This document shows, one piece after another, positions 1 to 51,081 of a DNA stretch of 51,081 nt. The DNA lies in the NCBI GenBank assembly GCA_027577415.1, contig JANBQS010000034.1:1-51081 (forward strand), written 5' to 3'. The position numbers and the translations under genes were made by a program. The notes beneath the pieces were generated by a model. The model had not been told where the DNA came from, searched no databases, and worked only from the letters and a program-made list of their open reading frames with translations. Origin of the DNA: Coemansia sp. RSA 922 (taxonomy: Eukaryota > Kickxellomycota > Kickxellomycetes > Kickxellales > Kickxellaceae). Position 1 is the first letter of the stretch. Every line of letters begins with the position of its first letter.

Positions 1-194
1 GGTGGATTAATCTTTGAAAAGGAGTTGCAAGGATCTCATGAGGATATCTGAAGCACCATGGTCAGAAGGGCAAAGGGGAACTATAGGTACTAAAGCATCC
101 GCTGACGCGGCAGCTCTCTCTCTCTCTTATCTGTCTTATCTCTTGCTATATTCTTTTTTAGCCAGAATTTTTATTCTATTGCTTTTTTTGATAT

Positions 195-1958
195 ATGATG
201 CAATATTTTTCTGTTTTCCAGCTCCTCCCCGACCACGTCGTCCGGATGGTGGTAAACCATCTTGTAGGCAGCACTAGGTTTTTGTCTATCGGCATTACGC
301 CTGATACTGTAGAGCACAAACTCCTGCTAATGCCACTTCTATGGGTTAGTCAAAACTTTTGGACCGTTGCTTCAGCGAGCTTTTACCGAGTCAACACTGT
401 CCTAATCAACGGCGAAGAGTTTGCTACCAGCCTCAATCCCCCTGCAGCTTCACGGCGCCTTAAAAGATTCTACGAGTCAACACACCACTTGGCCGAAGAG
501 GTGCACATTATGTTAGACCAGTCTAGAGTATTTTCTGGTCGCGCACTGGAGGTCCTTTCACGCGCACCATTTGATAACGGCGGACTCCAGGAAGCACGCA
601 AGCTCAAGTTTAAATTTGACAAGACGGACCAGAAAATTATAGAGTGGCACAATAGAAGCGCACAGTTTCACAGGCAGGAAAGACAGCTAGAAGACGAGTC
701 GATGGCCGTGTTCAATATTAGCGAGTTTGTAAAACGAGTCAAGCAGATGGCGCCGAAGCTTTGCGAAATCGAGATCGAATATCGAATGAACGGGTCGGAA
801 GAATATCCTAAACGAGGGGTTTTTGAGTCATTGTTGGCGCAACTCATTCAGCTTGGTCCTCGTCTTGTGCTCAAACATCTACAATTCAATATCGCTGCGA
901 GGCTACCAATGGGTGTTGTATCTGATCTAGTTCATATTGATATTGAGTCTTCTGGAATTAGACACATTGCGCATCTGGCTCGACAGAACGCGGCGACACT
1001 ACAAACCTTTATCATGAAGACTCAAGGGTACGGACTCGCTTCTGAACTTATCAAGAGCGTTGACGGCGGTTACGTCTGCTATCCTCGGTTGCGCGTCCTG
1101 AAACTGAGTCATCCCGCTGATATAGAGCGGTATAAATGTCCTTCTCTTCCCGGTGCTCTGCCATTCCCCAATCTTCAGCGACTGAATATAGCTGTTTGCT
1201 ATCCGTTTGGCGATGACGTGCTTTTTAGGGGAAACGCAGCCATACTCGAGAGTCTGGTGATAGAAACCAGACAGGAAGACATTACCATGCTCATCAAAAG
1301 CGGCGTGCTTACTCCCACCAGCCATCCGAAACTACAGTGCGTCAAAATCGCGTATATTAACTTTTTGTATTCGAGTCGATTTGGTTCGTATACGGATCGC
1401 TGGAAGCTACTGTCAAACATTGCGCCTAATGCCGCGGTACGGAGTTTTCCTGGCAGTCGCTGGTCGCCCATTATATCTTCTGATACTTCAGTATTCACCG
1501 ATTATCCCAACATCCAGGTTCTTGATTTACCAGAGGTATCGATAGAGATCTGGGACGCCATTGCACTTATCAAGACGCTGCCACTACTTTCGGATCTACA
1601 CAGCAGGATGTCCGTTGTTACTCCGCCTCTCGCAGACTTGTCCATACACGAGCTTCTTGCCTATGTGCCCTCGGCATACGGGCCCATGGGTCAGCGATTC
1701 CGGGACTGGCATGTCAATGGAATTAGTGGATCCGTCACCCTGGCTGTGAAATGCGTGCTGCTGTTGGCCTTGATATGTCCGAATTTCGACTACTGCGCCA
1801 CGCCCATGAAGCAGCTTAAGGAGTATATGGCTCGACTGGAAGGGACCCTCCATTCGGACGAGTTTAAGGAGCACGCACCTCGTCTGCGGCGCTTGTTGTT
1901 TGATAGAGAACGGAAGGATTCGCAGCTAGTGCTTATTAATATGTTATCAAACATATGA
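195..1958 (+). CDS. F-box-like leucine-rich protein (Kickxellales family)
   Basis: Predicted 587-residue protein. The N-terminus (VFQLLPDHVVRMVVNHL, residues 7-23) followed by a LLWVSQNFW segment near residue 50 matches an F-box-like family that I recall as strongly expanded in Coemansia and related fungi. The rest is leucine-rich with irregular repeats (for example YPRLRVLKLSHP and YPNIQVLDLPEV), as in substrate-recognition LRR regions. By analogy it could recruit substrates to an SCF ubiquitin ligase, but the target is unknown. Two ATGs stand in tandem (195 and 198). I rejected a splice acceptor at 219-221 because the residues it would remove (VFQ) belong to the family start. A CT-rich tract at 112-160 is a likely 5' leader. 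No intron or break is visible. Confidence 0.75.
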   Translation: MMQYFSVFQLLPDHVVRMVVNHLVGSTRFLSIGITPDTVEHKLLLMPLLWVSQNFWTVASASFYRVNTVLINGEEFATSLNPPAASRRLKRFYESTHHLAEEVHIMLDQSRVFSGRALEVLSRAPFDNGGLQEARKLKFKFDKTDQKIIEWHNRSAQFHRQERQLEDESMAVFNISEFVKRVKQMAPKLCEIEIEYRMNGSEEYPKRGVFESLLAQLIQLGPRLVLKHLQFNIAARLPMGVVSDLVHIDIESSGIRHIAHLARQNAATLQTFIMKTQGYGLASELIKSVDGGYVCYPRLRVLKLSHPADIERYKCPSLPGALPFPNLQRLNIAVCYPFGDDVLFRGNAAILESLVIETRQEDITMLIKSGVLTPTSHPKLQCVKIAYINFLYSSRFGSYTDRWKLLSNIAPNAAVRSFPGSRWSPIISSDTSVFTDYPNIQVLDLPEVSIEIWDAIALIKTLPLLSDLHSRMSVVTPPLADLSIHELLAYVPSAYGPMGQRFRDWHVNGISGSVTLAVKCVLLLALICPNFDYCATPMKQLKEYMARLEGTLHSDEFKEHAPRLRRLLFDRERKDSQLVLINMLSNI

Positions 1959-2334
1959 CTAGGCGTCAACCACCATTGAGATGCTCTCCCACTCTGAGTG
2001 TTCATCTCGCTCTCCCTAGTAGACATGAGTTAAAGCGTACACTTAGTCTTTTCGGTACAGCTTTCTAGCTAGCGCACACTTTTTGTTTAACGCTGGGTCG
2101 TCAGTGATTGTCTGTACAAATACGAATGCGAAGTGTGCTTGATTCGATACTCATACTGACTATATCACTGTCAACGATCGTCATCATACTTGTCCCCTAT
2201 CTTTGAATATTCAAAAGAAAGCTAGTGGACGATGTCTGTCGCCCTTCGCTTTAGAGTATCATGCCTATATTTTTTTTGCTTCTGTCGGCCTTCAGTCATT
2301 TAATATTCTTACTCACATTGGCATTTTGAACATA
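1959..2334. other. Intergenic region, CCZ1 promoter
   Basis: These 376 bases lie between two genes on the + strand. They hold the 3' end of the F-box-like gene and the presumed CCZ1 promoter. I see no TATA box, RNA gene or repeat. The CCZ1 frame is open back to a TTG at 2203, but that stretch is hydrophobic and unlike the family. Confidence 0.5.
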
Positions 2335-5300
2335 ATGGCCTCTACGGTATACCCGGTGGCACTTTCACATTTCGCAGTATTTTGCCCAGCACTAGGACCA
2401 GACGAGGACAACACACATGAGCAACTTTTGTTCTATGCCGCTGCAGCACTGCCGCCCTTTTATCCATACTCTGCCAACGACTACTATGCCCGCACCACGC
2501 ACTTACGGCGACGGTCCAGTGGCAGCAGCTCTTCAGCTGTCATTGCCACACCCACGATAACCCCTACCACAGTTACAAAACCGTCGGGGCCAACGGCTGG
2601 CATGGGCAGTGGTGGCGGTGAGCGCGTAGTATCATTAGACATGAAGTTGAGGGAAATAGGACTGGCAGCGGCTTTGGTGATATTTGCCAATTCGTTTGGG
2701 ACGGGCAAAAACAATTTCCATGTAGTTCATTCCGAAAAGCGACGCACCGTAGTGTTTGAGCCTGAGACTGGAGTACTAATACAGTTGTCAGTTGTTTTGC
2801 CGCGGAGGGTTCGACCCTATGGCAAGGAAAAGGACGCGTATTCTATAGAGTTCCTCGACAGCGAAGTCAGCGACGAGGCACTACGCGCCTGGGTGGAGAG
2901 CGAGTACTGGGCATTTCACCTGTTATTTGGTCCTTTGCAAAGAGCGCTGGCTGGCGAGCAACAGACTGTACGTCGCCAGTTGGATGCCTTTTTCGGTCGC
3001 ACGTTGTGGCACTGGGACCGTCGTTGGGCTGCTAGTGAGCTGGATCTTATTCATGCCTTGAGACCGCTACCACAAATGCCTTTGGGGAGTATCAGTCTCG
3101 GTGGGTTTGAGCAGCTGTGGCGAGATCTAGGCGAACTGACTAATGGGGATGGAGCTGAGCCGTTGGTGGCTATGACTGTGGTTCTATGGCGTGGCAAGGA
3201 GATACTGTGGAGTAGTAGTCTGCTGGATAACAGTACGGATGATAGGATCCAAGTACTTAGAGCTCTGGTTACTTGGTCGCGTGCTGTATTTGCGCCGACA
3301 TTTTCTACGCCGGCTCCTCCTATTTCTGGTCGCAAGTCGCGGGTGGCTAGCCAGTCGCGAGCACAGTACTCCAACCGAGCCATTAGCTTTTCCAATTCAT
3401 CCCGCCCGGCGTCTGGCACCTCGTCAGCCTCGTCATCTATGCCGGCTACGCGTACGCTGCTTGCACACCAGCAATTACAGCGACAGCCGCCACAGAATAC
3501 TGGTGTCGCTGGCAGTTGGCTGTGGGGTTGGCGCTCCAAGCCTGAAACTGGCCCGCCTAAGCAGCCAACTAACAATAACGATTCGGTTGATACGGGCTCG
3601 GACGACGACAGCGGGAGTAGTGGCAGGAGCAGCGTTAACACTGGGGTGCAGGCTGCCGCTAATATTGTCACTGGCGGCATCTCACAGGCGCTCTCAAGAG
3701 CAGTCAACGCACTCATTGAGCCCCGGCCTCCGACGCCTCCCGAAGTTGATCCAGTGTTTGCCTCTGAAGCACAAGCCGATGGAGCCTTGGTATCACCAAT
3801 TCAGCCACAGTCGCTGATGACGCATGCTGGAGTTTCTTCTGCCGAACAGTACGCCATCTCAGTATCTGACATTGACGATCTTGCTGGTGGTGGTAATAGT
3901 GGCAGGTGTGGACGTAGTTGGAGTAATGCCCCGTTTGCTGGCGGCGGGGACTCTGACGCCGAATCTCTGAGATCTATAGCTTCCATACAGACCACACGCA
4001 CTGCTGCCACCGTAGCTGTTAGTCGGCAATCCGCCACTGCTCGACTTGACCCAGAGCTGTCAACGGCAAGCGAGGGCCGGCGTACGCGCTCAACGACTAT
4101 GCAGAACAACGTTACTCCGCCATACGCCAGCGGTAACAGCTACTGGCCCATGGCTATTGGTAGAGGCCTGGCGCACCGTGCTCATGGGCGCTCTCCGTCG
4201 ATAATGTCTAATGCCAGCGCAGCGACAGTCGAGTCTACGCAGCTTCGCGACGATACGCGGGTGTCTGCTCGTAGCTGGTGGCCGTCTGTGCTGGGCGGGT
4301 CTTGGGGTGCTGCCAAGCTGCCGGAGACCGTGCCTGAGCAGGCCACTACTACAATAGTCGAGGGCGACCTTGCTGACCAGTTTCTAGTATTTCCGCTTCC
4401 GCAGTCGGGAATCGACATATCTACTACGTTCTTGTATACTGGCGAGTACCCCTTCCCGGGCCTGCCAGCGCACTCATCGCAGCCACAACGCAGCAGTGAA
4501 GCCGAGCATATTCGAGTATCAGCCGCTGACGATGACAACGATGACAGTGATATTGGGGAGAGAGAAGAACAAGAGGCGACGAATAGTCTAATTGGTAGTA
4601 ACACTGACGGGCAGAGACAAGAGACGATTAGTCGGCTGGAGTGCGCTATGGATGAGGGTATGCCGGCGGCCTATGAGCATGGTGTAGATGTTGACTGCGA
4701 GCGAGGTGTGGTTCTGGCACCGCGGGGCCTCGGTGGGATGCAGTACGACTCGCGCTTGCTCAAGCTAATGTATCAAGGGGGAGGCGACACAAACAATAGT
4801 TTGTCAGCTGCTGTTCCAGCCGCCACAGCGACTCCATCTGCCTCAGCGTCTGAGCGCGCACTATTTACCTCGCCTGACTCGCAAGACGGAGCATGTAAGA
4901 CACTGGTGTATAAATACGGCGACTTGCTGCTTGTAATTCTCGGTCCTCCGACCTGTACTCCGCCGGCTCAGGCACCAGCAGTGGTTGGTGCTCGAGGTGT
5001 GCGGAGGATGAGGCGCAAGCGAGTTGGCGAGGTTGTGCAAAGGCCAGACGTAGTGACTAGGTTTAGTGCTGATGAGGCACTGACTATTGAAGGCGTGGTA
5101 TTGAGGTATGCAGCGAGCTTGCAGGCGGCGGCTGCGCGCGATGCCAGCGAAGTACAGACGCAGAGGCGTAGCGAGACGCAGCTTGCTCTTCACCGACGGA
5201 TTCCGCCGTATCTGTTCCAGGAGCGGAGGCTGAGGCTGACGCGGACGAACTGGCGACATGAAGATAGCTCGGTGGTGGCGCTCAACCGATCGTATGCTGG

Positions 5301-5556
5301 GTTCTTTGGGACAAGTACGCTTGAATCTGGTGACCATGTAGGGTCAAGTGCTCCTGGTATGAACAATGGTAACCGCAACGGTGTGGGGGAAGTGAACCCT
5401 GCGCCCTTGCCTGCAAATGTCAGGCGGACTTTGTCGGTGGTCAACGCTGAAATTGCAAACAATCGAGGGAGAACTCTGGCTGTATGTGTTAGAATGCATG
5501 ACAAGGGATGGATTGCTGCTACTTCTGTGTCGCACGACGTGCTACTGTGTAGTTGA
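2335..5556 (+). CDS. CCZ1: CCZ1-like subunit of the Mon1-Ccz1 Rab7 exchange factor
   Basis: Predicted 1073-residue protein. Residues 12-34 (HFAVFCPALGPDEDNTHEQ then LLFY) match the first longin segment of Ccz1/HPS4/INTU proteins. Residues 103-158 continue it with GLAAALVIFANSF and KRRTVVFEPE, the usual 'KRR..FEPE' signature. Known role of the family: with Mon1 it activates Rab7/Ypt7 on late endosomes, vacuoles and autophagosomes. A long Ser/Thr/Pro-rich disordered insert fills roughly residues 340-790, so the protein is longer than yeast Ccz1 (about 700 residues). The C-terminal third returns to ordered sequence with YKYGDLLLVILGPP near residue 860, probably another longin segment. I chose ATG 2335 because homology begins there; upstream codons lack family resemblance. 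Confidence 0.8.
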   Translation: MASTVYPVALSHFAVFCPALGPDEDNTHEQLLFYAAAALPPFYPYSANDYYARTTHLRRRSSGSSSSAVIATPTITPTTVTKPSGPTAGMGSGGGERVVSLDMKLREIGLAAALVIFANSFGTGKNNFHVVHSEKRRTVVFEPETGVLIQLSVVLPRRVRPYGKEKDAYSIEFLDSEVSDEALRAWVESEYWAFHLLFGPLQRALAGEQQTVRRQLDAFFGRTLWHWDRRWAASELDLIHALRPLPQMPLGSISLGGFEQLWRDLGELTNGDGAEPLVAMTVVLWRGKEILWSSSLLDNSTDDRIQVLRALVTWSRAVFAPTFSTPAPPISGRKSRVASQSRAQYSNRAISFSNSSRPASGTSSASSSMPATRTLLAHQQLQRQPPQNTGVAGSWLWGWRSKPETGPPKQPTNNNDSVDTGSDDDSGSSGRSSVNTGVQAAANIVTGGISQALSRAVNALIEPRPPTPPEVDPVFASEAQADGALVSPIQPQSLMTHAGVSSAEQYAISVSDIDDLAGGGNSGRCGRSWSNAPFAGGGDSDAESLRSIASIQTTRTAATVAVSRQSATARLDPELSTASEGRRTRSTTMQNNVTPPYASGNSYWPMAIGRGLAHRAHGRSPSIMSNASAATVESTQLRDDTRVSARSWWPSVLGGSWGAAKLPETVPEQATTTIVEGDLADQFLVFPLPQSGIDISTTFLYTGEYPFPGLPAHSSQPQRSSEAEHIRVSAADDDNDDSDIGEREEQEATNSLIGSNTDGQRQETISRLECAMDEGMPAAYEHGVDVDCERGVVLAPRGLGGMQYDSRLLKLMYQGGGDTNNSLSAAVPAATATPSASASERALFTSPDSQDGACKTLVYKYGDLLLVILGPPTCTPPAQAPAVVGARGVRRMRRKRVGEVVQRPDVVTRFSADEALTIEGVVLRYAASLQAAAARDASEVQTQRRSETQLALHRRIPPYLFQERRLRLTRTNWRHEDSSVVALNRSYAGFFGTSTLESGDHVGSSAPGMNNGNRNGVGEVNPAPLPANVRRTLSVVNAEIANNRGRTLAVCVRMHDKGWIAATSVSHDVLLCS

Positions 5557-8222
5557 TCAGCCCAAGGCAACACTGGCTGATGCCCAAACATTTTTGACAA
5601 AGTTATCTCGTAGAGCTGCCTCTAGTGTCACTTGATAGTGTTGTATTTTTTTATATAGAGAATAGAAAAAATAGTATTCTTTTTGATGTTTGGTTCCTTT
5701 TTTTATTTCCTAGTTTTCGTTCATCTCTTCGAGGGGACGGGGTGGGCGTGGATAGTCGTGGTTGCCGCCATCTTCGCTGTTTTGAGCTGGAACTGAGCTA
5801 TGTATCGACATTATCGGTGTTTTTTTTCTTTCTTTGAGGGAAAAAAAAAGGTCAGGTAGAGATATATATATAAAAAAAGTATGGCACTTGCGATTTGTAT
5901 TTTGTTGTTGTTTTGTTTTGACGAGTGTGCAGAATCCTTCTTTCTTTTTATACGCGCGAGTAAGTGTAACCTTCGTGTAATGCAAAACCTCTTATGCTGA
6001 TGGGAATAAAAAAGAAAAATATAAAGAGAAAGAAAACAAAGAGATCATTTTTTTTTTGGTTTCACATTCTTGTTTTTCTCGTTCGTGATAGATAACATAA
6101 ATAATCATTTCTTAATTGTTCAGCTATTGCAGTTGTATGTACTCTTCATGTGGACAGTTTTCTTTTTCTTTTTTAAAATAGCCCGAAAAAAAGGGGGATG
6201 TTTCACAAAAACAAGAAAATTTTTTGTGGTGTATAAGCCTCATTTATCAAATTAAGAAAACAATACTCAAGATGAGAACAACTTTGGGGAGGGGGACACC
6301 TACTGAAATAATTGGAAGGTGCGTGGAGAGAAATAGTGGCGTGCATGTGTGGAGACGAAAGGGAAAAGCAAATCCATATTGTTCTCTTTTTTGAACCCTT
6401 TGGTACTTTTGACTCGTGTGACAAGTCTAGAGTAAACAATCAGTGTTGTGAAAAAAAAGGGGGAGGCCTACTTTATTGCAACATAAGCCTTTGCTATATC
6501 TAGGCAAGGCTACATTATACAGTGAGTGGCGATTATTTTTGTATACAAGCATGATAATATCAGTGATTCATGCTAAAAAGCATGCAAGTCTTCGTGGGTA
6601 CACCTGACTTGCTCCTCCCTACTTTGTTGTTTTTGTCGGAGAGAATAGGGTGTGGCAGTGGCGAGTGCTGTATGACCTGTCATCACAATTTATGCAGCTA
6701 GCCACAATTTAATACCTTATCAACATACACAATATTGTGACATGTACACCTATGATATTTATAGACAACTTGACTCAGAAATACAAAAAAAAAAAAATTA
6801 TTTTGTCAATTTGGTTGTTGTTTTCAAATGTGACAAGCAGCGTGAGTGGGTCTGGTGACCTTGCTCGTTCAATTGCAGGCGAAAAAGTAGGGAATGCGAA
6901 CCTGGGCTATATCGCTGCACGTCTCAAGAGTTGTTGTAAACTTGAATTATTTTAGTTTTTGTTGTTGTTGATCGGGTTTGTGCCAACCAATGGCTCGACT
7001 CACTCGATACAGTGGATTGACTTTCATGTGGCAACACAAAAATACTGTTGGTCGTCTTTCTGGCTTATGCGAGGCCTGCTATTCGACTAAATATTGGACT
7101 TGAATTGACCGAGTGAAAATCAATCTACATTCCTCAAAAACATGTATCAGTCCAAACTGACGGGTTCTCTCTCCTCCGGCGCTGTTCCCACGAACCACAA
7201 ACAACTTTTTTGGCCGAACTTCTTTTACTAATAGTATAAAAAATTCTGCAGCTACCATGCTAGTTTAAGCTTTTGTAGTACAAAACAAAAGATACATAGT
7301 AGATCTACATTTCGGTCGTTGGACAGTGCATAAAGCGTGGAGGGGAAGATCGTCTGAGCAATGTGTATAGATAACGAATAGGAATAATTTAAAAAAAAAA
7401 AAAAAGCGGTCCAGTGAGATTGTCCAAAGCATGCTCAAAAACGGCCGGATGTTGTACGACCAATCGGGGATAATCTATACAACTCCCGGAAGTAGGCGCG
7501 TGAGAGATTATGAAGTTCCGTCTCCGGGGCGATTAACAAACACGCACATACCACCCTACCAAGATGGAAAGAAATAAAAATTATGTGTAAATCTCTTCCG
7601 TCTAAAAAAAAAAAATTGTCCATGAGGAGGGGAACTGTCGGCAGAGCATAACATTTTTTTTACTTCCTAATTGCCATTTTTATTATTGACAAGGCTTGTT
7701 CCCCCGTGCCCCCAATCCCCCCTCTTTTAAATTTTTTTCCTAGAGAAATAGAGTAGTAAAACGAATGAGAGAAGAGTCGGTCGGCTGTGTGATCTCCACA
7801 CGGGGTTTGTCAGTCGGGCCGGTTGCCCCTTCCCCCACATTTTTTTTTTGTCTGTGTGGTATGGACGGCAATGGATGGTGGCGGATCAGCCGCCTAGGGC
7901 ACAGACTTGGCAGATAAGGACAATGGGCTTGTCATATTAATGTGCCGAAAGTGAGCAGAGTCTAATGATTGTTGCTGTAATTGCAGCTGCCTCCTTTGCT
8001 CTTTCTCTCTCCATCGCTGCTATAAAAAGAAGCAGCCACTCCCCGGGACCTTTCTTCCTTTGGTTTCTAGCCATCCTAGTTTCATCAACAAACTGATATC
8101 ACCAATTTTACGGCGCGCAATAATTTTTTTATCTTTTATCTGATATCTCTATAACTACTTCTCTTCTTCTTTCTCTTTTTATATTTATATTTTTTGTTGT
8201 TGTACGGTCTTTGTTGTTAACC
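5557..8222. other. Long AT-rich intergenic region upstream of the sugar transporter
   Basis: This 2.67 kb stretch has no convincing gene. It is rich in A and T homopolymers (for example near 5850, 6790, 7392 and 7605), and its small ORFs are low-complexity. I found no tRNA, rRNA or known small RNA. The 3' end looks like a regulated promoter. It has CCGGGG hexamers of the Mig1/CreA type at 7524-7529 (+) and 8041-8046 (-), a CCAAT-like site near 7459, a TATA box at 8021 and a CT-rich leader up to the ATG at 8223. Length and motifs suggest control by carbon source, which is inference. Confidence 0.5.
8021..8028 (+). promoter_or_regulatory. TATA box of sugar transporter gene
   Basis: TATAAAAA lies 195 bases before the ATG. 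It is flanked by pyrimidine-rich sequence and followed by a CCCCGGGA element at 8041. This is a consensus TATA in the expected orientation for the transporter gene. Confidence 0.5.
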
Positions 8223-9728
8223 ATGGGCAAAAACACGCAGACTTACTTGGTAGGTGGTGTGTCGGCCATTGGTGGGTTCCTTTTCGGCTATGATATTGGA
8301 GTGATATCGTCGATTCTCGAGATGGACTATTGGAAGCTCTATTTCCACAACCCAGGTTCAGTAGGCGTTGGTGTTATTGTCTCGCTACTTACCGCTGGTT
8401 GCTTTGTCGGGTCTTTGTGTGCTGGCTGGATCGCTGATCGGTTTTCGCGCAAGCGGGCTATTATGTCAGCCTGCGTTGTCTTTTGTCTTGGAGCTGCCAT
8501 TCAATGTGGCTCTCGCAACCGCGCTATGCTGATAATTGGCCGGTTCATTGCCGGTCTAGGCGTCGGCGTACTTTCTATGAGCGTACCGGTGTTCCAGTCT
8601 GAAATTGCACCACCGCATATTCGTGGGCGGCTTGTGTCTCTGCAGCAGTGGGCTATTACTTGGGGTATTCTGGTGGCCTTTTGGATCGACTATGGATGTC
8701 ACTTTATCGATAGCCATGCGTCGTGGCGTATCCCTATCGGTCTTCAGATCGTTCCTGCTGTTATTCTATTCGTGTCTATGATATTTATGCCGTACTCGCC
8801 GCGCTGGCTAGTGGATAATGATCGCATTGACGAGGCCCAAAAGGTGTTGGCGCGCTTGCGGTCTGGTGGCGATATTCATGCTCCAGAGGTTATGGAAGAG
8901 CTTGAGGAGATCAAGGAGGCTGTGCGCATTGACCGCGAGACTGCCGTACGCAGCTACACTGACCTCTTGCGTGTGCCGATCCGCCGCCGTGTTGTCCTCG
9001 GCGTGCTTATCCAGGCCCTGCAGCAGCTGACGGGAATCAATGTGTCTATGTACTTTGCGACGTCTATTTTCAAGCAGGCGGGGCTCAGCGGCAATAATGC
9101 GCCGCTGTTGGCGCAGGGCGTGAACGGCGTGGTCAATATGCTGGCTACTGTGCCGGCCATTCTGTGGATTGATCGGTGGGGCCGTCGCAAGACACTTATG
9201 CTTGGATCGCTGGGCTGTGGCATTACATATTTTATCCAAGCGGTGGCGAAGGGCGCTACGCAGCACAAGACCTATGATGAGGACGGCTCGTTGAACCTCA
9301 ATATCCCCAAGGGACCGTCGTATCTGATCATCGTCATGATGTACTTGTTTGTGGCATCGTTTGCCATGTCGTGGGGACCTATCGGCTGGATCTATCCGTC
9401 GGAGATTTTCCCTATGCGTATCCGCTCAAAGGCTAACTCGATCACTACGGCGTCGAACTGGATCTTCAACTTTGTCATTGGACTGGTGTCGCCGATTCTT
9501 ATCAAGAAGATTACTTGGGGATTGGACTTGATATTCGCTATTATCATGTTCTCGTCTATTGCCATTGTCTATTTGTTCTATCCGGAGACCAAGAACCGCT
9601 CGCTGGAAGACATGGAGGTCATCTTTACGGGCTCTATCTGGTCGCACAAGGACCGCAAGCGTATTGCACAATACGACAATGCCAACAAAGTACATGAGGA
9701 TGATAAGATAAATAGCAAAGATTTTTGA
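8223..9728 (+). CDS. MFS sugar transporter (hexose family)
   Basis: Predicted 501-residue plasma-membrane sugar:proton symporter or facilitator of the sugar porter family. The family motifs appear in order: GGFLFGYDIGVIS in TM1, DRFSRKRA in loop 2-3, GRFIAGLGVGVLSMSVPVFQ in TM4, an EIAPPHIRGR segment, PYSPRWL before the central loop, QQLTGINVSMYF in TM7, DRWGRRKT in loop 8-9, GPIGWIYPSEIFPMRIR in TM10 and PETKNRSLEDM at the C-terminus. Twelve membrane segments are expected. The QQWAITWG segment resembles fungal high-affinity glucose and STL-type carriers, but the substrate cannot be fixed from sequence. The frame is open from a TTG at 8211; ATG 8223 (ACCATGG context) is the better start. It is convergent with the SMS-like gene, with 85 bases between stops. 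Confidence 0.9.
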   Translation: MGKNTQTYLVGGVSAIGGFLFGYDIGVISSILEMDYWKLYFHNPGSVGVGVIVSLLTAGCFVGSLCAGWIADRFSRKRAIMSACVVFCLGAAIQCGSRNRAMLIIGRFIAGLGVGVLSMSVPVFQSEIAPPHIRGRLVSLQQWAITWGILVAFWIDYGCHFIDSHASWRIPIGLQIVPAVILFVSMIFMPYSPRWLVDNDRIDEAQKVLARLRSGGDIHAPEVMEELEEIKEAVRIDRETAVRSYTDLLRVPIRRRVVLGVLIQALQQLTGINVSMYFATSIFKQAGLSGNNAPLLAQGVNGVVNMLATVPAILWIDRWGRRKTLMLGSLGCGITYFIQAVAKGATQHKTYDEDGSLNLNIPKGPSYLIIVMMYLFVASFAMSWGPIGWIYPSEIFPMRIRSKANSITTASNWIFNFVIGLVSPILIKKITWGLDLIFAIIMFSSIAIVYLFYPETKNRSLEDMEVIFTGSIWSHKDRKRIAQYDNANKVHEDDKINSKDF

Positions 9729-9813
9729 ATAATAAGCGACTTTTACTTTTTATTTAGCGTGTATGAATATTATGTATTGAGCCAAATGATTTTGGTATCA
9801 AGTTTAAGTTGTA

Positions 9814-11304
9814 CTACATGTTGGACCGTTGGTGGGGACTTTGGTAGCGGAGGTCCAGGCCATCCATCCACGAGACCAAATTAGGCAAGAACAAGCCTAG
9901 TGGACGATTAACGCCCATCATCTCCAGCATCGTGCTTCCAGACAGAGTCGTCGCGCGACCTAGATGAGCCATTGACAATAGCGCGTCAGCAGGCAGGCGT
10001 CGATGGTGGCGACCAATGCCTGTGGGCGTAGTGTGCGGGTCAAGCACGGTGATTTCGTGATGCTCTGCGCCAGTGACAGCTGCTGCCGCTGCTGAGAGCG
10101 GTCGGCGGTGTCCGTTATTATCGGCATCGCTGGTATCAGAGGACATTGCCGTAGCAGTAGCTGACGAGGTCTCGCGCTTCCGTACAACAAATGGCTGGTG
10201 ATCAATATCCTGGTCATCAACGGCAGTTACCGCAGACAATAGTCCACCAGCGGATCTATCATGGCGACCGATATCCACACCTACGGCGCTATCGTAATCG
10301 CGCCATCCACTGCTATCTTCTGTAGTGAGCGGGGGAGGTGCGCGCGAGAATACGGCCATTTTATAACCACCGTCGTCCCTATCAGCGTCGTTATCGTCGT
10401 AGTAAAAGACATCGTCTTCCTGTGACGAGCGGAAAAGAGCGTGGGCTTCTTCTTCGGAGAGACTGAGTTTGGACCAGGCTACGGCCATCTGTGCATCGTG
10501 TTCGCAGCGTAGGCGAATGGCGAAATCGAGGGTGGAGTAATACAAATGGTGAATAAAAAAGGTCAATAGTGCGCCAATAAGCACATCAATGGTATAGTGA
10601 TACCTGGCCAAGAGAACAGTGAGTATGCCGATAAAAGTATGTAAAGCGCTGTAAACGAGTATAGACCAGTGAGTAGCGTACCGCTGCCAAAACAGAAAAG
10701 AGATTAGGAGGATTGCGGTATGTCCCGAGAAAATTTTGTCCGTACATTGACCGATATTCCCAGCCAATATATCTGGAGTAGCCTTTATAACTTGCCAAGT
10801 AGACTGCGGTATATCGATTTTACAACTAGATATAGACGGCGGTACGGTAGTTACTGAGATAGTTATAGACCGAATGAAATACAATATAGCTACCATCCAT
10901 CCTATCCTACGAATAAGCATTAGTCGCTCTCTCCATCCGCGTGCACAGATACAGCCGCCGATAATACAGATTATTACTGATGTACCGACGAATTTGTCCG
11001 ATATCCAAGCTCGCTCCAATAAGGGTAGTCGTTCGAGTATAACGTCCTGTAGTAGAGCGTAATTGGGCCATGGTTCAGTCAGAGTGTGGTTGAGAGTATG
11101 TTCGGTTTGCTCTAGTCTATGTAGCCATCGCATATCAGACCACTGTTGACATACGACCATCCAAACACCGACGCTGAATAAAACAGTCCAAGCAGTCAAT
11201 GTACGAGATAACTCTTGTAGAAATGCTCGTGACTTGAACAACTCTGCTAACCCCACTATATAGCGAGCAATAGCGATAAAGAAACCAGTGACTACCGATC
11301 GCAT
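9814..11304 (-). CDS. Sphingomyelin-synthase-like (PAP2-type) membrane protein 1
   Basis: Predicted 496-residue multi-pass protein with the sphingomyelin synthase catalytic signature. It has RSITISVTTVPPS (residues 145-157), CTDKIFSGHT (187-196; the usual family form is CGDxxxSGHT) and HYTID (236-240). The two His and the Asp form the expected phosphotransfer triad. Known members move a phospho-headgroup onto ceramide in the Golgi or ER; fungi normally use AUR1, so the acceptor and donor here are unknown. About five or six membrane helices occupy residues 35-260. A hydrophilic tail with an acidic stretch and His/Ala-rich segments follows, ending in NRPLGLFLPNLVSWMDGLDL. That ending is shared with the paralogue at 27753. 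ATG 11304 is preferred over an upstream TTG that would add a low-complexity hydrophobic leader. Confidence 0.8.
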   Translation of the reverse strand: MRSVVTGFFIAIARYIVGLAELFKSRAFLQELSRTLTAWTVLFSVGVWMVVCQQWSDMRWLHRLEQTEHTLNHTLTEPWPNYALLQDVILERLPLLERAWISDKFVGTSVIICIIGGCICARGWRERLMLIRRIGWMVAILYFIRSITISVTTVPPSISSCKIDIPQSTWQVIKATPDILAGNIGQCTDKIFSGHTAILLISFLFWQRYATHWSILVYSALHTFIGILTVLLARYHYTIDVLIGALLTFFIHHLYYSTLDFAIRLRCEHDAQMAVAWSKLSLSEEEAHALFRSSQEDDVFYYDDNDADRDDGGYKMAVFSRAPPPLTTEDSSGWRDYDSAVGVDIGRHDRSAGGLLSAVTAVDDQDIDHQPFVVRKRETSSATATAMSSDTSDADNNGHRRPLSAAAAAVTGAEHHEITVLDPHTTPTGIGRHHRRLPADALLSMAHLGRATTLSGSTMLEMMGVNRPLGLFLPNLVSWMDGLDLRYQSPHQRSNM

Positions 11305-11972
11305 AGTAAGTAAAAAAAAAAAATAGGACAATAAAATATATAACGATAAAAAATGTGAAAGAGAAAAGAGAGAGTGTGTATTTTTTGACAAACGTGCGTT
11401 TGATGACAAGCATTTCCTTTCCCCCCTCCCCTTTTTTGCTTGCCCAACGCCTCAAGTACAAGTCCCTCAAAAATAAATCGTATAAATGCTAACCGTTCCG
11501 TTGATTTTCTTTATTCCTCCCCCCCACTCCCAAATAAGTGGCTTTTTTTAAAAAGGATCTACCCACAGCGCCTTCTTTATTAGGAAAGACGACAACCCAT
11601 GCACATATCTTTTTTTGCTATTTATATACCATATCAAAAGTAAAAAAAAACCAGGGGCTTCTTGATAGTGTAACCCACCTAGAAAGTTCCTTGAAAAGAA
11701 AAAAAAATGTAAACAAAAAAAAAAAAAACTGCGCCCTCCAATTGTTCTTACTGCCCAGCCTGCAGGTTTGGGGGGGAGGGGGCATTGTTGCTGCATGTGT
11801 TCAAGTTGTTGCAAATCAGAGACTGGAAAAGGATCTGCCTTTGTCATACGAGTGTCTCTCTTTCTGTTTGACATGTCGTGTATAGAGTTTTAAATATAAA
11901 AAGAAAAAGCGAGGTAAAAGAAAGAAAACTCATTTTCAAACATAAAAAGTGTAATAGGAGAAAAATGAGGTA
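11305..11972. other. Intergenic region, promoter of SMS-like gene 1
   Basis: These 668 bases contain several A and T runs and G/C homopolymers. They include the presumed promoter of the SMS-like gene (reading left) and the 3' end of QCR2. I see no RNA gene or repeat; the 108-115 codon ORFs are low-complexity on both strands. Confidence 0.4.
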
Positions 11973-13265
11973 TTAAAAGCCCAGGGTATCGACATAGGCG
12001 GTAGTCTGAGACAGGCCGATGGAAGCAGCAACAGGCTTCGCCGAAAAGACCTTGGCAGCAGTTTGCGCCAGCGACGCAGCCACGGCATCCACAGCCTCCA
12101 AGGAAGCGCTAGGGCCCTGTCCCAGCGCCAGCTTTGACAGCTCGCCGATGACGCCGAGCTGCGTGGCCTGAGCCTCGGCGACATCCAGGCGAGTGGCAGC
12201 AACGGCCCGGGCAACAGCCTCGGGCGACGCCTTTGCGACGCTGGCCTGGATAACGCCGGCAACCTTCTCGACAGCAGCGCTGATGTGAGCCGACGGCGCC
12301 GAGACGAGGACGCCGACGAGCGCAGCGTCAGAGTAAGCAAACGAGAAAGACTCGGCCGCAAAGCCCTCGGTGAAGGCCAGCTTGGCCAGGGGCGACGCTC
12401 CGCCAGCGCCCCACTTGAGGCGGCGCTGGGCGCCCAGCAGCGACGCAAGCGCAGCGGCCGAGCGGGGGTCGCTCTCAAAGGCCAGGGCGTAGTGCGAAAC
12501 AGGCGCCGCCGAGTCGTAGATCTGGTGCCCGCCGCCCGTGAACTTTGCCTTTGCGCCAGCGACAGCGCTCCCCGCAAGCCCAGCCAGCTTCGACTCGCCG
12601 ACCAGCGCCGCCAGCGTCGCCGCATCGACGCCCGTGCCAACGACTGCCACGCGGCCGCTCTGCATGGCGGCCTGCGCATACTCGCGCACGGCATCGCCCG
12701 TGTGCACGGGCGACGACTCGAGCGCATAGAGCGAGTTGCCCAGCCCGCTCCTGAACGCAGCCTGGTGCACGCCGTCGATGACCCGCGCCTGCGGGTTCTC
12801 CCTGGCGGCCAGGGCCTCGAACCTTACAAGCTTGGCGATGTCTCTGAACTCGTGCTCGGAGAATTTGGTGGCCGCCGCGATGTCGCCCAGAATGTCCACA
12901 AAGTACGGCACCGCGTCGCGGAAGCACTGCACTGTGTACGTGATGTTCTCGCGCGTCGCCGACGCCGTCAGCGTGGCTCCGTTCAGCTCGGCCTCGCGCA
13001 CTGTGCGGAACGACGTGCGCTCCTGCGTGTTCCGGAACCCGAACGCCTTGAGGTAGTGCGCAGCCCCAGAGGTCGCCGCTGTCTCGAACCGCGAGCCGTG
13101 GTTGATTACCAACGAGATCGACGCCAGAGGCGAGTCCGCGTGGCCCTCGACTGCTGCCACTTTGATCCCGTTGGCAGTGCTCAGCACTGTCGGTGCTACG
13201 CTGCTTGCTGACGCGTACGTGCGCAGAGAGCCGAGTTTGGCGAGTGCGGCCTTTGAGCGAAGCAT
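11973..13265 (-). CDS. QCR2: Ubiquinol-cytochrome c reductase core protein 2
   Basis: Predicted 430-residue mitochondrial protein of the M16 (processing peptidase-like) family. It begins with a basic presequence without acidic residues (MLRSKAALAKLGSLRTYAS). The N-terminal M16 segment follows (NGIKVAAVEGHADSPLASIS and INHGSRFETAATSGAAHYLK). The zinc site HxxEH of active peptidases is absent, with AHYLKAFGF in its place, as expected for core protein 2 of complex III. Length fits the family (about 370-450). It supports assembly of the bc1 complex in the inner membrane. Third codon positions are very GC-rich compared with neighbours, suggesting high expression. The start is fixed by the presequence; an AT-repeat lies 17-35 bases upstream. 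Confidence 0.85.
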   Translation of the reverse strand: MLRSKAALAKLGSLRTYASASSVAPTVLSTANGIKVAAVEGHADSPLASISLVINHGSRFETAATSGAAHYLKAFGFRNTQERTSFRTVREAELNGATLTASATRENITYTVQCFRDAVPYFVDILGDIAAATKFSEHEFRDIAKLVRFEALAARENPQARVIDGVHQAAFRSGLGNSLYALESSPVHTGDAVREYAQAAMQSGRVAVVGTGVDAATLAALVGESKLAGLAGSAVAGAKAKFTGGGHQIYDSAAPVSHYALAFESDPRSAAALASLLGAQRRLKWGAGGASPLAKLAFTEGFAAESFSFAYSDAALVGVLVSAPSAHISAAVEKVAGVIQASVAKASPEAVARAVAATRLDVAEAQATQLGVIGELSKLALGQGPSASLEAVDAVAASLAQTAAKVFSAKPVAASIGLSQTTAYVDTLGF

Positions 13266-13281
13266 TCTTGAATCAATCAGA

Positions 13282-13300
13282 ATATATATATATATAAAAG
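13282..13300. promoter_or_regulatory. AT-repeat/TATA in divergent QCR2 - S9 peptidase promoter
   Basis: An alternating AT tract ends in TATATAAAAG on the + strand. It lies just upstream of the QCR2 start on one side and 244 bases before the S9 peptidase ATG on the other, inside a 278-base divergent intergenic region. It could serve as TATA element for either gene. Confidence 0.4.
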
Positions 13301-13543
13301 ATTCACGAGTAGCAATAAAGAAATTCGAAGAGATTCGACGATTGGGATTTGAAATAAAAAAGGCGGGTTAACGATATCTCAGCATTGAGATGGATAGCAA
13401 CGCTTATCAGCAGAAAAATTGAACCATCTGGTAATCCGATCATCTCGCGGATTAGGGAGTGGGCTGTAGAGATGACGCAAACTGAGCTCTTGCTGATTGA
13501 CAAAACAGCTCCTTGTAATCCTTTATCATATTTATTTCGCACT

Positions 13544-15601
13544 ATGAATTCCGCTGAACACATTGTCTCGCCCTACGGCAGCTGGAAAAGCCCGCTCACT
13601 GCGGCATCCGTAGCCTCGGCATCAGCCAGCGTCAGCTCCGTGCTTATCGACCGCGCAACCAACCCGTCTCGCGTGTACTGGCTAGAGTCACGCCCATCAG
13701 AGGGAGGGCGTCGCACGCTACTGAGCAAGCTGGTAGACGACTACTCCGACGCCACGCTCATCGAGCACCTAGCTGACACCCAGTGGAACGTACGCACCGC
13801 AGTGCATGAGTACGGTGGCGGAGCATACGCCGTACACAACGGCATAGTAGTGTTTGCCAACTGGAGCGACCAAGGCATATACCTACTCGACACTCAGCAG
13901 GGTACGCCCAGGCGGATTGGATCATTGGACGACAAGCTTAGGTATGCGGCATTTGCTATACACCAGTCAGGCAGCTTTGTCGTATGCGTACGCGAAGATC
14001 ATCGCGACTCTGAGATCGAGGCTCCTGCGGCCCTGGTGGCTATTGCTTTGACTGTGTCGCAAGAGGCTACGCCTGATATTGTGCTATACAGGGGCTCTGA
14101 CTTTGTGTCGTCGCCAGCAATGAGTGTCAGTGACGAGATTGCCTTCTTTACGTGGAACCATCCAGACATGAACTGGGACGCTACCACTTTGTGGCGTGCT
14201 CAGCTTCTCATCGACAGTGGGCTGCCCACGGGCCTAGACCAGCTGAGGGCAGTGGCGGGCCAGACCGAGCGTGAGAGCATCTACCAGCCGCGATTCGATT
14301 CTGAAGGCACTTTGCACTTTATTAGCGACCGCGTTGGAGGATTTTGGAATCCTTACCACGTAAACACCAATGGCCAAGTTACACTGTCGCTGGCCCAGCC
14401 GATCGAGGAAGAGTTTGCTTCGCCCGAGTGGTCCTTTGGCGAGTCTACTATGCAGCCCGTGCCAGGACGCGCTCCCTGCGTAGCAGTCACTTATGGCGGA
14501 GAAGACGGCCAGTCCGTCTTGGGTATTCTGAATGTTGTCACTCACGTGTTCGATGAACTGCCAACGCCAGGGTGGTCTGTCTTGGGCGACTTTCAGTTTG
14601 GCACAACGCGGTCCGGCGAGCCTGTGCTGGTACTAGTAGCTGGCGGACCTACTGAGCCTCTGTCGCTGTTCACGTATTATATTAACGGTATGACTAGTAC
14701 TAGACTATCAGCCAAAAACTCTGCAGTAGATGAGATGGCTGGCTTTGTCTCTGTACCACGCACTATAGCTTTCCCCACCCGCCTACCATTTAACGAGTCG
14801 AGTGTAGCAGAGGCGTATGCTTATTTCTATCCGCCAACCAACCGCAACTACAAAGCTCCTGCTGACGAACTGCCGCCACTGTTGGTGCTGAGTCATGGCG
14901 GGCCTACGTCGGCCGCCCATGCCGTGTACCAGCCCAAGATCCAGTACTGGACGTCGCGTGGGTTTGCCGTAGTTGATGTCAATTACGGCGGGTCTACGGG
15001 CTATGGTCGTGCCTACCGCGAGCGCTTATATCCGCAATTCGGAGTAGTCGATGTAGAAGACTGCTGTGCTGCCGCTCTCCACCTATCAGCCACTGGTATT
15101 GTCGACCGGCACCGTTTGAGTATCATGGGCGGCAGTGCTGGTGGATTCACTACCCTAGCGTGTTTAGCATTCCGACCCGAGGTGTTTGCTGTTGGCGCCA
15201 GTCTCTACGGTATCTCCGATCTAGAGGTGTTGATTAAGGAGACACACAAGTTCGAGGCCCAATATCCCGTACATCTGGTGGGTCCGTATCCGGAGGCTCA
15301 GGCTGTGTATAAGAGTAGATCGCCTTTGTACTCGGTCGATACTTTGGCATGCCCGGCTATCTTTTTGCAAGGACTCGAGGATAAAGTAGTACCTCCTAAT
15401 CAGGCTGTTTTCATGGTGGAAAAGCTTAGGGAGAAAGGGATCAGAGTCGCGCACTTGGAGTTTGAGGGCGAGCAGCATGGATTCAGACAGGCTAAGAATA
15501 TCGTGAGGGCGTTGGAGGCACAGTTATTCTTCTTTGGAAAAATCTTAGGCTTCGTTCCAGCGGACCATATCGAGCCTGCAGTGCCAATTTACAACGAATA
15601 G
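13544..15601 (+). CDS. S9 family serine peptidase (prolyl oligopeptidase type)
   Basis: Predicted 685-residue alpha/beta-hydrolase peptidase. Near the N-terminus YGSWKSPLTA is a typical start of the cytosolic dipeptidyl/acylaminoacyl peptidase group. A beta-propeller region follows. The catalytic domain then carries LLVLSHGGPTSAAH, GGSTGYGRAYRERLYPQFG and the nucleophile motif GGSAGGF with Ser531. The charge-relay residues are Asp613 (GLEDKVVPP) and His645 (EQHGF). The enzyme should cleave dipeptides or acyl-amino acids from short peptides; no signal peptide is visible. The frame is open from a TTG at 13385 and another ATG exists at 13472. I chose ATG 13544 because the family similarity begins right after it. 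The gene is divergent from QCR2. Confidence 0.85.
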   Translation: MNSAEHIVSPYGSWKSPLTAASVASASASVSSVLIDRATNPSRVYWLESRPSEGGRRTLLSKLVDDYSDATLIEHLADTQWNVRTAVHEYGGGAYAVHNGIVVFANWSDQGIYLLDTQQGTPRRIGSLDDKLRYAAFAIHQSGSFVVCVREDHRDSEIEAPAALVAIALTVSQEATPDIVLYRGSDFVSSPAMSVSDEIAFFTWNHPDMNWDATTLWRAQLLIDSGLPTGLDQLRAVAGQTERESIYQPRFDSEGTLHFISDRVGGFWNPYHVNTNGQVTLSLAQPIEEEFASPEWSFGESTMQPVPGRAPCVAVTYGGEDGQSVLGILNVVTHVFDELPTPGWSVLGDFQFGTTRSGEPVLVLVAGGPTEPLSLFTYYINGMTSTRLSAKNSAVDEMAGFVSVPRTIAFPTRLPFNESSVAEAYAYFYPPTNRNYKAPADELPPLLVLSHGGPTSAAHAVYQPKIQYWTSRGFAVVDVNYGGSTGYGRAYRERLYPQFGVVDVEDCCAAALHLSATGIVDRHRLSIMGGSAGGFTTLACLAFRPEVFAVGASLYGISDLEVLIKETHKFEAQYPVHLVGPYPEAQAVYKSRSPLYSVDTLACPAIFLQGLEDKVVPPNQAVFMVEKLREKGIRVAHLEFEGEQHGFRQAKNIVRALEAQLFFFGKILGFVPADHIEPAVPIYNE

Positions 15602-15725
15602 TAGAAAATGACTCACTTTGTTTTGTCCCCCCCCCCTACATTCTTCAAGAACTCTTTGACTCACCTTTTTCTTTTTCTTCTTTATCTTTCACAAACTTTT
15701 ATATTCTAAACTTTTTTTATTAACC

Positions 15726-16637
15726 ATGGCAAACTCTTTTATCAATGCCTCGCTTCCCGATACTTCGGATCGCATGCTATTCGCAGTACCTAAAAAGGGT
15801 CGTCTATATGACCAGTGCCTAGGATTATTGAGTTCGATCGGTATAGAGTTTAATCGTAAACCACGTCACGATATCGCACTAGTAACGAACATGCCGATAG
15901 CACTAGTATTTCTACCTGCAGCGGATATCGCGACCTACGTAGCGAAGGGTAATATAGATATTGGTATTACTGGGTTGGACATAATAAGAGAATCACAGAC
16001 GGAGAACGACGTCGCTGAACTTTTACGTCTGGGTTTCGGTAAATGCAAACTACAAGTACAAGCTCCTCTCGGTCAGAGTCTAGTGGCGGAGGATTTGGTT
16101 GGTAAACGTATTGTTACTAGTTTTATCAACCTTACTAAACAGCGTTTCGCTCAACTCGAAGGCGTCGATCCCGAGAAGATAAAGACTCAGGTACGCTTCG
16201 TTTCTGGCAGTGTCGAAGCCGCTTGCGGGTTGGGTTTGGCGGACGGTATTGTGGATTTAGTGGAGTCTGGCGATACTATGCGTGCGGCTGGGCTGCACGC
16301 TATTGATACTATTTTGGAGACGGAATCTGTGCTTATTACTAATCAGAATCCGAGGTTTCCTGGGCTGGCAGAGACCATAAAGAAGCGTGTTGAGGGTATA
16401 TTGACTGCACGTCAGTATGTTTTGTGTCAGTATAATATTGACAGAAAGTCTTTGGATAACGCTTGTCTGATTACTCCGGGGAGACAGGCGCCTACTGTTA
16501 CTCCTTTGGAGAAAAATGGTTGGGTCGCTGTTAGCGTTATGGTTGAGAAGAAATTGGTCGGCGATAAAATGGACGCTCTTTCGGATATTGGCGCTACCGA
16601 TATATTGGTCTTGAATATTGCTAATGCTCGTGCCTAA
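15726..16637 (+). CDS. HIS1: ATP phosphoribosyltransferase (histidine step 1)
   Basis: Predicted 303-residue enzyme that condenses ATP and PRPP to phosphoribosyl-ATP, the first and feedback-inhibited step of histidine synthesis. The HisG core shows PKKGRLYDQCLGLLSSIGIE, a FLPAADIATYVAKGNIDIGI segment and VESGDTMRAAGLHAID, the PRPP-binding loop. The C-terminal regulatory domain characteristic of the long form is present (TVTPLEKNGWVAVSVMVE to the end), so histidine inhibition is expected. Length matches yeast His1 (297). The gene uses more A/T-ending codons than neighbouring QCR2. ATG 15726 lies in ACCATGG context after a CT-rich leader. The gene is convergent with the tRNA methyltransferase, with 51 bases between stops. 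Confidence 0.95.
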   Translation: MANSFINASLPDTSDRMLFAVPKKGRLYDQCLGLLSSIGIEFNRKPRHDIALVTNMPIALVFLPAADIATYVAKGNIDIGITGLDIIRESQTENDVAELLRLGFGKCKLQVQAPLGQSLVAEDLVGKRIVTSFINLTKQRFAQLEGVDPEKIKTQVRFVSGSVEAACGLGLADGIVDLVESGDTMRAAGLHAIDTILETESVLITNQNPRFPGLAETIKKRVEGILTARQYVLCQYNIDRKSLDNACLITPGRQAPTVTPLEKNGWVAVSVMVEKKLVGDKMDALSDIGATDILVLNIANARA

Positions 16638-16688
16638 AAGAAAAATACTTTCAATAATATATATTCATATTAACTCGTTATTAATACT

Positions 16689-17600
16689 CTACTCTTGTAA
16701 AGTACTTGATGTCGAGCATTTGCGTAGCTTGACAAGGAACGCTGTATGTCCGCCAGGCGTATGTGTAGGTCTACAGACAATTGCTTCATCGTTGGCTTCG
16801 TCAGGGTTGCGAATAGTCGTTGTGCGTACATCCCATTTACGCCAATCCACCTCTATAACATCTTCGACAAGTAAGGGCCAGGGCTGACAAGCGCGAACCA
16901 AATCAATAACCTGCGACATACTAGGCAAATAACACACCACGTATCTATCAGGTTTAAGGTATCCGAATACACTGGGTAACTGTGTCCACGGCATAGGCAT
17001 ATCCAGTACCACGCCATCGAACTGCGAGTCAACCGACTGTACTATCATATCTATGGTCTCTGAGAGTACGCCAACGTGAAACGAAATCGATGGTAGAAGT
17101 ATGCCATTTCTAAACTCTTTGACTATTTGCTTGGCATGCACCGATCGCTCTTTACTCCTCTCCACTGTATGCACTATACCACCTGCTCTGGCTAAATGCA
17201 TAGTTAATCCTGCATTCCCCGTCCCAGCCTCCAGTATTTTGTCACCCGCACCGATATCCAGCATACTTATTATCGTCGATGCGTCCTTTGGGTATATCGG
17301 CGTGCATTGACGCTTGCAGTGTAGTACGTATTCTTCTAGTGTCGGCTGGTGGATCATGAATTGACCTCCGGATCCGGAGTTGGTTTTGGTGGAGACGCGG
17401 TCACGAGAGTTTACTCCAATTATATCGGTGTGGTGAAGGTTGCCGACTCGTGAGCCATGGATACGACCGGGTGTCAGTGGTCCGAGAAGGGTAGTTTTGC
17501 CGCCACGCGAACAGTCTCGGACTAGAACTACATCTCCTTCTTTAAAAGTACTGAAACTACGTCGAAGAATGCCAACACGCCTGTATGCTACTGCCCACAT
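16689..17600 (-). CDS. tRNA (adenine-58-N1)-methyltransferase, mitochondrial type
   Basis: Predicted 303-residue S-adenosylmethionine-dependent enzyme of the TrmI/Trm61 family. An N-terminal beta-barrel (EGDVVLVRD, residues 21-29) is followed by the hallmark QPTLEEYVLH and YPKDASTII segments. The Rossmann SAM-binding motif I is ILEAGTGNAGLT (122-133), with motif II HTVERSKER and motif IV VVLDMPMPW (the family Asp-Met-Pro). The C-terminus has VEVI-type DVIEVDWRKWDVR as in m1A58 methyltransferases. The first 18 residues (MWAVAYRRVGILRRSFST) are basic and lack acids, suggesting import into mitochondria, similar to animal TRMT61B. The frame extends upstream from a non-ATG codon; ATG 17600 is the natural start. 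Confidence 0.85.
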   Translation of the reverse strand: MWAVAYRRVGILRRSFSTFKEGDVVLVRDCSRGGKTTLLGPLTPGRIHGSRVGNLHHTDIIGVNSRDRVSTKTNSGSGGQFMIHQPTLEEYVLHCKRQCTPIYPKDASTIISMLDIGAGDKILEAGTGNAGLTMHLARAGGIVHTVERSKERSVHAKQIVKEFRNGILLPSISFHVGVLSETIDMIVQSVDSQFDGVVLDMPMPWTQLPSVFGYLKPDRYVVCYLPSMSQVIDLVRACQPWPLLVEDVIEVDWRKWDVRTTTIRNPDEANDEAIVCRPTHTPGGHTAFLVKLRKCSTSSTLQE

Positions 17601-17758
17601 TCTTGAACAATAGAAAAAAATAACGTTGAAAAAATTTTCAATAAAAAAAATACATCTCCACCCCCCCAAAAAAAAACCTTTTATTCTGGGTCTTTTTCAG
17701 ATTTCCAATATCGGATTAGTATATGGGCATTATCTCTTAATTTATTTACAAAAGACGG

Positions 17759-18061
17759 CTACCAAGTTGCAGATACTTTATACGACCGAATAGGACCATC
17801 CACGTCCTGCCAGTTGGGATTGTTAATAGAAGCAACAGCTATCACCTCATTCTGGCAATTTTCATCGCTGTAAAACGTTGTCTTGTGTCCGCTGATTGCT
17901 ACTTGGTTACCGCTTTTTAGATAAATTTCTGGTGTCGTATGACAGTCACTGTCGCGCACTTTGTATAACTTGGAAGTAGCTGTATTCCTTATACCGACAT
18001 TTGTCAAACCATACACGCCGAGCAGGAAGCTGGAGAGAGCGAATAAAACATGAAAACGCAT
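17759..18061 (-). CDS. Small secreted protein, possible beta-gamma-crystallin-like fold (copy 1)
   Basis: Predicted 100-residue protein with a signal peptide (MRFHVLFALSSFLLGVYG). The mature part has two cysteines (C40, C69) that could pair. The paralogue at 20824 has the same length, start (MRFHVLFA) and C40/C69 positions, and ends alike (GPIRSYKV against GPIRSFKV). The segment TTFYSDENC followed 22 residues later by SYKV resembles one Greek-key motif of beta-gamma-crystallin and killer-toxin-like small secreted proteins. That assignment is inference. The role is unknown; cell-wall or extracellular action is possible. The frame extends far upstream without ATG support; the signal peptide decides the start at 18061. 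Confidence 0.65.
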   Translation of the reverse strand: MRFHVLFALSSFLLGVYGLTNVGIRNTATSKLYKVRDSDCHTTPEIYLKSGNQVAISGHKTTFYSDENCQNEVIAVASINNPNWQDVDGPIRSYKVSATW

Positions 18062-18829
18062 ATTGGTATAAAATAGATGGGAATGAGGTTGAAGAGAGAA
18101 AAAAAAGATGATTATGCACTTTTGACAAGTTGAGAAAACGCTATAAAAACTGCGCCAAAAAAAATGAGAGAAAAAAAAACGCTGGTCTATATTAGAAAAC
18201 GTCGTTACAGCTTTACTGCCTTCTATCACGAATATAAAAAAAATATATCCCTCCCTTTTGATGTGCGAGTCGATCTTGAATCTGAAAGGATTTGATTGTT
18301 CTCTTTGTGAAGACGTGTAGTAAACGCCGAAAACGGACGAGTCGCCTTCTCTGAATATCTGTTTCCCATTTGACCCGGTGCATGGTGATCCTCTCGAGCG
18401 AAAAGCATTAGAATGTTCTTTTTTACCCACTGTCCTTTTATAAATAAAAAATAAAGTGTACCAAAAATCAAAAAAAACGGAAGGATCGCTGCCTCGTGAA
18501 CATCCGTTTCCTCACCTGAATCAATGAGATCCACGTATGTTTATAGAGTATTTCGCTCTATCAGGCGTTATTGCCCGCACACTCATAATTCCAGAGTGTG
18601 AACTGGCGTTTATTATTGTTGAAAAAATAAACCAACCGTGAAACCGGAAACCTAGTCACCTTTCCTCATAGGGACTATGAAAAAAAAAGTACCCACCCCA
18701 TCAGCACTACTAATTTGGTATTATTTAAGTGTATTTTCTGAACCACGCGCTGTTTCATTCCTTTTAGAATATCTGTTTCCTAGAAAACAAAGAGTAATAG
18801 ACATGTACCTATTTTAATAACGTGATAAT
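18062..18829. other. Intergenic region upstream of secreted protein copy 1
   Basis: This 768-base region holds the promoter of the secreted gene and the 3' flank of the Trx-like fragment. It contains a GCTATAAAAACTGCGC string (18140-18155, + strand) like the TATA region of the Trx-like gene at 22528, but in the other orientation. There is also a 7-bp inverted repeat CACACTC/GAGTGTG (18578-18600). No gene is supported. Confidence 0.4.
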
Positions 18830-19093
18830 TCACCTGGACACTTTTTCGGCACAGTTACCCACTTGGTTGGCCAGTATCCTTGCTTGGGCGGCATAGGGAA
18901 TAGATTTAAATTCAGTAGATATTCTAAATGTCCGTTTATAGAGGTATCCGCCAAGTTCGCTACTCTTGCTACCAGCGAGCAAAACCACGTAAAGTCTGTT
19001 GTTATTGTTATGATGTACTATCAGGGAGGTTATTCCATCGGGGATTTCCAAAATATCTCTTAGGCAATAATAAAGCATGCAAATACGTACTAG
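18830..19093 (-). pseudogene. Truncated thioredoxin-like family gene (C-terminal half)
   Basis: The reading frame from about 19093 to 18830 encodes the last 88 or so residues of the family represented intact at 21923-22408. Shared stretches include LLYY, YVVLLAGSKSSELGG and LYKRTF. The NQVGNCAEKV ending matches NRVGNCAGEV. The N-terminal half is absent. Similarity stops within about 8 bases of the left edge of the GST repeat (19099), whose partner copy starts at the last codons of the glucanase gene. This looks like a deletion joining the middle of a Trx-like gene to the end of a lost glucanase. The frame continues to 19141, but those codons (MIRIKTMPIFGFTLK) come from the GST block and are not family sequence. 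Probably not functional. Confidence 0.7.
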
Positions 19094-19225
19094 CCACTTT
19101 AAAGTAAAGCCAAATATCGGCATTGTTTTTATTCTTATCAAAGGAACTACTAGAGAACTTTATAAAGAAAGATATGCCACATTTGGCCTTGTCAAAAATT
19201 AATCCATGGATAGATCAATTTTAGT

Positions 19226-19864
19226 TTACCACTGGCAGGTGCTCATGTACTTGACGAGCTTGGAGTCCTTCTCCATCGTGGTCATGACGTTGTTCATCAG
19301 GGGAGCGTTCTTCTTGTTGAATGGCTCCAGCATCTCAGGCATGCCCTTCAGAGTGCAGCGGATAGCACACAGGGTACCGAGGAGCGCCAGATCGATGTAG
19401 GTAGTCTTGTTGCCAAAGTAGTGGCCAGTGGATCCGTTCTCCTTCAGCCACTTCTCCTGGTAGGTGACGACGTCCTTGGCCAGGGTCATGAAGCGCTGGA
19501 TAAAGTTCGTGCGAGTGGTGGGCTCGGTGATGTTGACAATGAGCTGAGTCATCTGGAACAGGTCGTTCAGTTGGTTACGGAGCTCGGTCTGGCGGGCCAC
19601 CATCTGGCGGTCCTGCTCGGGAACGCAGAGGTTGTACTTGCACACGAGGTACTGCTCAATGGCCAGAGAGTCAGAGAGGATGAAGCGGGTTCCATCCTTG
19701 TTGGTCTCGACGAGGACGGGAAGCTTGCCGATGGGCTGGTTGATCTTCTCCTGGGGCCACTGGGGAGACTCGAGAGTCCACTTGGCACCGGTGTACTCGA
19801 GGATGGCCTTGCATGGCTCGGCGCGGCCGGGAGCCTGGAAGTGACGAAGAGTGTAGATCGACAT
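19226..19864 (-). CDS. Glutathione S-transferase, copy 1
   Basis: Predicted 212-residue cytosolic GST. The N-terminal thioredoxin fold carries Tyr4 (SIYTLRHF), the GRAEP motif (13-17), the cis-proline segment GKLPVLV (P49) and the glutathione-contacting SDSLAIEQYL (64-73), typical of sigma-like or related classes. The all-helical C-terminal domain follows. Length is usual (200-220). It conjugates glutathione to electrophiles or acts as a peroxidase; the substrate is unknown. Copy 2 at 25232 differs at only six residues (I45V, Y77H, S201V, S208D, Q211E, W212C), four of them in the last 12. A TATA box lies about 100 bases upstream. Confidence 0.9.
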   Translation of the reverse strand: MSIYTLRHFQAPGRAEPCKAILEYTGAKWTLESPQWPQEKINQPIGKLPVLVETNKDGTRFILSDSLAIEQYLVCKYNLCVPEQDRQMVARQTELRNQLNDLFQMTQLIVNITEPTTRTNFIQRFMTLAKDVVTYQEKWLKENGSTGHYFGNKTTYIDLALLGTLCAIRCTLKGMPEMLEPFNKKNAPLMNNVMTTMEKDSKLVKYMSTCQW

Positions 19865-19958
19865 GGCTTGAGATTGGAGGAGAGTTGTTTTTTGTTTGGA
19901 TTGGATTGATAGAACTGGTGATGTTGTGATAGATGAAATGGACAGGCGGAGAGTGTTG

Positions 19959-19966
19959 CTTTTATA
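19959..19966 (-). promoter_or_regulatory. TATA box of GST copy 1
   Basis: TATAAAAG on the minus strand about 95 bases before the ATG at 19864. It is conserved in the second GST copy. Confidence 0.55.
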
Positions 19967-20823
19967 CGTAGAAACTTGTTTATATTGCTAGCGAACACCT
20001 TTTTCCTCCGCGTTGTAGGATTAGGTATTTATTTTGTCCAAGCGAGAGGGTGGGAAAACAAAAGTATGCACATGCGTACCCTTTATTGCTGTTATATTGA
20101 AGCGAGTGCGTGCCTCTTTTTGAAAATGGCATGTCCCCTTGGAGCCCCTTTTCCCTCTCTGCCTCACTCAGTGCGACTAGTGTGCAGATATGCCCGCATT
20201 CGAGTAGAAGAATAATCAATTGTAGATATGCACTACGTATTCGGGCACATATGTACGAGACTGAAAGGGGAGAGAGAAAAGGGGCGCCCTATCAGAACTA
20301 GACATGTCCAGCTTCTCCCCTGCATATACGCGGGTAAGGGGTGTGCGTGCTTTGCATACTTTGTCTATAGATAATGTGTTGTTGTGGAATAATTGCCTGA
20401 TACTGAGGCACAATGGAGCGGAGGGAGAACACCTTCTCTGCGAAGATAAGCAAGAAATAGATTAGGGTCCGAGATGCAGAGACATCTTGTACAGAAGACG
20501 ATACCTTACCCTCAAATATTAGATCAATGGTGTAGCTAATTTAACTAATTCAAGCGATAATCGACGGATAGCAAGCTACTTACCTGACATTCTGAGCAAC
20601 ATCGGATGAGTGCTCCAGGTGCAAGCTGTTGCGAATGCTGTGCTCTGAGGAGCTGCAGGATGAGTTGCAACTCCAAGTCACATCATGGGGCGTAGTTAAG
20701 TGTCTCATATATGTTTTTTATTCTGAGCTGCGTACTCTTTCCTTTCCTACAAATTATCTCACCAGCAGTATTTTAGGCCATCATAGCAACTATCTCTTAT
20801 TTTATTATTGTATTACCAAAAGA

Positions 20824-21126
20824 CTACCCTCTTCCATTGACTTTAAATGACCGGATAGGGCCGGGGAAGGTATACCACCCGCTTGGGTTGCCGGCAGCAA
20901 TCTCTGCCACTTTATAAATACAGTTTGCGTCTGCGTAAAAGGCTGTACCGTATCCGGCGATTGCAAGTTTGAGCTGCCCTATATTGAAGGTTGTCCCCAA
21001 GCTTCGGCATTTACCCATGAGATCCTCGACACACTTATTCTTGACATCATCGAGTACGCAGACATATGTCGAGCTGCACACGGTAAACAGGAGGCCGAGG
21101 ATAGCGAATAGGACGTGGAAGCGCAT
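20824..21126 (-). CDS. Small secreted protein, possible beta-gamma-crystallin-like fold (copy 2)
   Basis: Predicted 100-residue secreted protein, paralogue of the one at 17759. The signal peptide is MRFHVLFAILGLLFTVCSS. The mature region has C23, C32, C40 and C69; C40 and C69 match copy 1, while C23 and C32 are extra and could form a second disulfide. TAFYADANC and GPIRSFKV align with TTFYSDENC and GPIRSYKV in copy 1, which is the best-conserved part. The spacing and pattern resemble a beta-gamma-crystallin half motif (inference). The low identity outside this region, with equal length, suggests fast evolution of a secreted factor. Function unknown. Confidence 0.65.
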   Translation of the reverse strand: MRFHVLFAILGLLFTVCSSTYVCVLDDVKNKCVEDLMGKCRSLGTTFNIGQLKLAIAGYGTAFYADANCIYKVAEIAAGNPSGWYTFPGPIRSFKVNGRG

Positions 21127-21922
21127 AACGATTGAAAGGGAGGGCGTAATGAAAAGGAGCTGGTAGGATGTTGGATAGAGAGGAGAGGAGGTGAAAAGTC
21201 AAGGGGTGCGGTTCTATTTAAGAAAAACGTTGTTGTAGTTTGGCCACTGCATCGCCAAAATAAATGTGAACTTGAGGCAGACACTAAGGCACTTGCGTCA
21301 ATCCTAAAGCAGAAATCATTAGGATACTGTGTCAATGAGTTGCTTTGTAAGAACAGGTATCCAGTGGGAAAAAACAATAACAAACAATATCCCCACCAAA
21401 CAAATACCCGTTTCCTGTGTGATCCAATGGGTTATCAAAGCGTGTTCATGGGAGTACTTTACTATTGTAGGATCGACAGATCGCAGCGGTGAACGATCCC
21501 ACTTTCCGGTTTTGTGATCGGTCCACCACCCAACTGAATGATCCTTTAATGTTTACGACTAGCGCTACTGCGCCACGACCTTACTTATAAAGGGACCGTG
21601 CACGGAATACTGGCTTAGGTTTCTTTATCATTACTTCTATAGCTTTTATTATTTATTTAATACGAGACATTAGAACGGTGGCTTAAGCTAACGCCAAATA
21701 AGTTAGATACTACACATCTACATTTACTATTAATAGTTATATGTATTATTTAGTACAGGCTGTACATGCTTGATGGCTCAGTTCAGTCTTTATTTTTAAG
21801 CTAACAATATCCTATAAAAGCTATTGAACTGATTTTAAGTAAGCACACTATTGGAGATGCTAGAATATTTGTTTCCTAGAAAACAGGGAGTAATCGACAT
21901 GTACCCGTTTTAACAAAGTGAA
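21127..21922. other. Intergenic region between secreted protein 2 and Trx-like gene
   Basis: These 796 AT-rich bases include the promoter of the secreted gene (right side of 21126) and the 3' flank of the Trx-like gene. A GGATCG...CGATCC inverted repeat lies near 21471-21500. I see no RNA gene and no coding frame worth reporting. Confidence 0.4.
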
Positions 21923-22408
21923 TCAGCACCTGGGCACTTCACCAGCGCAGTTACCCACTCGGTTGGCTAGTACTCCTGCATGGTTACTATGGGTGATAGA
22001 TTTAAATTTGTTAAATGTTTCAAATGTCCGTTTATAGAGTTCTCCACCAAGGTCGCCACTCCTGCTACCAGCGAGCAAGACCACATATTCTTTGTTGTCA
22101 GCGTTGTGATTTACTATCAGGGTGTTCACTTCATCGGAGATCTCCACAATGTCTTTTCCTCTATAGTAAAGCAAGCAAGCCTGCACCACATTTATTTCCC
22201 GCATGACACGATTTCCGTCAGGATCCGTAAAATAATCAAGGTTAATGAGTCCGATAGGCATCTGTAGCCTATCATAAAATGGTTCTAGTGTCAAAATCTT
22301 CTCCTTGGTGTCCCTGTAAATGAAAATAGCTACCTCATTCGTGGAATCTATAAACTTTGCATACTGTTCTATGTTCTCGATAATTGCATCTTCATAGTTG
22401 GATGGCAT
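21923..22408 (-). CDS. Thioredoxin-like small protein without CxxC (copy B, intact)
   Basis: Predicted 161-residue protein of a family with three members in this window (also 18830 fragment and 49068). Residues 25-60 (EVAIFIYRDTKEKILTLEPF then IGLINLDYF) and 77-90 (ACLLYYRGKDIVEI) follow the strand-helix-strand order of a thioredoxin fold: a FxxF-like strand, a variable loop where the CxxC would sit (here YRDTKEK), a partner strand, and the YxxGK turn. No redox cysteine pair is present, so if it is Trx-like it is not a disulfide reductase. No signal peptide. The C-terminus (YVVLLAGSRSGDLGG and later GVLANRVGNC) is family-specific. The frame continues upstream to 22792 without resemblance; ATG 22408 matches the start of the 49068 copy. 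Confidence 0.6.
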   Translation of the reverse strand: MPSNYEDAIIENIEQYAKFIDSTNEVAIFIYRDTKEKILTLEPFYDRLQMPIGLINLDYFTDPDGNRVMREINVVQACLLYYRGKDIVEISDEVNTLIVNHNADNKEYVVLLAGSRSGDLGGELYKRTFETFNKFKSITHSNHAGVLANRVGNCAGEVPRC

Positions 22409-22527
22409 TGTTGGTGGCCTGCAAATAAAAGCTAATAGTATTGGTGGTAAAAAAAAAGAATAGAGTGGAGAGAAAGAGAAAAGAGAGAGAAAAGCCAGAA
22501 GCGGATGGTGGGCACGAGCGCAGTTTT

Positions 22528-22535
22528 TTTTTATA
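22528..22535 (-). promoter_or_regulatory. TATA box of Trx-like gene
   Basis: TATAAAAA on the minus strand, 120 bases before the ATG at 22408, within GCTATAAAAAAAACTGCGC. Confidence 0.45.
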
Positions 22536-22550
22536 GCAATGGTGGACTTG

Positions 22551-22563
22551 CTCCAGTCAACGC
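22551..22563 (-). promoter_or_regulatory. Shared promoter element CTCCAGTCAACGC (copy 1)
   Basis: The 13-base string CTCCAGTCAACGC lies 143 bases before the Trx-like ATG. A TGATTGTAC string follows at 22588-22596. The same pair, with the same order and similar spacing, lies upstream of the related gene at 49068-49541. This is either a conserved regulatory site or leftover identity from duplication. Confidence 0.5.
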
Positions 22564-22950
22564 TAGAAAAAGGATTGGGCCGTGTGGTGATTGTACAGAA
22601 ACACAGCGGACTTTGAAAATGCACGTGCCAAAGGGGAGGATGGCATTTTGGGGGTAGGCAAAGAAGCCGACAAAGCAAAAAGGCGAGACAAAATATCCAG
22701 TTAGAGCCAGTGAAAAGGCAAAAGGCGACTAAAAAGGGCCAATTTGAGCAAGTGGAAATTGCTGCGGCCAGGCCAAAGCTTTTAGTTGGCAATAGTTCCT
22801 ACAAGGATTTGTCCTGTATTAACCGACACATGTACCAGCTCAGTGATCGGCAATGCGGATTGGGGTTGGAATACGGATTCCACAAAGCTCTTGAACTCCA
22901 CATTTGCCGTCCTTCACCTTTACTCGCGTTTTTTATTTTTTGCATTTTAA

Positions 22951-25116
22951 ATGCCGCTGTCTGACAGAATTCGCAAATTGGCAGAAAAGTTTTCTGGTGC
23001 TCCAGTAGGACTCGACGAGCATCGGAGTCAGCCTGCGCTACCTCCACGACGGACACCAGCACCTAATAGTAGCCAAGCACCGATGGCTTTGACTGAACGA
23101 GAGGAGGTTCAACCGCGAAACGATACCCCAGTCTCGCCATGGTCGACACCTGACCCTAGGGCCATTCTGGGCAGCCGAGTAGGGACCAACTCGTACCGAA
23201 TCAGCCATGACCTGATAGGCCCCAGTCTGACGTGTAAGCCAGTTCCTACCAACGCGTGGTGGCAGAACCTGGTACTTGAGCAGGGTGATCAGCCCGTAGT
23301 CATGACGCCATATATGGTCAAATGCCTGGACTCGGCAGTCGTGGTGTGTGCGCAAACACCGCTAGTGCATGAGACCTATGTGGCAGCGATATGGCATGAC
23401 GACTGGAGAGTGCACATCGACGGATGCTCGAGGCACAGCGTAACTACATTCGACCCCCTGTCTGCTACCGTAGAGTACACGGGCGAAACGATGGCGGCCA
23501 GAGTTCCGCTTGTCAGGGGTGCAGCGTTTGTGACTGTTATGTTCGATACGCCTGTTCAGCTCTCGCTGTCTACGGTTCACGCAGTTATTGGAGTTGACCA
23601 GTGTAGCGGAGAAGGGACCGCTGTAGCCAGGCTTAACAGTGGTACGACGTGGCTAGTCAGCTGCGATAGCCCAGTCGAGTTGCAGCAGAGCGGAGTCTCG
23701 GGATTAGTTTCTAGCGGCCCCGTAGGTGCTGTGCGGCTGGCTCTGGTCAACGATGAGTGTCCACAAGCGCTAGCAGCGCTATTGCTCGCCAAAGATTCAA
23801 TCCCAGTGGGCGGCACAATTGATGTCACTGACGAGGCTTCGTTTACGTTGCGCTGGATCACACATGGCAGCGGGCCATCCGACCATCTGCTTATGTTTGC
23901 ACTTCCACACCACCAGCAGTCGCTGACCGATGCTTGCTGGGTCGACGATGTTGGCAAATACTGGACCAGCATGGGCCATGTGCGTGCGGTACGGGGATCG
24001 CAGTGGCAGTGGACCGAGACTATTGAGCCGCTGGGATTCTCAGGACAGAGCGAGCTGAGCGAAGAGGACAAGGCAGTGCTGCGTGAGTTAGTGCAGGCTG
24101 ATGCCAGTACGTTGCCCGAGGACTGTGGTGTGCTGCCGCCAGATCCTTATTTCTTTGGCAAGGCTGTGGCGCGTGCTATGCGCATTGCACTTATTGCAGA
24201 CGAGGTAGGCGATACCGCCAGCTGCAATCTAGCAGTCGAGCGAGCAAAGTCGTGGCTGGTGCCCTGGCTGGACGGTACTAATCCCGATTACTTGCTGTAT
24301 GACGACGAGTGGAAGGGCGTGGTTAGCTCGCGTGGCCTGACCGACCCCGCTGCTGATTTCGGCCAGGGGCGATACAACGACCATCACTTCCACTACGGCT
24401 ATTTCATCTACGCCGCAGCGGCACTAGCCAAGCTCTGCCCCGAGTGGATCGAGGAAAGGCGCGAAGCCTTTGACCTACTGGCCCGCGACTACTGCGACCC
24501 ATCTAATGCGGACGAGTACTTTCCGTTTATGCGCTGCTTTGACTTTTACGAAGGCCACTCAGTCGCCAGCGGCTTGTTTGCCTTTGGTGATTCGCGGAAC
24601 CAAGAGTCAACATCCGAGGCCATTAACGCCTATTACGCCGCGTATCTTTATGCCCAGGCGACTGGTCGCCAGTCGATTGCTCGGTATACTCGTGCTATCC
24701 TTCAACTTGAGGCTCGCTCGTCGCGGGTATACTGGCATTTGGGCGACTTGGCGTCAGACGTTTATCCTGAGACTTTTGCAAGGGGTCGTGCGGTCGTGGG
24801 CATATTGTGGTCGAGTAAGGCTGATTTTGCGACATTTTTCGGTGCTAACCCAGAGTTTATCTACGGTATTCAGTTTTTGCCGTATACGCCGGCCATGACT
24901 CTATTGCTGAAGCGACAGTGGGTCGCTGACATTTGGCCCAAATTCTTGGAGCAAGTAGCAGATGGTTCGGCGACTGAGTCATGGCGGGAAATTATCAACT
25001 TGGCGTATGCCGTAGTCGACAAACAAGTGGCCAAAGATCGTGTTAGCAAAGTCACTGAGCATGATGATGGCAACTCTGCGTCAAATTCTTATTACTGGAT
25101 AGCAACGTTAAAGTAA
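22951..25116 (+). CDS. GH81 endo-beta-1,3-glucanase, intracellular type
   Basis: Predicted 721-residue glycoside hydrolase that cleaves internal beta-1,3-glucan bonds. GH81 signatures are clear: PTNAWWQNLVL near residue 100, then YNDHHFHYGYFIYAAAAL with the catalytic Asp477. Further on come FDFYEGHSVASGLF and NQESTSEAINAYYAAYLYAQ with the conserved Glu552 and Glu556. The N-terminus is polar and lacks a signal peptide, like cytosolic Acf2/Eng2-type enzymes, so roles in spore or septum glucan turnover or storage glucan use are more likely than secretion. The final codons (LK and stop) coincide with the left edge of the GST repeat block, which suggests that the glucanase 3' end was part of an older duplicated unit. 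No intron is needed. Confidence 0.9.
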   Translation: MPLSDRIRKLAEKFSGAPVGLDEHRSQPALPPRRTPAPNSSQAPMALTEREEVQPRNDTPVSPWSTPDPRAILGSRVGTNSYRISHDLIGPSLTCKPVPTNAWWQNLVLEQGDQPVVMTPYMVKCLDSAVVVCAQTPLVHETYVAAIWHDDWRVHIDGCSRHSVTTFDPLSATVEYTGETMAARVPLVRGAAFVTVMFDTPVQLSLSTVHAVIGVDQCSGEGTAVARLNSGTTWLVSCDSPVELQQSGVSGLVSSGPVGAVRLALVNDECPQALAALLLAKDSIPVGGTIDVTDEASFTLRWITHGSGPSDHLLMFALPHHQQSLTDACWVDDVGKYWTSMGHVRAVRGSQWQWTETIEPLGFSGQSELSEEDKAVLRELVQADASTLPEDCGVLPPDPYFFGKAVARAMRIALIADEVGDTASCNLAVERAKSWLVPWLDGTNPDYLLYDDEWKGVVSSRGLTDPAADFGQGRYNDHHFHYGYFIYAAAALAKLCPEWIEERREAFDLLARDYCDPSNADEYFPFMRCFDFYEGHSVASGLFAFGDSRNQESTSEAINAYYAAYLYAQATGRQSIARYTRAILQLEARSSRVYWHLGDLASDVYPETFARGRAVVGILWSSKADFATFFGANPEFIYGIQFLPYTPAMTLLLKRQWVADIWPKFLEQVADGSATESWREIINLAYAVVDKQVAKDRVSKVTEHDDGNSASNSYYWIATLK

Positions 25117-25231
25117 AGCCAAACGTTGACATTGTTTTATTCTTATCAAGGGGACTACTAGGGAGCTTTAAGAAGATATACCACATTTTGCTTTGTCACA
25201 AATTAATCCATGGATAGACCAATTTTACAGC

Positions 25232-25870
25232 TTAGCACTCACAGGTATCCATGTACTTGACGAGCTTGACGTCCTTCTCCATCGTGGTCATGACGTTGTT
25301 CATCAGGGGTGCGTTCTTCTTGTTGAATGGCTCCAGCATCTCAGGCATGCCCTTCAGAGTGCAGCGGATGGCACACAGGGTACCGAGGAGCGCCAGATCG
25401 ATGTAGGTAGTCTTGTTGCCAAAGTAGTGGCCGGTAGATCCGTTCTCCTTCAGCCACTTCTCCTGGTAGGTGACGACGTCCTTGGCCAGGGTCATGAAGC
25501 GCTGGATAAAGTTCGTGCGAGTGGTGGGCTCGGTGATGTTGACGATGAGCTGAGTCATCTGGAACAGGTCGTTCAGCTGGTTACGGAGCTCGGTCTGGCG
25601 GGCCACCATCTGGCGGTCCTGCTCGGGAACGCAGAGGTTGTGCTTGCACACGAGGTACTGCTCAATGGCCAGAGAGTCAGAGAGGATGAAGCGGGTTCCA
25701 TCCTTGTTGGTCTCGACGAGGACGGGAAGCTTGCCGACGGGCTGGTTGATCTTCTCCTGGGGCCACTGGGGAGACTCGAGAGTCCACTTGGCACCGGTGT
25801 ACTCGAGGATGGCCTTGCATGGCTCGGCGCGGCCGGGAGCCTGGAAGTGACGAAGAGTGTAGATCGACAT
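25232..25870 (-). CDS. Glutathione S-transferase, copy 2
   Basis: Predicted 212-residue GST, six residues different from the copy at 19226. It keeps the same Tyr4, GRAEP, GKLPVLV and SDSLAIEQYL elements. The difference at position 77 (His for Tyr) is in the glutathione domain; V201, D208, E211 and C212 change the C-terminal end, which in many GSTs caps the substrate pocket, so specificity may differ slightly. The gene lies tail-to-tail with the GH81 glucanase (115 bases between stops). The promoter, including the TATA box at 25969-25976, is conserved, so both copies are probably expressed alike. Confidence 0.9.
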   Translation of the reverse strand: MSIYTLRHFQAPGRAEPCKAILEYTGAKWTLESPQWPQEKINQPVGKLPVLVETNKDGTRFILSDSLAIEQYLVCKHNLCVPEQDRQMVARQTELRNQLNDLFQMTQLIVNITEPTTRTNFIQRFMTLAKDVVTYQEKWLKENGSTGHYFGNKTTYIDLALLGTLCAIRCTLKGMPEMLEPFNKKNAPLMNNVMTTMEKDVKLVKYMDTCEC

Positions 25871-25968
25871 GGCTTGAGATTGGAAAAGAGAGAGCTGTTT
25901 TTTGTTTGGATTGGATTGCTAGGACTGATGATGTTGTGATAGATGAAATGGACGGGCGGAGAGTGTTG

Positions 25969-25976
25969 CTTTTATA
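25969..25976 (-). promoter_or_regulatory. TATA box of GST copy 2
   Basis: TATAAAAG on the minus strand about 99 bases before the ATG at 25870, in the same context as copy 1. Confidence 0.55.
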
Positions 25977-26570
25977 CGTAGTAATCTGTTTATATTGCTA
26001 ACGAACACCTTTCCTCCGCGTTGTAGGATTAGGTATTATTTTGTCTAAGCGAGAGGGTGGGAAAATAAAAGTATGCACATGCGTACCCTTTATTGCAGTT
26101 ATATTGAAGCGAGTGCGTGCCTCTTTTTGAAAATGGCATGTCCCCTTGGAGCCCCTTTTCCCTCTCTGCCTCACTCAGTGCGACTAGTGTGCAGATATGC
26201 CCGCATTCGAGTAGAAGCATAATCAATTGTTGATATGCACTACGTATTCGGGCACATATGTACGAGACAACGAAAGAGGAGAGAGAAAAGGGGCACCCTA
26301 TCAGAACTACACATGTACAGCTTCTCCCCTGCATATACACGGGTAAGGGGTGTGCGTACTTTGCATGCGTTGTCTATAGATAATGTGTTGTTGTGGAATA
26401 ATTGCCTGATACTGAGGCACAATGGAGTGGAGGGAGAATGCCTTTTCTGCGGAGATAAGCGAGAAATAGATTAGGGTCCGAGATGCAGAGGCATCTTGTA
26501 AAGAAGAAGGCGATACCTTACCCTCAAATAGATTAAGGATGTAGCTAATTTAACTAATTCAAGCGATAAT

Positions 26571-27752
26571 GGCCCGATTCCGGCTACATTCCCCAATCCT
26601 CCTCACTAGAATCAGGTCAGATTATGCTTACGATCGTCGGATGGGGAATGTATATTTGCTGCAGAGGTTGTTGAGGCTGGTAATCCTAGTTGAGCAGTAG
26701 CTCGGTGAAGGTAACAGCAAAGGCATGATTCACAATATGAATAATTGTAGGCATGAGTATCGCCAAGAAGAATCATTGGTAACACAACTTGGCGCCAAAT
26801 AAGCAAAAAAAAAAAAATTGAAGTGTACGCCGACAGCTATTTATAACAGCAAGGCACATGATTTAGGAGTAAATAATGGAGGTGGAGGACAATGACCTAG
26901 TGGAAAGGGGGAGCGATGCCAAGAGATTTGGGGGTTAGCTGAATGAAAAAGCTCGGTTCTCCGCAACACAACAATAGACAGTTTAGACAATTCACCGCAG
27001 CCACCCCCACTTCCCCCTCCTACAAGAACTAACTATGCGGACTTGGCGCTTACGTGTTGTCACGTCTGGTGGCTTTTCAAGTCATCAAGGGCATAAAGGA
27101 GATATCTTTGTGGTGAACTGGTTATCAACGTGAGGGCAGAAGTTCCATCGTGGAAACAGGAATTTGGGTGGACGAAAAGGGGAAAAGGATCGTCCGAAAG
27201 AGATGGGAAGCTAGCCAATAGCGACATGGACATGCGTGCAAATCGGGCAAAGGGGAAGTGCATGCGAAATACACAGAAAGCGAGAAGCCATGATTTCCTA
27301 TTTTTACGCATCTTTTTGGCAGAAAGATGTGCCAAGCTAGTCCCCCCCAAAAGGGAGAAGGGGAAAAAAAGCTTGAAAGAAGCTAAAAGAAGGGAGGCCT
27401 ACTGATGGCAAAAACGGATAGGCTGGAAAGGGAGAGGCTTAGAATAGCAAACATCACGCCAAATAATAAAAAGTTCATCGACGGTGCAGCAAGACTGGGT
27501 CATTTTTTCTTCTTTCTCTTCCACGTTTTACATATCTCTGCTATTTGCATCTACCTTTTTTCATTCTATTTATTTGGCTTCATCAACTCTTTCCGTGTGG
27601 GGTTTATAAAAAAAGCCTGCTCAACCTACTTACGCCTCGCATATTCACACAAGCCTTCTATCGAGGCGTTTCTCAGACCAAATAGAAAAAAAAAAGTCCG
27701 CAACCCTAAAGGTTGACAATCCGCTCTCGTTTTTCCTTCGTTCGTATTTGTA
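26571..27752. other. Intergenic region right of the GST repeat
   Basis: These 1182 bases begin at the abrupt edge of the GST repeat and end at the second SMS-like gene. They hold an inverted repeat (26585-26652), an A run near 26803-26815, a TATTTATAA string near 26839, and a CT-rich leader before 27753. Small ORFs on both strands are low-complexity or lack resemblance. I see no RNA gene. Confidence 0.4.
26585..26652. repeat. Inverted repeat beside the GST block edge
   Basis: TACATTCCCC (26585-26594) and its exact complement GGGGAATGTA (26643-26652) flank a 48-base spacer. Pairing can extend inward with one mismatch (AATCC against GGAT). It lies 15 bases from the edge of the GST repeat and could form a hairpin or be a mobile-element footprint. 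Confidence 0.45.
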
Positions 27753-28949
27753 ATGGGCCGGTGGTTAGACTGCTGCAGTTCGTTTGACGGGCGGCTGGTG
27801 TTGCGCGAAGCCGCGCATACGGGACTAGCATGGACGGCGTTGGCGCTAGTGACAGTGTGGATGGTGATATGCCAGGAGTGGTCAGACATGCGGTGGGTTC
27901 AGTCGCAAGCGGCTCATGCCGGGAGGCACGGCGAGCGGAGCAGCGAAGGCGGTCTCCTGTATGACGTGATATTGGCCAGGCTGCCGTTTGTGCGGGAAAC
28001 CTGGGTGACTGACCTCCTAGTAAACACTGCGGGACTCGCCTGCGTGCTCGGCTCCCTGTGTATGGCGCGGTCCTGGCAGGCACGCAGCATTCTCATTCGG
28101 CGTGTGGCATGGATGATGGCCGCCCTGTACCTCCTGCGGTCGTTCACGCTGTCTATCACTACGCTGCCGCCCTCGGTAGCGGACTGCAAGCCCGTGGTGG
28201 CGACAGAAAATGCCGGACTAATGGGGCCCATTCTAGGACTAATCTCGGGAAGACTCAGTGCGTGTACTGACAAGATGTTCTCAGGACACACTACCATTCT
28301 TGTTATTTCCTTTTTGTTCTGGCGCCGCTATGCCACCCACTGGGCTTTCCTCGTCTACTCTGCTGTTCACACTGCTGCGGGTGTCGCTAGTATACTTTTA
28401 GTGCGTCTGCATTACTCTGTTGATGTGCTTTTGGCCGTTGTGCTCACTTGCGCTGTGCACCATGTGTACTACCGCTCTTTGGATGCTGCTATCCGTCGTC
28501 GTCGTCGTGCTTCGTCGCTGCGTCATCGCCGTAACCGTAGTTTGTTTACTGACCCTGATGACATGCCGCTTGGAGCCGATGCTACTTATGTGCGTGTTGA
28601 TGTGGATGACGACGAGGTGCCGACTTCGGGCGATGCCCTGGCGCGCTTGTTTGGTCGCCGCATGACGCACCGCCGTGACGGCAGTATCGACGTGGCACTG
28701 GACGCTGCGCAGCCTCCTAGTGACTCGGCACATACACTTAATAACTCGCCGGTACTGGATGCTGCTCATGTCGTCGATATGGAGAAGGCTGCTGTGGCCC
28801 TGGCGGCTGCTGCGGCTGTCGCGGAGCCCTACTACTCGTCCAATGTCTTGGATGACGAAGATACTTTAGCACTAATGGCTATTAACCGCCCTCTGGGCTC
28901 GGCACTACCTGCACTCGTCGGCTGGCTCGACGGCTTGCATCTGCGCTAA
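27753..28949 (+). CDS. Sphingomyelin-synthase-like (PAP2-type) membrane protein 2
   Basis: Predicted 398-residue paralogue of the protein at 9814. It keeps the catalytic signature: LRSFTLSITTLPPS (residues 128-141), CTDKMFSGHT (171-180) and HYSVD (220-224). The WSDMRW segment near residue 43 and the C-terminal NRPLGSALPALVGWLDGLHL are also shared with copy 1. Several membrane helices fill residues 20-240; the hydrophilic tail is shorter than in copy 1. Headgroup donor and lipid acceptor are unknown. The gene has GC-rich codons, while copy 1 uses many A/T-ending ones, so the pair is old or under different expression demands. ATG 27753 follows a CT-rich leader. Confidence 0.8.
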   Translation: MGRWLDCCSSFDGRLVLREAAHTGLAWTALALVTVWMVICQEWSDMRWVQSQAAHAGRHGERSSEGGLLYDVILARLPFVRETWVTDLLVNTAGLACVLGSLCMARSWQARSILIRRVAWMMAALYLLRSFTLSITTLPPSVADCKPVVATENAGLMGPILGLISGRLSACTDKMFSGHTTILVISFLFWRRYATHWAFLVYSAVHTAAGVASILLVRLHYSVDVLLAVVLTCAVHHVYYRSLDAAIRRRRRASSLRHRRNRSLFTDPDDMPLGADATYVRVDVDDDEVPTSGDALARLFGRRMTHRRDGSIDVALDAAQPPSDSAHTLNNSPVLDAAHVVDMEKAAVALAAAAAVAEPYYSSNVLDDEDTLALMAINRPLGSALPALVGWLDGLHLR

Positions 28950-29192
28950 CACTTGATACATATACAGATATAATTTTCCCCCCTACTTTATCGTCTTCAT
29001 ACAGTTGTATGCATCGTTCTTTTTGTTAAACAAATTCCACGTGATACCATCCCCCCAGCCAATGACTGATTGCAATGTCACTAGGGTCTTTGTAGTTCAA
29101 AAAAAGCAGAAGAGGAAGAAAAAAATGTTTTTCTATTCTGTTAAATTTGGTTATGCTTCTATTTGTTGTCATTTTATAATTTCTAGGACGAA

Positions 29193-30590
29193 ATGGGCTT
29201 GTTTTCCTTCTTTAAGCGAGACGAGAATTACGAGCAAATTCTCTCGTCTCTCGAGCAAGAAATTCGGCGATCCGAAACCCAACGACTCGCCTGCCTTGCT
29301 CGTGTCGAATGGTGGGCCAGCAACTGGCTCTTTTACATGTCTGTTACGTGGGTAGCATACCTGGCTGGTTTCATATTTTACGTATGGCCTGAAAGATACG
29401 GACGACAGGCACCAGTATTTTTGGTTCACTTGGTTTCTGTCATACTTATCCCCGTATTTATCTACTATGGCGCTCGTGGTATTCGCTCGGTCGGTCAGCG
29501 CATCGTCTCGAGGCATGATAGAAAGATCGTGAAACTGAGAAAGGATTTGAAGGATCGGCTGGATGAGTTGAAGAAAAAGACCGCATTTGACTCTACTAAG
29601 AATCTTATTGACAGATACTCGGCTGGAGGCGGTGCCAAGCCTGACGAGGGTGTTGTACAGAAACCTGGGCCCCAGCCAAATGCCTTGTCTAAACTCAAGC
29701 AGCAGCAGCAGATTTTGGACGAGAAGAATCGCAGACGCACTATGCCCAATTTCGGCACAGCTGGAACTCGCACCGCTACTTCGGCTCCCGTTGGATCTGC
29801 TCCGACGTCGCCAGATCCCGTCTCTGGCCTCAATCCCAAGGGCGCTCCAGCCCAGCTCCCACGCAATCCTGGTCAGCTGCCGGGTGCTCAGCAACAGCAA
29901 CAGCCTCCTCCTCACTTTGCACTACCAGAAACCGGCGTAGTAAAGGTGACTCAGTCTTCGGGTCAGGCGCAGGCCAAATCGACGGCTGCTGCCACTGACT
30001 CTCGTCCATGGCTGGACAAGCTAGTCGACCAGCTTGTCGGCGACACATCTGGTGTTGACGAGAAATACGCGTTGATTTGCCGCCACTGCTACGCACATAA
30101 TGGCTTGGTCCTTGTCGACGAGATTAACGACATTCAGTATACCTGCCCTAAGTGCGGCAAGTTTAACCCTAGCAATCGAGCTATACGAGCTGCTGCCGCC
30201 GCGCCGGCTGCTCAGCCGCTCGACTACCAAAGCAGCAGGACTGTCGAGCATAGTGATCAAGGCGAGTCGGGGATTATCAGTTCCCGTGGCGACAATGATT
30301 TTCAGAATGCGCGCTCTACCGCTGTCGATGGCGACGATGGCGACGATTCGGCTGCCGAGTTTGATGTTAGCAAGGTCAACACTCGTCCGCGTAGATCTGG
30401 TCGCGCTGTCAGGGATACTTCTGCTCAGCCAGTGTCTGCTGTCACATCCGATACCGAGGGCCATGACTTGAAGCCGCAGCAGCCAGAGCAACCGCCGCAA
30501 ACTGGGCACCCGACTGACACTGTCCCGCAACAAAAGCAAAAGCTCACGCCCAAGAAGCGCAAGGGCAACAAAGCCAAGCGCTCTCTATAA
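29193..30590 (+). CDS. LNP1: Lunapark-type ER three-way junction protein
   Basis: Predicted 465-residue ER membrane protein. It begins MGLFSFFKRD, with a glycine suited to N-myristoylation as in animal Lunapark, followed by a short coiled coil (residues 11-40). Two membrane segments form a hairpin (about 42-64 and 74-93), then a second coiled coil (about 105-130). A long Pro/Gln-rich region leads to the zinc ribbon C296-x2-C299 ... C318-x2-C321 that defines the family, and a basic disordered tail follows. Known role: stabilises three-way junctions of tubular ER, opposing the atlastin/Sey1 fusion machinery. It is larger than yeast Lnp1 (278). A TTTCTAG just before the ATG could be a 5'UTR splice acceptor, but no donor is fixed. 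Confidence 0.9.
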   Translation: MGLFSFFKRDENYEQILSSLEQEIRRSETQRLACLARVEWWASNWLFYMSVTWVAYLAGFIFYVWPERYGRQAPVFLVHLVSVILIPVFIYYGARGIRSVGQRIVSRHDRKIVKLRKDLKDRLDELKKKTAFDSTKNLIDRYSAGGGAKPDEGVVQKPGPQPNALSKLKQQQQILDEKNRRRTMPNFGTAGTRTATSAPVGSAPTSPDPVSGLNPKGAPAQLPRNPGQLPGAQQQQQPPPHFALPETGVVKVTQSSGQAQAKSTAAATDSRPWLDKLVDQLVGDTSGVDEKYALICRHCYAHNGLVLVDEINDIQYTCPKCGKFNPSNRAIRAAAAAPAAQPLDYQSSRTVEHSDQGESGIISSRGDNDFQNARSTAVDGDDGDDSAAEFDVSKVNTRPRRSGRAVRDTSAQPVSAVTSDTEGHDLKPQQPEQPPQTGHPTDTVPQQKQKLTPKKRKGNKAKRSL

Positions 30591-30919
30591 GCACTAGTGC
30601 ACTAGTTTTTTTTATTTTTGTATTGCATTCATTGCTTCTACGCGATTCTATCACTAGCACGGCATGTTGACTTGGTGGCCGCAGTCAAGTCATACATTAA
30701 CTGTATGTGTGTGTTATTTTGTATTTAGACTGTCTTTTTGGCCCCCCTTTATTCCCTTTGTGGTGTAAAAAGCTCAACAGGTTGAAGGACACAAAAAGGC
30801 AAGGAAAACAGCCGCCCACATATTTTTTCTTCTTCTTTTTCTAGTTTCCCTAGTGTGTTTTCTTTATATTCTACCCTACCAAACATTTTTCTTATTACTT
30901 GTGTGTTTTAAACCAAGCC
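30591..30919. other. Intergenic region before the DUF4246 gene
   Basis: These 329 bases hold the Lunapark 3' end (a T-rich stretch after GCACTAGTGCACTAG) and a CT-rich leader before the ATG at 30920. No other feature is visible. Confidence 0.4.
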
Positions 30920-32687
30920 ATGTCTGTTAACCTGCTAGCATTTACTGAAGAAATTCAAGACCTGTACGTCAACGGGACGTTTTACGAGTCCTATGTAGCC
31001 AAGCTCAAGACCAAAGACGAACTAAATATGATCAACGCCAGAGCAAGAGATTGCTCGCCTACTATCTTTCGTGAGCATTTACGGGATGGTACCACCTCTA
31101 ATAAAAAAGCGTGCGCTAGGCCTCCATGAGCGGACTAGCGCACAAACTGAGTATGTCGAGGGTGAAATCAAGTTCTATAAGCTTCTTGCAGCCAACGCAG
31201 CTGATGGAGAGATGCCCAGCGGTGTCGATATGGTGTGGGTCAATGACGATGTAAAGGACTGCGAGATGGCCAAGGAGTTTAAGCGCAACGCCGCTGTTCT
31301 TGAGAAAGACTATATTCGTGCTCACTTTCCAAATGCGAGAAATGCTCCTATAACTCTTTTGGGGATGTTGGACCCGTTTTTGTATCTATTCTCGACTGAA
31401 AGGTCCCTCCTACTCGAGAAGCCAGCTATATCGCCTGAAGAGGCCATGAACTTTGAATCTCCAAGAACCAAGCCTGGCTCAGTGGCTAACTGGAACAACG
31501 CAATTAACGGGTACAACAAGAGCTTGACCAGTGACGATGACACTCAATTTGACACACGTGAAATAGCCTCCCTCGTGCAAGCGCTAGACATGTCCAATGT
31601 CGGCGAGTACTTATGCTGGCTACCTACCGACTTTTACGTCAACGAGGACGGATCAGTAACTATCCACTCGTACATCAATAATTTGCACCCTATCCAGTAT
31701 GCGGATTTGTACAAGTCCATTTCCAAGGTGTTTGCCAAGTTTGTGCCACTATTGGAGCAAGTGGCAACCGATGTACTACACCCTCCCAAGCCACGTGCCG
31801 CGTTTGACAAAGAGGATTGGTATGTATCCGACATGCTTCGCCCTGACGTTATAATTGAAATGGTAAAACAAGACAAGCCAATCCCTGAGGAGTACCAGCA
31901 GTTTGTGACTACCAGCGGTGCCTATTGCTATGGCGGGCAGGGGAATACCACTCTTAAAGTAAAGGACATGGAGCTTGATGTGACTGCGTTGCACAAGGCA
32001 TGGGAAGCAACGATGGCACGCATCAGGCCTGCAATACTGCCATTCAGCACTCCAGACAGATCAATAGAGCCCTATAGTGTGCGTGGACTGCCATTGCAAG
32101 CGTCAGTAGACATGGTTAGCATTTTCCTTACGCCAGAGAATGTCAGATTATCGGAGCAAAGGTGGCGAGCTGTGGGTGGAGCAGGGGAGCGTGTCTTTGC
32201 TATCGGACTCTACTTTTACGACGTAGATAATATTAGCAGAGCACCAATCAAGTTCCGCGAACCAGTATCGGGAAAGGTATTCAATGACTCACATGAGATG
32301 CAAAAGTTCTGCAGTGCATTCAAGGTAAATGGCGATAAGACACGCGAGAGTGAGTATTCTCAGGAGGTTGGTGAAATTGAAATCACGAATGGTCAGTACA
32401 TATGCTACCCCAATTTGTATCAGACTAAGATGCCGTATTTACAGCTGGCTGACCCGACAAAGCCTGGCCATGCAAAGTTTATTGCATTTTTTATTGCCGA
32501 CCCAACTACCAAGCTGATCTCGACGGCAGTGGTTCCACCGCAGCAGCCTAGTTGGGCCAAACCCACTGAGATAGATGAAAATGTTTTGGCCTGCGAGGAA
32601 GCTGAGGAGCTCAAACTTGCTTACGGAGACAATGGCAAATATGTTGACCAGCGGTTTAACGTTCGTCTGTCTCTGCGTAATGACTAG
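30920..32687 (+). pseudogene. DUF4246 family gene with a +1 frameshift
   Basis: Two overlapping frames together encode a DUF4246 protein of about 588 residues. The first frame starts at ATG 30920 (MSVNLLAFTEEIQDLY) and runs to about 31072 (CSPTIFR). The second, open from 31071, continues with SIYGMVPPLIKKRALG. One extra base around 31070-31074 would explain the shift; upstream of 31029 the second frame has a stop. Family segments are recognisable: CWLPTDFYVNEDGSVTI, SYINNLHPIQYADLY and VFAIGLYFYDVDNIS. Where I recall most members having WHVEG, this one has WRAVGG, losing a His that may bind metal. Function of the family is uncertain. Alternatives are a sequencing error, or a small intron using GTGAGC at 31071, though the sequence after it looks coding. 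Confidence 0.65.
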
Positions 32688-33888
32688 CCTTTTTTGAACA
32701 TTATAGCCAGCGGAGACAAGGGAGCATTTTTGGTCTACAAATTCCTTCGGCTTTTCCTTGTCCTTCCATCTTATCACAAGACATTCATTCAACCATTTTA
32801 ATGTTACCAGACACTTTTTTTCTGGTGCAATATTTTAAGCTCAATATATTGATTAGAATAATTCACTTTCTTGCCACAGTGAGAGAATTAACTACTGTAG
32901 CCTGTGATAGTTGTTTGGATTCTATCAATAAAGATACCTTCCATGTGCTTTGTTGTCAATCATGCTCTCTATCATAATGTCTATCATGAGCGTGTGTCTC
33001 TGAAAGGGAGAGGGATAAGGGTAGAGAGTGAGACAGGTATAATAAAGGCATGTATTTGCTGCAGCTGTTGTTGTAGGTCAAGATTACTAACAGAAGAACA
33101 GCTGTTGGTTGGTTGGATTTGTGCTTGCGTGTTTTTTTTTTGGATTTTTCCGGAATTCACTTTATAGCACTATAAGTGGCGTATACAGTTGTGCAGATTC
33201 GTTCTGTATTTCTGGTCTAGCGTCCAAAAAGCGCCTCCTTGCGGGGCATTGGTTTGTTGCAGGACTGATTGGACTTGGTGGGATTAAAGTAGGAAGCAGC
33301 TCTCCTCACTTTGAGTGACCCTGTGGCAATACTTTTGCTAGTTGTGGTGTGGCATCTGGCACTTCCTTGGTTGGATAGTCAGATAATGCTATTTTGGTAA
33401 TGGATAACAGGCAGTTTCTTCCTTTGTCTTTGACCCCCTGCCATTGTCGGCATTCCATGGTTTGTCTTGGGTATATAGCAGGCCGCATTCGTTCTGGAAT
33501 TTTGGGGAAATCCACTTTCGTGTGGGAAATGGGAAAAACTCCAGATCGAAATTTTCGTTATGGATGGGTTTCACTTTTATGCAGCTGTTCTACTTTTTTT
33601 GCGATGAAAATGGAGAGTTTACCCCCCCCCTCCATTTCTCAAGTTGGACCATTTTTTGCAGACCGCTCAGCACATCTCTTGCCTCGCTGTGCCTGGTACT
33701 TTCTCGCTGTTTACTTATATTATTATTATTCTCTTTTTATATATCCTGTACATGCCGACTTCAACAACGACTACTCCCTCTCTCTTCTTTCTAATCCCAA
33801 CAACGTGCACAACTTTACTCCAACACCTGTGTTTTCACTCTCATCACATTTAATTATCTTTAGCAATGTTGATTAAATACACTTTGGG
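32688..33888. other. Intergenic region between DUF4246 gene and hAT remnant
   Basis: These 1.2 kb show no convincing gene. The right part (33700-33870) is a CT-rich, promoter-like tract followed by an ATG at 33865 that opens only a very short frame running into the hAT remnant. This could be an orphan promoter whose gene was displaced. No RNA gene seen. Confidence 0.35.
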
Positions 33889-34284
33889 TTATATTAGAGT
33901 ACTATTCCCCATTTCCTCATAGTACTCGGCTTGGAGCGATCCTTCCAGTGACAGGTCAGTAAGGGATCTGCGATGTGGATTCGCTATCCTATTGAGTTTT
34001 GAAAAGTCAGACTCGATAGTTCCAGAGTTAGCAAATATTGTGGCAATGCCACCTACAAAATCGCAGAGCAAAGGGTAGTCGCGCCCCAGCTGTTCCCATG
34101 CTTTATCAAATGGCATCTCGTCTGTTTGCGAACTAATGACAGTCTTAACTAGCCCCCTTTCTTCAAACACGACTAACATCTCGGCATGTGCATGCTCCAC
34201 CTGTCCAGCCATGTCCTCCCTGCGTATGTCGCCAAATCGCTCGAGAAAGGGCTTGTACTTTGTTGCAAACTCATGGCCGGACAT
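33889..34284 (-). mobile_element. hAT transposase C-terminal remnant
   Basis: Open frame of 131 residues from ATG 34284. The end resembles the hAT dimerisation domain: WEQLGRDYPLLCDF, then ATIFANSGTIESDFSKLNRI and RRSLTDLSLEG, close to the 'ESDFS...SLTDFSLEG' form seen in hAT-derived proteins. No BED zinc finger or catalytic DDE region is present, so it cannot transpose. It lies just upstream of a 5'-truncated FAS2 ketosynthase and may mark an insertion or rearrangement. I could not identify terminal inverted repeats or a target-site duplication; CAGTGTTTCAG at about 34519 is a possible but unproven end. Confidence 0.6.
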
Positions 34285-34729
34285 TTTTACCAGCTGACAG
34301 GGAAAGATGGGTGGCAATTGCTCTCAGCTCGTCTCATTGTTAGGGTCCCAAAGTGTATAGACCCCAGATACTCTGGTGAGTATGGATGTAATGAAGACGT
34401 AGAATATAGATAACAAGTTTGCATTTGATGTCAAATAAACTAAAAGCTTTAGGGAGAAAGACAAGTGTTGTCAAGAGCTGTGAAAAGAAGCCAGAACATC
34501 GTTGACAAAACCATTAAGGCAGTGTTTCAGTTTTTAAAAAGAGTATGCTTTCTACTAGTGTTTCAAACAAGCCTGGCTATAGAACCTTTGAGCTGGCGAC
34601 AATCGAGAGTAAACTGATTTATTGCGTTTTGCAAAAAATTAAGCAAAATAAAATTGATCATTTTTGGGAATTATTCAGGGTGGGATTTGTGGGGAAATTC
34701 CAGCACAAACGCGGCCTGTTGTACACGAT
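34285..34729. other. Region between hAT remnant and ketosynthase ORF
   Basis: FAS2-like reading can be followed back from ATG 34730 to about 34680 (QTRPVVHDMEPFEA), then meets a TTATTCAG acceptor-like site and a stop at 34655. No upstream FAS2 sequence (KR or ACP domain) is recognisable in these 445 bases. Confidence 0.4.
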
Positions 34730-36538
34730 ATGGAACCATTTGAGGCCACCGCCGATGAGGCAGCGACATTCAAGGCTCAGAATGGCAGCAAAGTCGACAT
34801 TTGGAAAACTGCCAGCGGGGATTTGTGGTCGGTCAAGTTCCTTAAGGGCGCACTGATATGCTTGCCAATGGCGCTGAGAGGGAACCAACTAGTCGCTGCG
34901 CTTATGCCAACAGGCTGGAGTCCCGCCATCTATGGAATTCCTGACGATGTCATCAAGCAAGTGGATCGAATCGCTTGCCATGCGCTGGTGGCTACAGTCG
35001 AGGCACTCGTCAGATCTGGAATAACTGACCCGTACGAACTATACCAGTATTTCCATATCTCTGAAGTTGGCAACACGACTGGCTCGGGCTTAGGTGGTAT
35101 TTGCACTCTTCAAGATATCTTCAAGAACTGCCACTTGGACAAAGAGGTTAAGAATGATGCGCTTCAAGAGATGTTTATCTCGACTATACAAGCGTGGGTC
35201 AATATGCTGCTAATGTCGAGCTCCGGTCCAGTCAAGCCTGCGGTTGGCGCCTGTGCTACCTCAGTTCTATGGATTGACACTGCGGTTGAGACTATCCAGT
35301 CGGGAAAGGCTAAGGTAATGATTGCTGGTAGCGTCGACGACTTTGCTGAAGAAACGGCTGTCGAGTTTGCCAACATGGGCGCAACCAGTAATTCGGTCCA
35401 AGAGTTTGCTCAGGGCCGCACTCCGCCAAAGATGTGCCGGCCATGCACATCGACACGCAACGGGTTCATGGAGGGCCACGGTGCGGGTATTATGACTCTT
35501 ATGTCAGCATCAGCAGCGATCGAGTTTGGAGCGCCGATCTATGGCATCATTGCCATGTCGGGTACGGCCACCGACAAGCAGGGACAGTCAGTGCCAGCGC
35601 CTGGCGAGGGAGTGTTGACGTCGGCGCGCGAAGCAAGCGACAACAGCCCACCATTGCGCTTGCTGAACTTTGACTACCGACGCCGCCAGTTGCTTCACGA
35701 ATTGGCTTTACTAGAGACGAGAAAGCAAGAAGAGCTGGCTGACTTGGCAGACATGGCAGACCTGCAAACTGATTCAGTCGAGCTTTCAACAATGCGCTAT
35801 GCGGGAGAGGTAGAAAAGAGCTACCAGCGCCAGCGCCGTAGTCTACAAGACACCTGGGGCAACGAGTTTTGGAAAAGCGATCCCGAGTTTTCTCCACTAC
35901 GCGGCAGCTTGGCGGTCTGGGGCCTGACAGCTGACGATATTGGACTGGCATCATTCCATGGCACATCGACGGTAGCCAATGACAAGAACGAGTCTGATGT
36001 TCTCAACACTCAGCTCAAGCACTTGGGTCGCACTCCAGGTCACGTCGTGCCAGTTTTATGCCAGAAGTGGCTGACTGGCCACCCTAAGGGTCCGGCGGCA
36101 TCGTTTATGCTTAACGGCGTTATTCAGAGCCTGCGTACGGGATTGATACCGGGCAATCGCAACGCTGACAACATTGGCAAAGAGCTAGAGTCGTTTGACT
36201 ATGCGCTCTATCTGTCAAAGTCGATTCAAACATCGGGTATCAAGGCGGGTCTGATCAAGTCGTTTGGATTCGGACAAGTTGGCGGCGAATTGCTGGTTGT
36301 GCATCCCGACTACCTTTTAGCCACGCTTGCTCAAAATCAGCTGAACAAGTACAACGTCAAGCTCCAGCAGCGCAGCACCAAATCCGAACGCTACTGGCAA
36401 GACACTTTGGTCGGAAATCATCCATCCGTGCAAGTCAAGAGGCATCCTCCATTTACCGCCGAGCAAGAGAAGAGCGTGTATCTCGACCCACTAGCCCGCG
36501 CCAAGTATGACCCAAAGTCTGGCGAGTACAAATTCTAA
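34730..36538 (+). CDS. Free-standing ketosynthase domain of fungal FAS alpha subunit
   Basis: Predicted 602-residue protein (from ATG 34730) that equals only the beta-ketoacyl synthase part of FAS2. The active-site Cys175 (VGACATS), His410 (FHGTSTVANDKNE) and His451 (LTGHPKGPAAS) are present, with the CQKW lysine and the SFGFGQVGGE gate. The usual FAS2 has acyltransferase part, ACP and ketoreductase before this domain and a phosphopantetheinyl transferase after it (about 1800-1900 residues). Here the stop follows YLDPLARAKYDPKSGEYKF, exactly where that last domain should begin. The frame is intact, so either it is a recent fragment or it acts as a separate elongation enzyme. The alternative start is TTG 34664. 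A full FAS2 presumably exists elsewhere. Confidence 0.75.
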   Translation: MEPFEATADEAATFKAQNGSKVDIWKTASGDLWSVKFLKGALICLPMALRGNQLVAALMPTGWSPAIYGIPDDVIKQVDRIACHALVATVEALVRSGITDPYELYQYFHISEVGNTTGSGLGGICTLQDIFKNCHLDKEVKNDALQEMFISTIQAWVNMLLMSSSGPVKPAVGACATSVLWIDTAVETIQSGKAKVMIAGSVDDFAEETAVEFANMGATSNSVQEFAQGRTPPKMCRPCTSTRNGFMEGHGAGIMTLMSASAAIEFGAPIYGIIAMSGTATDKQGQSVPAPGEGVLTSAREASDNSPPLRLLNFDYRRRQLLHELALLETRKQEELADLADMADLQTDSVELSTMRYAGEVEKSYQRQRRSLQDTWGNEFWKSDPEFSPLRGSLAVWGLTADDIGLASFHGTSTVANDKNESDVLNTQLKHLGRTPGHVVPVLCQKWLTGHPKGPAASFMLNGVIQSLRTGLIPGNRNADNIGKELESFDYALYLSKSIQTSGIKAGLIKSFGFGQVGGELLVVHPDYLLATLAQNQLNKYNVKLQQRSTKSERYWQDTLVGNHPSVQVKRHPPFTAEQEKSVYLDPLARAKYDPKSGEYKF

Positions 36539-36586
36539 ATATTTCTATCGTATCATGTTTGTGCTCATCAGGTAGCTTATAAATTA

Positions 36587-38104
36587 CTATACGTTACTGG
36601 CATATGTAACCACCCGATGTAATTGTGTAGCTAGCTCCACAGTGCACGGCAATGCGACGACGCCAACATATCGAACCGAAAATGTTGAGTCGGTATTCGA
36701 GTAGGTGTCTGACATCGGCACTTGCAACAGCCATGGAATAACTGTGCTAGCCGCAGCCAATCCAAAGATACTCCGAGCATTATACACAGGCACGGTTTTA
36801 GTCGCCTGTCCATCAACCACAGCAGACGGATGTCCAGGTCGATACAATGAGTATCCATACGAAATAACGGCATCCGAATGCGATAATGTCGGTACCCTAG
36901 TATCCTTGGCTTGTTCGGTTTCCAGCGTGGCGGCAGTTTCTGCGGTTACTTTTTTGGCTCGCCGTCTTTTCGAGCGACTGGCAGTCTCAGTGCTGCTAGA
37001 AACAGCCAGTCGATCTGGCGTGAGCTGTGGCAAACAACGGTACAACATCTCGAGCGCTGCCATACTTAGCGTGGGTTCGGAGTGAGGTTCTGGTTTTCCA
37101 GGCATGACAAACGCCTTCCAAGTAGCGAATTGGGTCAGAATATTTACTAGATCCACGTTCTGCTCCTCGGAGTCCGCTGTGCGATCAGTGGTTTGTTGCG
37201 AAATCAGGGCATGCCATACAGTACGCGCGCATGCTTCTGATGATACCGACAATGGCTTATCACTCAGTGGTGGAGCTGCGGGGAGCTCAATAATCCATTG
37301 AAGTCCGGAGGCAGGAAGTACGCTTGAAAGCTGCCAGGATACTTTGCCATTGGTAGATAGTGGGTCGGGAAGTGGCAAGAATACTGAAGGACCCCACCAC
37401 ATCGCATCCTGCCGCAGGATTCGGCCATTGACTTCCATACGAATAATATCCAGCCTAGAAGGCTTAACATTATACGTACTCCCTTTCGCCGGAATAGCCA
37501 ACATAGGGGGCGCCTCCAGATGAGAGACATACTCCAAATGCGCTCTATGCATAGTCGCCACTGAACGCAACCTTAAAACTCGGGCACAATGCTCGACTAT
37601 ATCAGGTCTTACCCAACCCAATTCACCAATCGCTCTAGAGTTGGTCTGATCGATCACTGCTGCATAAAGACCGCGGGCAGTCAATGGTAGGTACTGGGAC
37701 AGGCCCAATGTGGATGAAAAGCGATCGAGCTCGTCTATGCTTAGTATCGATTTGTTTGTGAGTGGATTGCGCTTGGGTTTGCCGCGTATCTGCATGTCTT
37801 GTGGTAGATAGAGACCAGAGAATTTGCATAGGCGCTGGCCGCTGATCAGCTGTTGGACCCAGGGACTGCTCTGCGCTCGCTGTCGCAAGGCGGCAAGTAC
37901 AGGTGGTAGTTGGGTTTGGGTGGGCCCAGAATCAGTCTGAAGATTGCGTGCAGCCTGCTCCACGTCGTCATTTTCTGTCGATGATGAATCGCTATGAGCC
38001 AACCGTCCGATCGACCCATGTGTTAGTGTGCTGCGTACCGAAAATCGAGTCCGCGGTGTAGCTGCGTAAGTCATTTTTGAAAAGCAGAGTGCCAGAGACG
38101 TCAT
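36587..38104 (-). CDS. Hypothetical protein, possibly mitochondrial
   Basis: Predicted 505-residue protein that I do not recognise. The first 40 residues (MTSLALCFSKMTYAATPRTR onward) are rich in Ser, Thr and Arg without acidic residues, consistent with a mitochondrial presequence. The middle contains WVRPDIVEHCARVLRLRSVA and an aliphatic segment with WWGPSVFLPLPDP. A basic low-complexity stretch (SRSKRRRAKKVTAETAAT) lies near residue 395. There is no clear membrane helix or catalytic motif. It is convergent with the ketosynthase ORF (48 bases between stops) and divergent from the ABHD hydrolase. Start ATG 38104 is the first in frame; M11 is an alternative. Confidence 0.6.
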   Translation of the reverse strand: MTSLALCFSKMTYAATPRTRFSVRSTLTHGSIGRLAHSDSSSTENDDVEQAARNLQTDSGPTQTQLPPVLAALRQRAQSSPWVQQLISGQRLCKFSGLYLPQDMQIRGKPKRNPLTNKSILSIDELDRFSSTLGLSQYLPLTARGLYAAVIDQTNSRAIGELGWVRPDIVEHCARVLRLRSVATMHRAHLEYVSHLEAPPMLAIPAKGSTYNVKPSRLDIIRMEVNGRILRQDAMWWGPSVFLPLPDPLSTNGKVSWQLSSVLPASGLQWIIELPAAPPLSDKPLSVSSEACARTVWHALISQQTTDRTADSEEQNVDLVNILTQFATWKAFVMPGKPEPHSEPTLSMAALEMLYRCLPQLTPDRLAVSSSTETASRSKRRRAKKVTAETAATLETEQAKDTRVPTLSHSDAVISYGYSLYRPGHPSAVVDGQATKTVPVYNARSIFGLAAASTVIPWLLQVPMSDTYSNTDSTFSVRYVGVVALPCTVELATQLHRVVTYASNV

Positions 38105-38440
38105 CGTCGCTAGTTCATCGCAAGAGTAACAGATAGGTAGAATAAGTCAGGATCAATAAATACGCTAAAATAAGAACCGAGCCCACACAAGGGGAGCTTA
38201 CTGAACCCGCAACTTCTTGCAAAGTTCTGAGTTTGAGGTCAAAGAAGGTCCAAACACGTGACACAATCATAGGATCAAGTGGGACTCGCCACACTGTTCT
38301 TGCCACAATTTGACAACTAAATTGTGGCGCTCCGCCACTCCACATGTCCCGCCATGGCAGCAATAGTACCAGTAAGCATATCTTTTCTTTCTCTCTTTCT
38401 AGCTTTCCCAAGTTATTTTTTTCATTCAGTATCTCAAGAC
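38105..38440. other. Divergent promoter region
   Basis: This lies between the hypothetical gene and the ABHD hydrolase. It contains a CACGTG hexamer near 38254 and a strong CT tract (38381-38402). The hydrolase frame is open through the CT tract from ATG 38354, so part of this could be coding. Confidence 0.45.
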
Positions 38441-39646
38441 ATGTATGAGCTATCTCTCATTGGAGCTGCCGTCCTGGGCACTGCGCTTTACTATGGTCTC
38501 AAGCGGTATATCTCTGACTGTCGCGTACAGATAATAGCTGCTGACATCGAGGAACTTGGGATCCAGAATATTCGTTCAATACTCAACGAACACTGCCCCT
38601 CACTGACCAACCCCTCACTAGCTTATATGATACCCACGCCTTATCTCCCCGCCGGCATATTGCAAACAGCCTACTGTTCGATACAGACTTTGAAGCGAGA
38701 CCATTTATCAGACATAACCTATGACCGAGAATTAATGACAATGAGCGACAACGGCACTATTTCTCTTGACTGGTATCCCGAACGCAGTACACCTGGACCG
38801 ATTGCCATAGTGATGGCGGGAGTAGGTGGGTCGTCGTATGAATACCATATCAGGTGTTTGGTCAAGACGATAAGCAGATCAGGGTACCGCGTAGTAGTTA
38901 TGAACCACCGTGGTCTGGGTCGTACGCCTATGACGTCGCACAAAATGTATAACTTGAGGGATACCGATGATTTCCGCGATACTCTCCAGCACATACATGC
39001 CACATATCCTCAGGTACCAATAGTGGGGATAGCGTTTTCTATGGGCGCCATATTGTTAACAAAATACTTGGGCGAACAGGGTAACTCCTCACTACTCTCT
39101 GCGGCTATTGCTATCTGTTGTCCATTCGACATGACAGTGACGGGACGCCTGTTGGACGCAGATACGTTTCTGAATAACAACGTGTTCCAGCCCCTAGTAG
39201 TCGCCTCACAATTGCGTGTGGTAAAGAGGAACTTTGACATGATTAAATCTCATCCCGTGGGCATCGATATGGACGCTTTGTTGAAGGCTAAACGGGTTTC
39301 CGAGATTGATACACTGGTTAGTATTAGAGTATTGGGATACAAGGATTGTTGGGAGCTATACGAGTCGGCTTCTACGACGCAGTATGTGGACCGCATTAGA
39401 ACGCCCCTTTTGGTCATCAATTCGATGGACGATCCCGTCGTACCTGCCCATGGCTTACCAGTGGACAAGATCAGAGAAAACCCGTATACCGCCGTGGCAC
39501 TGGTCAAGCATGGCGGACACTTGGGGTTCTTTAGCGGCGTAAAGCCCAGAAGCTGGTACTTGACGCCCGTAGTCGAGTTCCTCGAAGCCATAGCTTCGGC
39601 GGCCCATCAGAAGCATACCGAAGCCTTGGGTAAAGCTAAACTATGA
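38441..39646 (+). CDS. ABHD1/3-type alpha/beta hydrolase (EHT1/EEB1-like)
   Basis: Predicted 401-residue membrane-anchored lipid hydrolase or acyltransferase. A single N-terminal membrane helix (residues 3-20, ELSLIGAAVLGTALYYGL) is followed by the hydrolase fold. The oxyanion segment is VMAGVGGSSYEYHIR, then NHRGLGRTP, the nucleophile motif AFSMGA with Ser200, an acid in NSMDDPVVP (Asp330 or 331) and His360 in KHGGHLGF. The first Gly of GxSxG is Ala. Relatives are yeast Eht1/Eeb1/Mgl2 and animal ABHD1/3, which act on medium-chain esters or phospholipids. ATG 38354 would add 29 residues encoded by a CT-rich tract; I prefer 38441. Its stop is only 15 bases from that of acyl-CoA ligase 1 (convergent). 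Confidence 0.8.
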   Translation: MYELSLIGAAVLGTALYYGLKRYISDCRVQIIAADIEELGIQNIRSILNEHCPSLTNPSLAYMIPTPYLPAGILQTAYCSIQTLKRDHLSDITYDRELMTMSDNGTISLDWYPERSTPGPIAIVMAGVGGSSYEYHIRCLVKTISRSGYRVVVMNHRGLGRTPMTSHKMYNLRDTDDFRDTLQHIHATYPQVPIVGIAFSMGAILLTKYLGEQGNSSLLSAAIAICCPFDMTVTGRLLDADTFLNNNVFQPLVVASQLRVVKRNFDMIKSHPVGIDMDALLKAKRVSEIDTLVSIRVLGYKDCWELYESASTTQYVDRIRTPLLVINSMDDPVVPAHGLPVDKIRENPYTAVALVKHGGHLGFFSGVKPRSWYLTPVVEFLEAIASAAHQKHTEALGKAKL

Positions 39647-39661
39647 TCTATTACATATAAT

Positions 39662-41746
39662 TTATAACTCTTCAGCATAAAGACAAGTCAAAATGTCTCT
39701 GAAATACGCTACAGCCTCGCGTCGTTTGAGTTTGAATGTCGGCGTAAACAGCCCGATATTCTCAAACGACACTGGCGTCAACTCTGCTCTTTTTGGTATT
39801 TCGTAGCCAGCCAGCCCGTGATTCTTACCCCACGCAGCCAGCTCAGCAATAACCTCTCGGCGCACCCCAGGGTCACGACAAAGACTCTGCCAATCGCCGT
39901 CCGAAGGCAGACCCTTGTTTTTCAAAAACATCCGCAACAGAGGCTCATCAGGGACGATCACCGCCACCAGTGAGCTCCTCAGCGGATCGCCATAGACAAA
40001 GGCCTGGTTGACGATAAAGTGGTCGGCATAAATGTTCTCGATCTTCTCTGGCGTGACAAACATGCCCTGCGCCAGCTTGAACATATTATTCCGACGGTCG
40101 ATGATATGGAACCTACCGCGCTCATCAACTTTGCCAATGTCGCCAGTGCACAGCCAACCGTCCTCTGTGAATGCCTCGCGAGTTTTATCCGGCAATCCAA
40201 AGTACTCGGTGAACACATGGGCGCCTTTAACTAAAATCTCGCCTCGCGGATGTGGCAAGTCGTCGACATCGTAGCCGAGATCAGGCGCGCTGCGTAGCTT
40301 CATCATGGCGCACGGCAAGGGAGCGCCAACATTGCCAGGCTCAATATCGTCAATCAATGTCACTGACGTAGGGCCAACAGTCTCCGACAACCCGTAGCCC
40401 TCAATAACGTTGCACGAGAAGCAGCACCGCAGAAACTCTAGCGTCTCTGGAGAAATCGGAGCTGATCCAGAGACTATCAGCCTTAGTCGCCCGCCGAACT
40501 TGTCCCTAAGCGGCTTGAACACCACACGGTCCCACAGCCAATGACTGACCTGGCCACGACTCAAGTTGCCCTTTTTCGTGCTAAATGCATACTGAAACAA
40601 CGACAGCTGAAGCCCGCCCTTCACCTTGACTGACGCCAAGACCTTGTCCTGGATGCGATTGAAGATACGCGGTACGCCGACAAATATCGTGGGCTGCAAT
40701 TCGTGCAAGTCGTCGACAAGCTTTGTCGGGTCGCTGCGTGGGAAGGCTGTTTTGACGCCCGTAGCTATCATTAAGTGCATTACCATGCGGCCTAGGCAGT
40801 GCGCGAGCGGCAGAAACCCCATGTTGCAGTCATTGGGCGTAAACGTATAGAACGAGTCGTCCTGCTGCATAGCCACCACAGAGGCTGTCGATGCCAGCAG
40901 ATTGGCATGTGTCAGGACAACGCCCTTGGGCATACCCACTGTCCCCGATGTGAAAATAATGGTCGCCGTGTCCGACGGCCTGGGAAGCATCTCGGGCTCT
41001 ATTGGCAATTTGGCTCCCGCGTCCTCAATCGCCCTCAGCGTACGAACAGCCACGCTGTGAGCATTACCCAGCCGTACCAGATCAGGACCTGGCGCATCAA
41101 CGACGACAATGTCCCGGACATTGGGCATACTGTCGATAAGGCTGAGCAAGCGACGCGCATTATCGCTCGTACATACAACGACTGTCATACCCGACTGAGC
41201 TACGACATGCGCCAGTACGTCTGGACCCAGTGCCTCGTATATCGGCACAGACACGATACGCTGATAGTAGGTGGCAAACTCTACCAATACCCACTCGATA
41301 CTGTTGTTCATGAATAAGCCGATACGGTCGCCAGCCTGCATACCCAACTGTCGCAATCCCGAAGAGAGATTGACAAACCGCTCGTGAAACAAGTCCCAAG
41401 TCACCCACCTGTACGGCCCGACATTGCCCAGCCCATCGATTATCGGCCGATATCCAAACGCAGGCGAGTTTTTGCCGGCTATGTTACGTCCTCGCAAGTA
41501 GTTGTCGTATAGCGAGTTTACTCCGGGTGTATGTGATATGAGCTTTCCGTCCGTGTTTATAAAGTTGACATATGGCTACAACGTAAATGAAAAAAAAAGA
41601 TAAGTTTTAGTGCGAGCAAAAGAATACTGAAGCGAACGGCAAAACACACACGTGCTTGAGCTTACTTTGGTTTCGCCCTCTACTGTTGGTGCACCTGGAA
41701 CTTTGATAGAGCACTGGATAGTACTACCCTTTGGTGGTGGCGTCAT
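39662..41746 (-). CDS. Long-chain acyl-CoA ligase 1 (two exons)
   Basis: Predicted 664-residue AMP-forming ligase that activates fatty acids with ATP and CoA. Exon 1 is 41666-41746 (27 codons, MTPPPKGSTIQCSIKVPGAP onward) and exon 2 is 41575-39662. The 90-base intron has GTAAGC and TTGTAG ends. Joining gives GETK-PYVNFINTDGKLISHTPG, continuous with the family N-terminus. AMP-binding motifs: IIFTSGTVGMPKGVVLTH (T to V in the usual TSGTTG), GYGLSETVGP, and LCTGDIGKVDERGRFHIIDR with NMFKLAQGMFVTPEKIE. These are typical of FAA/ACSL enzymes at ER, peroxisome or lipid droplets. Related genes lie at 45439 and 50942 on the same strand. Confidence 0.9.
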
Positions 41747-42261
41747 ATCTAATAATACACACAAAAAACCCCTGTCCTTCGTAAATAAATTAGGTTCGAA
41801 ATAGAGTAATAAAAAAGTACAAGCGAAAAGAAAAATCAAGAAGCGGAGGTAAGAGAGAGGGAGAGAGAATTGAGATATCTGTTGGATAGCCCCCACCCTC
41901 TCTTTTATATCATCTTTCCCTGGCAGCATCGACTAGCAAACATCCCATCGCATGGTCGCACAAGAACAAACGGACTGCGTGTAGTGTCCGCAAATAAGGT
42001 TGGTCCGTGTGTCAGTCACTGACAGTATAGTTGTTGAAGATTGACGAGCAAAAAAAACAGGCTCTTGGTCAAAGACGCAACGTCAGTAATGTCCGCCCTC
42101 CACAAGGGATCGACGCTACGGCTCACTGGCAAATCGTGCAGCTCGCGCCGAGTCGCTAAGTAAAGGATGTGCCTATTTTTGTTGGGGGCGGGGATAGGGT
42201 GTCTCTGTTGACATCTTTTGTTTCCTTAACTAGTCCTTCAAAAAAATCTCATTTGCTCCGA
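41747..42261. other. Divergent promoter of acyl-CoA ligase 1 and UMP kinase
   Basis: These 515 bases lie between two divergent genes. A/T-rich and purine/pyrimidine tracts occur on both sides, with CT-rich sequence on the ligase side (leader reading left). I see no TATA consensus or RNA gene. Confidence 0.4.
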
Positions 42262-43272
42262 ATGTTTTCTCCTGCGCGCAGTGCCTTGCTTCGCTCGCTC
42301 CAAGCGCGTGCCGCCAGAGTCCCAGCGGCCACTCCAGCGTTCCGTGTTTCCCTGGCCAATGCTACTATCCGCCTGTACTCAACACCACCAGCCGAAGAGA
42401 GCGGTGATAAGCCCAAGCCCAAAGTGGACCAACTAAAGATGGGACAAAAGGGAGGCGGCAAGAAAAGCTCGTCGACCGGTCTGTTCTTTGGATTCCACCC
42501 GTTTGCTATCTTTGCCTCACTCACACTTTTGGGGACTGGATACCTGATGATTGTCAAGCCGTTCTTTGAGTGGAACGACAAGGTACAGAGCGAACGCAAG
42601 AGCGATAAGAAGAAGCAGGTGGCGCAGGCAGCTTACACGAAAGAGCAGGTTGACAGCTTCCCGTTCGATAAGAAGACCGTAGTGTTTGTTCTGGGCGGTC
42701 CTGGCTCTGGCAAGGGTACTAATTCGGAGAAATTGGTGGACGATTTCGGGTTTGTGCATTTGTCGGCTGGCGACTTGCTCCGTGCCGAACAAAAACGCGA
42801 GGTTTCTCAGTACGGTGAGCTTATCGCACATTATATCCGCGAGGGTCTGATTGTTCCCCACGAAATCACTATCGGTCTATTGCGCAATGCTATGATGGAC
42901 CATCCCGAGTGTGACCGTTTCTTGATCGATGGCTTCCCCCGCAACCTTGTGCAGGCTAAGGCATTTGAGGACACCGTGTGCAAGGCGCAAAAGGTCTTGT
43001 ACTTTGAGTGTCCCGAGGCTGTGCTCTTGGAGCGCCTGTTGAATCGCGGCAAGACTAGCGGCCGTACCGATGACAACATTGAGTCGATCAAGAAACGCTT
43101 CAACACTTACTTTAACGACAGTAAGCCGGTTATCGATGCATATGACAAGGACGGCAAGGTCATTACTGTCTCGTGCCAGGGGTCTATGGATGACGTGTAC
43201 AAGAATGCCCAGACTCAGGTTACCCAGCTTTTCAAGGATCTCGGCCAAGAGCCAAAGCCTAAAGCTACTTGA
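42262..43272 (+). CDS. URA6: UMP-CMP kinase with N-terminal anchor (URA6 type)
   Basis: Predicted 336-residue nucleoside monophosphate kinase. Residues 1-40 (MFSPARSALLRSLQARAARV onward, ending RLYS) look like a mitochondrial presequence. A membrane helix follows (about 80-100, FAIFASLTLLGTGYLMIV). The kinase domain starts with VVFVLGGPGSGKGTN (P-loop 145-152), then FVHLSAGDLLRAEQ, EGLIVPHEITIGLL, FLIDGFPRN (NMP site) and LLNRGKTSGRTDDN, the short lid of UMP-CMP kinases. It phosphorylates UMP and CMP (and AMP weakly) for pyrimidine nucleotide synthesis. Yeast Ura6 is only about 204 residues; presequence-plus-anchor forms are known from other fungi. I took ATG 42262 because the targeting sequence begins there. 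Confidence 0.85.
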   Translation: MFSPARSALLRSLQARAARVPAATPAFRVSLANATIRLYSTPPAEESGDKPKPKVDQLKMGQKGGGKKSSSTGLFFGFHPFAIFASLTLLGTGYLMIVKPFFEWNDKVQSERKSDKKKQVAQAAYTKEQVDSFPFDKKTVVFVLGGPGSGKGTNSEKLVDDFGFVHLSAGDLLRAEQKREVSQYGELIAHYIREGLIVPHEITIGLLRNAMMDHPECDRFLIDGFPRNLVQAKAFEDTVCKAQKVLYFECPEAVLLERLLNRGKTSGRTDDNIESIKKRFNTYFNDSKPVIDAYDKDGKVITVSCQGSMDDVYKNAQTQVTQLFKDLGQEPKPKAT

Positions 43273-43410
43273 TCCCGATCAATAAAATTTTTGAATAGGC
43301 TTTTTCTGGTGTATCTGATGAGGCTCAAGTCGATTTGGTGAAATTTTTCTTCTTATATTGAGTAAATTTGAATATTGTCATAATAGATATTGAAAATATG
43401 AAGATAAAAG

Positions 43411-44574
43411 CTATCGCCAATTTTTAATTCGGATGTTTCTTCTGCCGTTTGAGCTGAAGGCAGTCATCGGTACCTGTTCCCCGTTGAACTGCTGGCCGTA
43501 TATCCCTGGTTCCCCCGGTTCCTCGTTAGCCTGTTCGCCACTCCGACGTCTTGGCGAGGACCAGTCTCTAGGCCCAGTAGCAACAGACCTATTTGGCTGC
43601 CTATCTCTAAGTGTCTGTGCTTGGTTGGCGCGTTGACCGTCCCGAGGTCTTGAGAATGACGAGTTGTCAGGCCCAGCAGCGGCCGGCCTATTCGGAGTAT
43701 CCATTTGCGCTTGGGCCAGGTTGGCGCGTTTGTCATCCTGATCTCTCTGATTCGCCGACGACAAACCCTGGTTGTTGGCCTCAGTAGTGGATCCGCGCGA
43801 CTGACTATCCGCAGGCGCAATGGCCTGGTTGGCACGTTGGTCATTCCGACGTCTTGAGGAGAACGAGTCGTTAGACCCAACAGCGACAGGGCTGTTCAGT
43901 CGCGTATCAATAGGCGCCGGTTCCTCGGCAGGCATATTTGACTGCCTCTCCATTATCCTCTCCAATCGCGCCCGCACCTTCACACCCCCGCGCTTGCTCC
44001 TGTGGGTTTTCTTACAGGGCTCCGGGTTGCCAGGCTCAGCAGCTGACCCAGCCGGTTGCTCGTCGGCAGAGCCATTGACAGTGCCATCATCATCGACAGG
44101 CGCCTGCTGCACAGCAGCGGCAGCCATATCCCCGATTTTGACGTAACCGCCAGCGACGGTCACTTGGTCGGAGCGCGCTGATTGCGCAGCATTGACGGCC
44201 TCATCGTTGGCAGCCTTGCTGACGGTGCCCTGGCCATATCGAATGACTACTGTGGTGACAACACAGCCCACCATAAAGCACAGAATGCCGATGACAAAGT
44301 CCCGAGCCATCGGCGGTGGCAGCAGCTGTTCACCCCACAACAGCGCAGGCTCAATTGGCCTGGCAGTGAGAGAAGGAATAGATGTCGGCATTTCAGGCAC
44401 CCACATCTGCGGAAACACCTGTGCCGATGGACACATGGTGTCGGAGGTCTTGACGTTGTTGTGAACTGGTCCTTCGATTCCAGTGACCGTTGGTGCCGGC
44501 GAAGAGAGGCTGGGCGGTGGCTCAGCGGGGAGCGACCCAAGCGAAGAAAGCAGAGGAAGTTTGCTGAACTCCAT
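43411..44574 (-). CDS. Single-pass membrane protein with Arg-rich tandem repeats
   Basis: Predicted 387-residue protein of unknown function. The N-terminal 90 residues are Pro/Ser-rich; one membrane helix follows (about 92-112, DFVIGILCFMVGCVVTTVVI). Next comes a linker with the basic patch KKTHRSKRGGVKVRARLERI near residues 188-207. The C-terminal half carries about four imperfect repeats of roughly 34 residues with QRANQA/KRANLA cores and SSRRR or SSPRRR ends. The order helix - acidic/neutral linker - KRGG basic patch recalls the juxtamembrane region of IRE1-type ER stress kinases, but no kinase or RNase domain is present, so this link is weak. No signal peptide is obvious, and orientation is unclear. 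Confidence 0.55.
   Translation of the reverse strand: MEFSKLPLLSSLGSLPAEPPPSLSSPAPTVTGIEGPVHNNVKTSDTMCPSAQVFPQMWVPEMPTSIPSLTARPIEPALLWGEQLLPPPMARDFVIGILCFMVGCVVTTVVIRYGQGTVSKAANDEAVNAAQSARSDQVTVAGGYVKIGDMAAAAVQQAPVDDDGTVNGSADEQPAGSAAEPGNPEPCKKTHRSKRGGVKVRARLERIMERQSNMPAEEPAPIDTRLNSPVAVGSNDSFSSRRRNDQRANQAIAPADSQSRGSTTEANNQGLSSANQRDQDDKRANLAQAQMDTPNRPAAAGPDNSSFSRPRDGQRANQAQTLRDRQPNRSVATGPRDWSSPRRRSGEQANEEPGEPGIYGQQFNGEQVPMTAFSSNGRRNIRIKNWR
43520..43910 (-). repeat. About 100-bp imperfect coding repeats
   Basis: Related nucleotide segments start near 43539, 43637 and 43845 (a fourth, more degenerate unit lies between), each around CCGACGTCTTGAG/CCGAGGTCTTGAG followed by ACGAGT and AGGCCCAGCAGC-like sequence. 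They keep frame, giving the repeats in the membrane protein. Confidence 0.6.
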
Positions 44575-45438
44575 TAGGAAGGTGAATCAAAGAAGTGAAG
44601 AAATGCAATGGAGGAATGAAAAGAGAGAGAAAATAGCGAGGTCTCAGCCCAGGTATTTAAAAGAATTTCAGGTGGCTCCCCTCTCTGCCCTGAGCGAGTT
44701 TGTCACCTGTGTGCGCAGCAAAGGGGGAAGGGGGAGTGGCAAAAATCGAACTTGTCTTTGGGACGCGTCAGATCCTTGTTTCTAATTGTCGAGAGTGGAG
44801 TAGCGAATCGCCTTACAGGATGCAGCTCTGCTATCATAAGAGCGGAGCTGCAAATGCCATGTGAACTCGGCTCAGTCTGCTTTGGGGGGAAGCTCCGGGA
44901 GGCTCACTGTCGGCGCCCCTTTTTTTGAATTTGACATGTCATTTATGTGGAGGGGGATGGTCCACGACATGAACCTCGAGCCCCCCCCCCCGCACACACG
45001 TTATGAATGGTGGCGTCCCATGTCATTTTTTACTCCCCCCTCTCCAGCTCTTTATTGTTGGCAATACACGTGGCATAGGTTAGATTTGACTTGACAGCGG
45101 AATGTTTTACAAGTCTATTTCTTATATTAAAAAGTACAAGTTCAGATCTGCGCTAACCTATTCCAGGTGATCGACATCAACTTTTATGAGTGTAAACTCT
45201 GGTAAAAAAAAAAAAAAAAAAAGAGATTGCTCTCGAAAGTCCATGCAACAGCGGCAGGAAGGAAAGAGAGGCATAAAAATGCAGCCTTTACGGCTGTGTT
45301 CACCACGCTGTCCCTTTTACTTTGTTACATACCGGCATGCATAATCATGCATGTCTTTATCTTGGTGCCCTATCTACAAGAGGCCTTGTCGGCGATAAGG
45401 ACATGGAGAAAATAAGGATTACTTGTGTATATTGTTTA
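44575..45438. other. Intergenic region with homopolymers and palindrome
   Basis: These 864 bases hold the promoter of the membrane protein gene and the 3' flank of acyl-CoA ligase 2. Features are a perfect palindrome TGACATGTCA (44932-44941), a run of C near 44981-44992 and a run of A of about 19 (45203-45221). No gene is visible. Confidence 0.4.
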
Positions 45439-47684
45439 TCAGAATTTTTTAGCTGTAGACCTGCTCATCTTCCAGTTGGTAATATTGGCCATTTGGCTCG
45501 GGGTACTATCTGACCCGATCTCCTCGTACAAGCGATTAATAGTGACCTGATAATGGCGAATAGCGTCGTACCTCTTGATCTTGAGCGTAGGTGTCAATAA
45601 ACCATAGACATCAAATTCATACGGTTCCAGATAGACATTACTGACAAGCTCGTAGTAACTCAGATTCCGTTCGACTCCATGACTATTCAGCTCATTCATA
45701 ACGGCGCTCCTAACAACGGTATCGATACAAAGCATCTGATGATGAGGCGGTTCCGAACCTTCCTTCAAAATCTTTTTCTTACTCAAAAAGACCTTGAGAA
45801 ACTCGGGATCCAACACGACGATAGCCACTAGAGACCCGTGTTCCCGGTCGCCGTAGATAAATACTTGGGAAACTAAGTCACAGTCACAGAGTACGTATTC
45901 CAGGCGTTCGGGTTCGATTATGTGGCCGGTGGATAGGCGGAAGATGTTGAATTTGCGGTCGATTACTTTTAAACGACCCATGTTATCAAACATGCCGAGG
46001 TCACCAGTACGGAACCAGCCGTCTTCAGAGAGTACTTCGGCGGTGAGCTCGGGCTGTCGGTAATAGCCCCTAAAAACATTCGCGCCACGCACTAGGATCT
46101 CGCCCCTCGGGTACGGTTTATCGTCGACCGTATAGCCCAGCTCCTTAGCGCTAACCAATTTCACCATATTCGTTGGATATGGCGAACCAACGTAGCCGGT
46201 GGAAGTATCGTCATGAGTCGTCATAGAGATGGGACCGCAAGCTTCGGTCATTCCATAGCCCTCATTAACGTCGCAAGAGAACGTACATTTTATGAATGCC
46301 ATTGCCTCGTGCGAGATAGACGACGTACCCGAAATAATTAACCGCACCTTGCCGCCCAAAGTCTCGCTCAGCGGTTTGAAAATTACGTGGTCCCACAGCC
46401 AATGCCCACTCTGACCGTGTTTAATGTTACGCAGTTTGGCTTTGACGGCGTGCCGAAATATCGTACCCGCTAGTCCACTTTTGCCCTTGATTACGTGCAT
46501 GGTCTTGTCCTGAACGCGGTTAATAAACTTTGGTACGCCAATAATGACAGTGGGTTTGAGTTCACTCAAGTCCTCCAGCATTTGCTCTGGCGGAATACGC
46601 GGGAACGCCGTTTTGCAACCAGAGGCGATGAGGGCATGCATACTGAGTCGGCCCAAAATGTGTGACAGCGGGAGTATACTAACTGCGCAATCCTTAGAGC
46701 TAAGCTGAGTGAGGTCTTTGTGGTCCATAAGAAAATTGGCACCAGCCACCGATGCCACGATATTGCCATGCGTCAAGACAACGCCCTTTGGAATATCCGT
46801 TGTCCCCGAAGTAAACACAATAGTGGCGACATCGTCATACCCCGGTTGCTTAACCTCGTCATCACCCGCTTGTTGGCCATAGGCTTCGACGTCGGCAAGG
46901 GAGAATACCGATAGTCCGCTCTCAATCAGCCGGTCAACGAGATCCTGTGGTGGTGACGGGTCTATGAGTACAAGGCTTTTGACCTTTGGTATATGTTCCC
47001 GCATCTCTATCAGCTTTTTGGCGCATTGCGTCGTCGTGAATATCGTCGACAACTCGGTTAGGTTGATTATGTACTCGGCGTGAGCACGGCCCAGGGTCTC
47101 GTAAATGGCCACCGATATGTAGCCATGGTAGTAAGTGGCAAACTCAATTAGGGTCCATTCAAGGCGGTTGCCCGCGTATATGCCGATATTGTCGCCGGGT
47201 TGCAAGCCTAGGCCTTGAAATCCGCGGGCTAGGCATCGGAATCGGTCGTGGAACTCGCCGTAAGATACCCATTTTAGGTCACCCAAAGTACCTGGTATCT
47301 TTTCCTTTTCTCTGTACCCGAATATAGGCGCCTCCGCTAAAAATGTAGTAATAGGGAAAAGTGGTTGTTTGAGTAGAACCGCAAGAAAAAAAAAAACAAG
47401 ACGAGTTTACAAAGTTGTGATGTCAATACTTACGACTGCCAGCCACCCTCATGCCATAGAGATAGTTTTCGTATACTGTTTTGACGTTATCTGCTCCGAA
47501 TAACAGCTTAGAGTTGATCGCGTTTCGATTCAGCACAGGCTACAAGACAGTAAACTCTATTAGTTGGTTGGCTGCGTACCCTTCCCCACAAAATACAATG
47601 ACCCATTGTTGTGCTTACAGTTGTCTCATGTTTGGTATCGGGTGCATTGAGCACAGGTGTAGAATACACGTTCCTCTTGTACAT
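45439..47684 (-). CDS. Long-chain acyl-CoA ligase 2 (three exons)
   Basis: Predicted 689-residue fatty-acid CoA ligase. Exons: 47619-47684 (22 codons, MYKRNVYSTPVLNAPDTKHE onward), 47434-47539 and 45439-47336. Introns of 79 and 97 bases have GTAAGC/TTGTAG and GTAAGT/TTTTAG ends. Joining gives ETT-PVLNRNAINSK and YGMRVAGS-PEAPIFGYREKE, which restores the family N-terminus. AMP-binding motifs: TIVFTSGTTDIPKGVVLTH (Asp where Gly is usual), GYGMTEACGP, RTGDLGMFDNMGRLKVIDRK and FNIFRLSTGHIIEPERLE. Related to the ligase at 39662 with the same strand and a 5' intron, so the pair probably arose by tandem duplication, but they have diverged strongly. The Asp in the phosphate loop may alter activity. 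Confidence 0.9.
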
Positions 47685-47968
47685 AATGCGGGTGTGTAAG
47701 AGAAGAGTGGATTAAGCAAACATGTACAAGATAAAAAATAAATGGATTTGTTGACAAAGAAAGAGAAAGAGAGAAAAGGGGCCTTGTAACGGATTGCGTC
47801 GTCCTTTTTGAAAGCTGGCGGAGGGCAATCCTTTAGCAAGCTGATCCTTTGTGGAGAAAAAAAAATACAACCAGAATTAGGTACTCTCATGGCTGTTAAC
47901 AAAACATCAACTTCTTTTGACGGCTGAATGCACGCGACGTTACAAAGAACAGATTGTGCATCCACGAT

Positions 47969-48892
47969 CTACGGCATCGCCAAAGCGCCCTCGCTAGCAT
48001 ACGCTCCGTCTTCAGCAAACTGGAACCTCTTAGCAATCTCGATCCGCCCAATCCGACAAGTACCCAGCGACACCTTCCCATGTCTCTTCAATAGTCTCGT
48101 CGCATCAAAACCCCCACCGCCGCCAGTCGCACGACTTGCTTTGGTGCGAACAAGCGAGACGTGAATCTTTAACTCACGCTTCTCGTCGATATACCCGGCT
48201 TTGTCAAAAGCGCCTCGAACCAATTCGCACACCAACCGCAGTCTATCATCCCCAATATTGCTAAAATCTTGCGCATTGGTGTAAATGGTACGCGCTCTCG
48301 CAGGGTTGGCCTCCATTGCCGCCACTTGACCCAGTTTGATGACCAGCGGGCGACCACCCAGCAACTCATGAACCTGTGGCTGTAGCGACTTCAGCAGCTC
48401 GACAGCGCCGGCCACTTGCTCGGAGTTGAGCAACCGCAGCATCCCAATAGTAACATGTAGTTTGACTGGATCGCACATACTCGAGGAGTCCGCGCCACGC
48501 AAAAACTCCTTTATCTCGTTCTGAAAACCGCTCACCCGGCGGTGTATATCAGAGTCGCCGATCGGCAAGGAGATGAAATGTGTATATGGGATATTCTGTG
48601 TGTTATCATCAACGATTTTTTGAATAAGCTTGGTGGCTGCCGCTACCTCACTCATGGATCCCTCTAGTTCGATGGTATCGCCATGTGGGATTTTGATCTG
48701 GGCTTTGGTCTCCTCTTGGATGCGGTTACTCGGCGGCCCAGTAATAAACTTGTGTAGTTGTTGAGGCACTGTCATTTGACGGCGAACGACAGGCACGCTG
48801 CTACTCCTAGGTATGTCATCTAAACCGCTCAGCGATGTGCGTACCTTGTACCGCCGTGTACCAACCTCGATTATTTTGAATGCTTGGTTCAT
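47969..48892 (-). CDS. ASCC1-like protein (KH plus 2H phosphoesterase-like)
   Basis: Predicted 307-residue protein. Residues 40-95 form a KH domain in which the GxxG loop is GPPS (TGPPSNRIQEETKAQIKI), followed by an AKAP7/2'-5' RNA ligase-like domain with two HxT/S motifs: LHVTIGML (His146, Thr148) and IHVSLVRT (His244, Ser246). This order is that of ASCC1, a subunit of the ASC-1 complex linked to alkylation repair and ribosome rescue in animals. Both catalytic-type motifs are kept, suggesting a cyclic phosphodiesterase-like activity on RNA, unproven. Length is somewhat shorter than human ASCC1 (about 350-400). ATG 48892 is the first ATG in a frame open from a TTG at 48904. Confidence 0.8.
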   Translation of the reverse strand: MNQAFKIIEVGTRRYKVRTSLSGLDDIPRSSSVPVVRRQMTVPQQLHKFITGPPSNRIQEETKAQIKIPHGDTIELEGSMSEVAAATKLIQKIVDDNTQNIPYTHFISLPIGDSDIHRRVSGFQNEIKEFLRGADSSSMCDPVKLHVTIGMLRLLNSEQVAGAVELLKSLQPQVHELLGGRPLVIKLGQVAAMEANPARARTIYTNAQDFSNIGDDRLRLVCELVRGAFDKAGYIDEKRELKIHVSLVRTKASRATGGGGGFDATRLLKRHGKVSLGTCRIGRIEIAKRFQFAEDGAYASEGALAMP

Positions 48893-49067
48893 GTTTGAAT
48901 GCAAAAAAAATATTTAAAAAAGAAAATGAGTATGCTGCGAAGGGAGGAGTAATTTCGGCAAAGTTCCGGCTGGGGTGCGCACATTTCAGTGTCACCTTGG
49001 TTGATTATGGAATAATAAAATTATCTCTATTGCGCAAAAGTTAAGAAACTCTATTAAGAACTACCAA

Positions 49068-49541
49068 CTACGCTAGCCATCTATTGGTGCAACGTCCCTC
49101 CCTTTGCGCCAAAATAACCAAGTAGGCATACCTAGCATCCGCCTCTAACCTGCCCAAAGCCTCAATACACCTAGAATACACGTCCCCAGCAATTTGGCCA
49201 TTCCTGCTATCGATCAAACAAATCTCCAGTAAATTGTTCGCTCGTTCATGGTCATCCACCTTCAAGGCCAGGTCAGCCGGTAGGTCCACAATCTGGCCAC
49301 AGCTATAGTAAACTAGACAAACCTCTGCATTGAAGAAGCTAATTTTAACGTGTTTATCGTCAGGCCCCTTGAAGTGATTGACATTTAAGAATCCCACCTT
49401 TGGTAAGAGTCCTTCAAAAATAGGCGCCAAGGTTAGTAGCTTGTTACTGCATCCCTTGTAAATAAATATTATTGCATCCTCAGGCGAGTTTACGAACATA
49501 GAATATTCATTGAATGTCTTGATTACTGAATCGCCAGGCAT
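49068..49541 (-). CDS. Thioredoxin-like small protein without CxxC (third copy)
   Basis: Predicted 157-residue paralogue of the protein at 21923-22408. The alignable parts are EDAIIFIYKG (against NEVAIFIYRD), LLTLAPIFEGLL, VGFLNVNHFKGPDDKHVK (against IGLINLDYFTDPDGNRVM), CLVYYSCGQIVDL (against CLLYYRGKDIVEI), and the C-terminal DVYSRC. Again no CxxC is present: the equivalent loop reads YKGCSNK, with a single Cys. The copy is diverged and not part of the tandem block, so the family is older than the block. The promoter shares CTCCAGTCAACGC and TGATTGTAC with copy B. Function unknown; no signal peptide. Start ATG 49541 gives MPGDSVIKTFNEYSMF, matching the start of copy B. Confidence 0.6.
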   Translation of the reverse strand: MPGDSVIKTFNEYSMFVNSPEDAIIFIYKGCSNKLLTLAPIFEGLLPKVGFLNVNHFKGPDDKHVKISFFNAEVCLVYYSCGQIVDLPADLALKVDDHERANNLLEICLIDSRNGQIAGDVYSRCIEALGRLEADARYAYLVILAQREGRCTNRWLA

Positions 49542-50231
49542 GTTTAGATATAAAGCCAGTAATAAAATAGTGTGTAGAGAAGAAAGAGTAAGAGAAGGGG
49601 GTTGAAAAAAATTATGTACAGTGTATGTTACTTTGAAGGAATAAGGTCACGCTGCTCACTCCAGTCAACGCAAAAAAATGGTGCCAATGATTGTACGGCT
49701 AGGCGAGAATACAAAGATTTCAAAGAAGATCATATGGTCTTCTGGTTAAGGTGCCTTGATGTTAATTACTCGCCTGCATAAGAGGTAGTGAATCGGCATA
49801 GTCCATTTAGTACAGGAGAGAGAATGGTGAATTATAGACTATATCCTATGCAGTATATTAATCAACTGTAACCCCAAGTTCAATCTTAATTTTATGTTCT
49901 ACATACTCTTCAAATAAAACAAACCACTATGCCAACAATATACTTCATGCCCTTATATATATTTGCCTCTCATGTTTCTATATAGTGCTGGTCAAGTCTT
50001 GTACTTGTGTGTCTCCTACCATCTCATAGCCAAATAAATAGCTTTGTAGCATCAGAGACATAGTTTATTAGGCACCGGTAGCCAGTGTACCGAAGAATGG
50101 AAGTGGACAGGCCTGTGATAAATGCGTAGGCAATGGCAGAAATAATGGAGGTATACTTCTGGATACCTACGCACACAGACTGGACCAAATATCAACAAGT
50201 CGATGAGTTAGCTCAAAAATCGATGCGAAAG
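49542..50231. other. Intergenic region between Trx-like gene 3 and tRNA-Leu
   Basis: These 690 bases contain the promoter of the third Trx-like gene (right side of 49541), including the element at 49659-49671. The rest, up to the tRNA, is AT-rich with no recognisable gene. Confidence 0.4.
49659..49671 (-). promoter_or_regulatory. Shared promoter element CTCCAGTCAACGC (copy 2)
   Basis: Identical 13-mer to 22551-22563, 118 bases before the ATG at 49541. TGATTGTAC follows at 49688-49696. Confidence 0.5.
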
Positions 50232-50314
50232 TGGTCAGATGGCCGAGTGGTCTAAGGCGTCACGTTAAGGCCGTGATCTCTTCGGAGGCGTGGGTTCGAG
50301 TCCCACTCTGATCA
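50232..50314 (+). tRNA. tRNA-Leu (AAG)
   Basis: An 83-nt cloverleaf. The acceptor arm TGGTCAG pairs with CTGATCA (one G-T pair). The anticodon stem TCACG/CGTGA encloses the loop TTAAGGC with anticodon AAG (probably read as IAG). A long variable arm (about TCTCTTCGGAGG) is typical of leucine tRNA, and the T arm is GTGGG-TTCGAGT-CCCAC. There is no intron. A run of six T follows within 10 bases. Confidence 0.95.
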
Positions 50315-50941
50315 ATACTTTATTTTTTGCATTTATTTTATTTTTGAGCAGGGCGATCCATGCCTGAGCAGGAAAATCATCCATCACTCAAGCCACTGAG
50401 TGCTCACGCTCCGTCTTTTTTGGTGCTCACCTCACGCTATTATCGACGGCAGTGTCAAACGGCTTTATTAACATGAAGTAGCTAAATCCGCCCCCTTGTT
50501 TTTCAACTTTTTTTACCATGGTTATCTTTTCCCACCCGTCCTAGCTTTCTGCGGCTAACAAATTTGGAAAGCCCATGGCGGAGACTACCAGTAATAAACC
50601 AGATAAAGAGGTGACCATTACTCGTGGAAGTATTGTTAGCATTAAAGTATTTATTTCCCAATAACCGATATGGTAGAGCTTTCCTTGACTACAGCATATT
50701 GTAACGACATACATCTTTAATATAGTCCGTTTGATAACTGAACGGACTTGCATACTTGTTCCAAACTTTAGCCAAGCAAGGACACTAACTGCTCTGTCCA
50801 TATAGCCCAGTTAACAGCATATTAGTGCGCGACTCATGTCACATACACAAAAGCAAATACTTCCAGCTAGAAAATTATGTCAACATTTGTAACAAATATA
50901 AGAAAAAAGTATTAGAAATTGAAGTGTACTACTAAACAAGT
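50315..50941. other. Intergenic region between tRNA-Leu and acyl-CoA ligase 3
   Basis: After the Pol III terminator this 627-base stretch has no convincing gene. An 86-codon frame on the minus strand (50541-50801) lacks resemblance to any family I know and has no supporting context. Confidence 0.4.
50323..50328 (+). terminator. Pol III terminator of tRNA-Leu
   Basis: TTTTTT, 9 bases after the tRNA 3' end, as expected for RNA polymerase III. Confidence 0.7.
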
Positions 50942-51081
50942 CTAGTCCTTGCTGGACTTTGACTCTAGCTCGGCGTAGAGGCGCTCAAGGGTCGGCTTGT
51001 ACAAGTCCTTGGCAACAGGACGCTTGACCTTAAACGTCGGCGTCAGGATATTGTTTTCAACAGAAAAGGGCTTGGACTCCA
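50942..51081 (-). CDS. Long-chain acyl-CoA ligase 3, C-terminal end (partial)
   Basis: Only the last 46 codons lie in the window, too short for most ORF lists. They read ESKPFSVENNILTPTFKVKR, then a VAKDLYKPTLERLYAELE segment, ending KSSKD and TAG. The NNILTPTFKVKR motif is the typical C-terminus of FAA1/FAA4-type ligases (the LTPTFK lysine aids adenylation). It is closer to the standard form than ligases 1 and 2, which have LFTPTFKLKR and LLTPTLKIKR. It is on the same strand as both. The 5' part continues beyond 51081. Confidence 0.85.
   Translation of the reverse strand, partial: ESKPFSVENNILTPTFKVKRPVAKDLYKPTLERLYAELESKSSKD

Follow-up and report, generated by a model that had tools for sequence, protein, structure and literature searches.

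Genes and repeats of the two units

The window, the whole stretch of 51,081 nucleotides of Coemansia sp. RSA 922 analysed here (contig C34), contains two units, A and B, each with a gene for a small secreted protein, an orphan gene and a gene for a protein with a GST fold. Self-BLASTN bears out the matching gene order and orientation of the original prediction: in the GST block, positions 19091–20569 correspond to 25100–26578 (93.8% identity, E 0.0) and, in the orphan-gene part, 18765–19082 correspond to 21861–22178 (77.0%, E 5.5e-65). A self-match outside the GST block, on which the prediction had staked the duplication, is thus present, and the tandem duplication of the block is real. The functions of the individual genes are putative throughout.

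The secreted proteins sec1 (unit A, 17759–18061, minus strand) and sec2 (unit B, 20824–21126, minus strand) are open reading frames of 100 aa with a hydrophobic N-terminus. They are 34–35% identical, with no BLASTN match, and the family to which they belong counts at least 41 genomic places (37 at E ≤ 0.001). A relative of sec1 (P0003; 56–57% identity) is found in Coemansia sp. S610. These small proteins thus belong to a large family, for which Coemansia is the source known here. Profiles of the family reach at best E 0.42 in PDB and, for one of 19 members, 0.013 in Pfam, with nothing in common, and its structure model (pLDDT 50) gives 35 Foldseek matches, none at E ≤ 0.001. A beta-gamma-crystallin identity, guessed from a motif, was rejected for want of Pfam or PDB profile support. 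Among the papers searched, none joins "Coemansia" with "small secreted proteins".

The intact orphan gene (161 aa) is in unit B (21923–22408, minus strand). Unit A has a remnant (18765–19090, minus strand), the 3' part from about codon 74, with an open frame. Outside the block, a full-length relative of 157 aa (49068–49541, minus strand) shares 28% identity with the protein of unit B; its form on another contig, C153, is 97% identical, with dN/dS 0.18 between contigs (149 residues). The label "thioredoxin-like" could not be confirmed. There is no thioredoxin Pfam match to the orphan protein (up to E 10, the sole match is DUF3378, at 0.18), and the 24 places found in the genome with PF00085 do not include the orphan genes. 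Neither the unit B protein nor the 49-kb relative contains CxxC, and the prediction itself spoke of a non-redox protein. With hhalign, a two-sequence orphan profile against six thioredoxin domains from this genome gives a probability of 1.6% (E 0.03 for one comparison), in an alignment that spans residues 16–50 and the CxxC region. The single-sequence structure model has a pLDDT of 39, and a search of 5.8 billion proteins for relatives gave 10 candidates, none at E ≤ 0.01.

In unit B, the start of the orphan gene faces, over 542 bp (22409–22950), that of a GH81 endo-beta-1,3-glucanase gene (22951–25116, plus strand, 721 aa). Both Pfam domains are well above the cut-offs of 25.6 bits (Glyco_hydro81C, 9.7e-91, 305 bits; Glyco_hydro_81, 2.9e-29, 102.7 bits), and the solved GH81 structure 4k35 matches at E 1.2e-61. 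Solved GH81 enzymes align over about 250–560 residues. The motifs DHHFHYGYF (at 477) and NQESTSE (at 550) both align with 4k35; the catalytic acids of GH81 presumably lie in such DHH and QExxxE motifs. The N-terminus is Pro-rich and not hydrophobic (11-residue hydropathy maximum 0.35 vs. 2.25 for sec1); the other GH81 gene of the genome (on contig C102) has, as judged by eye, a hydrophobic start. At residue 28, PALPPR fits PxxPxR, a motif short enough to occur by chance. To our knowledge, the fission-yeast glucanase Eng2 has no signal peptide. The SH3-type motifs given for Eng2 are RxxPxxP and PxxPxR (PMC8429772), and the combination of a GH81 domain with a Pro-rich N-terminus carrying an SH3-type motif resembles it, a likeness of domain and motif descriptions. 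By analogy with Eng2, the most likely role of the unit B enzyme is intracellular, at the cortex and in the breakdown of the wall when spores are released.

GST_A (19226–19864, minus strand) and GST_B (25232–25870, minus strand) are both of 212 aa and 97% identical; a relative in Coemansia sp. S3946 is 98% identical to GST_B. GST_B is above the Pfam cut-off for both domains (GST_N_3, 7.9e-5; GST_C_3, 9.7e-5), and GST_A for GST_C_3 (2.6e-5), with GST_N_3 (3.9e-4) just below (21.1 vs. 22). The closest solved structures are sigma-class-like glutathione transferases (2wb9, named as sigma class, 2on5 and 1gsq; E 1e-9 to 4e-8, within residues 3–182). At position 8, the aligned 2on5 and 2wb9 have a Tyr, which we take to be the catalytic one that ends strand 1; in the GSTs of the block this sigma-class Tyr is absent and His8 stands instead. 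His8 is found in all three complete copies at the locus and in four close Coemansia relatives. Tyr occurs in 13/13 other, more distant database relatives with an N-terminus (18 rows in total; P0007 is without N-terminus) and in the eight translated places among the 17 other GST places of the genome. The GST of the block appears to be a conserved protein of the GST fold whose active site is altered. The upstream regions, 19865–20569 for GST_A and 25871–26578 for GST_B (the right end of the duplication), complete the duplicated segment.

Unit B also contains a solo-LTR-like dispersed repeat of 258 bp (21465–21722; TGTAG...CTACA), with at least 40 further matches in the genome. Target-site duplications are exact over 5 bp in five of 17 other copies (three of the 17 had a badly placed end) and of 8 bp in the window copy. 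A tRNA-derived SINE was rejected, the repeat having TG...CA ends and no Rfam or tRNA match; an Rfam scan of 16500–28000 gave no match.

A 2.9-kb segment present in one of four unit copies

As predicted, unit A has neither the GH81 gene nor the orphan gene's 5' half, but the last GH81 codons are still there. The 2.9 kb kept by unit B and gone from unit A (22187–25099) comprise orphan-gene codons 1–74, the shared intergenic region and the GH81 gene minus its last codons. The leftover GH81 3' end (ATLK-stop, 19093–19107, plus strand) adjoins the junction in unit A and can be read in translation beside the GH81 end at 25102–25116.

The same segment is absent from both units of a second contig, C346, which is 94.2% identical to window positions 1741–21466 and colinear over 19.7 kb. 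Both of its units are short, with an identical junction position: C346 19671–20134 corresponds to window 21723–22186 and is directly followed by C346 20135–20417, which corresponds to 25100–25387. The 258-bp repeat is also missing in C346, with an empty site at its place. The long form is thus seen in one of four unit copies (unit B of C34) and the short form in three. C346 breaks off within GST_B, and beyond it C153 begins at window position ~30102 (95% identity), which leaves about 4.7 kb of the probable second haplotype unseen, where more could lie. The smallest contigs encountered measure slightly more than 10 kb, and an intact GH81 allele on anything shorter would escape notice. C346 is probably the other haplotype; the start of C153 and the 49-kb orphan-gene relative that it carries fit a second haplotype.

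In the four-way junction alignment, the GH81-end sequence adjoins the same orphan-gene codon in all three short copies. Since, in addition, a full-length orphan-gene paralogue exists, the difference is a loss and not an insertion; insertion of a GH81 gene into unit B was rejected because the short copies still carry its last codons. A single deletion of 2.9 kb would join orphan-gene codon ~74 to the final GH81 codons, and would now be present in unit A of the C34 haplotype and in both visible units of the other. The best fit is a deletion that may have occurred only once and was then passed on by exchange between the copies.

The assembly is fragmented and C346 ends in the GST repeat, so that what looks like two units, with a segment present in one copy and absent from others, might come from the collapse or misjoining of heterozygous repeat copies. 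Such an artefact is unlikely: in the orphan-gene part the two units diverge by 23%, each short junction has a sequence of its own, and the colinearity of C346 with the window extends over 19.7 kb. The junction of unit B on C346 (B346) is B-like on either side, and therefore no misjoin into A.

Homogenised and apparently decaying genes

Stops occur in two of the three orphan-gene remnants (one in each C346 copy, none in unit A of C34). Compared with the intact copy, dN/dS of the three remnants is 0.79 (unit A of C34), 0.82 and 1.06, in contrast to the 0.18 measured for the 49-kb paralogue between contigs. With these stops, they look like pseudogenes. The open frame of A34 and the values among the remnants themselves (0.37 for B346–A34, 0.52 for A346–A34), lower than neutral decay predicts, would count against decay.

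The GSTs remain under purifying selection. Between GST_A and GST_B of C34, dS is 0.060. Strong codon bias in the GST genes (GC3 0.84) by itself depresses dS, and the value for GST_A between contigs is low as well (0.068). For five flanking genes, dS between contigs is 0.098–0.22. That the same-contig value lies below all five, though both contigs carry both units, suggests gene conversion as the cause of GST homogenisation. The upstream regions are likewise closer between units of one contig (A34–B34, 94.6%) than between contigs (A34–A346, 92.2%).

The sequence is mosaic. In the 3' half of the orphan gene, 11 informative sites follow the unit, four the contig and ten are crossed, and they are clustered (runs P 0.011); in the 3' part of the GST gene, 16/16 are unit-wise. 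Along the GST block, the ratio of sites unique to A346 to those unique to B34 goes from 8:28 to 37:22 (Fisher P 1.4e-4, or 6.5e-3 without the last 150 columns, with a cut near the CDS start chosen after the sites were seen). Counted over the whole block, A346 has 45 unique sites, B34 has 50 and A34 has 21; a faster divergence of A346 upstream could mimic conversion. With conversion, both GST genes and their upstream regions would be kept and homogenised while the orphan-gene remnants decay.

History of the block

The best explanation, and quite a probable one, is a local tandem duplication whose copies changed afterwards. The ancestral unit would most likely have been secreted protein, orphan gene, divergent GH81 gene and GST, duplicated in a heterozygous (or two-strain) Coemansia-like genome; deletion, inter-copy exchange and pseudogene decay would have followed.

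The shared duplication that had been predicted holds for the orphan-gene part and the GST block. For the secreted pair it is uncertain, given the low identity, the missing BLASTN match and the size of the family. The pair may stem from an older event, since its divergence greatly exceeds that of the other parts and, in the tree, sec1 is closer to the S610 protein than to sec2 (support 90/76). There is somewhat less than an even chance of a two-step history, in which a separate duplication of orphan gene, GH81 and GST later fell between an old tandem pair of secreted genes; the contrast between a pair at 34% and GST blocks at 94% speaks for it. It would refine the tandem-duplication explanation, being compatible with deletion and exchange. 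However, sec1 and sec2 are at matching positions on the same strand of both units and join each other, weakly (79/88), in the tree, and GST homogenisation gives the same contrast under one event.

That the genes form a functional system of four for stress, cell wall or interaction, as originally proposed, is very unlikely. They are physically close, and the head-to-head arrangement could give co-regulation of the orphan gene and GH81. However, GH81 is on the opposite strand and, like the intact orphan gene, is found in a single unit copy, the three others having the remnant; these remnants are near neutrality relative to the intact copy, and the parts of the block evolve under different regimes (between contigs, sec1 is 93% identical with dN/dS 0.27, and sec2 has 1.19). 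The GH81 protein is without the hydrophobic N-terminus of the secreted proteins. Thirty-seven of the 41 secreted-family places are on 25 other contigs, none with a match to the other three families, and outside C34 and C346 no contig matches two of the four, a weak test as the contigs are short. Equally unlikely is a presence/absence haplotype kept polymorphic and distinguishing strains, like an incompatibility or defence locus, a reading that joins the Tyr-to-His GST clade, the Eng2-like glucanase and orphan gene with their shared intergenic region, and the fast-changing sec2 (dN/dS about 1.2). With the tandem duplication and its reshaping, the locus is an ordinary but instructive gene-family hotspot rather than a new multi-gene system, and no shared pathway is needed.

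Tandem gene arrays with concerted evolution and pseudogenes are a known pattern. The block resembles them in its side-by-side copies, its mosaic sequence, and one gene homogenised with another decaying. Unlike in tandem arrays in general, two near-allelic contigs differ here in their deletion state, and the process is thus observed in a polymorphic phase. As an example from an early-diverging fungus, the locus is small and clean: three of four near-allelic copies share one deletion, and one gene is homogenised while its neighbour decays. Two further leads, both directly testable, are a Coemansia GST clade under purifying selection with a putatively altered active site, and an orphan family of which two genes are intact.

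Tandem units and the segment absent from unit A

The window, contig C34 (51,081 bp) of a 20.4-Mb genome assembly in 960 contigs, has a pair of units at 17.7-26.6 kb that share one orientation. Unit A contains a small secreted protein gene, sec1 (-), a piece of the orphan gene (-), and the GST-fold gene GST_A (-). Unit B contains sec2 (-), the intact orphan gene (-, 21923..22408), a GH81 glucanase gene (+), and GST_B (-). The tandem duplication of the original prediction is real: Comparison of the window with itself gives a diagonal of 1.49 kb with 93.8% identity over the GST block and a second, separate one of 318 bp with 77% identity over the 3′ half of the orphan gene. The likeness of sec1 to sec2 is detectable at the protein level only (34%-35%).

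Unit A was said to lack the glucanase and part of the Trx-like (orphan) gene, and a 2.9-kb segment (22187-25099) is indeed found only in unit B. Within it lie codons 1-74 of the orphan gene, the GH81 gene minus its end, and the 542 bp that separate these two head-to-head genes. Because unit A keeps, beside the junction, an ATLK-stop matching the GH81 end, and because a full-length relative of the orphan gene (28% identical) occurs at 49068-49541, the long form is read from these sequences as ancestral and the short form as a deletion.

Around and within the block, two related PAP2_C genes flank it in opposite orientation, 9814-11304 (-) and 27753-28949 (+), and a solo-LTR-like 258-bp repeat (21465-21722; at least 40 further genome matches) is absent from the matching site of a second contig, C346. 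Further along, two related genes, AMP-binding-like by eye, occur at 39662-41341 (-) and 45439-47004 (-) (45% identity over 405 residues). An open frame with ketoacyl-synthase domains only (34719-36564) has at least 16 matching places on other contigs (73%-91% identity).

A probable second haplotype

C346 (20,417 bp) matches 1741-21466 of the window with 94.2% identity. It probably represents the other haplotype, but may instead come from another strain in the culture or another type of nucleus. Passages of PMC10386755 give Kickxellales genomes as under 40 Mb and, from genome sequences, zygomycete diploids as commoner than expected, which is compatible with the two-haplotype reading but no proof of it. 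Both units of C346 have the short form, with the junction identical in position to that of unit A.

On the far side, contig C153 begins at window ~30102 (95% over 620 bp) and holds a relative of the 49-kb orphan-family gene. Between C346 and C153, ~4.7 kb of the window (25388-30101) has no second contig. As C153 matches 30102-30730 but not the following 2 kb (30731-32700, the site of a DUF4246 gene), another presence/absence difference may exist there.

Among the 40 of 53 candidates scored in a DNA search of the genome with 18765-26578, none was a further copy of the block's GH81 or GST genes, and protein search finds GH81 only in this block and on contig C102. With both C346 units short, the long form is thus seen in one of four unit copies; C346 terminates within GST_B, and contigs in the matches go down to little more than 10 kb (e.g., C944, 10,143 bp), so alleles on shorter contigs would escape detection.

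Divergence of the GST and orphan genes

Between GST_A and GST_B, dS is 0.060, whereas five flanking genes compared across the contigs give 0.098-0.22. GST_A across the contigs is likewise low (0.068), and GST codons are biased (GC3 0.84). The GST dN/dS is 0.06 for GST_A between contigs and 0.20-0.27 between units. In the GST 3′ part, 16 of 16 informative sites follow the unit; upstream, the two C34 units are more alike (94.6%) than is unit A between contigs (92.2%). At single-difference sites among three GST-block sequences, the ratio of those particular to unit A of C346 to those particular to unit B of C34 is 8:28 in the coding and 3′ part and 37:22 in the upstream part (Fisher P 1.4e-4); without the last 150 columns, the upstream ratio becomes 19:15 (P 6.5e-3). 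The cut point was chosen after the sites had been viewed. In the orphan-gene part, 11 informative sites follow the unit, 4 the contig, and 10 are crossed, in clusters (runs P 0.011). Faster change in unit A of C346 is an alternative, but exchange between units and contigs best explains these mosaic and shifting patterns, and gene conversion of the GST genes is probable.

The orphan family has two intact genes and three remnants in the genome. Against the intact copy, the remnants have dN/dS of 0.79 (unit A, C34), 0.82 (unit A, C346), and 1.06 (unit B, C346); between remnants, the values are 1.11, 0.52, and 0.37, the last two below the pure-decay prediction. Stop codons are present in both C346 remnants and absent from that of C34. 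The 49-kb relative has a dN/dS of 0.18 between contigs. Neither Pfam, profile comparison, nor a structure model confirms the proposed thioredoxin identity; a search of 5.8 billion proteins yields no relative at E ≤ 0.01, and we would call this an orphan family.

Gene families and the proposed joint function

The GST shares 98% identity with a protein of Coemansia sp. S3946, which, with the RSA 2673 match of sec2 given below, places the genome in Coemansia or a near relative. The best solved-structure matches of the GST are sigma-class-like and have Tyr where His is found here at residue 8. His8 occurs in the three complete copies here and in four close Coemansia proteins; Tyr occurs in all 13 of the more distant database sequences that include the N-terminus and in all 8 translated among the 17 other GST places of this genome. 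Contigs C227 and C517, which look like two haplotypes, carry a tandem GST gene cluster.

In the GH81 gene, domain search finds both GH81 domains, and the acid motifs align with a solved GH81 enzyme. The N-terminus is not hydrophobic and has a PALPPR motif, a resemblance to fission-yeast Eng2. According to PMC8429772, Eng2 is a GH81 protein that has a hydrolytic function in spore dehiscence and also belongs to the endocytic machinery; its polarity role needs the N-terminus with its Pro-rich region and not the glucanase activity. The C102 GH81 gene has, by eye, a hydrophobic N-terminus, and its product looks secreted.

Search of the genome with sec1 gives 41 places at E ≤ 0.1 (37 at E ≤ 0.001): 4 are the sec1 and sec2 copies of C34 and C346, and the other 37 are spread over 25 further contigs. 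At least two small secreted family members occur on each of C37, C316, C242, C833, C606, C116, C345, C67, and C95. The C346 form of sec2 includes, without a mismatch, all 74 residues of a partial protein (P0002) from Coemansia sp. RSA 2673. In a tree of 20 loci and a Coemansia sp. S610 protein (P0003), sec1 groups with the latter (90/76) and sec2 attaches weakly (79/88), so the sec1/sec2 split looks older than that from S610. The split may reflect an older event, or sec1 and sec2 may share a duplication with the other parts, with the GST part homogenized afterwards. Between contigs, dN/dS is 0.03-0.06 for flanking genes, 0.27 for sec1, and 1.19 for sec2, the last a point estimate from about 30 changes/231 sites vs. 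7.7/69.

The four genes, secreted protein, Trx-like protein, glucanase, and GST, had been proposed to function together. Outside C34 and C346, no contig has matches to two of the four families (short contigs weaken this test). Since two of the four genes are gone from three of four units and the families are not together on other contigs, a required joint function is unlikely. The block is a real tandem duplication in which what is apparently one deletion is polymorphic between near-allelic contigs, the GST genes have probably undergone gene conversion, and the orphan gene is decaying.
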